Origin: Massilia soli
GTDB lineage: Bacteria > Pseudomonadota > Gammaproteobacteria > Burkholderiales > Burkholderiaceae_D
Assembly (NCBI RefSeq): GCF_016809835.1
Contig: NZ_JAFBIL020000009.1
Span: 1-64,000 of the forward strand
Direction: 5' to 3'
DNA length: 64,000 nt
Part shown: positions 1-64,000 of the stretch, piece after piece
Position numbering within the stretch: the first letter of the stretch is position 1
Layout of the letters: every line of letters starts with the position of its first letter
Made by a program: the position numbers and the translations under genes
Notes under the pieces: generated by a model
What the model was told of the DNA's origin: nothing
Databases searched by the model: none
The model's input: the letters and a program-made list of their open reading frames with translations, nothing else

Positions 1-63
1 GCCGGCTTCGGCTTGCTTGAGAATGGCGATGATCTGGCTGTCGGTAAAACGGGAGGTCTTCAT
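1..63 (-). mobile_element. IS3-family transposase OrfA, N-terminal fragment (cut by window edge)
   Basis: The 21 visible codons read MKTSRFTDSQIIAILKQAEA plus Gly. This is the typical first helix of the helix-turn-helix OrfA of IS3-family elements (IS407/IS51-like groups). OrfA is a DNA-binding regulator and is normally frameshifted into OrfB to make the transposase. The rest lies outside the window, so I cannot say whether the element is intact. The end of the element should lie between about 100 and 131, directly against the 3' end of cobQ. Confidence 0.75.
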
Positions 64-82
64 GTAGAGCTTTCTGTGTCTT

Positions 83-100
83 AAGTAGAAAATTCTACTT
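83..100. repeat. Inverted repeat upstream of IS orfA
   Basis: AAGTAGAA (83-90) and TTCTACTT (93-100) form a perfect 8-bp inverted repeat with a 2-bp spacer, 20 bp upstream of the orfA start codon. It could be an operator or promoter-proximal structure of the insertion sequence. I could not identify the terminal inverted repeat itself. Confidence 0.5.
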
Positions 101-131
101 CTGAACGCGCTCTTTATGTGGGGGAATTACC

Positions 132-1589
132 CTACGGCGCGGACGGCCTCACCAGTCCTCCCAGCCGTGCGCAAAGTGGCGCGCAAACCTCGGCTATCCG
201 GTCGAGACTGCGCTCGCGTAACGCGCCAGCGTCCACCACCGTCTCGCTATCCAGTCCAGCCCAGCGGAGCAGGGCGCTGCACGCATCGGGCGAATCGAAC
301 AGCCCATGCAGGTAAGTGCCAAGTACCTGGTCGTCGCCCGACCGCGCGCCCTCGGCCCTGCCGGCAATCATGAACGCTGGCCGCTCAAGTGCCGCTCCCT
401 GGGACTGCCCCATGTGTATCTCATAGCCGCTGACCGCCGCGTCGGCGAACGTACAGCTTCCACGCACCTGCGCCAGATGCTTGCTGGCCGCCATCGTCGT
501 CGTCATCTCAAGCATGCCAAGACCATCCGATTCGCCGGGTGGTCCCTCCAGTCCGGCGTGATCAGACACGCTGGTGCCAAGCATCTGGAAGCCGCCACAG
601 ATGCCGATCACCTTGCCGCCATAACGCAGGTGCCTGTCGATGTACGCGCCCCAGCCCTCGGCTTTGAGCCACGCCAGGTCGGCCCTGGTGTTTTTGCTGC
701 CCGGGAGAATGAGCAGGTCGGCAGCCGGGCGCGCCTCGCCCTGGCGCACAAAGCGCAGGTCGACATCGGGATGCGCGCGCAGCGGGTCGAAATCGGTATG
801 GTTGCTCATGCGCGGCAGCGACGGCACGACGACCCGGAAGCTGCCGCTGCCGGCCTGCGCCGGTTGTACCGCGTCTTCGGCATCGAGGTACAGGCCATGC
901 ATGTAGGGCAGCACTGCCAGTACCGGTTTGTCAGTCCGCCGCTCCAGCCAGTCGATGCCCGGCTGGAGTAGTGACAGGTCGCCGCGGAAGCGGTTGATGA
1001 CGAAGCCGACGATGCGATTGCGCTCGCTTTCCGACAGACAGTCGAGGGTGCCGATAAAATGCGCGAACACCCCGCCGCGGTCGATGTCGGCAACCAGAAT
1101 CACTGGGCAATCGACCGCCTCGGCAAATCCCATGTTGGCGATATCGCGGTCGCGCAAATTGATCTCCGCCGGGCTCCCCGCACCCTCGACAATCACCGTT
1201 TGATACTGTGCCCGCAACCGCGCGTACGACTCCAGAACGGCCGACATCGCGACTGTTTTGTAGGTGTGATAATCGCGCGCGTCCATGTCGGCGCGCACCT
1301 TCCCGTGCACGATCACCTGGGCGCCGGTATCGCTTGATGGCTTGAGCAGCACAGGGTTCATGTCCGAATGCGGAACCAGGCCGGCGGCGATTGCTTGCAG
1401 TGCCTGGGCGCGGCCAATCTCGCCGCCGTCAGCGGTCACTGCGCTGTTGAGCGCCATGTTCTGAGGCTTGAACGGGACAACTTTCACGCCTTGCTGCCGC
1501 AGCACCCGGCACAGCGCTGCAACCACCGTGCTCTTGCCGGCGTCGGAAGTGGTCCCTTGCACCATCAGGGTGTGAAACGGGAAGGTCAT
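132..1589 (-). CDS. cobQ: Cobyric acid synthase
   Basis: It amidates adenosylcobyrinic acid a,c-diamide at the b, d, e and g side chains, using glutamine and ATP, to give adenosylcobyric acid. The 485-aa length fits the family. The N-terminal part is a dethiobiotin-synthetase-like P-loop domain ([10 protein letters not shown] near residue 12). The C-terminal part is a class I glutamine amidotransferase with the nucleophile Cys in [10 protein letters not shown] and a late His in YLHGLFD. The start overlaps the btuF stop by 4 bp (ATGA), so the two are probably translationally coupled. It is the last gene of the riboswitch-controlled B12 operon, and its 3' end sits against an IS fragment. Confidence 0.96.
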
Positions 1590-2467
1590 GACTTGCTCCT
1601 GCGCTGGCGTGCCGTCTCAAGATGTTCGCACAATGCGGCTGCGCCATCGATCATGCGCGGTCCGGCGCGGTTCAGGAGGTTGCCGTCGACCCGGAACAGG
1701 TTTGCCCGGCGTACTGCGGTCATCGTGGTAAAGGGCCGCCAGATGCCAATGCCGCCGTCATCGTCGCTGCGCGCTGCCGTGCTGAATATCGCCTCCGGAT
1801 CGCGCTGCAGCACCGCTTCAATATCGACCACTGGCGCGGTAACCTTCATCGAGGCGAAGATGTTGTCGCCGCCGCACAGACGGATCGCGTCGCTGACAAT
1901 ATGGCCTCCGTTGAGCGTGTACAGGGGCTTGTCCCAGACCTGGTAAAAGGTACGCACCGGGGCGCGCCCGGCATAACGCTTCGCCAGCGCGGCGAGCTTG
2001 CCTTCGAGCTGGCGCGCCTGCGCCTCTGCGGCTGCATCTGTCCCCAGTAGCTTGCCAAGCCTGCGCACGCCGTTCGGAATATCGGCAAGCCGGCGCGGCT
2101 CGCTGTGGTACAGCGGAATGCCGAGCGCGCGCAATTGCTCGATCTGGCGCTGCGACGACCCGTGCATCCATACCACCACCAGGTCGGGCCGCAGCGCCGC
2201 GACGCGCTCCATGTCGATCATGCGGTTATCGCCGATTTTTGGTATGCGCTTTGCCTCCTCGGGATAGTCGCTGTAGCTGACCGCGCCGACGATCCGGCTG
2301 CCGCCGCCCGCAGCGAACAGCAGTTCAGTCACGTGCGGCGCCAGCGCAATGATGCGCTGCGCGGGCTTTTGCAGTGTGACGGGATTGCCGTCGTCATCGA
2401 GTACGGTGATCTGCGCTTGCGCCGGTAGCGCCGCGACTAGCGCCAGCGCGAGCAAAAATTTTCTCAT
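1586..2467 (-). CDS. btuF: Periplasmic cobalamin-binding protein (BtuF-like)
   Basis: This 293-aa substrate-binding protein of the helical-backbone (Fe3+/B12) type carries a Sec signal peptide ([19 protein letters not shown]). After it comes the usual opening of this family, with [25 protein letters not shown] and later a DLVVVW segment. It should capture corrinoids in the periplasm and hand them to BtuC. The open frame runs further upstream, but the ATG at 2467 is chosen because it begins the signal peptide and overlaps the cobD stop by 4 bp. Its place among B12 genes supports corrinoid rather than siderophore specificity. Confidence 0.9.
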
Positions 2468-3453
2468 GATTGATTTTTCCATTCGTTGAGTGCTGTGATG
2501 AGCCTTTGCCAGCCCGGTTCGTCGGGAGGCATGCCCACCCGTATGCCGCGCGCGCCGTGCAGGAACAGGCGGGTCCAGATTCCGCGCTGTGCCAGGTGCC
2601 GCCACAGCGGCTCCGGTTCTTCCATTGGCCACCATTGGAACAGCGCAGTACCCGATGCATCCAGGTCGCTGTCCCGAAGTATCGCGCTCAGGCGCGCATG
2701 GTCGGCGGCCAGGCGCTCGCGGGTACGCGCTTGCCATGCCCGGTCGCACAGGGCCGCGCGCGCCACATGCTGGGCCGGACCGCTGACAGTCCATGGGCCA
2801 AGTAGGCTTTCCAATCGGTCGAGCAGGGCCGGTTCGGCGCCGGCGAAGCCGACCCGAAGACCCGCAAGCCCGAAGAATTTGCCCACCGAGCAAAGGACCA
2901 CCATGCCAGGCAGCGCAGCCATATCGGCGATGCTGTTGGCCGGCGCGACATCGGCGAACGCCTCGTCGACCACCAGCCATCCACCGCGCTGCGCGAGCGT
3001 CTCGCGCCATGACAGCAAGCGCTCGCGCGGAACGGTATGTCCGGTCGGGTTGTTCGGATTGCAGACCACCAGGACATCGCAATCGCTCACGGCCGCATCG
3101 AGCAGCGCATGCGGCACCTCGCGCGTGCTGTGTCCGTGCTGTTGCCAGTGGTGCGCGTGCTCGGCATAGGACGGCGCCGCCACCACCACGCGCGACGGCG
3201 GCCGAAGGCGCGGGAGTGCCTGGATCGCCGCCTGCGACCCGGCCACCGCCAGCATGTGGGGTGCGCCGTAGTAGCGGGATGCCGCTTGAACGAGCAACGG
3301 GCATTTTTCGGGCAAGCGGTGCCAGGCAGACGCGCCCGCATCGGGCGCAGGATAGCCGTGCGGATTCAGGCCGGTGGACAGGTCAAGCCAGTTCGACAGG
3401 GGGCGGTCGAACTGTGCCGAGGCCGCGCGCAGGTTACCGCCGTGTTCAAGCAT
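2464..3453 (-). CDS. cobD: L-threonine-O-3-phosphate decarboxylase (CobD-type aminotransferase fold)
   Basis: This PLP enzyme of 329 aa makes (R)-1-amino-2-propanol O-2-phosphate, the linker arm attached to cobyric acid by CbiB. Features seen are an N-terminal HGGN, LDLSTGLNPHGYP, the NPNNPTG motif, the VDEAFAD segment and the PLP lysine in CSVGKFFGLAGLRVGF. The start at 3453 overlaps the cbiB stop by 8 bp, and the stop overlaps the btuF start by 4 bp. In the Pseudomonas naming scheme this gene is cobC, which must not be confused with the phosphatase at 8839. Confidence 0.92.
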   Translation of the reverse strand: MLEHGGNLRAASAQFDRPLSNWLDLSTGLNPHGYPAPDAGASAWHRLPEKCPLLVQAASRYYGAPHMLAVAGSQAAIQALPRLRPPSRVVVAAPSYAEHAHHWQQHGHSTREVPHALLDAAVSDCDVLVVCNPNNPTGHTVPRERLLSWRETLAQRGGWLVVDEAFADVAPANSIADMAALPGMVVLCSVGKFFGLAGLRVGFAGAEPALLDRLESLLGPWTVSGPAQHVARAALCDRAWQARTRERLAADHARLSAILRDSDLDASGTALFQWWPMEEPEPLWRHLAQRGIWTRLFLHGARGIRVGMPPDEPGWQRLITALNEWKNQS

Positions 3454-4390
3454 GATGGGCTCCAGATAGATGCGCCGCGATCGCGGCAAAGGCCATGAGT
3501 GCGAGCCAAAGGATGGTCGTCCGGACGACCAGCTTCCAGGCCCGTTCGATATCGTGCGCCGCCGGTGGCTTGCCAGCGCCAAGGACGGGCCGTTGTTCCA
3601 ACACGCCGTCGTACGTGGCGCTACCACCGAGCAGCACCCCGAGCGCGCCGGCGCCGCTCGCCATGACCGGGCCGGCGTTCGGGCTTGACCACGCCGGCGC
3701 CTGCACGCGCCAGCAGCGTAGCGCGCGGCGGCTGTCCTCGGCCAGCGCCACATACGACAGCGCGGTCAGGCGCGCGGCAGGAAGGTTAACGAGATCATCG
3801 AAGCGTGCGGCCATCCAGCCAAACCGAAGAAAGCGCGCTGTCTTGTAACCCCACATGGCGTCGAGCGTGTTTGCAAGCCTGAACATGAGTGCGCCTGGGC
3901 CGCCAGCAACCGCAAACCAGAACAACGTGCCAAACACTGCGTCGTTGCCATTTTCGAGCAGCGATTCGACGCTTGCCTTGGCCAGTTCTTCCTCGCGCAG
4001 CTCGGTGGTGTCGCGGCTGACAATGCGCGCGGTGAGCAGGCGCGCGCTGCTGATGTCCCAGGCGAGCAGCGCCCGCGCGATTGGCAGGTTATGGTCGTGC
4101 AGGCTGCGCAGGCCCAGGCTGAAATAGAGCAGCGCTAGGTGAATGGCCGCACCGTATGCGTCGGCCAGCCAGGCTGACAGCGCCACCAACGGGGCGACGG
4201 CGAGCAGCCATGCAAGCATTCCACGCAGCTTAAGCGCGCGGCCCCGGTTGAGCGCTCGCTCAAGCAGCGACGACAGGTTGCCGAAGCCGATCAGCGGATG
4301 CCACCTGCGCGGCTCCCCGAGCAGCATGTCGAGCGCCACCGCGGCAGCCGTCAGCCATGCGAGGTCGAAAAGCGTCAGGCCACTCAACAT
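3446..4390 (-). CDS. cbiB: Adenosylcobinamide-phosphate synthase
   Basis: CbiB (CobD in Pseudomonas) joins adenosylcobyric acid to the aminopropanol phosphate arm. This 314-aa membrane protein has the family signatures LDMLLGEPRRWHPLIGFG near the N-terminus and DAMWGYK in the centre, with several hydrophobic helices. The ATG at 4390 is preferred over the longer open frame because it starts the conserved region and overlaps the cobU stop by 7 bp. Confidence 0.93.
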   Translation of the reverse strand: MLSGLTLFDLAWLTAAAVALDMLLGEPRRWHPLIGFGNLSSLLERALNRGRALKLRGMLAWLLAVAPLVALSAWLADAYGAAIHLALLYFSLGLRSLHDHNLPIARALLAWDISSARLLTARIVSRDTTELREEELAKASVESLLENGNDAVFGTLFWFAVAGGPGALMFRLANTLDAMWGYKTARFLRFGWMAARFDDLVNLPAARLTALSYVALAEDSRRALRCWRVQAPAWSSPNAGPVMASGAGALGVLLGGSATYDGVLEQRPVLGAGKPPAAHDIERAWKLVVRTTILWLALMAFAAIAAHLSGAHHA

Positions 4391-4941
4391 GGCGCGCCCT
4401 TCAACACGATTGGCAGTCCGGCCGCAACCAGCACAACCCGGTCCGCGATGGCCGCTACCGCCTGATTGAGCCGCCCGGCCTCGTCGGCGAAGCAGCGGGT
4501 TACCGCGCCGACCGGCACGATGCCCATGCCGACCTCGTTCGATACCAGGATGACGTCGCCGCGTGGCCGCGCAAGGGCAGAAAGCAGGCGCTCGCGCTCG
4601 ACGCAAAAGCGCGGCGGTAACGCGACCACCCCGGTTTCCGGAAACGAGGTGGCGCCGGAAAAGATCAGGTTCGTAAGCCACAAGGTCAGGCAGTCCACCA
4701 GCACGACCGTGTCCGGCCCCGCATGCGCATCGATGGCATCGGCCAGCGCGATGGGCTCTTCAACCGTGGTCCATTCATCCGGCCGGCGCTCGCGGTGGTG
4801 GGCGATCCGGCGCGCCATTTCCTCGTCCCCCGCGCTCGCGGTGGCGATGTAGCAGACCTGCCGGAAAGCAGCCAGCGCGAGCGTTTCAGCGTAGGCGCTC
4901 TTGCCGGATCGCGCGCCGCCCAGAACCAGGGTAGTGGTCAC
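4384..4941 (-). CDS. cobU: Adenosylcobinamide kinase / adenosylcobinamide-phosphate guanylyltransferase
   Basis: This bifunctional enzyme (CobU/CobP, 185 aa) phosphorylates adenosylcobinamide and then transfers GMP to give AdoCbi-GDP, the substrate of CobS. The P-loop GGARSGKS starts at about residue 8. The HHRERRP segment that contains the guanylylated His and the LVDCLTLWLTN motif are both present. The start codon is GTG. It lies 10 bp after the cobO stop and overlaps cbiB downstream. Confidence 0.95.
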   Translation of the reverse strand: MTTTLVLGGARSGKSAYAETLALAAFRQVCYIATASAGDEEMARRIAHHRERRPDEWTTVEEPIALADAIDAHAGPDTVVLVDCLTLWLTNLIFSGATSFPETGVVALPPRFCVERERLLSALARPRGDVILVSNEVGMGIVPVGAVTRCFADEAGRLNQAVAAIADRVVLVAAGLPIVLKGAPC

Positions 4942-4951
4942 AGTCGGGCCC

Positions 4952-5554
4952 TCACCATTCCGTTCCCTGCTGGGCCGCGATGCCGGCCTGGAATGCGTGC
5001 TTGACGACGGCCATCTCGGTCACCGTGTCGGCAACCGCGATAAGCTCCTCGGGCGCGCCGCGTCCGGTAATCACCACATGCTGCATCGCCGGGCGGTCGA
5101 GCAGGTCTTCGATGACGTCTTCGGCATCGAGGTAGCGGTACTTGAGCGCGATGTTCAGCTCATCGAGCAGGACCAGGCCAATGTCCGGATCGGACAGGAA
5201 GCGCCGCGCCAGCGCCCATGCCTCGGCTGCCTTCTCGGTGTCTCGCTGGCGATCTTGGGTTTCCCATGTATAGCCTTCTCCCATCGCGTGAAAGCTGACT
5301 TCGTCGGGGAAGCGGCGCAGGAACTTCTCTTCGCCGGTGGACATGCCGCCCTTGATGAACTGGACAACCGCGACCTTCATCCCATGGCCCAGTGCCCGCA
5401 TGACCATTCCGAAGCCGCTCGAGCTCTTGCCCTTGCCATTGCCGGTCGTGACGACAATGATGCCGATGTGTTTGTCCGCTTCACTGATTTTCTTATCGAT
5501 GACTGCCTTCTTGCGTTCCATGCGGATGCGGTGTCGTTCGTTGATGTCGTTCAT
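4952..5554 (-). CDS. cobO: Corrinoid adenosyltransferase (CobO/BtuR type)
   Basis: It transfers the 5'-deoxyadenosyl group of ATP to reduced corrinoids. The 200-aa protein contains the P-loop TTGNGKGKSSSGFG, VVQFIKGG, LLDELNIALKY and VITGRGAPEEL, all hallmarks of the CobA/CobO/BtuR family. The ATG at 5554 is chosen because the longer frame upstream is an antisense shadow inside btuC. It sits 35 bp after btuC, where many related operons would have the transporter ATPase. Confidence 0.95.
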   Translation of the reverse strand: MNDINERHRIRMERKKAVIDKKISEADKHIGIIVVTTGNGKGKSSSGFGMVMRALGHGMKVAVVQFIKGGMSTGEEKFLRRFPDEVSFHAMGEGYTWETQDRQRDTEKAAEAWALARRFLSDPDIGLVLLDELNIALKYRYLDAEDVIEDLLDRPAMQHVVITGRGAPEELIAVADTVTEMAVVKHAFQAGIAAQQGTEW

Positions 5555-5589
5555 AAGCTCTCTTGTTGAAGTAGGGCCGCCGCGCGGCG

Positions 5590-6615
5590 TCAGGCGCTGC
5601 GCAGGCGGTGTAGCTGATAGAGGAATACGGGTGCGCCAATCAGTGCTGTCACCACGCCGACTGGCAGCTGCTGCGGTGCTGCCACTGTGCGTGCCAATGT
5701 GTCGGCGAGCACCAGGAAGATGCCGCCCGCAAGCGTCGCGGCGGGAACCAGCAGGCGATGGTCGGCACCGAGCGCGAAGCGCAGCGCATGCGGTACGATC
5801 AGGCCGACGAAGCCGATACTGCCGGCGCTGGCGACCGCCGTCGCTGTCAGCAGGGCGGAACAGAAGAACAGGCCCTTGCGCGTCGGCCCGACCCTCACGC
5901 CGAGCGTGGCCGCTTCGTCGTCGTGCAAGGCCAGCACGTTCAGCGACCTTGCGCTGTACAAGGCAAACGCCAATACCGCGGCGAGCACGATCCATGGCGT
6001 GGCCCGCACCGGCGCGCCGGCGATGTCGCCGATCATCCAGAAGATCATGCTGCGCAGGCGGCTCTCCGGGGCGATCGACAGCATCAATGTCACCATGGCC
6101 ATGCAGGCCGATGACAGCACCACGCCCGTGAGGAGCAGCAGCCTGGCGCCGCCGCGCACCGACGTTTCACCGTCTAGCCCGCGCCGGGCGAACAGGTACA
6201 GCAGCGCCGAGCAGGCCACCGCACCGGCCAGCGCGCTGGCGTCCACCGCCCACACCGGCGCCATGAACAGCAATGCAGCGACCGCGCCAACCGATGCACC
6301 GGCGGAAATGCCGAGGGTGTAGGGATCGGCCAGCGAATTGCGCAGCAACGCCTGCATCATCACGCCGGCCAGCGCGAGCGATGCGCCGGTGACGAACGCG
6401 GTCAGCGCGCGCGAGAGCCGAAGGTCGAGCAGGATCGCCGCCATCGACCGGATATCCGTCCCGCCCAGTTCCACGAGCGCGTACGGAAGCTGCCGCAGCG
6501 GGACCGGCACCGATCCCACCAGGCCGGCCACCACGAAGCAGGTCACGGCCAGCAGCAGCAACGCCGCGCCAGCCATGCCGGCGCGGCGCCGCAGCGCGAT
6601 CGGTGTCGCCTGCAT
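5590..6615 (-). CDS. btuC: Vitamin B12 ABC transporter permease (FecCD family)
   Basis: This 341-aa polytopic inner-membrane protein is of the FecCD/BtuC family. It has the family motifs LRLSRALTAFVTGASLALAG, LADPYTLGISAGAS and GFVGLIVPHALRF, the last being the ATPase-coupling region. It lies 3 bp after btuB and upstream of cobO, and should form the channel fed by BtuF. No ATPase gene follows it. Confidence 0.92.
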   Translation of the reverse strand: MQATPIALRRRAGMAGAALLLLAVTCFVVAGLVGSVPVPLRQLPYALVELGGTDIRSMAAILLDLRLSRALTAFVTGASLALAGVMMQALLRNSLADPYTLGISAGASVGAVAALLFMAPVWAVDASALAGAVACSALLYLFARRGLDGETSVRGGARLLLLTGVVLSSACMAMVTLMLSIAPESRLRSMIFWMIGDIAGAPVRATPWIVLAAVLAFALYSARSLNVLALHDDEAATLGVRVGPTRKGLFFCSALLTATAVASAGSIGFVGLIVPHALRFALGADHRLLVPAATLAGGIFLVLADTLARTVAAPQQLPVGVVTALIGAPVFLYQLHRLRSA

Positions 6616-6618
6616 GCG

Positions 6619-8487
6619 TCAGCGCGCGCCGTAGCGCAGGCCGGCAAACCAGTTCGAGCCCGGCGTCGCGTAATACCGCGCCAGCGCATAGCGCTTGTCG
6701 CCGACGTTGTTCCAGCGCAGGAGCGCAGACCAGTCCTGGCCGAAGCGATATTCTCCCAGCAGGTTCACCACGCCGTATCCGCCGAGCGCGTTGCGGTTCG
6801 CAGCATCGTCGAAGCGCTTGCCGGACGCCTGCACCTCGGCGCCGATCGTGGCGGCGCCGAAGGCATAATCGGCGGCGAGCTTGGCGTGCCTCTTCGAGCG
6901 GCGCGCCAGCTGCTTGCCGGTGGTGTCGTCGCGCGGGTCCTGGAAGTCGAGCGCTGCCTTCAGGTTGATGCCGGCCAGGCTGGTGCTCGCGCCGATCGAT
7001 ACGCCACCAAGCAGGGCGCGGTTGACGTTGTACGCGCAGCCGAACGGGTGGGTCGCTACTTCAACCGGGCAGCGGCTGGTGCTGACCAGCAGGTCGCGCA
7101 CCTTGTTGCGGTACCAGGCGATGCTGGCCGCATTACTGCCGTCGCTGTAGTACGCACCTGCTTCGACGTTGCGTCCATGCTCCGGGCGGTTCGATGCTAC
7201 CCCATAGCCTGGGTAGTACAGCTCATTGAAGGTCGGTGCGCGGAAGCTGGTGCCGGTGCTGGCGTTCAGGCGCAGCGCGCGGGTCAGGCGGTAGCCGTAC
7301 CCGAGTCCCCAGGTGTTGTTCGCCCCATACTGGCTGCTGTCGTCCACCCGCGCGCTGAGGCTTGCCAGGTGATCGCCGGCGCGCAGCGAGTACGACGCCG
7401 CGGCCGAATCGGTATCGCGGCGGCGGTTCAGCGCGCCGCTCGAATTGGAGATCACTTCTTCCGAGCGCCGCTCGAGCACCAGCTGGAGCAGATCGTCGCC
7501 AATGGCGATGTCGTTCTGGATGCTGAGCGCGTGCTGGCGCGTCTCGATCCGGTTTCGTCCGGATAGCGCCGCGCTGCTGTCATCTTGCGATGTGTCGGTG
7601 GCCTCCGAGGCCTGCAGGCTGAGCAGCCAGGCTGCGCCGAGCTGATGGCGCGAGAACAGCGCGACGTTGTCCAGCTTCTGCACACTGCGCGCGCGGTAGC
7701 TGGCGGCACCGGCGTCGTAGTCGGCGTCGAGACGGCTATGCAGGAACAAGGCGCCAATGTCGTGGCCAGGGGCGAGCTGGAACGCCAACTGGCCACTGGC
7801 GCTTTCCTTGTCGTAGCCATCGCGGTCAGGGTTGAACGAGAAGGCGCCGGGTTGCGTGGCAGAGAAGCCGTCGTCCCCGGAACGCGATGCGGCCATGGCA
7901 TAGTTGAGAGAATGCGCGCCGCCGGTCGACCCGCTGAAAGCCGCTTCGCCCTCGCGCAAGCCGTTGCTGCCGATCCGCGCCGCAGCGGTCAGGCGTGGAG
8001 CGCCGGCGCCGCGCCGGGTGAAGATCTGGACCGCACCGCCCAGCGCATCGGCACCGTACATGGTGGCCAGTGGGCCGTAGACGATCTCGATGCGTTCGAT
8101 GTCGGCCAGCGGCAGCGCGCTCCAGCTGGCGCCGCCGGTGGTGGACGAGCCGATGCGAACACCGTCGACCATCACCACATTCTGGCGGTTGTCGGCGCCA
8201 CGGATAAACACGGACGATGTGGCGCCAGGGCCGCCATTGCGTGCGACTTCGATCCCGCGCTGCATCTGCAGCAGGTCGATCACGGAGCGCGCGCCGGAGC
8301 GCGCAATGTCGTCCGAGCCGATGACTACATGGTCGCTGAGGACATCGCGAGCGGCCTGGTTCGAGCGGTTGGCGGTGACCAGGACTTCGGCGACCATGCT
8401 GTCGTCGGCGAGTACCAGGGAGGAGGGAATGGAAAGGGCGAGCGCAAGCGACGACAGCGCCGCGCGGCGTGCAACAGGAAAGGTCAT
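6619..8487 (-). CDS. btuB: TonB-dependent cobalamin receptor
   Basis: This is a 622-aa outer-membrane receptor with a signal peptide ending near LVLADD. The TonB box region EVLVTANRS and a plug domain (SVIDLLQMQRGIEV, SSVFIRGADNRQNVVMVDG) follow, and the C-terminus looks like a strand (WFAGLRYGAR). The size matches BtuB. It is the first gene after the cobalamin riboswitch, so repression by adenosylcobalamin is expected. Confidence 0.93.
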   Translation of the reverse strand: MTFPVARRAALSSLALALSIPSSLVLADDSMVAEVLVTANRSNQAARDVLSDHVVIGSDDIARSGARSVIDLLQMQRGIEVARNGGPGATSSVFIRGADNRQNVVMVDGVRIGSSTTGGASWSALPLADIERIEIVYGPLATMYGADALGGAVQIFTRRGAGAPRLTAAARIGSNGLREGEAAFSGSTGGAHSLNYAMAASRSGDDGFSATQPGAFSFNPDRDGYDKESASGQLAFQLAPGHDIGALFLHSRLDADYDAGAASYRARSVQKLDNVALFSRHQLGAAWLLSLQASEATDTSQDDSSAALSGRNRIETRQHALSIQNDIAIGDDLLQLVLERRSEEVISNSSGALNRRRDTDSAAASYSLRAGDHLASLSARVDDSSQYGANNTWGLGYGYRLTRALRLNASTGTSFRAPTFNELYYPGYGVASNRPEHGRNVEAGAYYSDGSNAASIAWYRNKVRDLLVSTSRCPVEVATHPFGCAYNVNRALLGGVSIGASTSLAGINLKAALDFQDPRDDTTGKQLARRSKRHAKLAADYAFGAATIGAEVQASGKRFDDAANRNALGGYGVVNLLGEYRFGQDWSALLRWNNVGDKRYALARYYATPGSNWFAGLRYGAR

Positions 8488-8513
8488 ATCGAATCTTCAG
8501 TCAAATAGCAACC

Positions 8514-8533
8514 AGCCTGCGTCCCCGCAGGCT
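8514..8533 (-). promoter_or_regulatory. Stem-loop in the btuB leader
   Basis: AGCCTGCG (8514-8521) and CGCAGGCT (8526-8533) make a perfect 8-bp stem with a 4-nt loop, 27 nt before the btuB start codon. No T-tract follows, so it is not a classic terminator. It may belong to the expression platform of the riboswitch by affecting ribosome access. Confidence 0.4.
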
Positions 8534-8640
8534 AGATTGAACAGAACTGCGACAAGCAAGGATGAGATTCGACTGACTGGACGAAGGAAATGCAAAGCCC
8601 GGCCGCGCCGCAAACATCCCCGTTCGCGCACTTCCACCTG

Positions 8641-8812
8641 CTTTGGCCGGTATCCGGGCTTGCAAGTGTACCGGTTCACCTTCCCATGCTGATAGCACAG
8701 TGGTTGTTCGAACCGGCGTGTCGCGCGAGGCGACGCTTGCTTACCGTTGCGGGGGCAGCACACGTTAGCTGTAAAGGCTTCGTGTTTCCCGTTTAACTGC
8801 ACACATGGACAT
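8641..8812 (-). promoter_or_regulatory. Cobalamin riboswitch upstream of btuB
   Basis: Read on the minus strand, the leader contains the conserved core elements in order: AAACGGGAA (8794-8786), GCTGCCCCCGCAACGGTAA (8759-8741), and a B12-box segment AAGCCCGGATACCGGCC (8661-8645). Together these identify a cobalamin riboswitch. The outer limits are approximate. It sits between cobC and btuB and should control btuB and the seven genes behind it. Confidence 0.93.
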
Positions 8813-8817
8813 GTGTG
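8800..8817. repeat. Perfect inverted repeat at the 5' side of the riboswitch
   Basis: CACACATG (8800-8807) and CATGTGTG (8810-8817) form a perfect 8-bp inverted repeat with a 2-bp spacer, just upstream of the conserved AAACGGGAA element. It may be a peripheral helix of the aptamer or a separate protein site. Confidence 0.5.
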
Positions 8818-8838
8818 CGGGCACCAAAACGGTGTCGA

Positions 8839-9384
8839 TTATACACAGTCAAGTGTCAACACGCCGCCGTAGCCGATTGCATGGGCATGCGCGGCTGCGT
8901 GCCGGGCCATCTCGGACGGGGCGAGGCCGAGCTGGCGCGCGGCGAACAATCGGATGGTGCCGGCATGGCAGACCAGCACGCACTCGGTGTGCGGCGCCTG
9001 TAGCAGGTCATCGTAAAACGCGTGTACCCGCAGCGCCATCGCCGCCACGCTGTCGGCGCCGCCGCCAGGACGGTAATGCGCGACGTTTGCGGCCCAGGCG
9101 TCGACTTCCGCGCGGGCGATCTCGCTCCATGGGCGCAGTTCCCAGGCGCCGAAATCCAGCTCGGCGAGGCGCGGGTCAATGCGCACCTCCGGTGCCAGCG
9201 CGCGCGCCAGGCGCAGGCAGCGCTTGAGCGGACTGGAATACACAGGTACGGCAGCTGGCAACGCTGCAAGCGCAAACGGCAGCATATGGTCATGCACCTG
9301 ATCGCTCACCGCCAGGTCTGCGCTGCCGTAACAGACACCGGGCGCGACGTCCGGCGCGAAGTGGCGGATCAGGTGTACCCGCAT
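8839..9384 (-). CDS. cobC: Alpha-ribazole phosphatase (histidine phosphatase family)
   Basis: It removes phosphate from alpha-ribazole-5'-phosphate (or adenosylcobalamin-5'-phosphate) late in nucleotide-loop assembly. The 181-aa protein has the phosphohistidine motif LIRHFAP at its start, YSSPLKRCLRLA, the ELDFGAWE motif and a C-terminal VCHAGTIR. The ATG at 9384 is used because MRVHLIRH is the normal family start and lies one base after the cobS stop. The 3' end is close to the btuB riboswitch. Confidence 0.88.
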   Translation of the reverse strand: MRVHLIRHFAPDVAPGVCYGSADLAVSDQVHDHMLPFALAALPAAVPVYSSPLKRCLRLARALAPEVRIDPRLAELDFGAWELRPWSEIARAEVDAWAANVAHYRPGGGADSVAAMALRVHAFYDDLLQAPHTECVLVCHAGTIRLFAARQLGLAPSEMARHAAAHAHAIGYGGVLTLDCV

Positions 9385-9385
9385 G

Positions 9386-10189
9386 TCAGGCCAGTGCGGC
9401 CTGGCCGGCACACGCCAGCACGGCCAGGTAGATGGCCACTTCGCTCAGTTGCTGGACGGCGCCGAGGCAGTCGCCGGTAAAGCCGCCGAGCCGCTGCACG
9501 CATTTGACGCCTAGCCATGCGGCTGCCGCTGCGGCGAATGCTGCCGCGACGACGATGGACAGCCAGGGCAGGTATCCGCTCACGCCCAAGGCAAGCGCGG
9601 GCAGGGCGGCACTACCGGCCGCAATCAGGAATTCGACATTGGTCATATCCTGCCCCAGCGGCTTGGCCTTGCCTTCGTCGCGGACGTAGTCGAGGCGCCA
9701 GATCAGCGCGGCCGCGGCCAGGCGCGAGAGCGGGTGCGCCAGCAGCAGCGCCGCAGCCGCCAGCAGCGGGTCCAGCATCGCCAGCAGCAAGCATTTCAGC
9801 GCCACCAGCATCGCGATGCCGACCGTGCCGTAGGTGCCGATACGCGAATCCTTCATGATCTCCATGACCCGTTCGCGCGTCATGCCGCCGCCGAAACCGT
9901 CGCACATGTCTGCGAAGCCGTCTTCGTGAAAGGCGCCGGTCAGGTAGATCGTGGCCGCGGTCGACAGCAGCACCGCAACCGGCGCCGGCCATGCCATGGC
10001 AGCGGCCAGGTAGACGGCGGCGGCGACCGCGCCAACCAGCACGCCGACCAGCGGAAAGTAGCGCGAGGCGTGGTGCAGCCAGGCGCTGTCAAAGCCAACC
10101 CAGCGCGGGATGGGAATGCGCGTGAAAAATTGCACGGCAATGAAAAAAAGCCGGAACTGAAACACGCAGGCAGTCGCGATCTTCCGCAT
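9386..10189 (-). CDS. cobS: Adenosylcobinamide-GDP ribazoletransferase
   Basis: CobS (CobV) joins AdoCbi-GDP with alpha-ribazole (phosphate) to make the complete corrinoid. It is a 267-aa polytopic membrane protein. The family motifs FFTRIPIP near the N-terminus, the acidic active-site segment HEDGFADMCDGFGGG and the DSRIGTYG motif are all visible. It starts 3 bp after cobT and its stop is one base from cobC. Confidence 0.94.
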   Translation of the reverse strand: MRKIATACVFQFRLFFIAVQFFTRIPIPRWVGFDSAWLHHASRYFPLVGVLVGAVAAAVYLAAAMAWPAPVAVLLSTAATIYLTGAFHEDGFADMCDGFGGGMTRERVMEIMKDSRIGTYGTVGIAMLVALKCLLLAMLDPLLAAAALLLAHPLSRLAAAALIWRLDYVRDEGKAKPLGQDMTNVEFLIAAGSAALPALALGVSGYLPWLSIVVAAAFAAAAAAWLGVKCVQRLGGFTGDCLGAVQQLSEVAIYLAVLACAGQAALA

Positions 10190-10192
10190 CGC

Positions 10193-11227
10193 TTACCCCT
10201 CGCGCTGGCTGACCTGGGCCGAATCGAAGGTTGCCATCTCTTGCAAAAACGCGGCGGCGCTCGCAAGCAGCGGCAGCGCCAAGGCGCAGCCGGTACCCTC
10301 GCCCAGGCGCAGGCCGAGATGGAGCAGCGGGGTGGCGTTCAGATGTTCCAGCATGCGCTGGTGGCCGCGTTCATTGGAGCAGTGCGAGAACACGCAGTAG
10401 TCGAGGACTGCCGGGTGAAGGCGCGCCGCAACCAGCAGCGCGCTCGTCACGATGAAGCCGTCCACCAGGATCACCATGCGGCGCTCGGCGGCGCGCAGCA
10501 TGGCGCCGGCGATCATGGCGATCTCGAAGCCGCCAAAGGTGGCGAGGATATCGAGCGGCTCGCGGACTTCGGCGTGGCGTGCGACTGCCGCTTCGATGAC
10601 GCTGGCTTTGTGCGCGATCCCTTCGGGCGGCAGCCCGGTGCCGGCGCCAACGCAATCGGCGACGGCAATGCCGGTCATCTTGTGCATCAGCGCCGCAGCC
10701 GCGGTGGTGTTCCCAATGCCCATTTCGCCAAACCCGACCACGTTGCCGTCGAGGCCATCAATCAGTTCGATGCCGTGCCCGATCGCGCGCAGGCATTCGG
10801 CCTCGGTCATTGCCTGGCCTTGCGCAAAGTTGTGCGTGCCCATGGCGACCTTGCGGTCGATCAGCGTCGCGCGCGTGCCGAAATCATGATTAACGCCGGC
10901 ATCGACGATCTGCAGCGCGCAACCATTCTGGCGGGCGAACACATTGATCGCAGCGCCGCCGGCGAGGAAGTTTTCCACCATCTGCCAGGTGACGCTTTGC
11001 GGGTATGCCGATACGCCCTCGGCGACGATGCCATGGTCGGCGGCAAACACGAGGATCGCTGGCCGGACCAGCCGCACGTCGACGCTCTGCTGGATCATCC
11101 CTAACTGCAGCGCCAGACGTTCGAGCGTCCCAAGGCTTCCGAGGGGCTTGGTCTTGTTGTTGATTGCGCTGCTCAATTGATCAGCGAGGGCGGCGTTGTG
11201 GATCGGGCTGGCGGATGGTATGCGCAT
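10193..11227 (-). CDS. cobT: Nicotinate-nucleotide-dimethylbenzimidazole phosphoribosyltransferase
   Basis: CobT makes alpha-ribazole-5'-phosphate from nicotinate mononucleotide and dimethylbenzimidazole. The 344-aa protein carries NKTKPLGSLG, FAADHGIVAEGVSAYPQ, GFGEMGIGNTT, the GAGTG segment and the catalytic Glu in LRLGEGTG. It is the first gene of a cobT-cobS-cobC block. I found no riboswitch core in the 154 bp upstream, so this block may be regulated separately from btuB. Confidence 0.96.
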   Translation of the reverse strand: MRIPSASPIHNAALADQLSSAINNKTKPLGSLGTLERLALQLGMIQQSVDVRLVRPAILVFAADHGIVAEGVSAYPQSVTWQMVENFLAGGAAINVFARQNGCALQIVDAGVNHDFGTRATLIDRKVAMGTHNFAQGQAMTEAECLRAIGHGIELIDGLDGNVVGFGEMGIGNTTAAAALMHKMTGIAVADCVGAGTGLPPEGIAHKASVIEAAVARHAEVREPLDILATFGGFEIAMIAGAMLRAAERRMVILVDGFIVTSALLVAARLHPAVLDYCVFSHCSNERGHQRMLEHLNATPLLHLGLRLGEGTGCALALPLLASAAAFLQEMATFDSAQVSQREG

Positions 11228-11381
11228 GGGACTTCTCGGTGGTTGTGGTTTTCATATCGATGCGCGCGACACCTTAGCACAACCCGACATCGCACTACCT
11301 GGCTACCGTGGCCGGGCCGAAGAGCAGCGCGGTATCGGCTATCATCCACGTATTGATACTTTTGCTTACCGAGGAGAAGCC

Positions 11382-12014
11382 GTGGCGATCCGAATCTTGT
11401 TGGCAGGCGCCACGGGCGCCGTTGGCGGCCATGTGCTGCGCCTGGCGTTGGCCGACGCGCGCGTTGGCGTGGTCGTGGCGCCAACCCGACGGCCGCTGAC
11501 GGCGCATCCCAAGCTGGTCAATCCAATGCCGGACTTCGATGCGCTTCCCGAACAGGCAGACTGGCTGGCGGTGGACGCCGTGATTTGCGCGCTGGGCACG
11601 ACGATCAAGGCGGCCGGGTCGCAGGCGGCCTTTGCCGCCGTCGACCGCGACTTGCCGATCGCGCTGGCGGCCAGGGCCAAACGCTGTGGCGCCCGCGTTT
11701 TCGCGCTCAATTCATCGCTGGGAGCAAGCCACAAAGGCAGCTTCTACCAGCGCACCAAGGCCGAAGCGGAAGACGGCATCCGCGCTGTCGGCTTCGACCG
11801 GTTCGTCATCGTCCGCCCAGGCTTGCTCGACACCGAGCGCGCCACGCCAAGGCCGCTGGAAAAGGTCGCCCTTGTGATCAGCCGCGCGCTTGCCCCGCTG
11901 CTGCCAGCGCGCTACCGGCCAGTCGCTGCCGACGCGGTCGCACGCTGCCTGCTCGAACAGGCGATGATGCCGGGCAGCGGCGACCTGATTGTCGAATCCG
12001 ACGACATCAGGTGA
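11382..12014 (+). CDS. NAD(P)-binding Rossmann protein (NAD(P)H-dehydratase/oxidoreductase-like, HTATIP2 type)
   Basis: This 210-aa atypical short-chain-dehydrogenase-fold protein has the dinucleotide-binding motif GATGAVGG close to the N-terminus. It then shows ICALGTTIKAAGS, a conserved LNSSLGAS with YQRTKAEAE and FVIVRPGLL. This pattern fits the small NAD(P)H-binding proteins of the HTATIP2/YbjT type; the substrate is unknown. The GTG at 11382 is chosen because GAGGAGAAG lies just before it and the Rossmann motif follows at once. It is convergent with the tautomerase gene and overlaps it by 8 bp. Confidence 0.8.
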   Translation: MAIRILLAGATGAVGGHVLRLALADARVGVVVAPTRRPLTAHPKLVNPMPDFDALPEQADWLAVDAVICALGTTIKAAGSQAAFAAVDRDLPIALAARAKRCGARVFALNSSLGASHKGSFYQRTKAEAEDGIRAVGFDRFVIVRPGLLDTERATPRPLEKVALVISRALAPLLPARYRPVAADAVARCLLEQAMMPGSGDLIVESDDIR

Positions 12015-12390
12015 CGTATTGCGCCTCGCCGTTACCAAACGACCAGTCTTCCTTATGTACTTCGATCAGGCTGATGAACACATCTTCGCGCCGGATTTGC
12101 AGGCGCGCGTGAAGGCCATCGGCAATCGCCTTGTAGAACGCCTTTTTCTGGTCGACGGTCCTTCCCGTGCTTAGCGTCACCTGAATAATCAGGCAGTCGG
12201 GCGACCTGGCGATGCCGAGATATCCCGGATCGATCATCAGGCCGGCGGACGGATGTTCGGTGATGATCTGAAAGCGGTCATTGACCGGTACATTGATCGT
12301 CGACAGCATCGCCTCATACACGACGTCGCCAACCGATTTCCTGTAGGCTTCGCTTTTCCCCGCGTTTAAATCAATGCGTACCAAAGGCAT
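12007..12390 (-). CDS. Tautomerase family protein
   Basis: This 127-aa protein begins MPLVRIDL, so Pro-1 (after Met removal) can act as the general base of the tautomerase superfamily. The length and the segments MLSTINVPVNDRFQII and LSTGRTVDQKKAFYKAIAD match the fused-4-OT-like group often annotated tautomerase_2. The substrate is unknown. It is transcribed divergently from the LysR gene at 12470, with 79 bp between them, so it may be a target of that regulator. Confidence 0.82.
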   Translation of the reverse strand: MPLVRIDLNAGKSEAYRKSVGDVVYEAMLSTINVPVNDRFQIITEHPSAGLMIDPGYLGIARSPDCLIIQVTLSTGRTVDQKKAFYKAIADGLHARLQIRREDVFISLIEVHKEDWSFGNGEAQYVT

Positions 12391-12469
12391 TTTGCGTCCC
12401 TTTTTTGACTGGCTTTACGCCGACGTGTTTCAGTATATGCTTCTGCTGTGAATACTTCAGTAAACAGTC

Positions 12470-13378
12470 ATGAGCCGGCAATTCGACGACCTCCTGCTGG
12501 GCAGTATTGAGCTGTTCTGTTCGACTGCAGAACTGGGCAGCTTTACTGCCGCCGCAACCGCGGCCGCAGTCACGCCGGCAGCGGTAAGCCGGGCCATTTC
12601 ACGCCTCGAAGCGCGCCTTGGCGTGCGCCTGTTTGTGCGCACCACGCGCACGCTGCACCTTACCGATCCCGGCAAGGAGTATTACGAGCAATGCCGTGGC
12701 GCGCTGCACCAGCTGGTCGAGGCGGAGCGGCTGGTCACCGGGCGCCAGAGCACGCCGTCCGGCGTGCTGCGCATCAGCATGCCGACGCCGTATGGGCATT
12801 ACCGCGTGTTGCCGCTGCTGCCTGAATTCTCGCGCCGCTATCCGGACGTGCGGGTCGAAGTCCATCTCAGTAATCGCAATGTCGACTTCGGCGACGAAGG
12901 TTTCGATCTGGCGATCCGCGGCCGCGCCCCGGCGGATTCGACCATGATCGCGCGCGCCCTGGAAGACGCCGAACTGGTCGTCGTGGGAGCGCCGTCCTAC
13001 CTGCAGCGCGCCGGTGTGCCAGCCACGCTGGATGATCTGGCCGCACACAACTGCATCCAGTTCGCACTGCCCAGTACCGGGCGCGACATCCCGTGGCTGT
13101 TCCGCGTTGGCGGTGAGGATGTCGAGCTGCAGACAAGCGGACTGTACGGATGCGCCGAAGACATTCTCGGCGCGGTGACCCTCGCGCGCGCCGGCGGCGG
13201 CCTGTTCCAGACCTACCGCTTCATTGTCGCGGCGGACCTGCGCGACGGCCGCCTCGCCGAGCTGTTGCCAGCGCATGGCGGACGCTCGCGGCCGTTCTGC
13301 CTGCTGTACCCGCATGCCCGCCACGTGGCGCTGCGGGTGCGCGTCTTCGTCGATTTCCTGATCGAGCAGCTGCGCTAG
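12470..13378 (+). CDS. LysR family transcriptional regulator
   Basis: The 302-aa protein has an N-terminal winged helix-turn-helix (ELGSFTAAATAAAVTPAAVSRAISRLEARLGVRLF in the first 55 residues) and a periplasmic-binding-like effector domain with the usual GVLRISMP and LAIRGR segments. It lies between a divergent tautomerase gene and a downstream SDR/tautomerase/NTF2-like operon, which suggests it controls one or both. The inducer cannot be told from the sequence. Confidence 0.9.
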   Translation: MSRQFDDLLLGSIELFCSTAELGSFTAAATAAAVTPAAVSRAISRLEARLGVRLFVRTTRTLHLTDPGKEYYEQCRGALHQLVEAERLVTGRQSTPSGVLRISMPTPYGHYRVLPLLPEFSRRYPDVRVEVHLSNRNVDFGDEGFDLAIRGRAPADSTMIARALEDAELVVVGAPSYLQRAGVPATLDDLAAHNCIQFALPSTGRDIPWLFRVGGEDVELQTSGLYGCAEDILGAVTLARAGGGLFQTYRFIVAADLRDGRLAELLPAHGGRSRPFCLLYPHARHVALRVRVFVDFLIEQLR

Positions 13379-13389
13379 GCAAGTCCACG

Positions 13390-13412
13390 ATTCGTTACAT
13401 CATGTATCGAAT
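13390..13412. promoter_or_regulatory. Near-perfect 23-bp dyad between the LysR gene and the SDR operon
   Basis: The outer arms ATTCG/CGAAT and the inner arms TACAT/ATGTA are arranged symmetrically around a central C. Ten of eleven base pairs are symmetric; the only mismatch is T/T at 13395/13407. It lies 113 bp before the SDR start and 12 bp after the LysR stop, a fitting place for an operator. Confidence 0.6.
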
Positions 13413-13524
13413 GTATTGCAGCTGACCGTCTTTTTCCCGCGATTCCATCTCCCTATAGTGGTGTTCATGGCGTGCGCTGCAGGACTTTCCCTTCAGGCTG
13501 CCATCCACCATAAAGGGAAACATC

Positions 13525-14262
13525 ATGAGCAAAGCACCTCGCACCGTCATCATCACCGGTGCATCGAGCGGCATCGGCCTGGCACTGGCAGCGGCATACC
13601 TGAAGCGCGGCGACAATGTGGTGGGCAATGCCCGCACCGGCGCACGCCTGGACCAGGCGGCAGCCACCCTCGGCAATCCAGAGAACTTCGCCGGCGTGGC
13701 GGGCGACATTGCCGACCCGGCGACGGCGGTTGCGCTGTTCAAGGTTGCCATCGAACGTTTCGGCAAGGTCGATGTGCTAATCAATAACGCCGGCATCTTC
13801 ATTGCCAAGCCATTCACCGAGTACACGCTGGGAGACGTCGACAGCCTGGTCAACACCAACCTGAAAGGTTTTTTCTATCCATCGCAGCAAGCGGCCGCGC
13901 ACATGGTCGCGAACAAGGGCGGGCATATCGTCAACATCACCGCCAGCGTGGCCAGCCAGCCAAACGCGACAGCGCCCGCGCTGCTGCCGGTGCTGGTGAA
14001 GGGCGGCATCAACAACGCCACCCGCGCGCTGGCGCTTGAATTGGCGCCGCACAACGTCAAGGTGACAGCGGTCGCCCCGGGCATCATCGATACCCCGCTG
14101 CACCCTGAGGGCGCACATGAGTTCCTGAAGGGCCTGCAGCCGACCGGCGCCTACGGCCAGGTACGGGACATCGTCGAGGCGGTGTTTTACATGACCGATG
14201 CGCAGTTCACCACCGGCGTCGTGCTGGGCGTGGACGGCGGCGCCACCGCCGGCGTCTGGTGA
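13525..14262 (+). CDS. SDR family oxidoreductase lacking the catalytic tyrosine
   Basis: This 245-aa Rossmann protein has the cofactor motif TGASSGIG (residues 11-18), LINNAGIF, and the C-terminal pattern VTAVAPGII. The catalytic YxxxK site is altered. Lys159 is present in LVKGGINNATRALALEL, but residue 155 is Pro instead of Tyr, while a Ser occurs at 141. It may therefore use a different proton donor or bind rather than turn over its ligand. AAAGGGAAAC lies just before the ATG. It leads an operon with a 4-OT-like tautomerase and an NTF2-like protein. Confidence 0.88.
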   Translation: MSKAPRTVIITGASSGIGLALAAAYLKRGDNVVGNARTGARLDQAAATLGNPENFAGVAGDIADPATAVALFKVAIERFGKVDVLINNAGIFIAKPFTEYTLGDVDSLVNTNLKGFFYPSQQAAAHMVANKGGHIVNITASVASQPNATAPALLPVLVKGGINNATRALALELAPHNVKVTAVAPGIIDTPLHPEGAHEFLKGLQPTGAYGQVRDIVEAVFYMTDAQFTTGVVLGVDGGATAGVW

Positions 14263-14297
14263 TCCGGCTCTCGCACATTCAACAGAAGGAGTGAATC

Positions 14298-14519
14298 ATG
14301 CCCTACATCCTGGTTCAGGTGACCGACGAAGGCGTCACCCATGAGCAGAAGGCGAAGATTATCGCTGGCGCGACCGATTTGATGGTCGAGGTGCTCGGCA
14401 AGGATCCCGACGAGACCTTCGTGGTCATCGACGAGGTCAACACCGACAACTGGGGCCGCGGCGGCGAAATGGTGACCTTGCGCCGCCAGCGCCAGGCCGC
14501 GGCCAGGCGGAAGCCGTGA
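14298..14519 (+). CDS. 4-oxalocrotonate tautomerase-like small protein
   Basis: This 73-aa protein begins MPYILVQVT, giving the Pro-1 catalytic base. EQKAKIIAGATDLMVEVLGKDPDETFVVIDEV is the standard 4-OT pattern and continues to NWGRGG. It is preceded by the strong Shine-Dalgarno AGAAGGAG and is probably co-transcribed with the SDR gene 35 bp upstream. The substrate is unknown. Confidence 0.88.
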   Translation: MPYILVQVTDEGVTHEQKAKIIAGATDLMVEVLGKDPDETFVVIDEVNTDNWGRGGEMVTLRRQRQAAARRKP

Positions 14520-14941
14520 ATACGGCCAGCCTGCCCGGCACCGCCGATGGCGTGATCGACGATCATCACGCGATCCGCCAAGTCCTTAGCGATTATTTCA
14601 GTGGCCTGTACACCGGCGACATCGACCTGCTGCGCTCGGTCTTTCATCCACAAGCGGCGTCGTTCGCCGAGGTCGACGGGCAGGCGTATCACCAGCCTGT
14701 CGAGGCCTGGTTCGACAAGGTCGCGCAGCGGACCGCGCCCGCAGTGCTGGGCGAACCGTGTGCGATGCGGGTGCTCTCTATCGATGTGCTGAACGCGATC
14801 GCCATGGCCAAGGTGCATGTGCCGGCACGCGGCTTCGACTACTACAACTACCTGTCGCTGCTGCACCAGGGCGGGCGCTGGCGGATCGTCAACAAGGTGT
14901 TCGACGAGTTGCCGCCTAAGCCGAAACCCGGCCAGCGCTGA
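14516..14941 (+). CDS. Nuclear transport factor 2-like (lumazine-binding-type) protein
   Basis: The 141-aa protein has the small alpha+beta barrel pattern of SnoaL/NTF2-like proteins, most like the putative lumazine-binding group: IRQVLSDYFSGLYTGDIDLLRSVFHP, then FDYYNYLSLLHQGGRWRIVNKVFDELPP at the end. The start codon is GTG within GTGA, overlapping the tautomerase stop by 4 bp, so the two are translationally coupled. Such proteins often bind or isomerise small hydrophobic ligands; no specific function can be assigned. Confidence 0.8.
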   Translation: MNTASLPGTADGVIDDHHAIRQVLSDYFSGLYTGDIDLLRSVFHPQAASFAEVDGQAYHQPVEAWFDKVAQRTAPAVLGEPCAMRVLSIDVLNAIAMAKVHVPARGFDYYNYLSLLHQGGRWRIVNKVFDELPPKPKPGQR

Positions 14942-15076
14942 GCCGAAAAACGGCTGCTCGCAGGCAGGCGCAGCGAGTGGCTGCCTTTTGCACGTTATCC
15001 CTCATGATAAATCGCATGCGAGAACATCGGTTCAGCCTTAGCCGTATCTCCACCTCACTATTTTTAAAGCAAAGCC

Positions 15077-15499
15077 ATGAACAATCTTGATAAAGTCCTG
15101 TACACCGCGCAAACCCATATCACCGGCGGGCGCGATGGCGCCGCCCGCAGTTCGGATGGCCGCCTGCATGTGTCGCTGAACCATTTCAGCTCAGCCAGGG
15201 AGGGCACCAACCCGGAGCAGCTGCTTGCTGCTGGTTGGGGTGCCTGCTACCTGTCCGCGCTTGGCCTGGTCGGCAGGCATTCGGGTGTGGCGCTGTCGCC
15301 AGAGGCCGCAGTGGACGTGGAGATCGACCTCGGCGTCCATGGCGAAGCCGATTACCGTTTGCAAGCTCGCTTCAATGTCGCGTTGCCCGGCATCGATAGG
15401 GCCGTCGCCCGCCAGATGGCGGCGACGGCCCACACCATGTGTCCGTATTCGAAGGCCTTGCATGGCAACATAGACGTAGCGACGACCGTCTCCAGCTAA
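15077..15499 (+). CDS. ohr: Organic hydroperoxide resistance protein (Ohr/OsmC family)
   Basis: Ohr is a thiol peroxidase that reduces organic hydroperoxides. The 140-aa protein opens with the typical KVLYTAQTHITGGRDG. It holds both redox cysteines, one in AAGWGACYLSAL and one in HTMCPYSKA. No ohrR-type regulator gene is adjacent. A perfect hairpin follows the stop codon. Confidence 0.93.
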   Translation: MNNLDKVLYTAQTHITGGRDGAARSSDGRLHVSLNHFSSAREGTNPEQLLAAGWGACYLSALGLVGRHSGVALSPEAAVDVEIDLGVHGEADYRLQARFNVALPGIDRAVARQMAATAHTMCPYSKALHGNIDVATTVSS

Positions 15500-15512
15500 G
15501 GCGGATCGCGAA

Positions 15513-15528
15513 GTTGACGCGAGTCAAC
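15513..15528 (+). repeat. Inverted repeat after ohr
   Basis: GTTGAC (15513-15518) and GTCAAC (15523-15528) form a perfect 6-bp stem with a GCGA loop, 13 nt after the ohr stop. There is no T-tract, so terminator function is doubtful. Confidence 0.4.
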
Positions 15529-15534
15529 GGTGTG

Positions 15535-15577
15535 ATCGCTAGCGATAAATTGCGCTATTCTCAGTTGTGTTATCGCT
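15535..15577. promoter_or_regulatory. Repeated ATCGCT/AGCGAT sites upstream of the stress-protein gene
   Basis: A perfect 12-bp palindrome ATCGCTAGCGAT (15535-15546) is followed by a third half-site in TTATCGCT (15570-15577). That one is an exact inverted copy of AGCGATAA (15541-15548). The spacing and symmetry suggest an operator for the gene starting at 15633. A further perfect stem, GCGGGCA/TGCCCGC (15586-15604), lies just before the ribosome-binding site. Confidence 0.5.
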
Positions 15578-15632
15578 ATTGATTTGCGGGCATACCTTGC
15601 CCGCGCTTGACTCAACAATGGGAGAATTCATC

Positions 15633-16253
15633 ATGCAACATACCTTGATCGCCGTATTCGATAACCGCGCCGATGCGCAGTCCGCCATGGACGAGCTGCT
15701 GCTGTCGACCTTCTCGCGCCAGGACGTACGCCTGTCGGAAGACACCAGCAGCATTGCCGACGCCTCGGCCGAACGCACCGAAGACGAAAGCCTGGGCACC
15801 AGCATCAAGCACTTCTTCAGCGACCTGTTCGGCAGCGATGACGACGTGCATTCGAACCGTTACGCGACCGCGCTCAACAAAGGCCATCATGTGCTGACGG
15901 TGACCGCGCAGAGCGAGATGGAAGTCGAGCGCGCCAGCGACATCGTCGAGCGCTTCGGTCCCGTCGATATCGACGAGAAAGAAGCGGAGTGGGGCGGCGC
16001 CAGCATGCCGCGCCGCGAAGCGATGCGCGTGGGCAGCCCGGGCAGCATGCAGCAGTCGGAAGGCAGTTCGCTGCAGTTCGAGGAAGACCGCAACCTGTTT
16101 GCGCAGCAGTCGCTGAATGACGACCGGCCGATGGGGACGACCTATCAGGAGCCGATGGATTCCGGTCCGCGCCTGACCAGCGTGCGCCGCGGCGGCGTGC
16201 GCGTGTTCACGCCGCTGACCCCCGATCGTTCCAAGCTGGACGACCAGGTCTAA
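15633..16253 (+). CDS. General stress protein 17M-like domain protein
   Basis: This 206-aa soluble acidic protein begins MQHTLIAVFDNRADAQSAMDELL. That is the ferredoxin-like fold of the general-stress-protein 17M/YflT domain, and FFSDLFGSD and VLTVTAQSEMEVERASDIVERFGPVDIDE follow. The C-terminal half is low-complexity and ends in RRGGVRVFTP. The ATG at 15633 is chosen because GGGAGA lies just upstream and because the paralogue at 25801 begins at the same residue. The function is unknown. A strong terminator follows. Confidence 0.8.
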   Translation: MQHTLIAVFDNRADAQSAMDELLLSTFSRQDVRLSEDTSSIADASAERTEDESLGTSIKHFFSDLFGSDDDVHSNRYATALNKGHHVLTVTAQSEMEVERASDIVERFGPVDIDEKEAEWGGASMPRREAMRVGSPGSMQQSEGSSLQFEEDRNLFAQQSLNDDRPMGTTYQEPMDSGPRLTSVRRGGVRVFTPLTPDRSKLDDQV

Positions 16254-16280
16254 GCACCCGGTTTTCCCCGGAAGTCCCGA

Positions 16281-16317
16281 CTCCGCTTGCCGGCATTGCC
16301 GGCAAGCGGAGTTTTTC
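16281..16317 (+). terminator. Rho-independent terminator after the stress-protein gene
   Basis: A 13-bp perfect stem CTCCGCTTGCCGG (16281-16293) / CCGGCAAGCGGAG (16299-16311) with a 5-nt loop is followed by TTTTTCGTTT. It ends the plus-strand transcript just before the convergent SRPBCC gene. Confidence 0.9.
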
Positions 16318-16320
16318 GTT

Positions 16321-16770
16321 TCAGGCGAAGGTTTTCGCTAACACCGCATGGCGATGCTCGAAGAAGCGCTTGACGAACCAGCGCACGACAGGCGCCGCGA
16401 AACGCGGCGTGAACTCCAGGTTGTCGGTGACGGTCGCACCCCCAGGCGCTGGCGTCACCACGCGTTCATGGCGCCACAGTTGCATCGAGAACAGCGGCGA
16501 CTGCTCGACGAACCGGTGGCCGGGAACCAGTTCGACGAAGGTCAGCTTCGACATATCCATCGGAAATATCCCGAGCAGCAGGAAGTGGCAGCGGCACAGC
16601 GGCTTGCCCAGCGCCGTGTCCTTGTCGATATGTTTCAGTCCCTTGGGGAAGGTGATCTTCAGGACCGGCCACATCTCGGCCTGGATGCCGCGGATCGACG
16701 TCGACCATGTCCAAAGTTCGTCGACGGAGGTTGGTAGGGTGGTGGCAAAACTGAGGCGCTCTTTCGACAT
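16321..16770 (-). CDS. SRPBCC/START-like ligand-binding domain protein
   Basis: This 149-aa protein has the helix-grip pattern of SRPBCC proteins: an N-terminal strand (SFATTLPTSVDELWTW), a long antiparallel-sheet region (KLTFVELVPGHRFVEQSPLFSMQLWRHERVV, TVTDNLEFTPRFAAP) and a C-terminal helix (WFVKRFFEHRHAVLAKTF). The ligand is unknown. The ATG at 16770 is preferred because GGAAG lies 4 nt upstream; the ATG at 16806 would add 12 residues that look less conserved. Confidence 0.72.
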   Translation of the reverse strand: MSKERLSFATTLPTSVDELWTWSTSIRGIQAEMWPVLKITFPKGLKHIDKDTALGKPLCRCHFLLLGIFPMDMSKLTFVELVPGHRFVEQSPLFSMQLWRHERVVTPAPGGATVTDNLEFTPRFAAPVVRWFVKRFFEHRHAVLAKTFA

Positions 16771-16960
16771 CGGCTTCCAAAATAAGTTAACTAGCGTAAC
16801 TAGCATTGTCGCCGCTTCCCGCTGTCCCTTCCGTTAGCCAAGTCGCAGTTCAGGCAAGTTCAGCCGTTTAATTGGAAGCGCATTGTCATGCCGTTGAAAT
16901 AAATGCCCATTAGCATCTCGGCCTGTGCCAGCAGTTGCTGGCCGTTGCACAAGGACCAAG

Positions 16961-19672
16961 ATGGACAGGCAAGCGCTGAACGACCCTTTCCCTGCCGCCG
17001 GCGCGCGGGGCTCGCTGTTCGCGCTGCTGGTGTGGCCCGTCGCCGCACTGGTGCTGATGGCCGTGGTCTGGTCGATGACGCTGCTGCGCGCCAGCGATGA
17101 GCGCACCAAGGCCGAGCTGAACATCCGCCGCGAAGCGACCGCCGCGGCGCAGGCCTACGAGCAGTACGTCACGCGCTCGGTCGCGCAAATGGACCAGGTG
17201 TCGATGCAGCTGAAGCAGAGCTGGGAGCAGTCCAACGGGAAGTTGCGGCTTGAACACCTGGCGCGCGACGGAATGTTCCACGACAGCGCCTTTGTTTCGG
17301 TCAGCGTGGTCGATGCGAACGGCGTCGTGATCAGTTCGACGCGCGCCAGCGCGTTGCGCAGCTCGTATGCGCAGTCCGCGTTCTTCCTCTTTCACCGCAA
17401 CAACAACTCCAGCTCGCTCAATATCGACGCACCCGCCGACGCCGGCGCCAGGGTCCATGCGACGGTACTGTTCAGCCGCCGCCTCGATACCCGCGACGAC
17501 GAGTTCGACGGCGTCGTGGTGCTGACGGTGCCGTCCGATTACCTGACCTCGTTCTACATGCCGTCCGCGCTTGGCCGCGAGGGCATGGTGGCCACGGTTG
17601 GCACCGATACCGGCTTGCGGCTTGAACAGCAGGACACCGGTACCAGCGGCGCTGACAGCGCATTCCCGCGCGACGAGTCTTTGTGGTCGGCACCCGTCGG
17701 CGTGGCGGTGCTGGCGAGGGAAAACGGCTTCGCCGACGGCCAGGCGCGCTTCCTGGCCTGGCGCAGTTCGCAGGTCTATCCGCTGGTCGCGCTGGTGGCC
17801 TTGTCCAGGCGCGAAGCGATGGCCGCTGCGCAAGCGTACTGGATCGATGGCCGCAATAACGCCACCGTCGCGTCGCTGGCGCTGGCACTGATCGCCGCGC
17901 TGGCCACGGTGCTGTCGCGCCGTGCCGCCCAGCGCCATAGCGCGCAGGAGGATGTGCGCCTGGCCTATCGCACCGCAACGGAAAGCGCCAACGACGGCTT
18001 CTACATGGCCGCCGCGCTGCGCAACGGCGCTGGCCAGATCGTCGATTTCGAGATCGTCGACTGCAACGAACGCGGCGCCTATTTCTACGGCAAATCGCGC
18101 AGCGAACTGGTGGGGAGCCGGCTGTCGAGGATCGATACCGGCATCTACGGCGACGCGCTGCTCGAGACCTACCGCGCGGCGATGGCATCGGGTTTCCACG
18201 AGGACGAGCGGGAAATGCCGCCTGATAACCGGCTCAACATCAAGTGGGGACACCGCCGCCTGGTGCGCGTCGGCAATGGCCTTGCGGTTACCTTGCGCGA
18301 CATCAGCGAACGCAAGGCGCACGTGGTGGAGCTGGAGCGGCTCGCCAACGAAGACCTGCTGACCGGGCTGCCCAACCGTCACTGGCTGATGGCGTTCCTG
18401 CCCGGCGCGATGGCGGCCAGCCTTGCCGACGGGGCCGAGCTGTCCCTGCTGTTCATCGACCTCGACGAGTTCAAGCAGGTGAACGACCTGCACGGGCACG
18501 CCGTGGGCGACCAGCTGCTCAGGGCGGCGGGCGAGCGCCTGCGTGGCCTGCTGCGCCCGGGCGACCATGTGATCCGCTTCGGCGGCGATGAATTCATCGT
18601 GCTGCTGATGCCGTCCGAGGCCGAGCAGCAGGCGGCGCGCGTGGCCGAGCGCATCATCGCCGCCTTTGGCATGCCATTCCACCTGGGCGGGGAGCCGCTG
18701 CAAGTGGGCACATCGGTTGGCATCAGCGTGTTTCCGCGCGACGCGTCCGACGCGGCGTCGCTGATCAAGAACGGCGACATTGCCATGTACGCCGGCAAGA
18801 CCGACGGCAAGGGACAGTTCCGCTTCTTCGAGGCGTCGCAGTCGCGCCTGATCCAGAGCCGCCTGCAGCTGAAGCACCGGCTGATCGAAGCGATCGAACT
18901 GGACCAGTTCGTGCTGTACTACCAGCCGCGCGTCGACGCGCGCACGGGCAGGGTCTGCAGCATGGAAGCGCTGCTGCGCTGGATTCATCCGCAACATGGG
19001 CTGGTGTCGCCGCTGGAATTTATTCCGCTGGCAGAGACCAGCGGCCTGATCCTGCGCATCGGCGAGATGGTGATGGAAAAGGCGTGCCGCCAGATCGATG
19101 CGTGGCGCCGCCAGGGGCTGCCGGTGGTGCCGGTGTCCATCAATGTCTCGCCCAAGCAATTTGCGCGCGGCGAAGTACATCGCCAGCTGGCGGTGCACCT
19201 CGCGCGCCACGGGATTCCGCCGAGCTTGCTCGAAGTGGAGATCACGGAATCGGCCATGATGGGCGAGCAGGCTGAGGTGCTGGCGGAGCTGGGCGCGATC
19301 AGGTCGCTCGGCGTCAAGCTGCATGTCGACGATTTCGGCACCGGCTATTCGTCGCTGTCGCAGCTGCAGAAGCTGAGGATGGATGTGCTGAAGGTGGACC
19401 GGGCGTTCACGTCGGAACTGGGCAACTCGCGCGAAGGCCGGGTGTTCTTCCAGGCGATCGTGTCGATGGCGCATGCGCTGGGCATGGTGGTTGTTGCGGA
19501 AGGCGTCGAAACGGGTGAGCAGCTGACGATCTTGCAGGAGTTGGGTTGCAACGAGGTGCAGGGCTATTACCTGGCGCGGCCGCTGCCGGCGGCGGCGATC
19601 CCCGCGGTGCTCATGCAAGGCAATTTGTTCGTCAAACCGGCAGTGGCGATCGCGGCTGCCGCGTTGGCATGA
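16961..19672 (+). CDS. Membrane-anchored GGDEF-EAL protein with extracytoplasmic sensor and PAS-like region
   Basis: This 903-aa c-di-GMP enzyme has two membrane segments (about residues 18-40 and 305-325) flanking a periplasmic Cache/dCACHE-like sensor. A PAS-like region (TESANDGFYMAAALRN to LRDISERKA) follows, then GGDEF and EAL domains. The cyclase motif GGDEF (541-545) and the phosphodiesterase motif EALLRW (from 669), with DDFGTGYSS further on, are intact, so either activity is possible. No RxxD inhibitory site stands directly before GGDEF (RPGDHVIRF is the nearest match). The ATG at 16961 has AAGGA upstream. Confidence 0.9.
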   Translation: MDRQALNDPFPAAGARGSLFALLVWPVAALVLMAVVWSMTLLRASDERTKAELNIRREATAAAQAYEQYVTRSVAQMDQVSMQLKQSWEQSNGKLRLEHLARDGMFHDSAFVSVSVVDANGVVISSTRASALRSSYAQSAFFLFHRNNNSSSLNIDAPADAGARVHATVLFSRRLDTRDDEFDGVVVLTVPSDYLTSFYMPSALGREGMVATVGTDTGLRLEQQDTGTSGADSAFPRDESLWSAPVGVAVLARENGFADGQARFLAWRSSQVYPLVALVALSRREAMAAAQAYWIDGRNNATVASLALALIAALATVLSRRAAQRHSAQEDVRLAYRTATESANDGFYMAAALRNGAGQIVDFEIVDCNERGAYFYGKSRSELVGSRLSRIDTGIYGDALLETYRAAMASGFHEDEREMPPDNRLNIKWGHRRLVRVGNGLAVTLRDISERKAHVVELERLANEDLLTGLPNRHWLMAFLPGAMAASLADGAELSLLFIDLDEFKQVNDLHGHAVGDQLLRAAGERLRGLLRPGDHVIRFGGDEFIVLLMPSEAEQQAARVAERIIAAFGMPFHLGGEPLQVGTSVGISVFPRDASDAASLIKNGDIAMYAGKTDGKGQFRFFEASQSRLIQSRLQLKHRLIEAIELDQFVLYYQPRVDARTGRVCSMEALLRWIHPQHGLVSPLEFIPLAETSGLILRIGEMVMEKACRQIDAWRRQGLPVVPVSINVSPKQFARGEVHRQLAVHLARHGIPPSLLEVEITESAMMGEQAEVLAELGAIRSLGVKLHVDDFGTGYSSLSQLQKLRMDVLKVDRAFTSELGNSREGRVFFQAIVSMAHALGMVVVAEGVETGEQLTILQELGCNEVQGYYLARPLPAAAIPAVLMQGNLFVKPAVAIAAAALA

Positions 19673-19698
19673 GCGCTGGCCTGGGCCGCACCGGCTCG

Positions 19699-20172
19699 CT
19701 ACGGGCGCAGCGTCACGTAGAGCGTGCCCAGCAAAAAACCGGCAAGCGCTGCCGCTGCGCAGACAGCCAGCCATAGCAGCATGCGCCACAGCCTGTCCTT
19801 GCGCGCCTCCTTGTATGCGCGCTGCTGGTCAAAAGCGCGGCGATGCAACGTGCGCCGCAACATCCATTCGTCGGGCGACCTGTAGCGGTTGAAATGCTCG
19901 CTGTAGACGCTGGCGTTCAGCACCGACGCCACTTTGAACATGGCAGCGATTAGTTCTTTCGACGGCGACGCCGCGGCGGCGATGCCAAAACGGTCCAGGC
20001 GCAGCGTCGCGCGCCTGTCTGTTCTCAGGCGCACCACGTGGGCGCTGCGGCGCGACGAAGCGGTGGGGTCGATGACTAGGTCCTCGCACTGTCCGACGGC
20101 CGACAGCCATGCTTCCTCGGAAATAGGCGATTTCCGCAAGCCATCGAGTGCAATATAGACGTAGTTGGTCAT
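19699..20172 (-). CDS. Hypothetical protein with C-terminal membrane anchor
   Basis: This 157-aa protein of unknown function has a soluble N-terminal region (MTNYVYIALDGLRKS). A basic stretch (RRTLHRRAFDQQRAYKEARKDRLWR) and one C-terminal hydrophobic segment (MLLWLAVCAAAALAGFLLGTLYV) follow. The arrangement suggests a tail-anchored inner-membrane protein facing the cytoplasm. It is convergent with the GGDEF-EAL gene and divergent from the MarR gene. I do not recognise a family. Confidence 0.6.
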   Translation of the reverse strand: MTNYVYIALDGLRKSPISEEAWLSAVGQCEDLVIDPTASSRRSAHVVRLRTDRRATLRLDRFGIAAAASPSKELIAAMFKVASVLNASVYSEHFNRYRSPDEWMLRRTLHRRAFDQQRAYKEARKDRLWRMLLWLAVCAAAALAGFLLGTLYVTLRP

Positions 20173-20259
20173 CCTGGTTCCGCAGAGTTATCGGAAGGTC
20201 AACATCAATATACGCCTCTACTGCGGCGTCATGTCAAAAATAGATCAGCTCCTATTTGT

Positions 20260-20271
20260 ATAAGCGCTTAT
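20260..20271. promoter_or_regulatory. Palindromic operator candidate of the MarR gene
   Basis: A perfect 12-bp palindrome ATAAGCGCTTAT lies 22 bp before the MarR start codon. It extends outward with TTT on the left and AAA on the right after two non-matching bases on each side. Its size and place fit a MarR-type autoregulatory operator. Confidence 0.55.
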
Positions 20272-20293
20272 TAAAAGCTGCTACACTTACCGC

Positions 20294-20785
20294 ATGAAAC
20301 AAGGACTCGGAACCCAGCTGCGGCATTTGATCGATCTTCTCGATGGCGATGTCGCGCAACAATACAAAGACGCCGGGCTTGACTATCGGCCGCGCTACAC
20401 GCCTATCGTACGGGCACTGGAGGCGCTCGGCACGGCCAGCATCGGCCAGCTTGCCGATGCCGCCGGCATCACCCAGCCTGCCGCGACCCAGACCGTCAAC
20501 CTGATGAAAAAGGATGGCCTGGTCGCTGCGCAGCCGGGACCTGATGGGCGGCAACGCCTGGTCACCCTCAGCGCCCAGGGGAGAGCGTTGTTGCCGGCCC
20601 TAAAGGCCTGTTGGGCGGCCACACAAGCCGCCGCTGAGGGTCTCGATGCGCAACTCGCGATGCCGCTGTCGCGCATTGTCGACGAAGCAATTCTCGCGCT
20701 GGAGGAGCAATCCTTCCATGCGCGCATTTCCGAAGCGCGCACGCGCCTCGTTCCAGCCAGCCAACCGAAGGGAAACAAGACATGA
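20294..20785 (+). CDS. MarR family transcriptional regulator
   Basis: This 163-aa winged-helix protein matches MarR: ALEALGTASIGQLADAAGITQPAATQTVNLMKKDGLVAAQPGPDGRQRLVTLSAQGRALLPAL covers the DNA-binding helices and wing. A C-terminal dimerisation helix follows. Its stop overlaps the start of the CPBP protease gene by 4 bp, so the two are coupled. A palindrome at 20260-20271 is a likely binding site. Confidence 0.88.
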   Translation: MKQGLGTQLRHLIDLLDGDVAQQYKDAGLDYRPRYTPIVRALEALGTASIGQLADAAGITQPAATQTVNLMKKDGLVAAQPGPDGRQRLVTLSAQGRALLPALKACWAATQAAAEGLDAQLAMPLSRIVDEAILALEEQSFHARISEARTRLVPASQPKGNKT

Positions 20786-21657
20786 CCACAATGATCCACC
20801 CCGCGCCAGCACGCCAGCCACTGGGGCGCCGTCTGCTGAACTTTCCGTTGACGAGGATCGTTCTCGCCTCGCTGCTGGCTGTGGCGACTGCTTTCATCAT
20901 GTTCGCGCTGGCCAAGGCCGTCGCGGTCAAGGAGGCCCGCATCATCTGGCCACAGTTGCTGGCCGCTGTGGCCGTCCTCGCGGCCTACTGGGGCTATGTG
21001 CGTGTCGTCGAGAAGCGCCCGGCAACCGAGCTGTCACGCTTCCGGGCGTTGCCGGAACTCGGTATCGGCCTGCTGATCGGGGCGGCCATGGTCGCAGCGG
21101 AAATCGCTGTCCTGTACGCGCTGGGGAACTACCAGATCACCGGGACCAATGCCTGGACCATCGCGCTGGCGCAGCCGCTGGCCGTCATGGTCTTTGTCGG
21201 CGTGATCGAGGAAGTGATTGGACGCGGCGTTATTTTCCGGATCACCGAAGAGTCGCTCGGGAGCTGGGCAGCCGTCGTGATCTCGGCGCTGATCTTCGGC
21301 CTGGCGCACTTGCCGGGCGAGGGCGCCGGCATCCTTGCGATCTTCAACACGGTCGTCGCGGGCGCGTTTTTTGCGGCCGCCTACATGCTCACGCGCCGTC
21401 TCTGGCTCTGCATCGGCATCCACATCGCCTGGAACTATACGCTTGGCTCGGTGTTTTCGATCGCCGTATCGGGAAATGAAAGCAAGGGCTTCCTGATCGG
21501 AAAACTGAGCGGTCCGGAATGGCTCACAGGCGGCACGTATGGCCTGGAAGCGTCGCTGCTGACCTTGCTGACCCTGGTCCTGGCCGGCGGCGTGATGTTC
21601 CAGATGGCCCATGCACGCGGCAACGTGCTTGCGCGCAAGCGCGGTCGCGCCGCTTGA
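20782..21657 (+). CDS. CPBP family intramembrane glutamic endopeptidase
   Basis: This 291-aa polytopic membrane protein contains the CPBP (CAAX-protease/bacteriocin-processing) motifs: EEVIGRGVIFR, giving the EExxxR signature, then FGLAHLPGEG and IGIHIAWNYTLG with the later catalytic His/Asn positions. Such proteins cleave within membranes, and some confer bacteriocin self-immunity. It is coupled by an ATGA overlap to the MarR regulator. The substrate is unknown. Confidence 0.87.
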   Translation: MTTMIHPAPARQPLGRRLLNFPLTRIVLASLLAVATAFIMFALAKAVAVKEARIIWPQLLAAVAVLAAYWGYVRVVEKRPATELSRFRALPELGIGLLIGAAMVAAEIAVLYALGNYQITGTNAWTIALAQPLAVMVFVGVIEEVIGRGVIFRITEESLGSWAAVVISALIFGLAHLPGEGAGILAIFNTVVAGAFFAAAYMLTRRLWLCIGIHIAWNYTLGSVFSIAVSGNESKGFLIGKLSGPEWLTGGTYGLEASLLTLLTLVLAGGVMFQMAHARGNVLARKRGRAA

Positions 21658-21661
21658 TGCC

Positions 21662-21688
21662 GGCAGGCGCGGCATCTGCCGCGCTGCC
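21662..21688. terminator. Stem-loop between convergent genes
   Basis: GGCAG-CGCGGCA pairs with TGCCGCG-CTGCC across a minimal loop, with one bulged G at 21667. It separates the convergent CPBP and yghU genes. No T-tract follows on either side, so a bidirectional termination role is only possible. Confidence 0.35.
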
Positions 21689-21708
21689 GACGGAGGTGTT
21701 CGCCGACT

Positions 21709-22551
21709 TCAGTCCAGGTCTGACGCCTGGTGCCGCTCGGCGACCTGTTCCTCGGGCGCGCCGCGCACGCGATTGACCTTGCGTCCGCGGACAACCGCCG
21801 GGCGCGCGCCGACTTCATCGGCCCAGCGCTTGACGTTGCGGTATTCATGCACCGACAGGAACTCGGCCGCTTCGTACATCTCGCCGCGCACCATGCCGCC
21901 GTACCAGGGCCAGATCGCCATGTCGGCGATGGTGTAGTCATCGCCAGCAATGAAGCGCTTGTCGGCCAGTTGACGATCGAGGACGTCAAGCTGGCGCTTG
22001 GTTTCCATCGCATACCGGTCGATCGGGTAGGCGAGCTTTTCCGGGGCGTAGGCGTAAAAGTGGCCGAATCCACCGCCGACGAACGGTGCCGAGCCCATCT
22101 GCCAGAACAGCCAGTTGAGCGTTTCGGTGCGCGCCGCACCGTCTTTCGGCAGGAAGGCGTCGAATTTCTCGGCCAGATACATCAGGATGGAGCCGGATTC
22201 GAAGACGCGCAAAGGCTTGCCGCCGCCATGGTCGACCATCGCGGGGATTTTCGAGTTGGGATTGATCTCGACAAAGCCGCTGGAGAACTGGTCGCCTTCG
22301 TTAATCCGGATCAGCCAGGCATCGTACTCGGCGCCGGCATGCCCAAGCGCCAGCAGTTCTTCGAGCATGATGGTCACTTTCACGCCATTCGGCGTGCCGA
22401 GCGAATACAGCTGGATCGGATGTTTGCCGACCGGAAGCGCCTTGTCATGGGTGGCGCCGGACACCGGGCGGTTGATGCTGGCAAACGTACCGCCGGACGA
22501 CGCCGGCGGCACCCAGACCGCTGGCGGAACATACTTCGCGTGATCAGACAT
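21709..22551 (-). CDS. yghU: Glutathione-dependent disulfide-bond oxidoreductase (YghU type)
   Basis: This 280-aa glutathione-S-transferase-fold protein of the Nu class matches E. coli YghU in length and motifs. It has YVPPAVW at the start, the GSH-binding thioredoxin domain (LYSLGTPNGVKVTIMLEEL, INPNSKIPAMVDH, FESGSILMYLAEKF), GGFGHFYAYAPEK, and the helical domain with DYTIADMAIWPWYG. It should reduce disulfides or organic peroxides with glutathione in the cytoplasm. Confidence 0.92.
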   Translation of the reverse strand: MSDHAKYVPPAVWVPPASSGGTFASINRPVSGATHDKALPVGKHPIQLYSLGTPNGVKVTIMLEELLALGHAGAEYDAWLIRINEGDQFSSGFVEINPNSKIPAMVDHGGGKPLRVFESGSILMYLAEKFDAFLPKDGAARTETLNWLFWQMGSAPFVGGGFGHFYAYAPEKLAYPIDRYAMETKRQLDVLDRQLADKRFIAGDDYTIADMAIWPWYGGMVRGEMYEAAEFLSVHEYRNVKRWADEVGARPAVVRGRKVNRVRGAPEEQVAERHQASDLD

Positions 22552-22611
22552 CCATCTCTCCTTTGTCGGCTAATCCAAATATTGTAGCCTTAGCCGGGGA
22601 TCCTCACAGGA

Positions 22612-22641
22612 GACGCAAAAAGCCCCTGGCGGGCAGGGGCT
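22612..22641 (-). terminator. Rho-independent terminator after the GIN-domain gene
   Basis: On the minus strand AGCCCCTG (22641-22634) pairs with CAGGGGCT (22628-22621) across a 5-nt loop and is followed by TTTTGCG. It ends the transcript of the gene at 22673-23296. Confidence 0.8.
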
Positions 22642-22672
22642 TGGCGAGCGGGCGCCGCGCGGCGGCTGGCGG

Positions 22673-23296
22673 TCAGCGCGCCGCCGTCACGCTGCCGATG
22701 CCGGACACCGATTTGTTCACGATCTTCGGGTTGCCGTAATAGGTCAGGTTGCCCATGCCTTCGACATCGGCGGTCAGCTTTTCGCTGGCGTAGATCGACA
22801 CCGAGCCAATCCCTTCGAAACTGACATCCGCTTCCTGGGCGATCAGGCCCCTGGTGTCGACTTCGCCCACGCCTTCGGCCTCGATGCGCAGATGGCGCAC
22901 CTTGCCGTTGATGACCAGGCTGCCGGCGCCCGTATAGTCGACGTCCAGGCGGTCGCCTTGCACATTGTTCAGCCGCGCCAGGCCTGCGCCCTCGGCGTCG
23001 AAGCTGGTCAGCGTGGGCATCGACACGACCACGCGGTCGTGCTTCTTGAGGTTGATGTTTTTGCCTTCCTCGGTGCTGATGCGCAGCTCGCCGTTGACGA
23101 CCCGGGTCGTCACCCGGTTGATGAACCTGGCGTCGCCCTGCACCGACACGGAGAATGGCTTGCCGGCGTCGACCACCAGGTTCATCGCGCCGGAAATGGC
23201 GATCTTCTTGAACTGGCCGACGGTGCGGGTCTGTTCGTCGGCATGTGCGGTGACCGAGGCGAGGCACAGGACGAGGGCAAGGGTTGAACGCAGCAT
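22673..23296 (-). CDS. GIN domain (DUF2807) secreted protein
   Basis: This 207-aa exported protein has the signal peptide MLRSTLALVLCLASVTAHA. A repetitive beta-rich domain follows (KKIAISGAMNLVVDAG, VVVSMPTLTSFDAEGAG, VDYTGAGSLVINGK, VSFEGIGSVSIYASEKL), typical of the putative auto-transporter adhesin head GIN domain. The role is unknown; it is probably periplasmic or surface-attached. The ATG at 23296 has CCGGAG upstream and begins the signal peptide. A longer overlapping frame is ignored. Confidence 0.85.
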   Translation of the reverse strand: MLRSTLALVLCLASVTAHADEQTRTVGQFKKIAISGAMNLVVDAGKPFSVSVQGDARFINRVTTRVVNGELRISTEEGKNINLKKHDRVVVSMPTLTSFDAEGAGLARLNNVQGDRLDVDYTGAGSLVINGKVRHLRIEAEGVGEVDTRGLIAQEADVSFEGIGSVSIYASEKLTADVEGMGNLTYYGNPKIVNKSVSGIGSVTAAR

Positions 23297-23584
23297 GTTT
23301 ATCTCCGGAAAAATTTGGTATGCATTCGATTCTACGGATTGGACCGGTCGTGTGCGCATGTTTGCGATGAACTGTAGAAAACACGGTCTCAAGGGTCGCG
23401 CCGGGCGCCTTTGCGGTTGCCGATGCCGCTGAACAGGGATTGCCCCATGGGAATATTGTGCCAGTTGCTTGAGGCGCTTTCAATCGCGCGCTGGTTCAAT
23501 CGTAGTAGACTTTGCCGTTCAAAATTTAACTTGGGATGTCAGCTGGCGCACACAGGGATAAGGGCGCGGGATTTGAAGGGAAAC

Positions 23585-23944
23585 ATGAGCAAAAATATAC
23601 TGGATGCGCTGGTCGATCTGGCGGAGGACAGGGTGCGCGCGGCACAGAAGGTGCATCAGGCAAAGCGGAAGCGATGGCGCCTGATTTGTGGTGAGCTGTA
23701 TATGAATTCGAATCAGGGCAGGGTGGCGATCGCCCGCGCCAATGCGGAGCGAATGAGCGCCGCACAATGGCGCAACGTCATGGTGCAAGCGGTGCAGCGC
23801 GGCGATGCGCGCGTGCTAGAGTCGCTGGCCGAGCGTCTCGGCAAGAGCGAGTTAGCGGTAAGTATCTTGCGTGCCAAGGGGTACGGTGCGCACGGACAGT
23901 CGATTGACTTGACGGTGCGCGACATACCCAGCCGAAACGACTAA
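23585..23944 (+). CDS. Hypothetical helical basic protein
   Basis: This 119-aa protein is not recognised. It is rich in Arg, Lys and Ala and looks all-helical (ILDALVDLAEDRVRAAQKVHQAKRKRWR, then VAIARANAERMSAAQWRNVMVQAVQ). There is no signal peptide or membrane segment. The ATG at 23585 is preceded by GAAGGGAAAC, a good ribosome-binding site, which supports it as a real gene. The product could bind nucleic acid, but there is no direct evidence. Confidence 0.6.
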   Translation: MSKNILDALVDLAEDRVRAAQKVHQAKRKRWRLICGELYMNSNQGRVAIARANAERMSAAQWRNVMVQAVQRGDARVLESLAERLGKSELAVSILRAKGYGAHGQSIDLTVRDIPSRND

Positions 23945-23951
23945 ACGACGC

Positions 23952-24056
23952 TTACCAGCGGCGCATGCCGGAACGCACATTGACCGGCTTGATTCCGCGG
24001 CCGGAGAATTTGCGCCAAAGGTAACCGGCCAGTGCCATCATGATCATTTTGCGCAT
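23952..24056 (-). CDS. Small membrane-associated peptide (34 aa)
   Basis: The short frame reads MRKMIMMALAGYLWRKFSGR, then GIKPVNVRSGMRRW. It has a good Shine-Dalgarno (AAGGAA, 6 nt before the ATG) and a hydrophobic N-terminal helix flanked by basic residues. It ends 8 bp from the convergent gene at 23585. Size, composition and ribosome-binding site suggest a small expressed membrane peptide. The function is unknown. Confidence 0.45.
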   Translation of the reverse strand: MRKMIMMALAGYLWRKFSGRGIKPVNVRSGMRRW

Positions 24057-24291
24057 ATAAGTTCCTTTAATGGTGCCGGATTGGGAAGTCGGTGTGCTGG
24101 CGTGCATAGTTGCTGCGCCAAACAGTACAGACATCATTCTAGATGGACTGCAACGAATTTTCGGTAGGCACACGGGACGATTGCGCGTGGGATTTGTCCG
24201 ACCTACTTTCTCGGGCGAATGCACCGATTCCACGGGCATACATCGGTCCAGACTGTCTTACCCCTTGTGTCATTTGACATATTGACGCATT

Positions 24292-24322
24292 TTCCAAAGT
24301 AGATGAAAGTATGTCAAAGTAG
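24292..24322. promoter_or_regulatory. Three AAAGTA direct repeats with exact 10-bp phasing
   Basis: AAAGTA occurs at 24296-24301, 24306-24311 and 24316-24321, exactly one helical turn apart. The first and third copies are extended to CAAAGTAG. Tandem direct repeats on one DNA face are typical for OmpR/PhoB-type regulators, and such a gene follows at 24394. Otherwise the 337-bp gap 24057-24393 holds only a GCAGCA/TGCTGC stem (24341-24358). Confidence 0.65.
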
Positions 24323-24393
24323 CCATGTTCGGATGATATCGCAGCACGCGTATGCTGCGGACACCGGTGACTTACCTGACCGAGAGAGCCTTG

Positions 24394-25134
24394 ATGCCGT
24401 CCACGACCGTGACCTTGCCGGTTCATGCGTTGATTGTCGATGGAGACAGCGGGGTCCGCGCGTCGCTCGCCAGCTACCTTGCCGAGAACGAGCTGCGTGT
24501 CAGCACCCTGCCGGATGGACGCGGGCTTGACGACGCCCTGAGGCGCGAAATTTTCGACATCCTCATCCTCAACCCGAAGCTGGGCGGCGAGGATGCAATG
24601 CCGGTCCTGCGCCAGGTACGCGACGAATACAATATCCCGATCATCCTTATCACCGGACGCGACGAGGAGGCCGACCGCGTCATGTGGCTTGAGCTGGGCG
24701 CGGACGATTACCTGAGCAAGCCCGTGTCGCCGCGCGAATTGCTGGCCCGCATACGGGCGCTGTTGCGGCGCGCGCGCTCGAACCAGACAGTGGCGCAAGG
24801 ACTGGCGCGGGTGCGTGCCTATCGCTTCGCCGGGTTCGAGCTGAATGTCTGGCTGCATCGCCTGGTGACGCCGGACGGCAAGGTCATCGCGCTTACCAAC
24901 GCGGAGTTCCACTTGCTGGCGGCATTTCTCGCCGCGCCGCAACGCGTGCTGTCGCGCGAGCAACTGCTCGACCTGTCGCGCGTGCACAGCGCCGAAGTGT
25001 ACGACCGCGCCATCGATGTCCAGGTCGGACGGCTACGCAGGAAACTCGAAGCCAATTCCATCCACGATGGCCTGATCCACACCGACCGCGGGGCGGGATA
25101 CTCGCTGAATGTGGCGGTCGACATCATCCAGTAG
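24394..25134 (+). CDS. OmpR-family response regulator with degenerate receiver domain
   Basis: This 246-aa protein has an N-terminal receiver fold (about 10-125) and a C-terminal winged helix (about 140-240, with LTNAEFHLLAAFLAAPQRVLSREQLLD and AIDVQVGRLRRKLE). The phosphoacceptor Asp is replaced by Asn60 (ILILNPKL). The acidic pair is also broken (VDGD, Gly17), although Thr87 and Lys109 remain. It probably works without classical phosphorylation. No histidine kinase gene is adjacent. An in-frame ATG at 24352 would add 14 residues. Three phased AAAGTA repeats lie upstream. Confidence 0.88.
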   Translation: MPSTTVTLPVHALIVDGDSGVRASLASYLAENELRVSTLPDGRGLDDALRREIFDILILNPKLGGEDAMPVLRQVRDEYNIPIILITGRDEEADRVMWLELGADDYLSKPVSPRELLARIRALLRRARSNQTVAQGLARVRAYRFAGFELNVWLHRLVTPDGKVIALTNAEFHLLAAFLAAPQRVLSREQLLDLSRVHSAEVYDRAIDVQVGRLRRKLEANSIHDGLIHTDRGAGYSLNVAVDIIQ

Positions 25135-25172
25135 CGGCAGCTCGCTGGCCGCCGCGGCCGTTGCTGCGACGG

Positions 25173-25532
25173 CTATTTTCCGTCCAGCAGGTCCAGGTCC
25201 ATGGCCAGCGTTGCGCGGTGGTCCCTGACCGCTGCCACTGCCTCGGCCTTCACCTCATCGCGTGCGCGCAGCTTGCCCGCCTGCCGCACCGACACCGGCG
25301 CTGATGATCCGGTAGCCGCGCCGCGCGAATCGCCAGCCTGGGTCGACACGCTTCTGGCTGGCGCCCGAATCTCGGGCGACGGCTGGTCCCGGGTGGCCGC
25401 ATCGCTGCTGGCGTTGGCCTGGCCGGCAAGCGGCGTGCCTTCCATCGTGGGCGCTGTTTGCGCGTAACTCGCTGCCGTAACAACTGCAGCACCAAGCAGG
25501 GCGAGCGCCCCGAGTCCGGACTGGAATCTCAT
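25173..25532 (-). CDS. Hypothetical secreted protein
   Basis: This 119-aa protein has a clear signal peptide (MRFQSGLGALALLGAAVVTAASYAQ) and a low-complexity Ala/Ser/Gly/Arg-rich mature part ending in VKAEAVAAVRDHRATLAMDLDLL. The C-terminal charged helix resembles short DUF4148-type secreted proteins of Burkholderiales, but only loosely. The start is fixed by a consensus Shine-Dalgarno AGGAGG 5 nt before the ATG. The function is unknown. The 268-bp gap to the divergent gene at 25801 shows no clear motif. Confidence 0.65.
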   Translation of the reverse strand: MRFQSGLGALALLGAAVVTAASYAQTAPTMEGTPLAGQANASSDAATRDQPSPEIRAPARSVSTQAGDSRGAATGSSAPVSVRQAGKLRARDEVKAEAVAAVRDHRATLAMDLDLLDGK

Positions 25533-25800
25533 ATTGCCTCCTGAATGCAGAATTGAATTCGACCTCGACGGCCGCTGTCGGCGCCTTGCGCCAACCCCGA
25601 TCGTCTGCCCCCGATGCGACCGGCTTGCGTCCACAGCCGCGCCCGCCATGTCATCCGACACATTGCTGTTGTTTTATCGATTCATTGCAATTTGAAGGGG
25701 GCTGGTCCTACGGCCGGGCGCGGTGTGGTCCGACGATAGGCGAACCCATGGGAACTAAAATGAAGCCTGATTCGCGTTTCCCAATCACTCAGGAGGAACT

Positions 25801-26757
25801 ATGCAACATACACTTGTAGCGGTTTTCGATAACAGCGCCGACGCCCGCAATGCGATGGACGACCTGCTGGCCTCAGGCTTCAGCCGTGCCGATGTGCGCT
25901 TGTCGAACAGCGACGCGAGCACCGATGCCAACCTGGCTTCCGTGTCGGACAGCGATGGCGGGGACTCCTTCGGGGACAGCATCAGGAATTTCTTCTCCGA
26001 CCTGTTTGGCAGCGATTCGACCGCACGCTCATCCATGTACTCGGACGCTGTATCGCGCGGCAATTGTGTACTGACGGTCACCACCCAGAGCGAGCCTGAA
26101 GTCGAACGCGCCGCCGACGTCGTCGAGGCGCATGGCCCGATCGATATCGATGAGCATCACGACATGCCGATGGGCGGCAACTCGGACATGCGCTCGGCCG
26201 CCATGGCGCGCGGTGCGGAACAGGGCGTGCAGCAGAGTTCGCAGTATTCGATGCAATCAGGAAGCGGCACATCGACGAGCGGCAGCGCCATGTCGGCACA
26301 GGGGACGGGCAGCGGCGGCTCGCGCCAGTTCGCCGAGGGCGACAGCCAGGCGTTTCCGGTAGTGCGCGATGAGCTCAAGACCGGCAACCGCGACGTCCAG
26401 CGCGGCGGCATGCGGATCTTTTCGCGCGCGGTCGACGATCCTGCCGACCGGCCGGCGACCATCGCAATGCACCACACTGACGTCGACCTTGGAAATCGGT
26501 CCGCGATGGACAATGACGACGACTATTACCGTTCGCATTGGAACAGCAACTTCGCCGGCACCGACAAATCGTATGACGATGTTGCCCCTGCCTACGAGTA
26601 TGGCAGCACGATGCGGCGCAGCGAGCTGTACCGTGGCCGTCCGTTCGAGGACGTCGAAACCGATTTGCGTTCGGATTGGAATCAACGCAATCCTGGGTCG
26701 ACCTGGGAAAGCATCAAGGCCGCCGTGCGCCATGGCTGGGATCGATTGACCAACTGA
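25801..26757 (+). CDS. General stress protein 17M-like domain protein, long paralogue
   Basis: This 318-aa protein is paralogous to the one at 15633. It has the same opening (MQHTLVAVFDNSADARNAMDDLL), FFSDLFGSD, VLTVTTQSEPEVERAADVVEAHGPIDID, and the RGGMRIFSR element. It adds a Ser/Gly/Gln-rich middle and a C-terminal module of about 90 residues (DDDYYRSHWNSNFAG, YEYGSTMRRSELYRGRPFEDVE, WESIKAAVRHGWDRL). That module resembles the end of stress-inducible soil-bacterial proteins. It has a consensus AGGAGG ribosome-binding site and a strong terminator. The function is unknown. Confidence 0.8.
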   Translation: MQHTLVAVFDNSADARNAMDDLLASGFSRADVRLSNSDASTDANLASVSDSDGGDSFGDSIRNFFSDLFGSDSTARSSMYSDAVSRGNCVLTVTTQSEPEVERAADVVEAHGPIDIDEHHDMPMGGNSDMRSAAMARGAEQGVQQSSQYSMQSGSGTSTSGSAMSAQGTGSGGSRQFAEGDSQAFPVVRDELKTGNRDVQRGGMRIFSRAVDDPADRPATIAMHHTDVDLGNRSAMDNDDDYYRSHWNSNFAGTDKSYDDVAPAYEYGSTMRRSELYRGRPFEDVETDLRSDWNQRNPGSTWESIKAAVRHGWDRLTN

Positions 26758-26778
26758 TCGGCTGCATGATCGTCACGG

Positions 26779-26811
26779 GGGCGTACCGTTTGCACGGTGC
26801 GCCCTTTTTTT
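26779..26811 (+). terminator. Rho-independent terminator after the long stress-protein gene
   Basis: GGGCGTACCG (26779-26788) pairs with CGGTGCGCCC (26795-26804), 10 pairs with one G-T, and is followed by seven T residues. Confidence 0.88.
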
Positions 26812-26933
26812 ATTCCCGCTGAGCCCGGCAAGCGACCTGTAATGTGGATAGGGTAAGGCTGGGATATTAACAAAAAAGAAATAAAACTGTGCGATATTGC
26901 TGGCTATACAACGTTATCGAATAGTTGATTGCC

Positions 26934-27788
26934 ATGAATTGCATCGTTTGCGCAGGAAGCACGCACGTGGGGCGCCAGCCATGGCATCGGTATTGCCCAT
27001 CTTGCCGCTACGAGAGTGCCGACCTGGCGCCGCTGATTAACGAAGCTTACGCGCACAGCCAGGTCAACGAGTCCGAGCGCGAAACGGCACTGAAAAGCGT
27101 GCGCACCGAGAACTTCAAGATCATCGTCGAGCGGCTGGCCCGGATCGCGCCGCCAACCGCGAAGCGGCTGCTCGATGTCGGCAGCGCCCACGGCTGGTTC
27201 CTCGATGAGGCGGCCAAGCGCTTCAGTGTCGTGGGCGTTGAGCCGGATGTCGTGGTGGCACAGGGCGCGCTGGCGCGCGGATTGCCGGTACGGGTAGGCT
27301 ATTTCCCGCACGTGCTGGAGGACGGCGAATGTTTCGATGTCATTGTGTTCAACGATGTGATCGAACATATCCCCGACATCCATAGCGCGCTCGAGGCCTG
27401 CCGCGCGCACCTCGATGCGGATGGCCTGCTGGTGTTGAATGTCCCCCGCAGCACGGGGTTCTTCTACCGCCTGTCGAAGCTGTTGGCGCGCCTGAAGTGG
27501 CGCGGTCCTTTCGACCGGATGTGGCAGAAAGGATTGCCGTCGCCGCATGTGCACTACTTCAATGAACGGAACCTGGATCGGCTGGTGGCTCGCCACGGCT
27601 TGCGGCCGGTGCAGGCGTTTCATCTCAGGGCGCTGAGCGCCGACGGACTGCTCGAGCGCATTCGGTTCGCCGGGCAGCTGCATCCGGTCGCGCTTTACGC
27701 GCAGTACGCATTCCTGTTGTGCGCGCTGCCGTTGGTCCGCCTGCTACCGAGCGACATCATCGTCTGCATCTACAGCAAGAACGGTTAA
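26934..27788 (+). CDS. Class I SAM-dependent methyltransferase with N-terminal zinc ribbon
   Basis: This 284-aa protein begins with two Cys pairs (CIVC, CPSC), suggesting a zinc ribbon. The methyltransferase core follows: motif I LLDVGSAHGWFLDEA, VVGVEPD, FDVIVFNDVIEHIPD and LLVLNVPRSTGFF. The layout matches Methyltransf_11/23 enzymes that act on sugars or lipids near surface-polysaccharide genes. A hydrophobic stretch near the C-terminus (LYAQYAFLLCALPLVRLLP) may touch the membrane. The substrate is unknown. The ATG at 26934 is used rather than a TTG three codons earlier. Confidence 0.82.
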   Translation: MNCIVCAGSTHVGRQPWHRYCPSCRYESADLAPLINEAYAHSQVNESERETALKSVRTENFKIIVERLARIAPPTAKRLLDVGSAHGWFLDEAAKRFSVVGVEPDVVVAQGALARGLPVRVGYFPHVLEDGECFDVIVFNDVIEHIPDIHSALEACRAHLDADGLLVLNVPRSTGFFYRLSKLLARLKWRGPFDRMWQKGLPSPHVHYFNERNLDRLVARHGLRPVQAFHLRALSADGLLERIRFAGQLHPVALYAQYAFLLCALPLVRLLPSDIIVCIYSKNG

Positions 27789-27812
27789 GGAGGGAAGATC
27801 AGCGCACTCATC

Positions 27813-28367
27813 ATGTCCGCTGCCGCTGCGATGGCGGCGCCGCGCCAGGCCGCGCCGCTGCGCCATGACGATGCGGCGGCCATCGTGTATGCGGATGCCA
27901 AGGCCGCGTTTGCGGGCATGCGCATCAATGCCTATATTCCGGACGCATCGCTGGCCAAGACGATCGGGGAGTTCATGTCGATTCCCGGTGCCGAGACGCC
28001 AGCACAGTTCGGCGCTGATGCCATGATCGATGGCTGCCGGCGCCACAGCTGCATCGAAAAGGCGGCGGTCATTGTGGACATGCGTACACGAAAGATTCTC
28101 GCGGTAACACTGCGCAATTTTGAATGCCAGTACAGCGTGCTCGACGACAGCGAGATCGCGGCGATGGCACGGGGAACGGCCAGCAAGCCGCTGGTGCGGT
28201 GCAACGACGAGCCGATACTGGACGTGTATGTTGTGCGGCGATCCCTGCGGCCCGACGCCCTGCAGGCGGAACGCGAGCAACTTGCGCGCTTGCGCCAATG
28301 GGGCAGGGAGGTTGGAAGCGTGGGCGAACGTGTGCAGGTCATCGTCAGGTACGCAGCGCGGCCATAG
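27813..28367 (+). CDS. Hypothetical protein, possibly secreted, N-terminus uncertain
   Basis: This 184-aa protein of no recognised family has two close cysteines (GCRRHSC) and another two later (FECQY, VRCND). Those might form disulfides. The first ATG is about 20 nt after the strong Shine-Dalgarno AAGGAGGG. The in-frame codons between them would extend a hydrophobic leader, ISALIMSAAAAMAAP, as in a signal peptide. So either a non-ATG start near 27798 is used or the N-terminus has been trimmed. It follows the methyltransferase by 24 bp and may be co-transcribed. Confidence 0.55.
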   Translation: MSAAAAMAAPRQAAPLRHDDAAAIVYADAKAAFAGMRINAYIPDASLAKTIGEFMSIPGAETPAQFGADAMIDGCRRHSCIEKAAVIVDMRTRKILAVTLRNFECQYSVLDDSEIAAMARGTASKPLVRCNDEPILDVYVVRRSLRPDALQAEREQLARLRQWGREVGSVGERVQVIVRYAARP

Positions 28368-28405
28368 CGGACGGCGTCGGTTGTTCTCTGGTGGCGAGGC
28401 CGCGC

Positions 28406-28807
28406 TTACTCGCTGATTTTCCCGCGCAGCGCTTTTACCTGCCCGCTGCGCGTCTTCTCATCGAGCCTGCGCCGTTGCGAGCCGCGTGTCGGCCGGGTCG
28501 GCCGGCGTACCAGCGGCACCTCGGCCGCGCTGTCGACCAGCGCCTGCAGCCTGCGCATCGCGTCTTCCTTGTTCTGCTCCAGGCTGCGCGACTGCTGCGC
28601 CTTCAGCACCACCACGCCGGCCTGGGTGATGCGGCTGTCGCGCAGTGCCAGCAAGCGGGTCTTGACCGCGTCGGGCAATGAGGAGGCGGCAATGTCGAAG
28701 CGCGCATGCACCGCGCACGAGACCTTGTTGACGTTCTGCCCGCCCGGTCCCTGTGCGCGGATAGCGCTGAACTCGACTTCTGCTGGGTTGATCGGGACGG
28801 TCATCAT
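28406..28807 (-). CDS. arfB: Alternative ribosome-rescue factor / peptidyl-tRNA hydrolase
   Basis: ArfB (YaeJ) releases stalled ribosomes by hydrolysing peptidyl-tRNA. The 133-aa protein has the catalytic GGQ (residues 22-24 in RAQGPGGQNVNKV). It also has the basic tail (RPTRPTRGSQRRRLDEKTRSGQVKALRGK), which in this family enters the empty mRNA channel. The length matches ArfB rather than full release factors. It is divergent from the hydrolase at 28882. Confidence 0.93.
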   Translation of the reverse strand: MMTVPINPAEVEFSAIRAQGPGGQNVNKVSCAVHARFDIAASSLPDAVKTRLLALRDSRITQAGVVVLKAQQSRSLEQNKEDAMRRLQALVDSAAEVPLVRRPTRPTRGSQRRRLDEKTRSGQVKALRGKISE

Positions 28808-28881
28808 GGCTGATAGAATGGCATTTCTGGAGCGTATTGGCGGGGTGAGTACGCATCATAAACCCTCCACGGAGTCATGAC

Positions 28882-29775
28882 GTGACAAGCGAGCTCTTGC
28901 CTGGCTTTATACCTTCCGATGTCGAGGTCGAACCTGGCGTTCAGATTCACACCGTCATCGGCGGAAGCGGGCCGCCGCTGCTGTTGCTGCATGGCCATCC
29001 GCAAACCCATGTCATCTGGCACAAGGTGGTGCCATCCCTCTGCGAGCGCTTCACCGTCGTCGCCTGCGACCTGCGCGGCTATGGCGATTCATCCAGGCCG
29101 CGCGGCGACGCGGCGCATGGCAACTACAGCAAGCGGACCATGGCCGCCGACGTGCTCGCGGTGATGCGCTCGCTCGGCTTTACCCGGTTCCTTGTCATGG
29201 CGCATGACCGCGGCGCCCGCGTGGCGCATCGGCTCGGCGCCGACCATCCCGAGGCGGTGCAGCGCATGGTCTTGCTCGATATCGCGCCGACACTGGCGAT
29301 GTACGGCAAGACCACCGAAGCGTTCGCGCGCGCGTACTGGCACTGGTTCTTCCTGATCCAGCCCTCGCCATTGCCGGAGCGCCTGATCGAGGCCGATCCG
29401 GCCGCCTATATCCGCGACGTAATGGGAAGCCGCAGCGCTGGCCTGGCGCCGTTCGATCCGCGCGCCCTGCACGAATACCAGCGCTGCCTGGCCTTGCCGG
29501 GTGCGGCGCATGGCCTTTGCGAAGATTATCGCGCCGCCGCCAGCATCGACCTGGAACATGACCGGGCTGATCTGGCCCAGGGGCGCCGCCTGGCGATGCC
29601 GCTGCTGGTGTTGTGGGGCGCGCAAGGCGTGGTCGAGCGCTGCTTTGCGCCGCTGGCGGAGTGGCGGCTCGTGGCTGAGCATGTCGATGGCGAACCGCTC
29701 CCGTGCGGCCACTACATTCCCGAAGAAGCGCCCGATATCCTGCTGGCGCGGGCGCTGCCTTTCCTGGCCGCTTAG
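28882..29775 (+). CDS. Haloacetate (fluoroacetate-type) dehalogenase, alpha/beta hydrolase
   Basis: This 297-aa alpha/beta hydrolase shows the full active-site set known from fluoroacetate dehalogenase (FAcD). It has nucleophile Asp109 with Arg110 and Arg113 (AHDRGARVAHR), acid Asp133, halide-pocket His154-Trp155 (YWHWFF), Tyr216 (CEDYRA) and base His277 (CGHYIPEE). The spacing is offset by only one to three residues from FAcD numbering (D110, R111, R114, D134, H155, W156, Y219, H280, recalled). It should hydrolyse haloacetates in the cytoplasm. The start is GTG with GGAG upstream. Confidence 0.88.
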   Translation: MTSELLPGFIPSDVEVEPGVQIHTVIGGSGPPLLLLHGHPQTHVIWHKVVPSLCERFTVVACDLRGYGDSSRPRGDAAHGNYSKRTMAADVLAVMRSLGFTRFLVMAHDRGARVAHRLGADHPEAVQRMVLLDIAPTLAMYGKTTEAFARAYWHWFFLIQPSPLPERLIEADPAAYIRDVMGSRSAGLAPFDPRALHEYQRCLALPGAAHGLCEDYRAAASIDLEHDRADLAQGRRLAMPLLVLWGAQGVVERCFAPLAEWRLVAEHVDGEPLPCGHYIPEEAPDILLARALPFLAA

Positions 29776-30155
29776 CCTGCCGCGAGCACCCTGCGCACGT
29801 AGGCATGCGCCATTACCAGCGCTGGATGATCCTGCAGCAGCGCGATGTAGCGGCGCGAGAAGTCGCTGGCATCGGCTTCCGACGGCGCCAGCATCGCGTT
29901 GGCCTGCCTGACGGTCGCGCGCACCTCCGCTTCGGTGACCAGGTCCTGGTCGGTCAGCTCGTCGATCGCCACGATCAACTCGCTCAGCTGGTGCAGCCAG
30001 TCGAATTGCGGGTGTTTGGTCAGTAGCTGCAGCAGCTGGCCGCCATCGCCGACCGGCCCCCATTCGCGTTCGTAGTTGCCGCGCTCGATGTCGACGAGGC
30101 TGCGGTGCAGATCGCGCAGTGCCCTGGTGAGGCCGTTGAGGGTAGTTTTTGGCAT
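29772..30155 (-). CDS. Conserved hypothetical protein
   Basis: This 127-aa soluble helical protein begins MPKTTLNGLTRALRDLHRSLVDIER. It continues with GDGGQLLQLLTKHPQFDWLHQLSELIVAIDEL and ends near LLQDHPALVMAHAYVRRVL. I recognise the pattern of a conserved proteobacterial hypothetical but no function. Its stop overlaps the end of the convergent dehalogenase gene by 4 bp. Confidence 0.7.
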   Translation of the reverse strand: MPKTTLNGLTRALRDLHRSLVDIERGNYEREWGPVGDGGQLLQLLTKHPQFDWLHQLSELIVAIDELTDQDLVTEAEVRATVRQANAMLAPSEADASDFSRRYIALLQDHPALVMAHAYVRRVLAAG

Positions 30156-30276
30156 GGTGGTCGGAGCTCTCGATAGGTAAATAGCCAGCTGGCATTATGG
30201 CAAAAAACGCCGTCGCTTACCTGAACCGGGCAATGTGGCCGATAATCGCGTATTCCAGACTCATCCGATACGAATA

Positions 30277-31074
30277 ATGACCGGTAGTGAACTTCGCGCG
30301 GAAGCGCTTCAGTGCTTGCTCGAGAGCGACCCTGCCGCCAAGGCGGCGCAGGTGGCGGCAATGGCCGCGGCCTGGCAGGCGGGCGCGATGACGCTCGCGC
30401 CCGACGCCGACATCCAGGTCGGCGGCACCATCCCCGGCCGCCCGGCCAGGCCCGACCTGGTGCCGCCGCGGCTGGTGGGACGCCGCTCGATGGCGACGGT
30501 GGAAGGGCGCGCCATGCTGATCCATGCGCTGTCCCATATCGAATTTAACGCCACCAACCTTGCGCTCGACGCGCTGTGGCGCTTCCCCGGCATGCCCGCC
30601 GGGTACTACACCGACTGGCTGCAGGTGGCCAGCGAGGAAGCCATCCATTTCTCGCTGCTATCGGCACACCTGCAGGTGCTGGGATTCCGCTACGGGGATT
30701 TTCCCGCCCACGATAGCCTGTGGGAAATGGTCGAGCGCACCAGCGCGGACATCGTGGCGCGCATGGCGCTGGTGCCGCGCACGCTTGAGGCGCGCGGCCT
30801 CGACGCCATTCCGCCGCTGCGCGCCAAGCTGGCGCAGGCCGGCGACCTGGCGGCTGCGGCAATCCTGGACCGTATTTTGCATGATGAGATTGGGCACGTT
30901 GCGATCGGCAACCACTGGTATGTGATGCTGTGCCAGCAGCGCGGCTGGGAGCCGCGTGCGACGTACGACCTGCTGGCCGCGCGCCACCGCGCCCCGGCGC
31001 TGAAGGGACCCTTCAACATCGAGGCGCGCCGGGCGGCCGGTTTTACCGAAGCCGAGCTGGCGCGCCTGGACTGA
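30277..31074 (+). CDS. Ferritin-like domain (DUF455) protein
   Basis: This 265-aa protein has the DUF455 signature of a ferritin-like four-helix bundle: ALSHIEFNATNLALDALWRFPGMPAGYYTDWLQVASEEAIHFSLL, then ILHDEIGHVAIGNHWY. The Glu and His residues could bind a di-metal centre. The family occurs in proteobacteria, sometimes near tRNA-modification genes, but its role is not settled. The ATG at 30277 is used; a GTG at 30235 would add 14 residues. Confidence 0.86.
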   Translation: MTGSELRAEALQCLLESDPAAKAAQVAAMAAAWQAGAMTLAPDADIQVGGTIPGRPARPDLVPPRLVGRRSMATVEGRAMLIHALSHIEFNATNLALDALWRFPGMPAGYYTDWLQVASEEAIHFSLLSAHLQVLGFRYGDFPAHDSLWEMVERTSADIVARMALVPRTLEARGLDAIPPLRAKLAQAGDLAAAAILDRILHDEIGHVAIGNHWYVMLCQQRGWEPRATYDLLAARHRAPALKGPFNIEARRAAGFTEAELARLD

Positions 31075-31090
31075 GGCGCGCCAGCCGGTC

Positions 31091-32593
31091 TTAGTCTTCC
31101 TGGAAGGCTTCTTCGCGCTTCTTGCGCAGCGCCGGCAACATTACCACGATCATCGCGAGGGCTGCCATGCCGAGCATTACGGCGCTGATCGGGCGGGTCA
31201 CGAACACCATCGGGTCGCTGTGCGACAGCAGCAGCGCACGGCGCAGGTATTCTTCCATCATCGGTCCGATGATGAAGCCGAGCAGCATCGGCGCAGGCTC
31301 GGCATCGAGCTTGGCGCAGATGTAGCCGAACAGGCCGAACAATGCCATCAGGCCGACGTCGAATTCCGCGTTGTTCAGGCTGAACACGCCGATTGCGCAG
31401 AACATCAGGATGGCCGGGTACAGGCGGTGGTAAGGCACCATGATCATCTTGACCCACAGGCCGATCATCGGCAGGTTCAGCACCACGAGGAACAGGTTGC
31501 CGAACCACATCGACACGATCAAGCCCCAGAACAGCGCCGGCTGCTCGGTCATCACGGCCGGGCCGGGCTGGATGCCCTGGATGATCATCGCGCCGATCAT
31601 CAGCGCCATCACCGGGTTCGAAGGAATGCCCAGCGTCAGCATCGGAATGAACGAGGTCTGGGCGCCGGCATTATTGGCCGCCTCCGGCGCGGCGACGCCT
31701 TCGATGGCGCCCTTGCCGAACTGCGCCGAGTTCTTCGACACTTTCTTTTCGATCGAGTAGGCCGCGAACGAGGCCAGCATGGCGCCGCCGCCCGGCAGGA
31801 TGCCGAGGGCCGAGCCGAGGAAGGTGCCGCGCAGGACCGGCGCGATGATGCGCTTGAAGTCGTCCTTGGTCAGCATCAGCCCCTTGACCTTCTTCATGAC
31901 GACATTGCGGGTCTCGTCATGTTCGAGGTTGCGGATGATTTCGCCGATACCGAACATGCCCATCGCCACGATCACGAAATTGATGCCGTCAGCCAGCTGC
32001 GGCAGGTCGAAGGTATAGCGCTGCGCGCCCGAGTTGACGTCGGTGCCGACCAGCCCGAGCAGCAGGCCGAGGATGACCATGCCGATGGCGTGCAGCAGCG
32101 ATCCGCTGGCCAGCACGACCGATGCGACAAGGCCCAGCACCATCAGCGAAAAATATTCCGCCGGGCCGAACTTGAGCGCCAGGTCGGCGAGCGGCGGCGC
32201 GAACAGCGCCAGCAGGACGGTGGCGACGCAGCCGGCGAAGAACGAACCGAGCGCCGCGGTGGCGAGCGCCTTGCCGGCATTGCCGTTGCGCGCCATCTGG
32301 TAGCCGTCGATCGCCGTCACCACCGAAGATGATTCCCCGGGCAGGTTGACAAGAATCGCGGTCGTCGACCCGCCGTACTGCGCGCCGTAGTAGATACCCG
32401 AGAGCATGATCAGCGCCGAGATCGGCGGCAGGCCGAAGGTGGCCGGCAGCAGCATTGCGATGGTGGCGATCGGGCCGAGGCCCGGCAGCACGCCGACGGC
32501 GGTGCCGACGAACACGCCGATCAGGCAGTACATCAGGTTGGTAAGGGTGAATGCGGTTTCCAGGCCCAGGCCCAGGTTGCTAAAGATTTCCAT
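31091..32593 (-). CDS. tctA: Tripartite tricarboxylate transporter large permease TctA
   Basis: This 500-aa polytopic membrane protein is the main channel of a TTT-family secondary transporter. The family patterns GLGPIATIAMLLPATFGLPP, GGSTTAILVNLPGE, GTFLGSALGILPGGGAMLASFAAYSIEKK and TLGIPSNPVMALMIGAM are clear. It is the last gene of tctC-tctB-tctA, 11 bp after tctB. The substrate could be citrate or another carboxylate. Confidence 0.95.
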   Translation of the reverse strand: MEIFSNLGLGLETAFTLTNLMYCLIGVFVGTAVGVLPGLGPIATIAMLLPATFGLPPISALIMLSGIYYGAQYGGSTTAILVNLPGESSSVVTAIDGYQMARNGNAGKALATAALGSFFAGCVATVLLALFAPPLADLALKFGPAEYFSLMVLGLVASVVLASGSLLHAIGMVILGLLLGLVGTDVNSGAQRYTFDLPQLADGINFVIVAMGMFGIGEIIRNLEHDETRNVVMKKVKGLMLTKDDFKRIIAPVLRGTFLGSALGILPGGGAMLASFAAYSIEKKVSKNSAQFGKGAIEGVAAPEAANNAGAQTSFIPMLTLGIPSNPVMALMIGAMIIQGIQPGPAVMTEQPALFWGLIVSMWFGNLFLVVLNLPMIGLWVKMIMVPYHRLYPAILMFCAIGVFSLNNAEFDVGLMALFGLFGYICAKLDAEPAPMLLGFIIGPMMEEYLRRALLLSHSDPMVFVTRPISAVMLGMAALAMIVVMLPALRKKREEAFQED

Positions 32594-32604
32594 ATTTTTT
32601 CTAC

Positions 32605-33066
32605 TTATTTAATCAGCCAAGGGCCGATGATCGCCATCGGCAATCCAAGCAACTTGACGAACACCAGCACGGCAAACACGGCGAGTCCAACAGCGAGCAT
32701 CGCAGCTTCGGCGAGGCGGAACTTGGGACTGGCAAACGCACTGAGCAGGACGATCACGAGGATCGCCGGAACCAGGCCGGCGCCGCGCATCAGGAAGCCG
32801 AACAGCAGCACGGCCGACAGGATGATGACCAGTTCCTTGACATAGAACTTGCCGATTGCTTCTCCCGGGCTCAGCAGGGAACGCACGACGGCGATCGCGC
32901 CAACCAGCGACAGCAACCCGCCTAGCACGGTGGGGAAATAGGCCGGGCCCATGCGGCCGGCGGTCCCCATCTCATAATCCTGGCCGATGATGATCGCGCC
33001 AAGGCCGAAGAACAGAAAGATGATGCCGGTCCAAAAATCTTTAGGATGGCGAATGAATGTTGGCAC
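32605..33066 (-). CDS. tctB: Tripartite tricarboxylate transporter small permease TctB
   Basis: This 153-aa membrane protein has four hydrophobic segments and the TctB opening FIRHPKDFWTGIIFLFFGLGAI, followed by GRMGPAYFPTVLGGLL. The start codon is GTG with AAGGGGA upstream. It lies between tctC and tctA. A strong intercistronic hairpin precedes it. Confidence 0.92.
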   Translation of the reverse strand: MPTFIRHPKDFWTGIIFLFFGLGAIIIGQDYEMGTAGRMGPAYFPTVLGGLLSLVGAIAVVRSLLSPGEAIGKFYVKELVIILSAVLLFGFLMRGAGLVPAILVIVLLSAFASPKFRLAEAAMLAVGLAVFAVLVFVKLLGLPMAIIGPWLIK

Positions 33067-33098
33067 TGCAAGTCCCCTTATTGCTTTTGAATGTCACG

Positions 33099-33132
33099 CA
33101 TGGCGCGCCACCGTGGAACGGTGCGCGCCATG
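33099..33132 (-). promoter_or_regulatory. Intercistronic stem-loop between tctC and tctB
   Basis: The arms 33099-33113 and 33119-33132 can form a 14-bp stem (CATGGCGCGC and CACCG on one side, CGGTG and CGCGCCATG on the other) with one bulged base and a 5-nt loop. No T-tract follows on the minus strand. It could stabilise the tctC message or partly terminate transcription, giving more binding protein than permease. Confidence 0.6.
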
Positions 33133-33163
33133 GTTCTTACTTGCCTGAGTCCGAGGACCCAGT

Positions 33164-34141
33164 TTAGTCCGCGTAGACGCCAGCCTTGTTGATGATCGCG
33201 CTCCAGCGGTCGATTTCCGACTTCAGGTGCGCGCGCAGTGCTTCCGGACGCGCTTTCGCCTCTGCAACTGGTTCGGTGCCGAGGTCGGCGAAGCGCTGCT
33301 TGACGACCGGGTCCTTCAGCGCGACCTGCAAGGCGCCGGTCAGGGCGTCGATGATCGGCTTCGGCGTGCCTTTCGGCGCGTACAGGCCGTGCCATACCGC
33401 CACTTCGAAGCCTGGCAGGCCGCTTTCGGCCAGGGTCGGCAGGTCAGGCATGGACGCCAGGCGCGATTTGGTGGTGACCGCGTAGGCCTTGATCTTGCCG
33501 CCCTTGATCTGGCTGGTCGTGTTGGTGGTCTGGTCGCACATGAAGTCGACCTGGCCGCCCAGCAAATCGTTCATCGCCGGGCCGGTGCCCTTGTATGGCA
33601 CTGTGGTCAGGTCGGTGCCGATGGCGGTCATGAACAGCATGCCGCACAGGTGCGATGCGGAACCGACGCCAGCGTTGGCATAGGTGACCTTGCCCTTGTT
33701 GGCCTTGACGTAGGCCAGCAGTTCCTTGATGTCCTTGGCCGGGAAGTCCTTGCGCGCGACGATGGTCATCGGCACGTCGGTGATCAGGCCGATCGGCTCG
33801 AAGCTGTCGATCGCGTTGTAGTTCAGCTTGCGGTACAGGCCGGGCGCGGTCGACTGGCCGATGTGGTGCAGGAACAAGGTGTAGCCGTCCGGGTCGGCCT
33901 TGGCCACGCGCGCCGCGCCGATCGTGCCGCCGGCGCCGCCGACGTTTTCGATGATGATCTGTTGCTTGAGCTTGGTGCCCATCGACTGGCCGACCAGGCG
34001 CGCCACGGTGTCGGTCGGACCGCCAGCGGCGAACGGCACCACCATCGTGATGGTCTTGCTTGGGTAGGCCTGGGCGTGCGCAAGGGCCGCGCTACCGAAC
34101 AGGGCTGCAAAGACGGCGGCGCGCATAGGTGTGATTTTCAT
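33164..34141 (-). CDS. tctC: Tripartite tricarboxylate transporter substrate-binding protein TctC (Bug family)
   Basis: This 325-aa periplasmic binding protein has the signal peptide MKITPMRAAVFAALFGSAALAHAQA. The Bug-family motifs follow: AYPSKTITMVVPFAAGGPTDTVARLV, VENVGGAGGTIGAARVAKADPDGYTL, GTGPAMNDLLGGQVDFMCDQ and GFEVAVWHGLYAPKGTPKPI. The ATG at 34141 has AGAGGAAG upstream. It feeds TctAB. No tctDE two-component genes are adjacent. Confidence 0.92.
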   Translation of the reverse strand: MKITPMRAAVFAALFGSAALAHAQAYPSKTITMVVPFAAGGPTDTVARLVGQSMGTKLKQQIIIENVGGAGGTIGAARVAKADPDGYTLFLHHIGQSTAPGLYRKLNYNAIDSFEPIGLITDVPMTIVARKDFPAKDIKELLAYVKANKGKVTYANAGVGSASHLCGMLFMTAIGTDLTTVPYKGTGPAMNDLLGGQVDFMCDQTTNTTSQIKGGKIKAYAVTTKSRLASMPDLPTLAESGLPGFEVAVWHGLYAPKGTPKPIIDALTGALQVALKDPVVKQRFADLGTEPVAEAKARPEALRAHLKSEIDRWSAIINKAGVYAD

Positions 34142-34416
34142 GAATGTCTTCCTCTGATCTCTGTTTATAAGTATATGAAATAGGTGCGTGTAGCAGGGGT
34201 GGAAATTGCTGCAATGCAAGGCAAGCACAGCGATCAAATCCTCTCTGACGCAGGGATCGTTGTACCAGTTAATAGATAGAGGTGCAACTGTGGAAACCCG
34301 CAGTGCACCTGGCCCTGTGACGGGGGTCAGAATGGGGCCGGGTTCAACCCGCTGTTGTCGCTTGCGATATGATGTTGCAACGCTGTACCGCTGGCACCAC
34401 TTTTTGAGAGTATCGA

Positions 34417-35544
34417 ATGAACAAACAATTGACTGTCCTGGCCCTGTCGATCGCCAGCGCGGCGTCCGCGCAGGAAGTCGTCAAGATCGCCCACGTCGGC
34501 GCCACCACCGGGCCGGTTGCCTACTTCGGCAAGGACACCGAGAATGGCGCGCGGATGGCGGTCGAGGCGCTCAATGCGCGCAAGCCTGTCATCGGCGGCA
34601 AGAAGGTGCGCTTCGAGCTGGTCGCCGAAGATGACGCGGGCGACCCGAAGCAGGCCACCGCCGTCGCCCACCGCCTGGTCGATGCGAAGGTCAATGCGAT
34701 TGTCGGCCACCAGACGTCCGGCACCACCATTCCGGCGTCGAAGATTTACTATTCGGCCGGCATCCCGCAGATTTCGCACTCGAGCACCAGCCCCAAGTAC
34801 ACCCAGCAAGGTTTCAACACGACCTTCCGCGTGGTCAGCAACGACATGCAGCTGGGCCGCGCGCTGGGCCGTTACGCGGTCAAGCAGATGGGCGCGCGCC
34901 GCATCGCCGTGGTCGACGACCGCACCGCCTACGGCCAGGGCCTGGCGACCGAGTTCGTCCGCGGGCTGCAGCAGCAGGGCGGCGCGACGGTCGTGGCCAA
35001 GGAATTCACCCATGACAAGGCGACCGACTTCAACGCCATCCTGACCAGGATCCGCGCCACCAAGCCGGATCTGGTGTTCTTCGGCGGCATGAATGCGGTG
35101 GCCGGCCCGATGCTGCGCCAGATGAAGCAGCTCGGCCTGAACGCGAAGATGATGGGCGGCGACGGCATCTGCTCCGACGAGATCGCCAAGCTGTCGGGCG
35201 GCGCCATGGCCGACGGCCAGGTGGTCTGCGCCGAGGCGGGCGGCGTCGAGGCGGCCGGCAAGCCGGCGCTGGACAAGTTCCGCGCCGACTACAAGAAACG
35301 TTTCGGCATCGATGTGCAAATCAACGCACCGTACGCCTACGATGCGGTGATGACGTTCGCCGATGCGATGACCAAGGCCGGCTCAAGCGCGCCGGCGAAG
35401 TATTTGCCGGAACTGGCAAAAATCAGCTACAAGGGCGTCACCGGCAACGTCGCCTTCGACAAGTTCGGCGATATCCGCGACGGCACCCTGACGCTGTACA
35501 CCTTCAAGGCTGGCCACCGCACCGTGCTGGCGGTGACCAGGTAA
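34417..35544 (+). CDS. Branched-chain amino-acid-type ABC transporter substrate-binding protein
   Basis: This 375-aa periplasmic protein of the LivJ/LivK (peripla_BP_6) family has a short signal peptide (MNKQLTVLALSIASAASAQ) and VVKIAHVGATTGPVAYFGKDTENGARMAVEALN at the mature start. The IVGHQTSGTTIPASKIYYSAGIPQISHSSTSP ligand-site region and YDAVMTFADAM are also present. Permease and ATPase genes are not next to it, so it may serve a transporter encoded elsewhere. It is divergent from tctC across 275 bp in which I saw no clear motif. Confidence 0.88.
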   Translation: MNKQLTVLALSIASAASAQEVVKIAHVGATTGPVAYFGKDTENGARMAVEALNARKPVIGGKKVRFELVAEDDAGDPKQATAVAHRLVDAKVNAIVGHQTSGTTIPASKIYYSAGIPQISHSSTSPKYTQQGFNTTFRVVSNDMQLGRALGRYAVKQMGARRIAVVDDRTAYGQGLATEFVRGLQQQGGATVVAKEFTHDKATDFNAILTRIRATKPDLVFFGGMNAVAGPMLRQMKQLGLNAKMMGGDGICSDEIAKLSGGAMADGQVVCAEAGGVEAAGKPALDKFRADYKKRFGIDVQINAPYAYDAVMTFADAMTKAGSSAPAKYLPELAKISYKGVTGNVAFDKFGDIRDGTLTLYTFKAGHRTVLAVTR

Positions 35545-35549
35545 CTCGC

Positions 35550-37235
35550 TCAGGCGGCCAGCGCCGGCGGCGCGCTGCGCGCCGCCGCCAGTTGCCGGTT
35601 TAGCGCCGACAATACCGCCTTGAACGAGGCCGTCACGATGTTGCTGTCGATGCCCGCGCCGAACATGGTCGGGCCGTTCGCCACGCGCAGCTCGACGTAG
35701 CAAGCCGCACGCGCATCGGCGCCCGAGCCGATCGCGTGCTCGTGGTAATCCATCAGCTGGATATCGATGCCAAGCGCATTGACGAAGGCATCGATCGGAC
35801 CGTTGCCCGTGCCCGGCAGGGTGCGCGTGACGCGGTCCTGGGTCACCGACACCTCGACCTGCACGCGACCGGCGCCGCCGCTCTTTTCCGTCATCGCATG
35901 CGCCACGTAGGCGTACGGCGTCGCATGGTCGAGATATTCACGCGAGAACAAGGCATGGATATCGGCGGCGGCGATCTCGCGGCCGCTGGCATCGGCCTGG
36001 CCCTGCACCACGCGCGAGAACTCGATTTGCAGGCGGCGCGGCAATTCGAGCCCGTATTCCTGCTCCAGCAGGTAGGCGATGCCGCCCTTGCCGGACTGGC
36101 TGTTGACGCGGATCACGGCATCGTAGTTGCGGCCCAGGTCGGCCGGGTCGATCGGCAGGTAGGGCACTTCCCACATCGCGCCTGGCTGCTGTTTCGCGAA
36201 ACCCTTCTTGATCGCGTCCTGGTGCGAGCCGGAAAACGCCGTGTAGACCAGTTCGCCCGCATACGGGTGGCGCGGATGCACCGGCAATTCATTGCATTCC
36301 TCCACCAGCTGGCGCACCGCGTCGATATCCGAAAAATCGAGTCCCGGATGGACGCCCTGCGTGTACAGGTTCAAGGCGAGCGTGACGAGGTCGACGTTGC
36401 CGGTGCGCTCGCCGTTGCCGAACAGGCAGCCTTCGACCCGGTCGGCGCCAGCCATCACGGCCAGCTCCGCGGCGGCCACCGCGGTGCCGCGGTCGTTGTG
36501 CGGATGCACGCTGATGACCAGCGCATCGCGCCGCTCGAGGTGGCGGCACATCCATTCGATCTGGTCGGCGTAGACGTTCGGCGTGGCCGCTTCCACCGTG
36601 GAGGGCAGGTTGACGATCATCGGCCGGGCCGGGGTCGGCTGCCACACGGCGCTGACGGCGTCGACGATCTGCTTGGAAAAGTCCAGTTCCGTGGTCGAGA
36701 ACGACTCCGGCGAGTATTCGAGGCCCCAGTCGGTTTGCGGATGGGCGGCGACCAGCTCCTTGATCAGCGCGGTGCCGTTGACGGCGATCTGGACGATGTC
36801 CTCGCGCGACATGCCGAACACCACCTTGCGGAACACCGGCGCCACCGAGTTGTAGACGTGGACGATCGCGCGTTTCGCGCCAGCTGCCGACTCGACCGTG
36901 CGGCGGATCAATTCCTCGCGCGCCTGGGTCAGCACGATGATGGTGACGTCGTCGGGGATGCGCTGCTCGTCGATCAGCATGCGCACAAAATCAAAGTCGG
37001 TCTGCGAGGCGGACGGGAAACCGACTTCGATCTCCTTGATGCCGATCTTGACCAGCATCTCGAAGAAGCGCAGCTTCTTTTCAGGGCTCATCGGCTCGAT
37101 CAAGGCCTGGTTGCCGTCGCGCAGGTCGGTGCTCATCCAGATCGGCGGGCGGGTGATGGTGTTCGATGGCCACGTGCGGTCGGCGAGCTGGACGGCAGGG
37201 AAAGGACGGTATTTACTGGCTGGATTGTTCAACAT
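35550..37235 (-). CDS. leuA: 2-isopropylmalate synthase
   Basis: This 561-aa enzyme starts leucine biosynthesis by condensing acetyl-CoA with 2-oxoisovalerate. The type 2 (long) LeuA pattern is clear: [17 protein letters not shown] at the start of the TIM barrel, [16 protein letters not shown] with the metal-binding HxH-like motif, [17 protein letters not shown], and a C-terminal leucine-feedback domain. A Leu-rich leader peptide upstream suggests attenuation. It is convergent with the Liv-type gene, 5 bp away. Confidence 0.96.
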
Positions 37236-37292
37236 GTTGGCTTGCTCCGGAGGGCGTTACGGGTGCCGCAGGCGGCAGTGCTGTGGCGGCAG

Positions 37293-37340
37293 GCTACCGG
37301 ACAGGCCACGTCACGCTAGGCCCGGCAACCGATCGGTAGC
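37293..37340 (-). promoter_or_regulatory. Stem-loop overlapping the leader-peptide control codons of leuA
   Basis: GCTACCG (37293-37299) is exactly complementary to CGGTAGC (37334-37340). Inner GGCC segments (37304-37307 and 37319-37322) can extend the stem. One arm covers the last Leu codon of the leader frame, so ribosome stalling there would open this helix. A second small stem, TGCCGC/GCGGCA, lies between it and leuA. No U-tract was found. Confidence 0.5.
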
Positions 37341-37423
37341 TTTAGCAGCAGGGCGCGCGCGCGGGCAAGCGCGCAGGGTGCGGAGCGAGGGAGCGACAGT
37401 GTGAGGGCGGGGGAAACAGACAT
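37316..37423 (-). CDS. Leucine-rich leader peptide of leuA (candidate LeuL)
   Basis: The 35-aa frame reads MSVSPALTLSLPRSAPCALA and then RARALLLKLPIGCRA. It has eight Leu codons, with the run CTG CTG CTA AAG CTA near the end; CTA is expected to be rare in such GC-rich DNA. AGGAAAG lies 8 nt before the ATG. It ends 80 nt before leuA. These are the marks of a ribosome-mediated attenuation leader sensing charged leucyl-tRNA. The rest of the 360-bp gap 37236-37595 should carry the leuA promoter. Confidence 0.7.
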   Translation of the reverse strand: MSVSPALTLSLPRSAPCALARARALLLKLPIGCRA

Positions 37424-37595
37424 CGGTGCAACTTTCCTGAAACTACTGAGAGACCGGCAGGGCCGGACGCAAACGGCGGCAATTAAGCGCGTAGTAGGTG
37501 CGATGCTAGCGATAGGACGCTGGCATGCGGCAGGACAGTCGACAGAGGCAGTTGGAAGGACATGTGCCTGACTTTAAGGAAGAGTGGGCCGGATG

Positions 37596-38138
37596 TCAAG
37601 CGTTCGCCGGCGCCGGCCTGTTCTCTGCGCGCAACAGGGGATACGGGTTGATCGCGCCGCCCGTCTCGTAAATGCCGTAATGCAGGTGAGGCGGCGTGCC
37701 GGCGGCGTTGCCGCTGGTGCCGACGTAGCCCAGCACCGTCCCGGCGCGCACGCGCTGGCCGCGCTCGACGTCGGCAAAACGGTCGAGGTGGGCGTAATAG
37801 TGGCGCTGGCCGCCCGGACCCAGCACCCACACGACCTGGCCGCCCAGCCGGTTTTCGCCGACCCGCGTGATGATGCCCTCGGTGGCCGCATACACCGGCG
37901 TGCCGCGCGGCGCGAAGATATCGATGCCCTCGTGCTTGCGGCCGCCGCTGCGCGCCGCCTGCCAGGTGTCGCTGAGCTTTTTGCGGCTGACCCCGCGCAC
38001 GGGGATCTGGACCGCCTCCGGCGCCGGCATCGACGACAGCCGGGCGGCGTAAATGGCGTCGTCCACGTACGGGCCGAGGAAGGCGTACGCCACCACCAGC
38101 ACCACAGCCAACAACAGAATTCGGACGATTGCACGCAT
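37596..38138 (-). CDS. M23 family metallopeptidase, membrane-anchored
   Basis: This 180-aa protein has an N-terminal membrane anchor (VRILLLAVVLVVAYAFLG) and a LytM/M23 domain. The Zn ligands are visible as His and Asp in RKHEGIDIFAPRGTPVYAA and as HxH in PPHLHYGIYE. YAHLDRFADVERGQRVRAGTVLGYVG is the standard lysostaphin-fold segment. It should act on peptidoglycan in the periplasm. The ATG at 38138 is used; a TTG start 9 bp earlier is possible. Confidence 0.9.
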   Translation of the reverse strand: MRAIVRILLLAVVLVVAYAFLGPYVDDAIYAARLSSMPAPEAVQIPVRGVSRKKLSDTWQAARSGGRKHEGIDIFAPRGTPVYAATEGIITRVGENRLGGQVVWVLGPGGQRHYYAHLDRFADVERGQRVRAGTVLGYVGTSGNAAGTPPHLHYGIYETGGAINPYPLLRAENRPAPANA

Positions 38139-38209
38139 AGGCTGCAATCATAAGCCGGGAAGCAAAATTTTGCCTTTTCACGCCGCGCCAGGGAAACGCC
38201 GCTGCGTGG

Positions 38210-39070
38210 CTAAGTGACTTTGACGCTGCGCGCCGACCAGGCGCTGGCCGCCGACGCCAGCACGATCAGGGCGATCGCGGTCCACTGGGTCGATGTCAGC
38301 ACCTCGCCCAGGATCGCGAAGCCGGCGAGCGCGCTGATCGCCGGCGCCGCGCTGCTGAGCATGCCGAACAGCCCTTGCGACAAGCCGCGCAGGGCGATGA
38401 CTTCCAGCGAATACGGTATCGCGCTCGACAGCACGGCGATGGCGATGCCGGTCAGGATGATCGGCGGCGCGAGCAGCGCGGCGCCCGAGTAGGCAATCCC
38501 GAGCGGCACGGTAAACAGCGACGCGACCAGCATGCCGAGCGCAACGCCCTGGCCGCCGCGCAAGGTCGACGCGCGCTTGCCGAACACAATGTACAGCGCC
38601 CAGCACAGCGCCGCGCCGAAGGCGTAGGCGACGCCTGCCGGGTCGAGCTGCCCCGGCCCGGCGTCCAACGGCAGCAGCAGGTACAGGCCGAACACCGCCA
38701 GCGCGCAGGCGGCGAAGTCGCGCGGACGGCGCGACGACAACAGCGCCACGGCGAGCGGCCCGGTCACTTCGATGGCCACCGCGACGCCGATCGGAATGCG
38801 GTCGAAGGCGCGGTAGATCAGCAAGTTCATCAGCCCGAGCACGGTACCGTAGATCAGCAGGTTGCCCGCATCGCGCCGGGTGATGGGCGAGCGCCACGGG
38901 CGGAAGATTGCCAGCAGCAGCAAGGCGGAAAACCCGACCCGGTAGGCGGTGATGCCTTCGACGCCGATCACCGGGAACAGGTTCTTGGCGACGGCGGCGC
39001 CCAGGTTGACCGAAATATGCCCGCCAAGCAGCGCAAGGGAAGGCCGCAGGATGCCGTCGCGGTCGCTCAT
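38210..39070 (-). CDS. EamA/DMT family transporter (RhtA-like exporter)
   Basis: This 286-aa protein has about ten hydrophobic helices in two EamA repeats. It has the sequence flavour of RhtA/YdcZ-type threonine/homoserine exporters (HISVNLGAAVAKNLFPVIGVEGITAYRVGFSALLLL, VAIEVTGPLAVALLSSRRP). It should export a small metabolite. Its ATG directly abuts the TAA of the diguanylate cyclase gene, and it is the last gene of the six-gene cluster. Confidence 0.87.
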   Translation of the reverse strand: MSDRDGILRPSLALLGGHISVNLGAAVAKNLFPVIGVEGITAYRVGFSALLLLAIFRPWRSPITRRDAGNLLIYGTVLGLMNLLIYRAFDRIPIGVAVAIEVTGPLAVALLSSRRPRDFAACALAVFGLYLLLPLDAGPGQLDPAGVAYAFGAALCWALYIVFGKRASTLRGGQGVALGMLVASLFTVPLGIAYSGAALLAPPIILTGIAIAVLSSAIPYSLEVIALRGLSQGLFGMLSSAAPAISALAGFAILGEVLTSTQWTAIALIVLASAASAWSARSVKVT

Positions 39071-39982
39071 TTATCCCTGCCGCCAGACGATCCGGTTGCG
39101 CCCCGTTTGCTTGGCGCGGTACAGGTGTTCGTCGGCCGCCTCGAACATCGCCGACGCCGACTCGGCGCCATGATCGACCAGGGTCGCGCCGCCCACGCTG
39201 ACCGTCAGCATCGGCGCCACGGTCGAGGTGGCATGCTCGATCATCAGCTGGGCGATCTCGTCGCAAATGCCGCATACCACCTGCTGCGCCTGGGCGGCGT
39301 CGGTATCGGGCATCAGCAGCACCAGTTCCTCCCCGCCGTAGCGTGCCGCCAGGTCGGCCGGGCGGCGCATGCCGTTGCTGGCCGAGCGCGCCACCGCCCG
39401 CAAGGCGCGGTCGCCGGCCGGATGGCCGTAGTGGTCGTTGTACAGTTTGAAGCCGTCGATATCGAGCAGCGCCAGCGACAGCGGACGCTTGCTGCGCGAG
39501 GCGCGCAGCCACTCTGCTTCGTACACTTCGTCGAAGCGGCGGCGGTTGGCCAGCTCGGTCAGGCCGTCCACGTGCGCCAGCCTCTCGAGCATGCGGCGCT
39601 GGCGCACCACCTGCAGGTGCAGCGCCACGCGCGCCATCACCACGGTGGCGTTGAACGGCTTGGCGATGTAGTCGGCCACGCCCATGCGCAGGCCGTTGGC
39701 CTCGTCTTCCGGGCGGTCCAGCCCCGAGATGAAGATCACCGCGATGTGCGCCGTCTGCGGGTCCTGGCGCAGGCGGCGCAGGGTCTCGTAGCCATCCATG
39801 TCGGGCATCATCACGTCGAGCAGGATCAGGTCGGGCGCGTGGCGCGCCGCGCGCTCGAGCGTCTGCGCGCCGTTCCTGGCCAGGATGACGGTGTACTCGG
39901 GCTTGAGCAGTTCGCCCAGCACCATGCGGTTGATCGCGTCATCGTCGGCCACCAGGACCTTCTGCATTTCTCCGAAAGTCAT
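39071..39982 (-). CDS. Response regulator with GGDEF output (PleD-like diguanylate cyclase)
   Basis: This 303-aa protein has an N-terminal receiver with the acidic cluster VADDD and phosphoacceptor Asp near residue 55 (LILLDVMMPDMDG). A GGDEF domain follows, with active-site GGEEL near residue 214 and an inhibitory RxxD site (RPAD) five residues before it. It is therefore a phosphorylation-activated, product-inhibited c-di-GMP synthase. Its start overlaps the hybrid kinase stop by 4 bp, so that kinase is the likely phosphodonor. Confidence 0.93.
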   Translation of the reverse strand: MTFGEMQKVLVADDDAINRMVLGELLKPEYTVILARNGAQTLERAARHAPDLILLDVMMPDMDGYETLRRLRQDPQTAHIAVIFISGLDRPEDEANGLRMGVADYIAKPFNATVVMARVALHLQVVRQRRMLERLAHVDGLTELANRRRFDEVYEAEWLRASRSKRPLSLALLDIDGFKLYNDHYGHPAGDRALRAVARSASNGMRRPADLAARYGGEELVLLMPDTDAAQAQQVVCGICDEIAQLMIEHATSTVAPMLTVSVGGATLVDHGAESASAMFEAADEHLYRAKQTGRNRIVWRQG

Positions 39983-42900
39983 GCGCTCTCTTTCATGTCC
40001 ATGTCCAGCGCCTGCGCGAGCTGTCCCAGCGGGGCGAGGGCGGCGTGGTATTCGATGTCGTCGACCGCGCGCTGTACCGCCGCCAGCATGCCGGTATGGC
40101 GCGAACCGGCCAGCAGCGTCTGCAGTTCGAGCAGCGCGTCTTCGGCACGCGCGTCCTCGGCCCTGAGCAGCGTTTCGAGCCGGTGCGCCAGCCTGCGGCC
40201 GTCGGCGGCGGCGTAGCGGCTGGCGGCGACCGGCGCCTCGACCTTGGCCAGACCTGCCAGGATGGTGTCGAGCGTTTCCATCAACTCGGTGACCAGCGCG
40301 CCGATGCGCTCCAGGCGCCCGGCGCGCAGTTCCAGTTCGACGCTGTTGGCCAGCGCCGACAAGTTCGACGCGCCCAGGTAGAAGGCGCTCGACTTCAGGT
40401 TGTGCGTGAGGTTTTCGACGGTGGCGTAATGGCCGCCGGCCAGCGCTTCGCGCAGGATGCGCGGCGCGTCGCGGTATTCCAGCAGGAAGCCGCGGATCCG
40501 CTTGTGCAGGCGGTCCGGCTGGCGGTCGACGTTGGCCAGCGCCTGTTGCCAGTCGATGCCGCGGATCGGCGGCAGCGGGGCGGCGTCTTCATGCGATCCC
40601 TGGCGCGGCGCCCGCGCCGGCAGCGCGCGTCCGGCCAGGCGCGCAGGATCGATCCACTTGAGCAGCACGCGGAACAGCAGCGCCGGATCGATCGGCTTGG
40701 TGATATGGTCGTTCATGCCTGCGGCCAGGCTCTTTTCGCGGTCGCCCGCCATGGCGTGCGCCGTCATCGCAATGATCGGCACCCGCTGCAGGCGCTGGAT
40801 GGCGCGGATCCGCCGCGCCGCGCTAAGGCCGTCCATCTCCTGCATCTGGATGTCCATCAGCACCAGGTCGTAATCGGCATCCTGCATCATCTGCACCGCT
40901 TCGGCGCCGTGCACCGCCACGTCCACCTGGATGCGCGCCGCGGCCATGAAGTCCAGCGCCACTTCGCGGTTGTTGGCATTGTCTTCCACCAGCAGGATGC
41001 GGGCCCCATCGAGGCGCGACAGGTCGGGCAGGCTCGCGCCGCCGGCGCCTGCATGGCTTCCGAGGTCCGGGAGACCGCCTCCCTGGGCGGCCAGTTCGGG
41101 ACGCAGCACCTGCAGCAGGCTGTGATACAGCAGCGCCGGGCCCACCGGCTTGGTCAGGAAACCATGCAGCGGCACCTCGCCCTGGTTCTGCATCACCGCC
41201 TCGCGGGTCGATGCGCTGACCATCAGGATGGCCGGCGGCGCCGCGAAGCGCTGGTCGGAGTGGATCCGGCGGATCGTTTCGACGCCGTCCCAGCCGGGCA
41301 TCATGTAGTCCATCAGGACCACTTCATACGGCTCGCCCGCTTCAACCGCGCGCGCCAGCATCGCCAGCGATTGTTCGCCCGAACTCGCGGCATGCGCGCT
41401 GACGCCGAGCGAGGCCAGCATTTCGACCAGCGCGTCGCGCGCGGTGGCGCTGTCGTCGACCACCATCACGCGGGCCTGGTGCAGCGCGGCGGCGGCCAGC
41501 GTCACCGCGGTGGCGCCAGGATCGCCGACGCCGACCTGCACGGTGAAGGCGAAGCGGCTGCCGGCGCCCGGCGCGCTGGTCACGTCGATCGCGCCGCCCA
41601 GCAGTTCGACCAGCTGCTTCGAAATGCTCAGGCCAAGCCCGGTGCCGCCATAGCGGCGGGTAATCGAGCTGTCGGCCTGGCTGAACGACTGGAACAGCTG
41701 CGCCAGCTGTTCCTCGCTCATGCCGATGCCGGTGTCCTGGACCGAGAACTGCAGCGTGACCTTGTCTTCGCTGCGCTCGACCATGTCGACCGCGACCACG
41801 ATCTCGCCTTGCTCGGTGAATTTGACGGCGTTGTTGGTCAGGTTGATCAGCACCTGGCTGATGCGCAGCGGGTCGCCCACCAGCCGCGTCGGCACGCCGC
41901 GCTGGACGCGGAACACCAGTTCGACCGGCTTGGCGCCGGTTTTGAGGGAGGTCAGGCTGGACAAGTGCTCGAGCATGTCGTCGAGGTCGAACGCCACCGC
42001 TTCCAGGCTGAGCTTTCCCGCTTCGATCTTGGAGAAGTCGAGGATGTCGTTCAGGATGCCCAGCAGGTGTTCGCCGGACCCGAGGATCTTGGTCAGGTAG
42101 TTGCGCAGCTTGGGCGAGGCGTCGCCCATCAGCGACAGGCGGCTCATGCCGATGATCGCGTTCAGCGGCGTGCGGATCTCATGGCTCATGCTGGCCAGGA
42201 AGTCCGACTTCATGCGGGTGGCCGCTTCGGCGCGCAGCATGGCGTCCTGCATCTGGCGGGTGCGCAGGCCAAGGATGCGCATGAAGACCAGCATGTCGAA
42301 CAGATTGCCGAACTGGAGGGCGTGCATGGTCCAGAAATTGGCCGGCAGCGCGCCGTTGATCATCTGGCTGCAGATGACCGACGATGCGAACGCCACCGCC
42401 CAGCCGATGAGGAAATAGATGCCGACCGAGTCGCCGCGGCGGGCGCGCTTGAACGCGCCGGGAAGGCCGAGCAGCATCGGCATGACGCCCAGCGTGCTGA
42501 CGATCGCCACCAGGCCATCGACGCCGAGCAGGCCGGACGCATAGGCGACGGCGCTGATGACGCACAGTAGCGCGCCGGTTTTCATCAGGCGGCTGAAGAT
42601 GCGGTCCTGGCCCGGCCGCGCCAGCGCCTGTTCGACGAACAGGTAGGCGCCGCAGGACGCCATCAGCGCGAACAGGCCGCCCGCGTGCAGGTTCATCCAT
42701 TCATTGTCGAACCAGATGTACTGGCTTCCCAGCCCGAAGAAGCCGACCGAGAACATGGTGGTGCCGCCGATCAGCAGCGCATATTTGCCGAACAGCGGTT
42801 CGCGCAGGCTGATCCACTGCGCAAGGCTGTACAGCAGCAGGCAGATGCTCAGGCCAATCAGCATCCCCTGCAGCATCTGTTCGGCGAGGGCGTCGGAGTG

Positions 42901-43428
42901 GAACGGACCCGGCTTGGACAGGCGGATCGGCAGGATCATCGCGCCGGCGTTCTCGACACGCAGCAAGATCAGCTGCTGCTGTCCCGGCTTGAGCGGCAGC
43001 AGCGCGGCGGGCGCGCGGCCGCCGCGGGCGTTCTCCTGCCTCGGTTGCAGGTTGCCGAGCACCGCATGGCGGTGCAGTTGCCCGTCGGTGGCGACAAACA
43101 CGTCGACCCGGTTGATCACCGCGAAGTCGATATCGAGGATCCAGTCGGGGCCGTTTTGCGGCGCCAGTGCGACCGGGATCCTGATCCAGACGGTCCCCTG
43201 GTTGACGCCCAATGTCTGGTAGGCCGATGCCGGTACGGCGAACTGGGCGGCGGCGGCCAGTGCGTCCTCGGGACCCAGCTTGCCGCCCGGGTCGGCCAGC
43301 ACCGTGACCACTGGCCAGGCGTCGATGCGGCCCAGGCGATCTTCCAGCACCAGCGGTCCGGTCGCGGCCGGGGCAAGTGCCGGCAGCAGTGCCAGCAACA
43401 GGATGGCGAGGCGCAGTAGCATCAGCAT
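39979..43428 (-). CDS. 7TMR-DISM hybrid sensor histidine kinase with two receivers and an Hpt domain
   Basis: This 1149-aa protein has a signal peptide and a periplasmic 7TMR-DISMED2-type beta domain (about 30-180). Seven membrane helices (about 185-390) are followed by HisKA with the phospho-His near 415 (MSHEIRTPLN) and HATPase (GGTGLGLSISK). Two receivers have intact Asp near 706 (LMDYMMPGWDG) and 858 (LMDIQMQEMDG), and a C-terminal Hpt has His near 1008 (HNLKSSAFYLG). DISMED2 domains are predicted to bind carbohydrates or other small ligands. It overlaps its neighbours on both sides (7 bp and 4 bp). Confidence 0.93.
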   Translation of the reverse strand: MLMLLRLAILLLALLPALAPAATGPLVLEDRLGRIDAWPVVTVLADPGGKLGPEDALAAAAQFAVPASAYQTLGVNQGTVWIRIPVALAPQNGPDWILDIDFAVINRVDVFVATDGQLHRHAVLGNLQPRQENARGGRAPAALLPLKPGQQQLILLRVENAGAMILPIRLSKPGPFHSDALAEQMLQGMLIGLSICLLLYSLAQWISLREPLFGKYALLIGGTTMFSVGFFGLGSQYIWFDNEWMNLHAGGLFALMASCGAYLFVEQALARPGQDRIFSRLMKTGALLCVISAVAYASGLLGVDGLVAIVSTLGVMPMLLGLPGAFKRARRGDSVGIYFLIGWAVAFASSVICSQMINGALPANFWTMHALQFGNLFDMLVFMRILGLRTRQMQDAMLRAEAATRMKSDFLASMSHEIRTPLNAIIGMSRLSLMGDASPKLRNYLTKILGSGEHLLGILNDILDFSKIEAGKLSLEAVAFDLDDMLEHLSSLTSLKTGAKPVELVFRVQRGVPTRLVGDPLRISQVLINLTNNAVKFTEQGEIVVAVDMVERSEDKVTLQFSVQDTGIGMSEEQLAQLFQSFSQADSSITRRYGGTGLGLSISKQLVELLGGAIDVTSAPGAGSRFAFTVQVGVGDPGATAVTLAAAALHQARVMVVDDSATARDALVEMLASLGVSAHAASSGEQSLAMLARAVEAGEPYEVVLMDYMMPGWDGVETIRRIHSDQRFAAPPAILMVSASTREAVMQNQGEVPLHGFLTKPVGPALLYHSLLQVLRPELAAQGGGLPDLGSHAGAGGASLPDLSRLDGARILLVEDNANNREVALDFMAAARIQVDVAVHGAEAVQMMQDADYDLVLMDIQMQEMDGLSAARRIRAIQRLQRVPIIAMTAHAMAGDREKSLAAGMNDHITKPIDPALLFRVLLKWIDPARLAGRALPARAPRQGSHEDAAPLPPIRGIDWQQALANVDRQPDRLHKRIRGFLLEYRDAPRILREALAGGHYATVENLTHNLKSSAFYLGASNLSALANSVELELRAGRLERIGALVTELMETLDTILAGLAKVEAPVAASRYAAADGRRLAHRLETLLRAEDARAEDALLELQTLLAGSRHTGMLAAVQRAVDDIEYHAALAPLGQLAQALDMDMKESA

Positions 43429-44774
43429 TGAATCGGTCCGCGTGAGGATTGTTGTTTGTGGCGGCCGGTCAGGCGCCGTTCAAGCGCGTTCATCCAGCCA
43501 GGCGCCTTCGGATCGTCTTGCCAGGAAGTGGTCACCTGGCCGACCTGGTTCAGCAGCGCTTCAGGAAGCTTGAGCGGGCGGGTCTGGTCCATCAGCACCT
43601 TGGCGGCAAAGCGGTAGCCGACGATACGCGTCAACAGGCGCGCGATCGAGAACTGCGGCAGGACCAGGCGCACCGCGCCATCGATCAAGCGCACAGCGCC
43701 CATCGACACGGCGAACAGCGCGCGCGAGAACAGCGAGACGCGCGCGTCGAGCGCCAGCGTGACGGTGGCGTCGGCACCGCACAGGTAGCGCGTCAGCAGC
43801 ACGGGGAAGGGCTTCAGGATGGCCAGCGGGATCTCGTTTTGCATCGTCTGCATCAGCGCCGCGCCGAGGCCCGGGCGCGGGTCGGGCAGGTAGCTTGCGC
43901 GGCGTCCGCGCGCCTGCATGGCGCCAAACATGGCCTCGGCCTGGGCCATCGTGTCGGGCATCAGGGCACGCTCGATGCCGATCAGGTGCCCGAGGACGTT
44001 CCAGGTGTGCAGGTAGGCTTCTTCGTCGGCGGGCGGCAGGCCGATGCCAAGCTGGCGCAGGCCGCGCAGGAACACGTAGCCGAATGTGAGCAGGGTGTAG
44101 GCCAGTTCTTCCTGGCTGCAGGGCAGGCCGTCGCGGCTGACATCCCAGCCGTTGGCGAACAGCGCATGGTGCAATCCTTCGCCCTGGCGCGGCTGCGGCG
44201 CGACGAGCGCGCCATTGCGGGCCGCCGTGGCAGGGTCGCCGTGCAGCATCAGGTGGCGGATGGTGGCGTGGATCAGGCGCACCTTCAGCGCCTGCGCGAC
44301 CCCGCCGCCGGCGCCAAGCAGGCCGCCGTGCATCATCACCGGGAAGATCATCGCGGCAGTGGAGCGGATCCGGTAGTCGGCGTGCTGTTCCAGCTGGCCG
44401 GCCGCGTGCAGCACACCGGCCAGTTCAGGGATCACGTAGCACTCGGGCAGGCTGGCGCAAAACAGCAGCGTGCACGACGTCATGCTCATCTCCATGAACA
44501 GCGTTTCGGCACGTGCGATGCGCGCGCCGTCGGCCCATTCGGGTAGCTGGCGCGCACTGCGCACGTAGTCTTCCAGCGCGGCGGCAAGCGGCGCGGGCAC
44601 GTCGGTGTCGGGCTTCCAGCCGGCCAGCCCGCCGTTGGTTTGCCATTGTGCGAGCTGGCGGTTGACGATGGCCAGCCGGTCCCACTGCGACAGCGGCGCC
44701 TCCAGGCCGCTGCCGACAATGCGGGCGATGGCGTTGTCGGCGTGCGGATCGGCGCGCAGGCTGGCGGCGATCAT
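43422..44774 (-). CDS. MpaB/Lcp-type oxygenase (DUF2236)
   Basis: This 450-aa protein matches the DUF2236 family, which contains latex-clearing protein Lcp and MpaB, heme b oxygenases that cleave isoprenoid double bonds. Arg135, Thr139 and His169 (in RIRST and KVRLIHATIRHLML) have the same spacing, 4 and 30 residues, as Arg164, Thr168 and heme-ligand His198 of Lcp (numbers recalled). There is no signal peptide. The ATG at 44774 overlaps the DUF422 gene by 4 bp; the longer open frame is a shadow of that gene. The substrate is inferred only. Confidence 0.85.
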   Translation of the reverse strand: MIAASLRADPHADNAIARIVGSGLEAPLSQWDRLAIVNRQLAQWQTNGGLAGWKPDTDVPAPLAAALEDYVRSARQLPEWADGARIARAETLFMEMSMTSCTLLFCASLPECYVIPELAGVLHAAGQLEQHADYRIRSTAAMIFPVMMHGGLLGAGGGVAQALKVRLIHATIRHLMLHGDPATAARNGALVAPQPRQGEGLHHALFANGWDVSRDGLPCSQEELAYTLLTFGYVFLRGLRQLGIGLPPADEEAYLHTWNVLGHLIGIERALMPDTMAQAEAMFGAMQARGRRASYLPDPRPGLGAALMQTMQNEIPLAILKPFPVLLTRYLCGADATVTLALDARVSLFSRALFAVSMGAVRLIDGAVRLVLPQFSIARLLTRIVGYRFAAKVLMDQTRPLKLPEALLNQVGQVTTSWQDDPKAPGWMNALERRLTGRHKQQSSRGPIQC

Positions 44775-45580
44775 GCGGCTGCCTTCTGGTGCTGCCAGCG
44801 CGCGAAACCGCAGATGGCCGTCAGCAGCGGAATGCCCATCGCAAACAGTGCGATGGTGCGTGTCTCCACCGGGAAGCCCTCTACCGCCTGGAACAGCATG
44901 CTGCCGCCGTAGATCGCCAGCGGCACCATGGCGTGGCGCTTCGACACCGGCAAGGCCGGCGTCAGCGCGCGGCCGCGCAAGGTCAGGCGGAAGCCGAACA
45001 CGATGACGAACGACACGAACGCCCAGCCGGCGAAGCCTTGCACGGTCTCGCCAAACCACCAGCCATCGGTCTTGGCCATGATCCATGCCTTGAGGGTGTA
45101 GACCATGTACGGATCGGCGCCGAGGTCGTAGGCGGTGACGATCATTGCCGCCAGCAGCGACATCACGGCCGCCTGGGGCAGGGCGAATGCGCCGTCGTGC
45201 GGCGCCTGCCAGACCATCAGGTTCGATATCACGTAGGCGACGTAGCACAGCGCGAACCACATCAGCGGGATGATGGCCGGGACATCGCCCAGGCGCGGGC
45301 CCAGTACCTCGGTGTAGGTGTAGCTGCCGAAGAACCAGCCATAGGACGATCCAAGCTGTTCGGCGACCCAGCCGCAGGCCACGCCGATCACGACGAAGTG
45401 CAGCGCCGGGCGCGCGCCAAGCAGGTGGATGGCGCTGGCCCAGCAGCAGGCGAACATCAGCACCGAACTGACAATCAGGAGCTGGGTAGTCTCACCCTGG
45501 CCGCGCGCGAGCAGTGCGGCCAGGAAGGCCAGCAGGAGGCCCCCGGTGATGCGCGGCAGCTGTGAAGTAAGTGACGTCAT
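44771..45580 (-). CDS. Carotenoid biosynthesis-type membrane protein (DUF422, CruF-like)
   Basis: This 269-aa polytopic protein belongs to the COG2324/DUF422 family, whose known members include carotenoid 1,2-hydratase CruF and bisanhydrobacterioruberin hydratase. Conserved segments seen are GVACGWVAEQLGSSYGWFFGSYTYTEVLGPRLGDVPAIIPLMWF, AYDLGADPYMVYTLKAW and WWFGETVQGFAGWAFVSF. No other carotenoid pathway genes are in the window. It lies between a TonB receptor (16 bp) and the oxygenase (4-bp overlap). Confidence 0.83.
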   Translation of the reverse strand: MTSLTSQLPRITGGLLLAFLAALLARGQGETTQLLIVSSVLMFACCWASAIHLLGARPALHFVVIGVACGWVAEQLGSSYGWFFGSYTYTEVLGPRLGDVPAIIPLMWFALCYVAYVISNLMVWQAPHDGAFALPQAAVMSLLAAMIVTAYDLGADPYMVYTLKAWIMAKTDGWWFGETVQGFAGWAFVSFVIVFGFRLTLRGRALTPALPVSKRHAMVPLAIYGGSMLFQAVEGFPVETRTIALFAMGIPLLTAICGFARWQHQKAAA

Positions 45581-45596
45581 CGAAAGGACCGTTGAA

Positions 45597-47858
45597 TCAG
45601 AAGCGGTAATCGAGCCGCACATCGACCGTGCGCGGGTCGCTAGGCACCAGCATCCCGAAGCTGTCGATGGCAATCGGCGCGACCTTGTCGCCGATGTTCC
45701 TGACCACCGCGTGCACGCTCCAGTTGGATGCGGCCGGACTGAAGCCCACGCTGGCGTCGGCGGTGGTCCGGGCCGGGATCGGGTACTGCAGCAGCTGGCT
45801 CGGCACGCCGATCGTGTAGCTGCCGCTGGCGCGGGCGCTGACGCCTGCCTTCAGCTGGCCGCCGGCGACCGCGAAGCGCTGTTCGTAGCCGAGTGAAAGT
45901 GTCCTGCTCGGAGCGCGGTCGAGCTTGTAGCCGGCCCATGAATTGACGCCGTCAGGCGTGTACGCCACATAGTGCGCATCGAGCAGCGCGAGCGCATAGT
46001 TGAACGTGGCGGAGCTGGTGGCCTTGACGACGCCCTCAAGCTCAAGTCCCTTGACGCTGGCCTCGCCCGCGTTGTCGGTCACATAGCGCGGCGCGCCACG
46101 CACGATGGTCACGCCCGACAGCTGCAGGTTGGTGTAGTCGTAGGCGAACGCGGTCACGTTCAGGGTGGCGCGGTTGCGCCAGAAACGGGTCTTGAGGCCG
46201 GCTTCGATTGAACGCAGTTCTTCCGGCTGGTACACCAGCGTACTGGCTGGAACCGCCAGCGCCGCCGGGCAGGTGATGCCGAGCGCGCTGGTGCCTGCCA
46301 GGCAGCCGTCGTTGAAGCCGCCAGCCTTGTACCCGGTCGATACGGCGCCGTACACCATGGTGGCGGGCGCCAGGTCGTATTCGGCGCCGAGCCGCCAGGT
46401 GGTCCTTGTGGTGTGGAGCGAGGCCGCGTTGAGCATGCGCAAATCGGTGGCCGGGTTGAATTCCGCCTGTTGCTGGAAGTTGGTGGAGCCGACGCGCGAC
46501 TTGTTGTCCTCGGTGCGGCGCACACCCGCCGTCGCGCGCAAGCGCGGCATGATGCTGTAGGTCGCCTGGCCGAACAGCGCGCGGCTGCGCGCGACGGTCG
46601 GACCGTTCGGGAATACATAGTAGGGCGGCAAGCCTACCAGCTCGAGGTCGCGGAAGCTGTAGACGACCTCCGACTCTTCCCGGAAGTAGTACAGGCCAGC
46701 CTGCGCGCTGAGCGGTCCGGCGCCGTTGGTGGCGACGCGCAGTTCGTGAGAATCCTGCGCGTAGTCGCCGCTGAAGTTCTGGCGCACGCCCAGTGCGAAC
46801 GTGGGCGCCACGCGGTAATAGAAATTGGCCAGCGTGTCGTGCTGGTAGTCGCGGTGCGAGCCAAGGTACGACAAGGTCAGCGCGCCAAGGTCCCAGGTCA
46901 GCTCCGCGCCGGTGCCGGAGCTGGTCTTGTCGCTGAAGCCCTGCGCCGGCACGGTGTTGGGCGGCACGAACGCGTTGGTCAGGCGCTTGTCGGTGTCCGA
47001 GACGTACCAGACTGGCTTGCCGGTCGAAACGCCGGTGTAGAAATTGGTATCGGGAACGATGCTGTCGTTGCTGTCGCGGACCTCGCTGCGGTCGTGGCGC
47101 AGCAGCAGCGAGCCGGATTTGCCGAGCGCCAGGCGGGCCGATATGCGCGCCGAACGGTCGTCGCGGTCCAGCCCAAGCGTGTGCGGCGTACGCTGGGCAT
47201 TGATCAGGAAGCTGTCGCGCTGGTTGTAGGCCAGCGCCGCCCGCACCGACAGGACATCGCTGAGCGGTACATTGAGCATGGCGCTGGCCTTGCGGCTGCC
47301 ATAGTTGCCCGCGGCCACGCTGGCGGCGCCTTCCAGCAACGGCGACGGCGTGTTGGCGATGACGTTGACGACGCCGGCGGTCGCGTTGCGTCCATACAGC
47401 GTGCCTTGCGGGCCGCGCAGCACTTCCACCCGCGCGATATCGAAGAAGCTCATCACCTGGGCCTGCGGACGGGCGATGTAGATCCCGTCGAGCATGAAGG
47501 CGGCCGATGGGTCGCCTTTTTCGGTCGTGTCGGCGTTCGAGACGCCGCGAATGGTGATCTTGAGGCCGTCGGCGGCGCCATTCAGGTGCACATTGGGCAG
47601 GCGCGCGGCCAGGTCGGATGGCCGTTCGATGCCCGCGTCCCGCAACTGGCTGCCAGACAGGACGCTCATCGCCACCGGCGTGCGCGCTTCGGTCGACACG
47701 ATGCGTTGCGCGGTAACGACAACTTCCTGGATTTCGCCGTCGTTGCCGGCCTGATTCGGTTGCTGAACCGGTACCTGGGCATGCGCCGCGGTCCAGACGA
47801 TGCTGGACATGGACATGGCCAGTAGTGAAGGATTCAAACGAACCCGGCGAATAGACAT
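45597..47858 (-). CDS. TonB-dependent receptor
   Basis: This 753-aa outer-membrane receptor has a signal peptide (MSIRRVRLNPSLLAMSMSSIVWTAAHA) and a TonB-box region EVVVTAQR. The plug domain shows SDLAARLPNVHLNGAADGLKITIRGV, FDIARVEVLRGPQGTLYGRNATAGVVNV. The barrel ends in VRLDYRF, with a final aromatic residue. The plug resembles receptors of the sphingomonad/caulobacter type that take up hydrophobic or plant-derived compounds. It heads the six-gene cluster; 190 bp separate it from the kinase gene upstream. Confidence 0.9.
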   Translation of the reverse strand: MSIRRVRLNPSLLAMSMSSIVWTAAHAQVPVQQPNQAGNDGEIQEVVVTAQRIVSTEARTPVAMSVLSGSQLRDAGIERPSDLAARLPNVHLNGAADGLKITIRGVSNADTTEKGDPSAAFMLDGIYIARPQAQVMSFFDIARVEVLRGPQGTLYGRNATAGVVNVIANTPSPLLEGAASVAAGNYGSRKASAMLNVPLSDVLSVRAALAYNQRDSFLINAQRTPHTLGLDRDDRSARISARLALGKSGSLLLRHDRSEVRDSNDSIVPDTNFYTGVSTGKPVWYVSDTDKRLTNAFVPPNTVPAQGFSDKTSSGTGAELTWDLGALTLSYLGSHRDYQHDTLANFYYRVAPTFALGVRQNFSGDYAQDSHELRVATNGAGPLSAQAGLYYFREESEVVYSFRDLELVGLPPYYVFPNGPTVARSRALFGQATYSIMPRLRATAGVRRTEDNKSRVGSTNFQQQAEFNPATDLRMLNAASLHTTRTTWRLGAEYDLAPATMVYGAVSTGYKAGGFNDGCLAGTSALGITCPAALAVPASTLVYQPEELRSIEAGLKTRFWRNRATLNVTAFAYDYTNLQLSGVTIVRGAPRYVTDNAGEASVKGLELEGVVKATSSATFNYALALLDAHYVAYTPDGVNSWAGYKLDRAPSRTLSLGYEQRFAVAGGQLKAGVSARASGSYTIGVPSQLLQYPIPARTTADASVGFSPAASNWSVHAVVRNIGDKVAPIAIDSFGMLVPSDPRTVDVRLDYRF

Positions 47859-48049
47859 TGAAGCGCTCCCCAGCCTTGTCAGGGCGCCGGAACCGCCGGT
47901 CGCCCGTCCCACCGTGCATGTTGTTAATGACTATATGCGGTGGGAATCAAAGTGCAGAGTTTATCAGTTAGTGTCGCAAGGAAACAGCCCCCGGGCGCCA
48001 GTTCATGAAAAAAGAGCAAGCGCACGTCACAATTGATATTGTCGTTTTG

Positions 48050-50902
48050 CTATCGCTGGCGGGCCGCTTCAATCAGGCCGAACAGGGCGGACGAGTCGAT
48101 TGGCTTGACCATGTGGTGGTCGAAGCCGGCCGCCAGCGCAGCGTCCTTGTCGCGCTCGCTGCCGTAGCCGGTCGCGGCGATCAGCAGCATGCCTGCGGTG
48201 GCCGGGTCCTGGCGCAGGCGGGTCGCCAGCGTGTTGCCATCCATGTCCGGCAAGCCGATGTCGAGGATGCCGATGCCCGGCTTGCCGGTGCGCGCGCGCT
48301 GCAACCCCGGCAGCGCGGCGTGCTCGACCAGCACGTCATGGCCGGCAGCTTCCAAAAACATCGCCAGCATGCGCGCCGCATCGACGTTGTCGTCGACGAT
48401 CAGGATGCTCTGGCGGCGCGACGGCGCCACCGGCAGGGTACGCCCGTCCGGATTCGCCTGCGCCCCCTGGTCGCCGGTCAGGCGCGGCAACGCCACGGTA
48501 AACCGGCTGCCCATCCCGAGGCCGTCGCTGTGGCAGGACACCTCGCCGTGGTGCAGCCCGACCAGGCTCTTGACGAGCGCCAGCCCGATTCCCAGCCCGC
48601 CCTGGGCGCGGTCCGAGCTGCGCACGGCTTGCGAGAACAGGTCGAACACATGCGGCTGCAGTTCGGCCGCAACGCCGGCGCCGTTGTCTTCGACGCTGAT
48701 GATCACCTGGCTGGCGGTGGTTTCGGTGCGGACCACGATGCGCCCGCCGCGCTCGGTGTACTTGACCGCGTTGTTGAGGATGTTCGACAGGATCTGCACC
48801 ATCCGCTTGTGGTCGCCCATGACATGCGCCGGTTCGGCGGGCGACGTGACCGTCAGCTGGTGCAGGCGCGCCTCGACCAGCGGGCGTACCTGCTCGACCG
48901 CGTCGGCGACAACGCGGTTGACGTCGAGATCGGTGCCGCTCAGTTCGATCAGGCCGCGGGTGACGCGCGAGATATCGAGCAGGTCGTCGACCAGGCTGGA
49001 CATGTGCTGCACCTGGCGGCTGATGACGGCGCTGGTCTGGCGAATCCGTGCCTCGCCGAGGTTGGCGATCGCCAGCAGGTCGGCGGCGGCGCGGATCGGC
49101 GCCAGCGGGTTGCGCAGCTCGTGCGCCAGCATCGCCAGAAATTCGTCCTTGCGGCGGTGCTGGTCGCGCAGCGTGTCGTACAGGCGCGCATTCTCGAAGC
49201 CGGTCGCCGCCACCGACGCCAGCTGGCTCAGGATCGCCTCGTCCGCTTCGGTAAATTCGCCGTCTTCCTTGTCGGAGGCCTGCAGCAGGCCGATGTTGCT
49301 GCCGTCCTGGGCCTTCAGCGGCACCGCCAGCCAACCGCGCATCGGCGGGTGTTCGGCGTGGTGGGCGCCAAAACCCTTCCAGTCGGGGTGGCGCTCCAGT
49401 TCATGCTGGGTCAGGCGCATCGGCTGGTTGGTGCGGCACACGGTGGCGTAAATGCCGCTGCCGTCCGGGGTGGCCTGGTAGCCGGCGAAGCGCGCATATT
49501 TGTCCGACAGCGACACCGCATTGATCGACTGGCTCCCGCTGTCGCCTGCATTGAGCGAAATGACCGCCTGGTGCGTGCCCAGGATGTCGCGCACGATGTC
49601 GACCAGCGCGGCGGCGATATCGTCGACGCTGGCGCTGGTGTGCAGCTGGTTCGAGGCGGCCGCGACCTTGGCCAGCACCGCCGAGTGGCGGCGCTCGGCG
49701 TGCAGGCGGCGCGCCAGTTCCGACTCGACGATCTTGACCTCGTGGATGTCGGTGTTCGAGCCGATCCACATGATCACGCGGCCCGCTTCGTCGCGCATCG
49801 GCACGGCGCGCGACAGGTGCCAGCGGAACTGGCCGTCGGCGCGGCGGCAGCGCTGCTCGACCTGGAATGGCTCGGTGTGCTCGAGCGCGTGGGTCCAGGC
49901 GCCGATGCTGTCGTCGAGGTCGTCCGGATGGATCAGCTGCACCCAGTTCCAGTCGTGCAGCGCGTCCTCACCCAGGCCGCTGAACTCGGTCCAGGCCGGA
50001 TTGAAATAGTCGATGCTGCCCTCGGGCGTGGTGGTGAAGATCTTCTGGTGCATCGAGTCGAGCATGAAACGCAGCCGCTGTTCGTTGTTGCGCAGTGCTT
50101 CGTCGGTGCGGCGCCGCTCGGTAATATCGGTGTTGGTGCCGATCCATTCGCGGATCGTGCCGTCGGCGTGGTACAGCGGCACCGCGCGCACGCTGGTCCA
50201 GCGGTAGGCGCCGCTGGCGTGCATGACGCGGTACTCGTTCTGGTAGATCGACTTGGCGGCGACGGCGTCGGCCCAGACCTGCGCGGCATGCGCGCGGTCG
50301 TCCGGGTGAATCGCGTCGAGCCAGCCGCTGTCTCTCCATTGCTCGTAAGTCTGGCCGGTGAACTCGCGCCAGCTGGGCGAATCATCGATGATGACGCCGT
50401 CGGCGTCACTGTTCCAGACGATCTGGCTGGACGCCGCCACCAGCGAACGGAAGCGCTCTTCGCTCAGGCGCAGCGCGACGTCGGACTGCATGCGGTCGCT
50501 GATGTCTTCATGCATGATCATCAGTTCCAGCACCTTGCCGTGCTGGTCCTTGATCGGCTGCACGCGCGACGTGACCCAGCGCGGGCGCGCGACGATGCCC
50601 ATTTCGGCAGGGTCGTAGCGGATCGCCGGTATATCGACCGCCTCGCCGGCAAACGCGCGCCGCAGGTAAGGCGTGACGCCCTTGGCTTCCAGCTGCGGGT
50701 CGGTCAGCAAGTTGTAGTCGCCGTACAGGACGTGGTCCTTGAGCGCGTCGCCGAGCGGCCCTTGCCACATGGTTTCCCAGACCTTGTTGACCTGCAGCGT
50801 ACGGCCATCGGCAGCCACCAGCTGCATGCTGATCGGCGCCTGGTCGAACACTTCGCGAAAGCGCAGTTCCGAGGTCGAGGCTGGGGTTGGATCGACACTC
50901 AT
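48050..50902 (-). CDS. PAS/GAF hybrid sensor histidine kinase
   Basis: This 950-aa soluble kinase has three PAS domains (about 10-135, 145-270, 280-400, each with a PAC-like end such as WIGTNTDITERR). A GAF domain (about 415-570), HisKA with the phospho-His near 593 (LAHELRNPLAPI), HATPase (LGIGLALVKSL) and a C-terminal receiver with Asp near 878 (ILDIGLPDMDG) follow. No response-regulator gene is adjacent. With no membrane segments, it probably senses an intracellular signal. Confidence 0.92.
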   Translation of the reverse strand: MSVDPTPASTSELRFREVFDQAPISMQLVAADGRTLQVNKVWETMWQGPLGDALKDHVLYGDYNLLTDPQLEAKGVTPYLRRAFAGEAVDIPAIRYDPAEMGIVARPRWVTSRVQPIKDQHGKVLELMIMHEDISDRMQSDVALRLSEERFRSLVAASSQIVWNSDADGVIIDDSPSWREFTGQTYEQWRDSGWLDAIHPDDRAHAAQVWADAVAAKSIYQNEYRVMHASGAYRWTSVRAVPLYHADGTIREWIGTNTDITERRRTDEALRNNEQRLRFMLDSMHQKIFTTTPEGSIDYFNPAWTEFSGLGEDALHDWNWVQLIHPDDLDDSIGAWTHALEHTEPFQVEQRCRRADGQFRWHLSRAVPMRDEAGRVIMWIGSNTDIHEVKIVESELARRLHAERRHSAVLAKVAAASNQLHTSASVDDIAAALVDIVRDILGTHQAVISLNAGDSGSQSINAVSLSDKYARFAGYQATPDGSGIYATVCRTNQPMRLTQHELERHPDWKGFGAHHAEHPPMRGWLAVPLKAQDGSNIGLLQASDKEDGEFTEADEAILSQLASVAATGFENARLYDTLRDQHRRKDEFLAMLAHELRNPLAPIRAAADLLAIANLGEARIRQTSAVISRQVQHMSSLVDDLLDISRVTRGLIELSGTDLDVNRVVADAVEQVRPLVEARLHQLTVTSPAEPAHVMGDHKRMVQILSNILNNAVKYTERGGRIVVRTETTASQVIISVEDNGAGVAAELQPHVFDLFSQAVRSSDRAQGGLGIGLALVKSLVGLHHGEVSCHSDGLGMGSRFTVALPRLTGDQGAQANPDGRTLPVAPSRRQSILIVDDNVDAARMLAMFLEAAGHDVLVEHAALPGLQRARTGKPGIGILDIGLPDMDGNTLATRLRQDPATAGMLLIAATGYGSERDKDAALAAGFDHHMVKPIDSSALFGLIEAARQR

Positions 50903-51048
50903 ATGCGGTTCCGGGACAGGTGGAAGGAATGGTTATACTTTTCGGCGGGAAATTATATCAGCACGCATCACGGTGCAATATTGATCATTTCAAGCGTGCG
51001 TCGCTTTCTGCAGTCAAAATGGCGAGAAACATTCATCGCGGAGGAAAC

Positions 51049-51828
51049 ATGCTGATCGCTACATTCAACGTCAATGGGATTACCAGCCGCTTACCCAACC
51101 TGCTGCAATGGCTGGAGGAAAAGCAGCCGGATGTCGCCTGCCTGCAGGAACTGAAGGCGCCGCAGGAAAAATTCCCGGAAGAAGCGTTGAAGGAAATCGG
51201 TTACCACGCGATCTGGCATGGCCAGAAGAGCTGGAACGGCGTGGCGATCCTGACCCGGGACGCGCCGGCGCAGGAAATCGGGCGCGGGCTGCCGGGCGAC
51301 CCGGCCGACGAGCAAAGCCGCTATATCGAGGCGGCCGTCAATGGCGTGATGGTCTGCTGCCTGTACCTGCCAAACGGAAATCCGGCGCCGGGCCCGAAGT
51401 TCGAGTACAAGCTGCAGTGGTTCGAGCGCCTGATCGCGCGCGCCGCCGAACTGATCGAGAGCGGGGCGCCGGTGGTGCTGGCGGGCGACTTCAACGTGAT
51501 GCCGACCGAGCGCGACGTCTACAAGCCGGAGCGCTGGACCAAGGACGCGCTGTTCCGGCCCGAGACGCGCGAAGCCTTCCACCGGCTGGTGGCGCAAGGC
51601 TGGACCGATTCGCTGCGCGCCATGCACCCGGATGAGACCATCTACACGTTCTGGGATTATTTCCGCGATGCTTATGGGCGCAACGCGGGGCTGCGCATCG
51701 ACCATCTGCTGCTCAGTCCTGCGCTGGCCGGGTCGCTGAAGGCAGCCGGCGTCGACCGCGACGTGCGCGGCCGCGAGAAGCCGAGCGACCACGCGCCGAC
51801 CTGGATCGAACTCGCGCTGGACAGGTGA
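51049..51828 (+). CDS. xth: Exodeoxyribonuclease III
   Basis: This 259-aa AP endonuclease/3'-exonuclease acts in base-excision repair. The family motifs are in order: LIATFNVNGITSRL, DVACLQELKAP (metal-binding Glu), SWNGVAILTR, LAGDFNVMPTERDVY, FWDYFRDAYGRNAGLRIDHLLLSP and the final catalytic SDHAPTWIEL. GGAGGAAAC precedes the ATG. The longer frame upstream is ignored. Confidence 0.95.
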   Translation: MLIATFNVNGITSRLPNLLQWLEEKQPDVACLQELKAPQEKFPEEALKEIGYHAIWHGQKSWNGVAILTRDAPAQEIGRGLPGDPADEQSRYIEAAVNGVMVCCLYLPNGNPAPGPKFEYKLQWFERLIARAAELIESGAPVVLAGDFNVMPTERDVYKPERWTKDALFRPETREAFHRLVAQGWTDSLRAMHPDETIYTFWDYFRDAYGRNAGLRIDHLLLSPALAGSLKAAGVDRDVRGREKPSDHAPTWIELALDR

Positions 51829-51844
51829 GGCGGCAAGGCAGCCA

Positions 51845-52135
51845 ATGGACGAACCACGTTGCCCGCTGTGCGGCCGGATCCTGGGCACGGCGAACATCGA
51901 CCGCCATCACCTGGTGCCGAAGAAGTTCAAAGGCACCGAGCAGTTCCCGATCCACAAGATCTGCCATCGCAAGATCCACTCGGTGTTTACCGAACGGGAA
52001 TTGCTGGACAACTTCCACAGCTGGGATGCGCTGCGCCGCCACGAGGATATCCGGGCTTTCATCGGCTGGGTGGCCAGGAAAGATCCCGGGTTTTACGCGC
52101 GCACGGCGACTTCCAGGGCCAAGAAGATGAAGTAG
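51845..52135 (+). CDS. HNH-type small zinc protein
   Basis: This 96-aa protein has a CPLC pair near the N-terminus, then DRHHLVPKKFKG and ICHRKIHSVF. This Cys4/His pattern fits a small HNH nuclease-like fold. The family (HNH/ENDO VII-like in proteobacteria) is not well studied; it could be a nuclease or a nucleic-acid-binding protein. It lies 16 bp after xth and is likely co-transcribed, which hints at a DNA-related role. Confidence 0.75.
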   Translation: MDEPRCPLCGRILGTANIDRHHLVPKKFKGTEQFPIHKICHRKIHSVFTERELLDNFHSWDALRRHEDIRAFIGWVARKDPGFYARTATSRAKKMK

Positions 52136-52142
52136 CGCGCCG

Positions 52143-53507
52143 CTACTGCGGCAAGGCGCGCGCGTTGCGCTGACGTAGCCAGTATCCGCTGCCCAGCAGC
52201 GCGAGCCACGCCGGAATCAGATACACCGACAGGCGCAGCCCGGGCGTAATGAACATGACGACCAGGATCCCCGCGAGGAACACCAGGCACAGATAGCTCG
52301 AGAGCGGCCACATCGGGCTTGGGAAGGCGGTGGCCGCGCCCAGTTTCTTTTTGTGCGCGCGGAAACGCAGGTGAATCCAGGTGATCATCGCCCAGTTGAT
52401 GACCAGCGCCGAGACGACCAGCCCCATCAGCATGCCAAAGGCTTCGCCCGGCATGAAGTAGTTCAGGCTCACGCACAGGCCGGTCGCGGCCGCCGACACG
52501 CCGAGCGCCGCCAGCGGCACGCCGCGGCGGTTCACTTTCAGCAGGGCACGCGGTGCATTGCCTTGCAGCGCCAGGCCGTACAGCATGCGGCTGTTGGCAT
52601 AGACGCAGCTGTTGTACACCGACAGCGCGGCGGTCAGCACCACGATGTTGAGCACATTGGCCACCAGGCTGCTGTCGAGCGCATGGAAGATCAGTACGAA
52701 CGGGCTGCCGCCGCTGACCACTTTTTGCCACGGGTACAGCGACAGCAGCACGCCAAGCGCGCCGATGTAGAAGATCAGGATGCGGTAGATGGCCTGGTTG
52801 GTGGCTTTGGGAATGGTTTCGGATGGATTCTCGGCTTCCGCCGCGGTGATGCCGACCAGCTCCAGGCCGCCGAACGAGAACATGATGACCGCCATCGCCA
52901 TCACCAGTCCGCCAACGCCGTTCGGGAAGAAGCCGCCGTGCTGCCACAGGTTGGCGACCCCGGCTTCAGGGCCGGCGCCGCCCGAGGCCAGCAGGTAGAT
53001 GCCGAAGCCGATCATCGCGACGATGGCCACCACCTTGATCACGGCGAACCAGAATTCCATCTCGCCGAAGGCCTTGACCGTGGCCAGGCTGATGCTGTTG
53101 ATGATGACGAAGAACGCCAGCGCCGACATCCAGGTCGGTATATCCGGATACCAGTACTGCACGTAAATGCCGACGGCGCTCAGTTCGGCCATGCTCACCA
53201 GGATGTACAGCACCCAGTAATTCCAGCCCGAGGCGAAGCCGGCCAGGTGGCCGCAATACTTGTCGGCGAAATAGCTGAAGGAACCGGCGACCGGCTCGTC
53301 GACGACCATTTCGGCCAGCTGGCGCATGATCAGGAAGGCGATCACGCCGGCAATCGCGTAGCCCAGCAGCACCGAGGGACCGGCCAGCTGGATGGTTTGC
53401 GCGATACCGAGGAACAGTCCGGTTCCGATGGCGCCGCCCAGCGCGATCAGCTGAATGTGACGGCTCTTGAGGCCGCGCGTGAGTTGCTGCTGTCCTTGGA
53501 CTGCCAT
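52143..53507 (-). CDS. Amino acid permease (AAT family, APC superfamily)
   Basis: This 454-aa protein with about twelve membrane helices begins LTRGLKSRHIQLIALGGAIGTGLFLG, the AAT-family opening, with GPSVLLGYAIAGVIAFLIMRQLAEM next. FSFGGLELVGITAAEAENPSETIPKA, the ligand/coupling loop, is intact. It imports an amino acid with protons. The sequence is closest in style to ProY/CycA-type permeases; the substrate cannot be fixed. Confidence 0.92.
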   Translation of the reverse strand: MAVQGQQQLTRGLKSRHIQLIALGGAIGTGLFLGIAQTIQLAGPSVLLGYAIAGVIAFLIMRQLAEMVVDEPVAGSFSYFADKYCGHLAGFASGWNYWVLYILVSMAELSAVGIYVQYWYPDIPTWMSALAFFVIINSISLATVKAFGEMEFWFAVIKVVAIVAMIGFGIYLLASGGAGPEAGVANLWQHGGFFPNGVGGLVMAMAVIMFSFGGLELVGITAAEAENPSETIPKATNQAIYRILIFYIGALGVLLSLYPWQKVVSGGSPFVLIFHALDSSLVANVLNIVVLTAALSVYNSCVYANSRMLYGLALQGNAPRALLKVNRRGVPLAALGVSAAATGLCVSLNYFMPGEAFGMLMGLVVSALVINWAMITWIHLRFRAHKKKLGAATAFPSPMWPLSSYLCLVFLAGILVVMFITPGLRLSVYLIPAWLALLGSGYWLRQRNARALPQ

Positions 53508-53640
53508 GGTGTTTACCGAAATGCAAAAAGGGGGACATTTTAATGTAATTCGGAAATTGCAGCGGCCACAGGATGCGCGATCGTCATTGCAACCGGCGCC
53601 AGCGTGACTAGAATGGAAGCGTGTTGTTCACGGTACGGCC

Positions 53641-53961
53641 ATGAAGATCCTGACCAGAGGCGTCGCGAAACGCCTGATATTTTCGCTGCTGCTCGGTGCG
53701 GGCTTGTCCGGGTGTGCGGTCTACGGTCCGCCGCCGGTTGCCTACGATCCGTATCCCTACAGCTATGGCCCGCCCGTCTACGCGGGGCCGCCGGTGTCGT
53801 TCGACCTGGGCTTTGGCTTCTACGACTTTGGGCGGGGCTACCACCACCGCGGACACGGGCTCCAGCATCGCCACCACCATGGCGCGCGCGCGCATCGCCA
53901 TCAGCACGGCCAGCGCGGGGGCCATCACGGGCATCGCGGCTTTCGCGGGGTGCGGCGCTAG
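53641..53961 (+). CDS. Histidine-rich lipoprotein
   Basis: This 106-aa protein has a lipoprotein signal with lipobox LSGC (MKILTRGVAKRLIFSLLLGAGLSGC). A Pro/Tyr/Gly-rich stretch (YGPPPVAYDPYPYSYGPPVYAGPP) and a His/Gly/Arg-rich tail (YHHRGHGLQHRHHHGARAHRHQHGQRGGHHGHRG) follow. The tail could bind metal ions in the periplasm or at the outer membrane. No domain is known. A divergent promoter is likely in the 133 bp towards the permease gene. Confidence 0.72.
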   Translation: MKILTRGVAKRLIFSLLLGAGLSGCAVYGPPPVAYDPYPYSYGPPVYAGPPVSFDLGFGFYDFGRGYHHRGHGLQHRHHHGARAHRHQHGQRGGHHGHRGFRGVRR

Positions 53962-54025
53962 GCGCTGAAACGGTCCGTGCTATCCTAGCCGGACAGTGAA
54001 TCTCCCGACCACAACCGGAGCCGGC

Positions 54026-54046
54026 ATGACCGTAGCGTACGCCTGA
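54026..54046 (+). promoter_or_regulatory. Six-codon upstream open frame coupled to the CidA gene
   Basis: ATG ACC GTA GCG TAC GCC TGA encodes MTVAYA. It has CCGGAG a few bases before its ATG, and its TGA overlaps the ATG of the CidA-like gene (TGATG). The CidA start itself lacks a clear Shine-Dalgarno, so termination-reinitiation coupling is plausible. Confidence 0.45.
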
Positions 54047-54384
54047 TGCTGCAGACCTTTGCGATCCTGCTGGTGTTCCAGTGCCTTGGCGAAGGGCTGG
54101 TGTTCCTGCTGCAGTTGCCGCTCCCCGGACCGGTCGCCGGCATGCTGCTGCTGTTCGCGGCGCTGCTCGCGTCGCCGCGGCTGCACGCGCTGGTCGAGCC
54201 GGCCGGCAGCGAACTGCTGAAGCATCTGTCGCTGCTGTTCGTGCCCGCTGGCGTCGGCATCGTTGCGGCCGGTTCCGCCATCGGCAGCAACTGGCTGGCT
54301 TTGCTGGCCGCGATGGTGGGCAGCACGCTGGTGACCCTGGCTGTGACGGCCGCCGTGATGCGCGCACTGACGCCCGATGACTGA
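54046..54384 (+). CDS. CidA/LrgA family holin-like protein
   Basis: This 112-aa membrane protein has four hydrophobic segments and the family motifs FQCLGEGLVFLLQLPLPGPVAGMLLLF and HLSLLFVPAGVGIV. CidA/LrgA proteins form membrane pores linked to autolysis or to export of pyruvate-type metabolites. The stop overlaps the LrgB gene by 8 bp, the usual two-gene arrangement. Confidence 0.9.
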   Translation: MLQTFAILLVFQCLGEGLVFLLQLPLPGPVAGMLLLFAALLASPRLHALVEPAGSELLKHLSLLFVPAGVGIVAAGSAIGSNWLALLAAMVGSTLVTLAVTAAVMRALTPDD

Positions 54385-55111
54385 ACTTCCGGAAATCGGC
54401 GCATTCTGGGTCTATCTCGCGGCCACGCCGCTGGTCGGCCTGACACTGACCTTGTGCGCATACACCATCGCCCAGGCGATCAATGCGCGCTGCCGGATGT
54501 CGCCGCTGGCCAATCCGGTGGCGATTGCGATTGCGCTGGTGGCGCTGGCGCTGGCCCTGACCGGCATGTCGTACCAGGAGTATTTCGCCGGTGCGCAGTT
54601 CGTCCACTTCCTGCTGGGACCTGCAACCGTGGCGCTGGCCATTCCGCTGGCGCGCCAGGTGCCGACCATCCGGCGCGTCTTCGTTCCCCTGTTTTTCGGT
54701 CTGCTGGCCGGTTCGGCTTGCGCGATTTTGTCGGCGGTGGCGCTGGTGATGGCGCTGGGTGGTTCGGAACTGCTGGCGGTGTCGGCAGCGCCCAAGTCCG
54801 CCACCACGCCGATCGCGATGGCCGTCGCCGAACGCCTGGGCGGCATGAGCGCGGTCACGGCCGCGCTGGTGGTGGGTACCGGCGTGTTCGGCGCCGTGGT
54901 GGCGCGCTTCCTGTTCAACTGGATGGGCATCGGCTCGCCCCGGGTGCGCGGCTTCGCACTGGGCGTCGCCTCGCATGGCATCGGCACTGCCCGCGCGTTC
55001 CAGGTCAGCCCCGAGATGGGCGCGTTCGCCGGGCTCGGCATGGGGCTCAACGCGGTGTTGACCGCATTGCTGGCCCCATGGCTGGTGCCGCTCGCGCTAC
55101 GGCTGTTCTGA
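54377..55111 (+). CDS. LrgB/CidB family membrane protein
   Basis: This 244-aa polytopic membrane protein is the partner of CidA/LrgA. Typical segments are NPVAIAIALVALALALTGMSYQEYFAGAQFVHFLLGPATVALAIPL, SAAPKSATTPIAMAVAERLGG and GVASHGIGTARAFQ. Known members act with LrgA in murein-hydrolase control or pyruvate transport. It is convergent with bkdB, 6 bp away. Confidence 0.92.
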   Translation: MTELPEIGAFWVYLAATPLVGLTLTLCAYTIAQAINARCRMSPLANPVAIAIALVALALALTGMSYQEYFAGAQFVHFLLGPATVALAIPLARQVPTIRRVFVPLFFGLLAGSACAILSAVALVMALGGSELLAVSAAPKSATTPIAMAVAERLGGMSAVTAALVVGTGVFGAVVARFLFNWMGIGSPRVRGFALGVASHGIGTARAFQVSPEMGAFAGLGMGLNAVLTALLAPWLVPLALRLF

Positions 55112-55117
55112 CCGGCT

Positions 55118-56421
55118 TCAGTCTATAAACAGCGTCGCCGGGCACTCGAGGTAGGCGCGCAGCGCCTGCACGAACTGGGCTGCGTACATGCCGTCGATCA
55201 CGCGGTGGTCGAACGAGCATGACAAATTCATCATCTTGCGCACGACGATCGCGCCGTCGCGCACCACTGGCCGCTCGACCATGCGGTTGACGCCGACGAT
55301 GGCCACTTCCGGATGGTTGATAACGGGCGTGGTGACGATGCCGCCCAAGGCGCCCAGGCTGGTGATGGTGATGGTCGATCCCGACAGCTCGTCGCGCGCT
55401 GCCTTGCTGGTGCGCGCCGCCTCTGCCAGCCGCGCCACTTCGGCGGCGCTGGCCCACAGGTCGCGCGACTCCGCATGGCGCACCACCGGCACCATCAGGC
55501 CGGCGTCGGTCTGGGTGGCGATGCCGATGTGGACAGGCTTGTGGTACGTGACCGAGCCGACATCGTCGTCAAAGCGCGCATTGACGTGCGGGAAGCGCGC
55601 CGCACCCAGCACGACGGCGCGCATCAGCAGCGGCAACAGGGTCAGCCGGCCGCGCTCGGCGCCATGGCGGGCGTTGAGCTGCACGCGCAGGGATTCCAGG
55701 TCCGTCACGTCGACTTCCTCGACGTAGGTAAAGTGCGGGATGCGGCGTTTTGCATCCTGCATCTTTTCGGCGATCTTGCGGCGCAGGCCCAGTAGCGGCA
55801 CCGCCTGCACGCCTTCCAGCGGCGCGTAGCGGTTGCCGGCCGGCGCGGGGCCGGGCTTGCTGCCGGCGAGGATCGCATCCAGGTCGGCATGGGTGATGTG
55901 GCGTGCCGGCCCGGTCGCCCGCACGCTGTGCAGGTCGATGCCAAGGCTGCGCGCGCGCTGGCGCACCGATGGCGAGGCAAGCGGCTTCTCCTGGGACGCG
56001 GCCGGTGCCGGGGGCGGGGCGGCGACGGTCACTTGCGCGGCCGCTGCTGGCGCCGGTGCCGGTGCCGGTGCTTGGGCTGGTGCTTGGGCTGGTGCTGGCG
56101 CTGGCGCTGGCGCGGCCACCGCGGCAGGCGGCGCGGGGGCGCGGGCTGGCGCCGGTGCGCCGGCGACGGTATTGCCGTCGCCCTCGACCTCCAACCTGAT
56201 CAGCTCGGCACCGACAGCCAGCGCCTGGCCGATCGCGCCGCCCAGCGACACCACCGTGCCGTGCACCGGCGAGGGGATTTCAACGGTGGCCTTGTCGGTC
56301 ATCACGTCGGCCAGCACCTGGTCCTCGGTGACGGCATCGCCCGGCTGCACGCGCCATTCGACCACTTCGACTTCGGCAATGCCTTCGCCCAGGTCCGGCA
56401 TCTTAATTACATGAATTCCCA

Positions 56422-56422
<1 letters not shown>
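55118..56422 (-). CDS. bkdB: Branched-chain 2-oxoacid dehydrogenase E2 (lipoamide acyltransferase)
   Basis: This 434-aa E2 core protein has an N-terminal lipoyl domain with the lipoylated Lys in MTDKATVEIPSP (residue about 43-44). A long Ala/Pro/Gln linker (about 85-145) with repeated PAPA units follows, then an E1/E3-binding domain (SPSVRQRARSLGIDLHSVRATGP) and a catalytic domain ending in FDHRVIDGMYAAQF (HRxxDG). It transfers the acyl group from E1 to CoA. Its ATG overlaps the E1-beta stop by one base (TAATG). Confidence 0.94.
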
Positions 56423-57459
<1,037 letters not shown>

Positions 57460-57460
57460 G

Positions 57461-58756
<1,296 letters not shown>

Positions 58757-58823
58757 CTATTTACGCAAGTTTTCATATTGCGCTGCGCCATATTGGAGCG
58801 CACTCATGCGAACTAAATGCCCG

Positions 58824-58862
58824 GCTCGCCTGTCTAGAACACGGTAGAGCATCCAGGCGAGC
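58824..58862. repeat. Inverted repeat in the bkdA1 / beta-helix intergenic region
   Basis: GCTCGCCTG (58824-58832) and CAGGCGAGC (58854-58862) are perfect 9-bp inverted arms with a 21-nt loop. They lie in the 321-bp gap between divergent genes. The role is unknown. I saw nothing else convincing in this gap apart from the ribosome-binding site AGGGGAA of the gene at 59015. Confidence 0.4.
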
Positions 58863-59014
58863 AGAGCATGCCCGATCCCCCCTGGCGCTCGGGAATTGAC
58901 GGGACAGGACTGGCAGGCGGCTTTTTTGCGCCGCGCCATGCCTGCCGATCTCATTGAATGCTATTTCTGATTCGCGGCGCCTGCTGACAGGCCCGCGCGC
59001 CGAGGGGAACAATA

Positions 59015-60442
59015 ATGAAGAAGGTGATTTCTGTATTTTCGTGCCGCGTCATACTGATGCTGGTGGCGGGCTGGCTTCCGATGCTTGGCGCCTGCAGCGG
59101 TGGCAGCGGCGCCGACTCGCGGGCCTTGCCGGCGCCGGCGCCGGTGCTGGCAGCGGCGGCGCCGGGCGCCGTGGAGGCGCCGGTGGGCGGCACGGCCGTC
59201 GTCGGCACGCCGGCGCCTGTGGCTGATCCCGTCCCGGCAGCGCCAGTGGACGGCATGGCCGATGAATTCGCGGTGTCCGGCTATTCGCCGGTCGCCGCAC
59301 CTGCCAGCGCGCCGGCCGACGCGGTGTTTCCGGGCATGGGCGGCGGCACCGCGGCCGACCCGCTCGGCGAGATCCACGAGGCAGTCCACCTGGCCCACGC
59401 CAATCGCGACGCCTTGTACGTGTCGCCAAGCGGGTCGGATGGCAACCCTGGTACATCGACGCGGCCATTCCGGTCGCTGGCACGGGCGGCAAGGGCGGTG
59501 CGCGCCGGCACCACGGTGTATGTTGCGCCAGGCATCTACAATGGCGGGTTCCGCACCACTGCCAGCGGCAGGCAGGATGCGCGCATCAGCTGGATATCGA
59601 CCAGGAAATGGGGCGCCAAGCTGGTGCCGCCGCCCGGCTCGCGCACCAAGGTGGCGTGGGACAACCGGGGGGACTATGTCGATGTGATCGGCTTCGAGAT
59701 CGATGGACGCCAGCACCGCGACGGGTTGCGCTGGACACATGGCATCTACAACGGCGGCTCCTACGATTCAATCCGCAACAATTACGTCCATCACATCGCG
59801 CAGAAAATCCAGTGCACATCAGGGGGCGGGGCCGCGATCGGGATCGACAGCTACTACCGCGGCGTCAAGTCGGACGTGATTGCCAACCTGATCCACGACA
59901 TCGGTCCTGCCGGCTGCCACTTCGTACAGGGAATCTATGTCAGTACTTCCGGGACGGTCAAGAACAACGTGGTCTACCGGGTGGCCGAGGCGGGCATCCA
60001 TCTGTGGCATGACGCCAACCGGGTCATCATCACCAACAACACGGTCACCGAATCGAATACCGGGATCATCGTCGGCGGAGGCAACTTCTATCACACCAAG
60101 GGGCCGAACGATTACACCCTCGTCTACAGCAATATTGTGTACGACAACAAGATGGGCATTTCAGAACAGGGCCGGACCGGCAAGAACAATAGCTACCGCA
60201 ATAACCTGGTCTACCGAAACGCACGCTTTAACTGGAGCCTGAAGAACGGCCTGACCCACAGCGGGACAGTCAGTTCCGCGCCATTGTTTGTCGGCGAAAA
60301 CGCCAGCGTGCCGAACCTGAAACCGAGCCGCAGTTCACCGGCGGTCGGGCAGGCGTCGCCAGCCCATGCGGCCAGCACCGACTTCGACGGGCGCGCCCGC
60401 AATGCCAGCACCGGCTACGATATCGGGGCCTACCAGCACTGA
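59015..60442 (+). CDS. Parallel beta-helix repeat lipoprotein
   Basis: This 475-aa exported protein has a lipobox-like LGAC after a hydrophobic leader and an Ala/Pro-rich low-complexity linker (about 30-125). A right-handed beta-helix domain follows, starting with the DUF1565-like LYVSPSGSDGNPGTSTRPFRSL. Repeated coils such as DSIRNNYVHHI, SDVIANLIHDI, GTVKNNVVYRVAEAGIHLWHDANRVIITNNTVTESNTGIIVGG come next. Such folds occur in polysaccharide lyases and surface proteins; no catalytic site is evident. It is probably a surface-attached carbohydrate-active protein. Confidence 0.83.
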   Translation: MKKVISVFSCRVILMLVAGWLPMLGACSGGSGADSRALPAPAPVLAAAAPGAVEAPVGGTAVVGTPAPVADPVPAAPVDGMADEFAVSGYSPVAAPASAPADAVFPGMGGGTAADPLGEIHEAVHLAHANRDALYVSPSGSDGNPGTSTRPFRSLARAARAVRAGTTVYVAPGIYNGGFRTTASGRQDARISWISTRKWGAKLVPPPGSRTKVAWDNRGDYVDVIGFEIDGRQHRDGLRWTHGIYNGGSYDSIRNNYVHHIAQKIQCTSGGGAAIGIDSYYRGVKSDVIANLIHDIGPAGCHFVQGIYVSTSGTVKNNVVYRVAEAGIHLWHDANRVIITNNTVTESNTGIIVGGGNFYHTKGPNDYTLVYSNIVYDNKMGISEQGRTGKNNSYRNNLVYRNARFNWSLKNGLTHSGTVSSAPLFVGENASVPNLKPSRSSPAVGQASPAHAASTDFDGRARNASTGYDIGAYQH

Positions 60443-60451
60443 GCCGGGCCG

Positions 60452-60835
60452 CTAGTGCACCAGCACCTGGTTGAACATGCCGTACTGGAGGCTGGCGGCA
60501 ATGCGGCGCGCGACAAGCAGGAACTCGCCGGCCAGCTCGGGCGTGAACAGCCGGTGCGCGGTGCTGTCGAACAGCGACAGCCAGCGCCTGAAGTGGTCGG
60601 GCACGACGCCGTCAAGCTCCATGTGGGTGCCATAGACGTTGCCGCGAAATTCCCGGGTGGCGAGCATGACGGTGGACCAGAACTCCACCATCCGCGCCAG
60701 GTGGGGTTCCCAATCGTCACCGATGGCGGCGTCGAAGATGGTGTGCAGCTCCGGATCGCGCCTGACGTCGGCGTAGAACTCGTGGACCAGCTGGGCGATG
60801 ACCGCCCGGTTCAGTTCAGCATGCATGGGCATCAC
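60452..60835 (-). CDS. Group III truncated hemoglobin
   Basis: This 127-aa globin matches the Campylobacter Ctb type: LVHEFYADVRRDPELHTIFDAAIGDDWEPHLARMVEFWSTVML, then FRGNVYGTHMELDGVVPDHFRRWLSLFDSTA. The proximal His is expected in DHFRRW. It may bind oxygen or nitric oxide. Internal starts MPMHAELN and MHAELN are possible. A TATAAT-like -10 and the inverted repeat ATGAG/CTCAT (60848-60861) lie just upstream; the rest of the 297-bp gap shows no gene. Confidence 0.88.
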   Translation of the reverse strand: MMPMHAELNRAVIAQLVHEFYADVRRDPELHTIFDAAIGDDWEPHLARMVEFWSTVMLATREFRGNVYGTHMELDGVVPDHFRRWLSLFDSTAHRLFTPELAGEFLLVARRIAASLQYGMFNQVLVH

Positions 60836-60847
60836 GATAAGATATAG

Positions 60848-60861
60848 ATGAGATGCCTCAT
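60848..60861 (-). promoter_or_regulatory. Small inverted repeat at the globin promoter
   Basis: ATGAG (60848-60852) and CTCAT (60857-60861) flank a 4-nt spacer, next to TATAAT on the minus strand and 13 bp from the globin start. A repressor bound here could block transcription. I could not match it to a known NsrR or FNR site. Confidence 0.3.
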
Positions 60862-61132
60862 TATAATCCGCTCGTCCATAGCTTTTGCGGATGAATGGCC
60901 GGAAAAGACGTCGCTAAATTTGCGACACTCAGGCGCCTTGTTCGATGCCTGGTGCGGGACGGCGCCGGGCCGCCGGCCCCTTGGATCGTCACCCGGCGCA
61001 GTTGAAAGCAGAATTGGTGCCGGTGTTTGAGGCCACCGGACTAACCTGCGGCGCCTGCGACTGCAGGCATCCAACGCCCCCATGGTAGTACCGCTAAATG
61101 ACCGGAGAATGACGTCGGTCACAAGCGAGGCG

Positions 61133-61540
61133 TTAAGGATTTCCCAGCAGGTCGTGGGCGTCCAGGATCGCGTACGCGATGTCCGGATGGCGTTCGAGGC
61201 ATTTCCTCACGGCGGCGGGGATGGTCTGGCGCGTCTTGCGGCACAGTCCCGGCCGCTCATCGAGGAGGATGGTAAAGCCGCGCACCGTGCGCACGCCGCG
61301 TGCGCTGGGGGTGATGCTCAGGCCGATGCCGAGCAGCTCTTGCATCTTGGCGCCGAGGCGCTGCAGGTCGTCGTAGGTTTCGATGCTGTCTATGCGCGCG
61401 ATCAATTTCTTTTCTTCTTCGCGGGTCAGGCGCAGCACGCGCCAGTCGGCGTGCGGGTCGGCCAGCAGGCGGTCGCGGTCGCAAACGCAGGCGCCGGGCG
61501 GGCACTCTACGCGTATCGGGAACGGTACCGCTTGTAGCAT
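61133..61540 (-). CDS. Conserved hypothetical cysteine-containing protein
   Basis: This 135-aa soluble protein has the N-terminal motif ECPPGACVCDRDRLL with three Cys, and a later Cys in GLCRKTRQTIPAAVRKCLERHPD. It ends in DIAYAILDAHDLLG. The Cys cluster could bind metal. I do not recognise the family. It lies downstream of the membrane protein at 61576 and may be co-transcribed with it (35 bp apart). Confidence 0.68.
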   Translation of the reverse strand: MLQAVPFPIRVECPPGACVCDRDRLLADPHADWRVLRLTREEEKKLIARIDSIETYDDLQRLGAKMQELLGIGLSITPSARGVRTVRGFTILLDERPGLCRKTRQTIPAAVRKCLERHPDIAYAILDAHDLLGNP

Positions 61541-61575
61541 GAGGTCGCGCCGTTGATGAACAAAGGAGACATATT

Positions 61576-63558
61576 CTACCTCGCGCCCGCCGCCGCTCCA
61601 ATATGCGCAGCGCCGCCCGTGGCGGCGGCGTCGCGGGTGCGCAGCCGCACCTGCAGCTCGCGCAGGTAATACGCCAGCAGGCGCGTGTCGCCCGACAAGC
61701 CGCGCTGTGCCGGCGACGCGGCATCGGCGTGGCGCAGTTCGATCAGCAGCTCCGGGCCGGCCGGGCCGGGCGGGATGGCCAGCTCGGCGACGGCCAGTGA
61801 ATGCATGCCGGCCGGTTTTCCATTGATGCGCACCTCCGATGCGCGCACCCGGTCAAAATAGTGTCCGGTAAAGGATAAGCCGGTCGCCTCCTGGCCGGCT
61901 GGAAGGCGAATCCTGATGAGCGAGCGTGCGGCGCTGGTCCAGGTCCCCGCAGCTTCGGCGCCATGCCAGCCGCTGTCGAGCACTTGGCGGGCTGCGCCGG
62001 CGCCGGCAAAGCTCAGCCGCACTGGCGTGTCGGCGCGGGCTGCCGCCGAGCAGGCAAGCGGTCCGTTCAGGTACTCCCAGCCGCGGTCGACTGCAACAAC
62101 CGCGTGCGTGCTGACCTGCCGTCCTGCGGGACACACGCCGCCACTGTCGCTGCTGTTGGTCCAGTGGCGCAGCAGTTTGACCGGCACGCCGTTGGCATAT
62201 AACACCTGGGTGGTATCGCGGGTGATGCTGGCCTCGCTGTGCTTGCCGCGCTCGATGAAGATCTCGGGGTCGGGATTGAGGTGGCCGGGAAATGCCGCGA
62301 GCGCCCACTCGGCCAGCGGCGCGTGATGGAGGTAGTTGGTGGTGCGCCACATTAAGCCGCTACCGAGCACGGCCATGCATTGCGCTACGATTACGGCGCC
62401 TACGACCTGCATGCGCGGCCTGGCTGGCAAGGCAGGCAGGACCGACACGAGATAGGCCGCCAGCGGCATCGCGGCCCAGTACGCATATCGCAACATGACC
62501 GACGTGCCGCTGTTCCAGTTCATCGCAGCCAGCGCCGGTGCTGCAACGATGCAGCACGCCAACGTGGCGAACAGGGCGTTGGCTGCAACGACCCGCTTGT
62601 TCAGCGCCAACCTGATTGCCGCGATCGCCGCCAGTCCGGCGAACAGCCCCGGCATGCCCGCCAACATGCCCTGGTCAAGGTCGAAGACGAAGGACAAGGC
62701 GCGGCGCGCGGTGATCAGGGACGGATCGGTAAAGTGGGGCGCGATCAGGCTGGGTACGCCGAACACGCTGTAATAGAACAGGTAGGGGCCAAGCGCGGCG
62801 GCGATGCCCAGGGTGCCAAGGGTGATCTGGGCCGCCGCGCTGCGATGTACGATCGGCAGGGTGACGAGTGCCGGCACGCGCAACGCGGCCAGGCGATGCG
62901 CAGCGAACAAGGGAATGATCAATGCCAGCGACGGATTCTGGGTCGCGCCTATGCCAGCCAGGCATATCGCCATCGACGTATCGCGTCGCAGCACGCACAT
63001 GGTGGCGGAGAATGCGCAGCAGGCGGTGAGCACTTCCGGGCCGGTCCATCGGAGATAGTATGCGGTGCCAAGCGACAGGAACACCAGCGCCGCGGTCCGG
63101 CTCGCTTTTGGCAATGACTGATGCAGGTGCACAATGGTCGCGCCCAGCAGCGTCAGGTTAAGCAGCGGAAAACACAAGGCGGGGTTGATTCCCAGCCATA
63201 CCGCGACCGCGTAATATGGCGCCGCCATCAGCGAATACAGCCAGAAGTGAATGGCGTATATCTCGCCCGGTTCGGTACGTGCGAATCCGAAGTGCGGCAG
63301 TCCCGCCGGCGTGCGGCGCAGTTCGTCGACAGCGTTGGCGAGCAGGGTGTGGGCAGCCGGATCGATGTGCCCGTCGAGTAGCCTTGACAGATGCGCGAAG
63401 TCGGCCGGGGTGAGCAATGCGCTGCCGTGGGCGGTGAACGCATGCGCCATCATCAGGTATTCAATGCCATCGCCATCGATGTGGGATCGCAGGATTCCAG
63501 CGATGGTGGCAAGTAGCGCGAACAGCGCCCAATACCCGGTTCGGGCGTCTGTCGGCAT
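61576..63558 (-). CDS. Large polytopic membrane protein, glycosyltransferase-C-like
   Basis: This 660-aa protein has about ten to twelve membrane helices in the first 430 residues and a soluble C-terminal part of about 230 residues (TQVLYANGVPVKLLRHWTNSSDSGGVCP onwards, beta-rich). An early acidic motif (HIDGDGIEYLMMA) after the first helix resembles the catalytic loop position of GT-C/ArnT-type glycosyltransferases. The match is weak. The substrate and role are unknown; an envelope function is likely. Confidence 0.7.
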   Translation of the reverse strand: MPTDARTGYWALFALLATIAGILRSHIDGDGIEYLMMAHAFTAHGSALLTPADFAHLSRLLDGHIDPAAHTLLANAVDELRRTPAGLPHFGFARTEPGEIYAIHFWLYSLMAAPYYAVAVWLGINPALCFPLLNLTLLGATIVHLHQSLPKASRTAALVFLSLGTAYYLRWTGPEVLTACCAFSATMCVLRRDTSMAICLAGIGATQNPSLALIIPLFAAHRLAALRVPALVTLPIVHRSAAAQITLGTLGIAAALGPYLFYYSVFGVPSLIAPHFTDPSLITARRALSFVFDLDQGMLAGMPGLFAGLAAIAAIRLALNKRVVAANALFATLACCIVAAPALAAMNWNSGTSVMLRYAYWAAMPLAAYLVSVLPALPARPRMQVVGAVIVAQCMAVLGSGLMWRTTNYLHHAPLAEWALAAFPGHLNPDPEIFIERGKHSEASITRDTTQVLYANGVPVKLLRHWTNSSDSGGVCPAGRQVSTHAVVAVDRGWEYLNGPLACSAAARADTPVRLSFAGAGAARQVLDSGWHGAEAAGTWTSAARSLIRIRLPAGQEATGLSFTGHYFDRVRASEVRINGKPAGMHSLAVAELAIPPGPAGPELLIELRHADAASPAQRGLSGDTRLLAYYLRELQVRLRTRDAAATGGAAHIGAAAGAR

Positions 63559-63776
63559 GAATTCCAGGTGCGATTGGGAAACGTAAAGTGCCGTGTTTAT
63601 AACATGCGTGTTCGTTGTATTTGTTGGTTAATTGTCAGTAGATAAAATAAATAAATAACCGACTTTCTTCCATCCAATCTGGATACGTTCTAGCTGGAAG
63701 GGCGCGGGTTCGGTCATGCGTGCGCGGCGCAAGGTGGCGTAAACTGCCGCCATGTATGAGGCACGCGGAGGTTGTC

Positions 63777-64000
63777 ATGGTGCTGAGCGGGGGATGTTGT
63801 TGTGGCGCGGTTCGCTACGAAACAGCGGAGCATGTTTTTCATGCGACGATTTGTCACTGTCCGACTTGCCGCAAGTCTGCGGGCGCGCCCAGCGTGGCCT
63901 GGTTCAGCGTGCACCTGTCGGACTTCGAAATTATTTCCGGCAGCTTGGCCAGTTACCAGTCGAGCCAGCACGTCACGCGCGGCTTTTGCGCCGAGTGCGG
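63777..64000 (+). CDS. GFA family protein (S-(hydroxymethyl)glutathione-lyase fold), partial
   Basis: The 74 visible codons read MVLSGGCCCGAVRYETAEHV, then FHATICHCPTCRKSAGAPSVAWFSVH and later RGFCAECG. The zinc-binding Cys sets CxCG and CHCxxCR are those of the GFA/centromere-V-like family, which includes glutathione-dependent formaldehyde-activating proteins. The C-terminal part is cut off by the window end. GGAGG lies 4 nt before the ATG. The 218-bp gap before it shows no other feature. Confidence 0.88.
   Translation, partial: MVLSGGCCCGAVRYETAEHVFHATICHCPTCRKSAGAPSVAWFSVHLSDFEIISGSLASYQSSQHVTRGFCAEC

Follow-up and report, generated by a model that had tools for sequence, protein, structure and literature searches.

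A conserved cluster of a CruF-like protein, an Lcp-like oxygenase and a 7TMR-DISM sensor in Massilia soli and its relatives is a probable isoprenoid-sensing module

Results

The window analysed here, a 64,000-nucleotide stretch of Massilia soli DNA, carries a cluster of six minus-strand genes (38210-47858; Table 1). The original prediction had described them as tightly packed: all six are present with family assignments above the Pfam cut-offs, and the junctions read from the sequence are, in the order TonB/CruF/Lcp/DISM/REC-GGDEF/EamA, a gap of 16 bp, overlaps of 4, 7 and 4 bp and a gap of 0 bp, hence none above 16 bp. A scan of the presumed promoter region, which separates the stop of the upstream PAS-GAF hybrid kinase (50902-48050) from the TonB start, found no sigma-70-like site. 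Minus-strand terminator-like sites were absent between the six genes in our scan, with one inside the EamA gene; since the scan yields no more sites than in shuffled sequences, we can only infer that the cluster genes are co-transcribed. The PAS-GAF kinase was rejected as part of the cluster, being matched (80%) beside it in locus L014 only.

Table 1 Features of the cluster in the window
Feature	Position	Strand	Length	Assignment or location
TonB-dependent outer-membrane receptor	45597..47858	-	753 aa	PF00593 E=4.7e-36, PF07715 E=1.2e-17
CruF-like integral membrane protein	44771..45580	-	269 aa	PF04240 E=2.8e-29
Lcp/MpaB-type oxygenase, predicted heme-b enzyme	43422..44774	-	450 aa	PF09995 E=2.1e-11
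7TMR-DISM hybrid histidine kinase	39979..43428	-	1149 aa	Pfam domains
REC-GGDEF diguanylate cyclase	39071..39982	-	303 aa	PF00072 + PF00990
EamA/RhtA-like transporter	38210..39070	-		PF00892
Intergenic region 5' of TonB gene, presumed promoter region	47859..48049	-		between PAS-GAF hybrid kinase stop and TonB start

One search yielded 11 Massilia/Duganella/Telluria loci (L014-L020, L022-L024 and L044), and all of them contain the TonB-CruF-Lcp-DISM-diguanylate cyclase block, with flanks that vary from one locus group to another. The gene order is kept in relatives, in line with the synteny test proposed in the original prediction. For wider counts we used tblastn tables, because the gene caller, trained on the window, misses genes in lower-GC genomes. 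Removal of duplicates (L004, equal to L014, and L115, equal to L042) left 53 distinct loci. In 50 of them (49 from the scripted tblastn table plus the window, whose overlap falls outside the script's rule), the start of a 7TMR-DISM sensor lies within 1 kb on the downstream side of the oxygenase. The CruF-like protein is found in 40 loci and has no match in 13, one of which (L037) lies on a contig cut 113 bp upstream; it is therefore not essential. Judging from these sequences, the conserved part is the CruF-like PF04240 protein, the Lcp-like PF09995 oxygenase and the 7TMR-DISM sensor predicted to lead to c-di-GMP.

Uptake and export, both included in the original prediction, lie outside this core. 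A TonB receptor occurs in 19/53 loci, the same 19 that have a kinase-type sensor, and tblastn found none in the other 34, those with direct GGDEF output included; uptake is therefore no part of what the loci share. Within the group, receptors are 56-80% identical to that of the window, while two others matched among ORFs of at least 500 aa in the longer loci reach at most 27%. The receptor also stands beside a same-clade sensor in L210 and L211, both lacking CruF and Lcp, and a TonB-sensor-cyclase set persists without the enzymes in genomes G126 and G133. Beyond the window, EamA adjoins the cluster only in two close relatives (L014 and L077; L005 and L008 do not extend far enough to judge), and its nearest model, the threonine/homoserine exporter RhtA (NF007823), is matched at 266 bits, below the cut-off of 354. 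The transporter is possibly co-transcribed with the cluster; we rejected it as part of the conserved module, and its proposed role as the system's exporter is not supported.

The strong oxygenase subfamily was detected in 13 of 399 genomes sampled from the order and in 3 of 398 sampled across the phylum, each of these three belonging to that order. Massilia, Duganella and Acidovorax records make up the bulk of the search hits. Further afield in the order and phylum, PF09995 relatives are remote and match weakly, and the called ORFs of five such distant loci (L123-L126 and L129) include no match to a 7TMR-DISM sensor. The sensor domain PF07696 is present in 11/11 strong carriers vs 59/134 other genomes of the family set (p=2e-4), and in 13/13 vs 107/386 of the order set (p=1e-7); both values are uncorrected for kinship, and four carriers are common to the two sets. 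Oxygenase and sensor distances correlate over 28 loci (Mantel r=0.77), which shared ancestry alone could explain.

The window oxygenase scores 44.8 bits against PF09995 (curated cut-off 23) and matches the LcpK30 structures 5o1m (E=2.1e-16) and 5o1l (E=4.9e-16). Its residues R135, T139 and H169, invariant in 25/25 aligned sequences, align with Arg164, Thr168 and His198 of LcpK30, whose roles in the active site are described in PMC5522427. Channel residue Glu148 corresponds to Glu117 in the window protein and to Asp in most homologues. The distal Lys167, which according to PMC5522427 is present in just 59% of Lcps, is replaced by Ser138. Rubber degradation is unlikely, because a hydropathy scan detected no hydrophobic N-terminal or transmembrane segment and the conserved block, outer flanks aside, holds no catabolic gene, aldehyde dehydrogenase included.

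The CruF-like protein scores 103 bits against PF04240 (cut-off 25) and matches the NCBIfam CruF equivalog models, but stays far short of their cut-offs (69.2/400, 65.8/154.7 and 46.3/300 bits). It forms a single open frame with the oxygenase in three genomes (L011 in G085, L012 in G119, and L021). A model of this fusion (mean pLDDT 75.8, pTM 0.58), in which the domains are not reliably positioned relative to each other, retrieved 5o1l at E=6e-8, so that the Lcp part is recognised. Ten of 11 family carriers have a single copy of PF04240, and none of three chosen non-carriers has one.

A carotenoid, one of the substrates originally considered, is doubtful. From the phytoene/squalene synthase family (PF00494), the window's genome encodes HpnC and HpnD only. 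It is the one genome in which NCBIfam was used to name the pair, and its HpnC, HpnD and HpnE all score above their NCBIfam cut-offs. By its gene content, this genome is predicted to make squalene and lacks a dedicated phytoene synthase; a carotenoid is therefore not the obvious substrate. Seven of the 11 family carriers likewise have only two PF00494 genes; the other four have a third, and carotenoids therefore still come into question there. Outside the Massilia-type group, 23/23 carriers searched (24 loci less L031) have just two, the number expected of HpnC and HpnD, with one G146 gene reading as two pieces. As PF00494 occurs in 141/145 family genomes, finding it in carriers indicates no association, and the squalene genes are uninformative as a test. 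Squalene-hopene cyclase, a conceivable sink, has no match in the window's genome and passes its cut-off in 4 of 28 genomes searched. Because the genome appears to make squalene and lacks a dedicated phytoene synthase, the data point, weakly, to squalene or a derivative as the most economical endogenous substrate.

The window kinase, the sole PF07696 match in its genome, consists of an N-terminal hydrophobic segment, DISMED2 (PF07696, E=7.7e-22), a 7TM part (PF07695, E=4.9e-27), HisKA, HATPase, two REC domains and Hpt. In a tree covering 28 of the 53 loci, their 39 cluster sensors form a 100/100 clade with a stem of 1.98, joined by just one of 62 other Burkholderiales sensors, itself from a carrier; the remaining 61 fall outside. 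In G277, G439 and G544, the three carriers in which no sensor is linked, a same-clade sensor is encoded elsewhere in the genome (profile-score differences +269, +264 and +217). A clade sensor is present in 13/13 order-wide strong oxygenase carriers, 12 assigned by tree or profile score and G018 by the 53% identity of its linked sensor alone. Conversely, six examined genomes have a clade sensor and no oxygenase: G079, G182, G334 and G424 in the order set, where at least one hit, and not every hit per genome, was examined in 88 of the 107 non-carriers that have PF07696, and G079, G126 and G133 in the family set, a count leaving out weak partial PF07696 matches and some second hits. Adjacency, fusion, the sensor clade and co-occurrence support the proposal that the oxygenase and the CruF-like protein go with the sensor.

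Loci differ by a swap of the output part, which is either a hybrid kinase with REC-GGDEF protein or a GGDEF domain fused directly to the sensor. REC-GGDEF follows the kinase in all 11 Massilia/Duganella/Telluria loci; that of the window has a GGEEL active-site motif with RxxD upstream (RRPADLAARYGGEEL), and the fused forms printed have GGDEF. The outputs are predicted diguanylate cyclases (PF00990, GG(D/E)EF-type site), which agrees with the c-di-GMP output first proposed and would imply an effect on c-di-GMP. As they lack a DNA-binding domain, it is not obvious that the sensor regulates the operon. The sensor's best structural match, the periplasmic domain of RetS, does not point to an isoprenoid. 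Few 7TMR-DISM receptors are characterised, and carbohydrates are the predicted ligands of DISMED2 jelly-rolls, according to PMC8846402 and PMC6107284. A retinal-type chromophore in the 7TM part was dropped, because a 16-sensor alignment (A4) contains no invariant lysine. Foldseek returned Wntless-Wnt3a (E=8e-5, but rmsd 17 and TM 0.31), followed by cannabinoid, LPA and other receptors with E above 1e-3; a GPCR-like lipid pocket is suggestive only, and we left it out of the evidence.

Discussion

Taken together, we consider it probable that the cluster is a module for handling and sensing an isoprenoid. In our best reading, its enzymes would produce or alter a lipophilic isoprenoid, and the sensor would detect it. 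The gene order, the fusion, the active-site residues, the single sensor clade, the co-occurrence and the output swap are read from the genomes, and from them we infer the substrate, the chemistry, what the ligand is, whether it is produced or removed, and how c-di-GMP responds. The CruF-like protein and the Lcp-like heme oxygenase would work on the same lipophilic isoprenoid, on the cytoplasmic side of the inner membrane, the former hydrating a terminal isoprene unit and the latter cleaving an internal double bond to an aldehyde and a ketone. The modified molecule or its substrate would be the 7TMR-DISM ligand, read by the periplasmic or membrane part. In Massilia-type clusters, a phosphorelay through HisKA, REC and Hpt would carry the signal to the REC-GGDEF cyclase, and in the others it would pass directly to the fused GGDEF domain, with a change in c-di-GMP as the result; in kinase-type lineages, the TonB receptor might also import the molecule from outside. 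The import-and-cleave idea of the original prediction is retained as one option, but local ligand production fits the distribution at least as well. A bolder version, which we regard as rather unlikely, is a new class of cell-cell or inter-species signalling, in which an endogenous isoprenoid, perhaps squalene, would yield a diffusible apo-isoprenoid that acts through the 7TM receptor on c-di-GMP. Some lineages would import it by TonB, and 'listener' genomes would keep the receptor, with or without the importer, and not the enzymes. The one-way rule seen in the order, with a clade sensor in every enzyme carrier and six genomes with the sensor alone, fits such a class.

The same distribution can be read as environmental sensing and detoxification, a possible but doubtful account: plant or soil isoprenoids would be imported by TonB and destroyed by oxygenase and CruF, and c-di-GMP altered, with no intercellular message. 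The receptor in 19 loci, the TonB-sensor-cyclase sets kept without enzymes and the dominance of Massilia, Duganella and Acidovorax among the hits speak for it. However, loci with direct GGDEF output have no matched receptor, the conserved block, outer flanks aside, lacks an aldehyde dehydrogenase or other catabolic gene, and a clade sensor in 13 of 13 carriers is a stricter association than a detoxifying enzyme would predict.

It is quite unlikely that the sensor reads an unrelated cue (sugar, envelope stress or redox) and that the enzymes are merely co-regulated neighbours. The predicted carbohydrate binding of DISMED2 (PMC8846402, PMC6107284), the RetS domain as nearest structure and the clade sensors in oxygenase-free genomes are what such a cue would explain, but cyclase outputs devoid of DNA-binding domains offer no obvious route to operon control, and sensor and oxygenase stay linked while output domains and flanking genes vary. 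Highly improbable, in our judgement, is a carotenoid tailoring operon, in which CruF and oxygenase would yield an apocarotenoid that serves as pigment or protectant, and the signalling genes would have no more than a tuning role. The assignment of PF04240 to carotenoid biosynthesis and the third PF00494 gene of four family carriers speak for it; against this stand the missed equivalog cut-offs and the two PF00494 genes of the other seven family carriers and all 23 searched non-Massilia-type carriers.

For isoprenoid sensing, our preferred reading, the cluster gives one clade of the widespread 7TMR-DISM receptors a built-in clue to its ligand, namely the product or substrate of two adjacent, sometimes fused, isoprenoid enzymes. 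An oxygenase and a CruF-like protein tied to a dedicated sensor may represent a new way of sensing isoprenoids. If so, Lcp-type oxygenases would gain a role outside rubber degradation, CruF relatives one where a genome has no dedicated phytoene synthase, and the path from isoprenoid to c-di-GMP would become testable. The original prediction knew of no described system with this combination, and our searches of an open-access library returned no description of it.

The window oxygenase resembles Lcp, the rubber oxygenase of Streptomyces sp. K30, in its PF09995 domain and Lcp fold (5o1l, 5o1m), in the proximal His, Arg and Thr and in an acidic residue at the Glu148 position. Unlike Lcp, which is extracellular, it has no N-terminal hydrophobic segment by hydropathy scan, and it lies beside a sensor, often adjoining or fused to a CruF-like protein. 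The latter shares PF04240 and a multi-pass membrane topology with the CruF hydratases (gamma-carotene 1'-hydroxylase, bisanhydrobacterioruberin hydratase), but falls short of their cut-offs (69 bits vs 400; 65.8 vs 154.7) and, in contrast to CruF systems, sits in a genome with no PF00494 gene beyond HpnC and HpnD. Synthase-sensor operons such as RpfF/RpfCG, PhcBSR, CqsA/CqsS and LqsA/LqsS likewise place a small-molecule enzyme beside a phosphorelay membrane sensor and have receptor-only genomes. By analogy, a cluster enzyme may make the ligand of the sensor, although the enzymes are unrelated, the expected ligand is an isoprenoid and the receptor is a 7TMR-DISM. With RetS, LadS, NicD and RgsP, whose type of output is tied to biofilm or c-di-GMP in PMC6107284, the cluster sensors share a DISMED2 and/or 7TM sensor with kinase or GGDEF output. 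In contrast to them, they form a separate long-stem clade among the sampled Burkholderiales 7TMR-DISMs and are genetically tied to an oxygenase.

A conserved block around an Lcp-like oxygenase

The window is part of contig C39 of a 4.99-Mb genome. The six minus-strand genes of the cluster were confirmed, with junctions of +16, -4, -7, -4 and 0 bp as read from the sequence. Pfam assigned them to a TonB receptor, a CruF-like protein (PF04240), an Lcp-like oxygenase (PF09995), a 7TMR-DISM hybrid kinase (DISMED2, 7TM, HisKA, HATPase, two REC and Hpt domains), a REC-GGDEF cyclase and an EamA protein. The nearest named relative among the matches is Massilia agrisoli, at 75% for the oxygenase and 87% for the sensor. 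An oxygenase search of named records yielded 35 loci, among which the order TonB-CruF-Lcp-DISM-DGC is kept in all 11 from Massilia, Duganella and Telluria; the genes flanking this block vary between locus groups. The original prediction of a single six-gene unit stood for the TonB-to-cyclase part, but EamA was matched next to the cluster in only two of the fetched loci (L014 and L077). The upstream PAS-GAF kinase was matched beside it in L014 only. Because these two neighbors rarely adjoin, we delimit the conserved block in Massilia's family as TonB start to cyclase end.

In Acidovorax and other Burkholderiales, CruF-Lcp or Lcp alone precedes a set of one, two or three 7TMR-DISM proteins, without TonB; these sensors are fused directly to GGDEF, and a FAD/BBE-type oxidase often stands next. 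Of the 53 distinct loci left once two duplicates had been removed, 50 have a sensor that begins no more than 1 kb from the oxygenase; a script counted 49 of them, and the window was added because its overlapping genes escaped the script. CruF is found in 40, the BBE oxidase in 20 and TonB in 19, and the kinase-type sensor occurs in the identical 19. Active-site motifs are retained in the GGDEF proteins inspected: the REC-GGDEF form carries GGEEL or GGEEF together with RxxD, and the fused form GGDEF. The output machinery varies between loci, with c-di-GMP nonetheless as the constant target.

Coordinates of the cluster and of further features of the window and of fetched homologous loci
Sequence	Position	Strand	Feature	Remark
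Window	8628-8843	-	Cobalamin riboswitch RF00174 (84.8 bits)	Directly 5' of the TonB receptor 8487-6619
Window	8487-6619		TonB receptor	Presumably BtuB-type vitamin B12 receptor
Window	16961-19672	+	GGDEF-EAL protein, additional c-di-GMP enzyme of the window	Weak Cache-domain match
Window	38210-47858	-	Six-gene cluster
Window	52143-53507		Amino-acid permease	Near the 2-oxoacid dehydrogenase genes
Window	55118-58693	-	2-oxoacid dehydrogenase genes	Pfam matches for E2 and E1-alpha
Window	61576-63558	-	Predicted 660-aa protein	Zero Pfam matches at E 1e-5
L026	13298-16606	+	1102-aa open frame uniting 7TMR-DISM-GGDEF and FAD/BBE oxidase	Called as separate genes in most other Acidovorax loci
L074 (genome G056)	1-7684	-	Cluster without CruF	Two 7TMR-DISM hybrid kinases flank the cyclase gene, one per side
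L076	G018:C1:1008000-1020000		Third PF00494 gene adjoining carotenoid-like genes	Neighbors judged by first residues

The oxygenase and the CruF-like protein

In sequence, the oxygenase matches LcpK30 with E=2e-16. Its residues R135, T139 and H169, invariant in 25/25 oxygenase sequences, align with Arg164, Thr168 and His198 of LcpK30, which PMC5522427 describes as Lcp active-site residues. The Glu148-equivalent position holds Glu or Asp, and Ser138 in the window oxygenase replaces the distal Lys167 of Lcp, a residue conserved in 59% of Lcps according to the same paper (PMC5522427). The strong oxygenase subfamily is sparsely distributed, being present in 11 of 145 family genomes (12 matches, one weak), in 13 of 399 order genomes (19 matches, six weak) and in three of 398 phylum-wide genomes (nine matches, six weak), all three of which lie inside the order.

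In three loci, L011 (G085), L012 (G119) and the MAG locus L021, CruF and oxygenase share a single open frame of 798, 777 and 747 codons, respectively, counted stop to stop, and the model of the L021 fusion contains the Lcp fold (5o1l, E=6e-8). This natural fusion supports a common pathway. Whole-genome searches found PF04240 as a single copy in each of 10 of the 11 family carriers and in none of three chosen non-carriers.

The sensor accompanies the oxygenase

The cluster sensor is the sole match to the DISMED2 family PF07696 in the window's genome. The family is confined to the cluster in six of eight carrier genomes searched (one match each in G000, G106, G085, G188 and G289, two in G147); the other two, G410 and G366, carry additional matches outside it. 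PF07696 is present in 11/11 strong family carriers vs 59/134 others (Fisher p=2e-4) and in 13/13 strong order carriers vs 107/386 others (p=1e-7), where kinship is ignored and four carriers are common to both sets.

A maximum-likelihood tree of 101 sensors, with cluster sensors from 28 loci, united 39 cluster sensors and one further G366 sensor in a clade with support of 100/100, leaving 61 other Burkholderiales sensors outside. The clade stem measures 1.98 changes per column and is among the long branches that meet according to a warning of the tree program. Profile scores, which are independent of branching order, were bimodal over 86 further loci, 10 falling with the clade and 76 not. Six loci (L031, L036, L038, L039, L045 and L047) carry three tandem 7TMR-DISM-GGDEF copies downstream of the oxygenase; the extra copies form their own branches within the clade in the tree, which includes three of these loci.

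In G277, G439 and G544 the oxygenase lacks an adjacent sensor, and a sensor of the same clade is encoded elsewhere in each genome. A clade sensor is hence present in each of the 13 strong carriers of the order, as judged by tree or profile score for 12 and by 53% identity of the linked sensor for G018. The rule runs one way only: six non-carriers examined hold a clade sensor with no oxygenase match at the cut-offs used, arranged as TonB-sensor-cyclase (G126, G133), sensor-cyclase (G079) or a lone sensor-GGDEF protein (G182, G334, G424).

What the sensor may read

Receptor 'solos' occur in known signalling systems. By analogy, we read the one-way rule as suggesting that the enzymes would be useful only where the receptor is present, and the receptor useful by itself. 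The rule would also fit enzymes that remove the signal. Taken together, we regard the oxygenase, the CruF-like protein and the 7TMR-DISM/c-di-GMP sensor as very probably forming a genuine functional module that is conserved. We lean, with some reserve, towards a sensor that reads the enzymes' substrate or product; that the molecule is a diffusible signal appears unlikely.

The substrate had been proposed to be an isoprenoid, carotenoids included. HpnC, HpnD and HpnE of the window's genome exceed the NCBIfam cut-offs, pointing to a squalene route, and the genome holds neither a third PF00494 gene nor a match to squalene-hopene cyclase. No more than two PF00494 genes were found in seven of the 11 family carriers, and the pair only in 23/23 carriers searched outside the Massilia-type group (24 loci submitted, L031 left out; one G146 gene is split in two pieces). 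With so few PF00494 genes and CruF below the equivalog cut-offs, a cell-made C40 carotenoid is not the general substrate. Four family carriers (G018, G139, G106 and G056) have a third gene, and the carotenoid-like neighbors in G018 suggest that some carriers may make carotenoids. Squalene is not singled out by its availability, as PF00494 is near-universal in the family (141/145 genomes). Imported isoprenoids are a possible substrate, chiefly in the lineages with a TonB receptor.

The sensor model (mean pLDDT 79.4) predicts a helical membrane part and a periplasmic beta-sandwich that resembles the RetS domain (2xbz, 3jyb; E about 5e-6). PMC8846402 and PMC6107284 predict carbohydrate binding for DISMED2, which speaks against the beta-sandwich, but not against the 7TM part, as the site of a lipophilic ligand.

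Comparison with known systems

The component families are known; their wiring was not found described in the open-access library searched, outside which most subscription papers lie. There, no paper joins 7TMR-DISM with DUF2236 or with carotenoid, or Massilia with latex clearing protein, and no two of MpaB oxygenase, carotenoid biosynthesis protein and TonB-dependent receptor co-occur in one paper. Among the matches listed, rubber and c-di-GMP work are never joined, nor are CruF and latex clearing protein. Both enzymes depart from their namesakes: the CruF-like protein of the window scores far under the CruF equivalog cut-offs, and Lcps are extracellular, whereas the window oxygenase, lacking a hydrophobic N-terminal segment, is predicted to be cytoplasmic.
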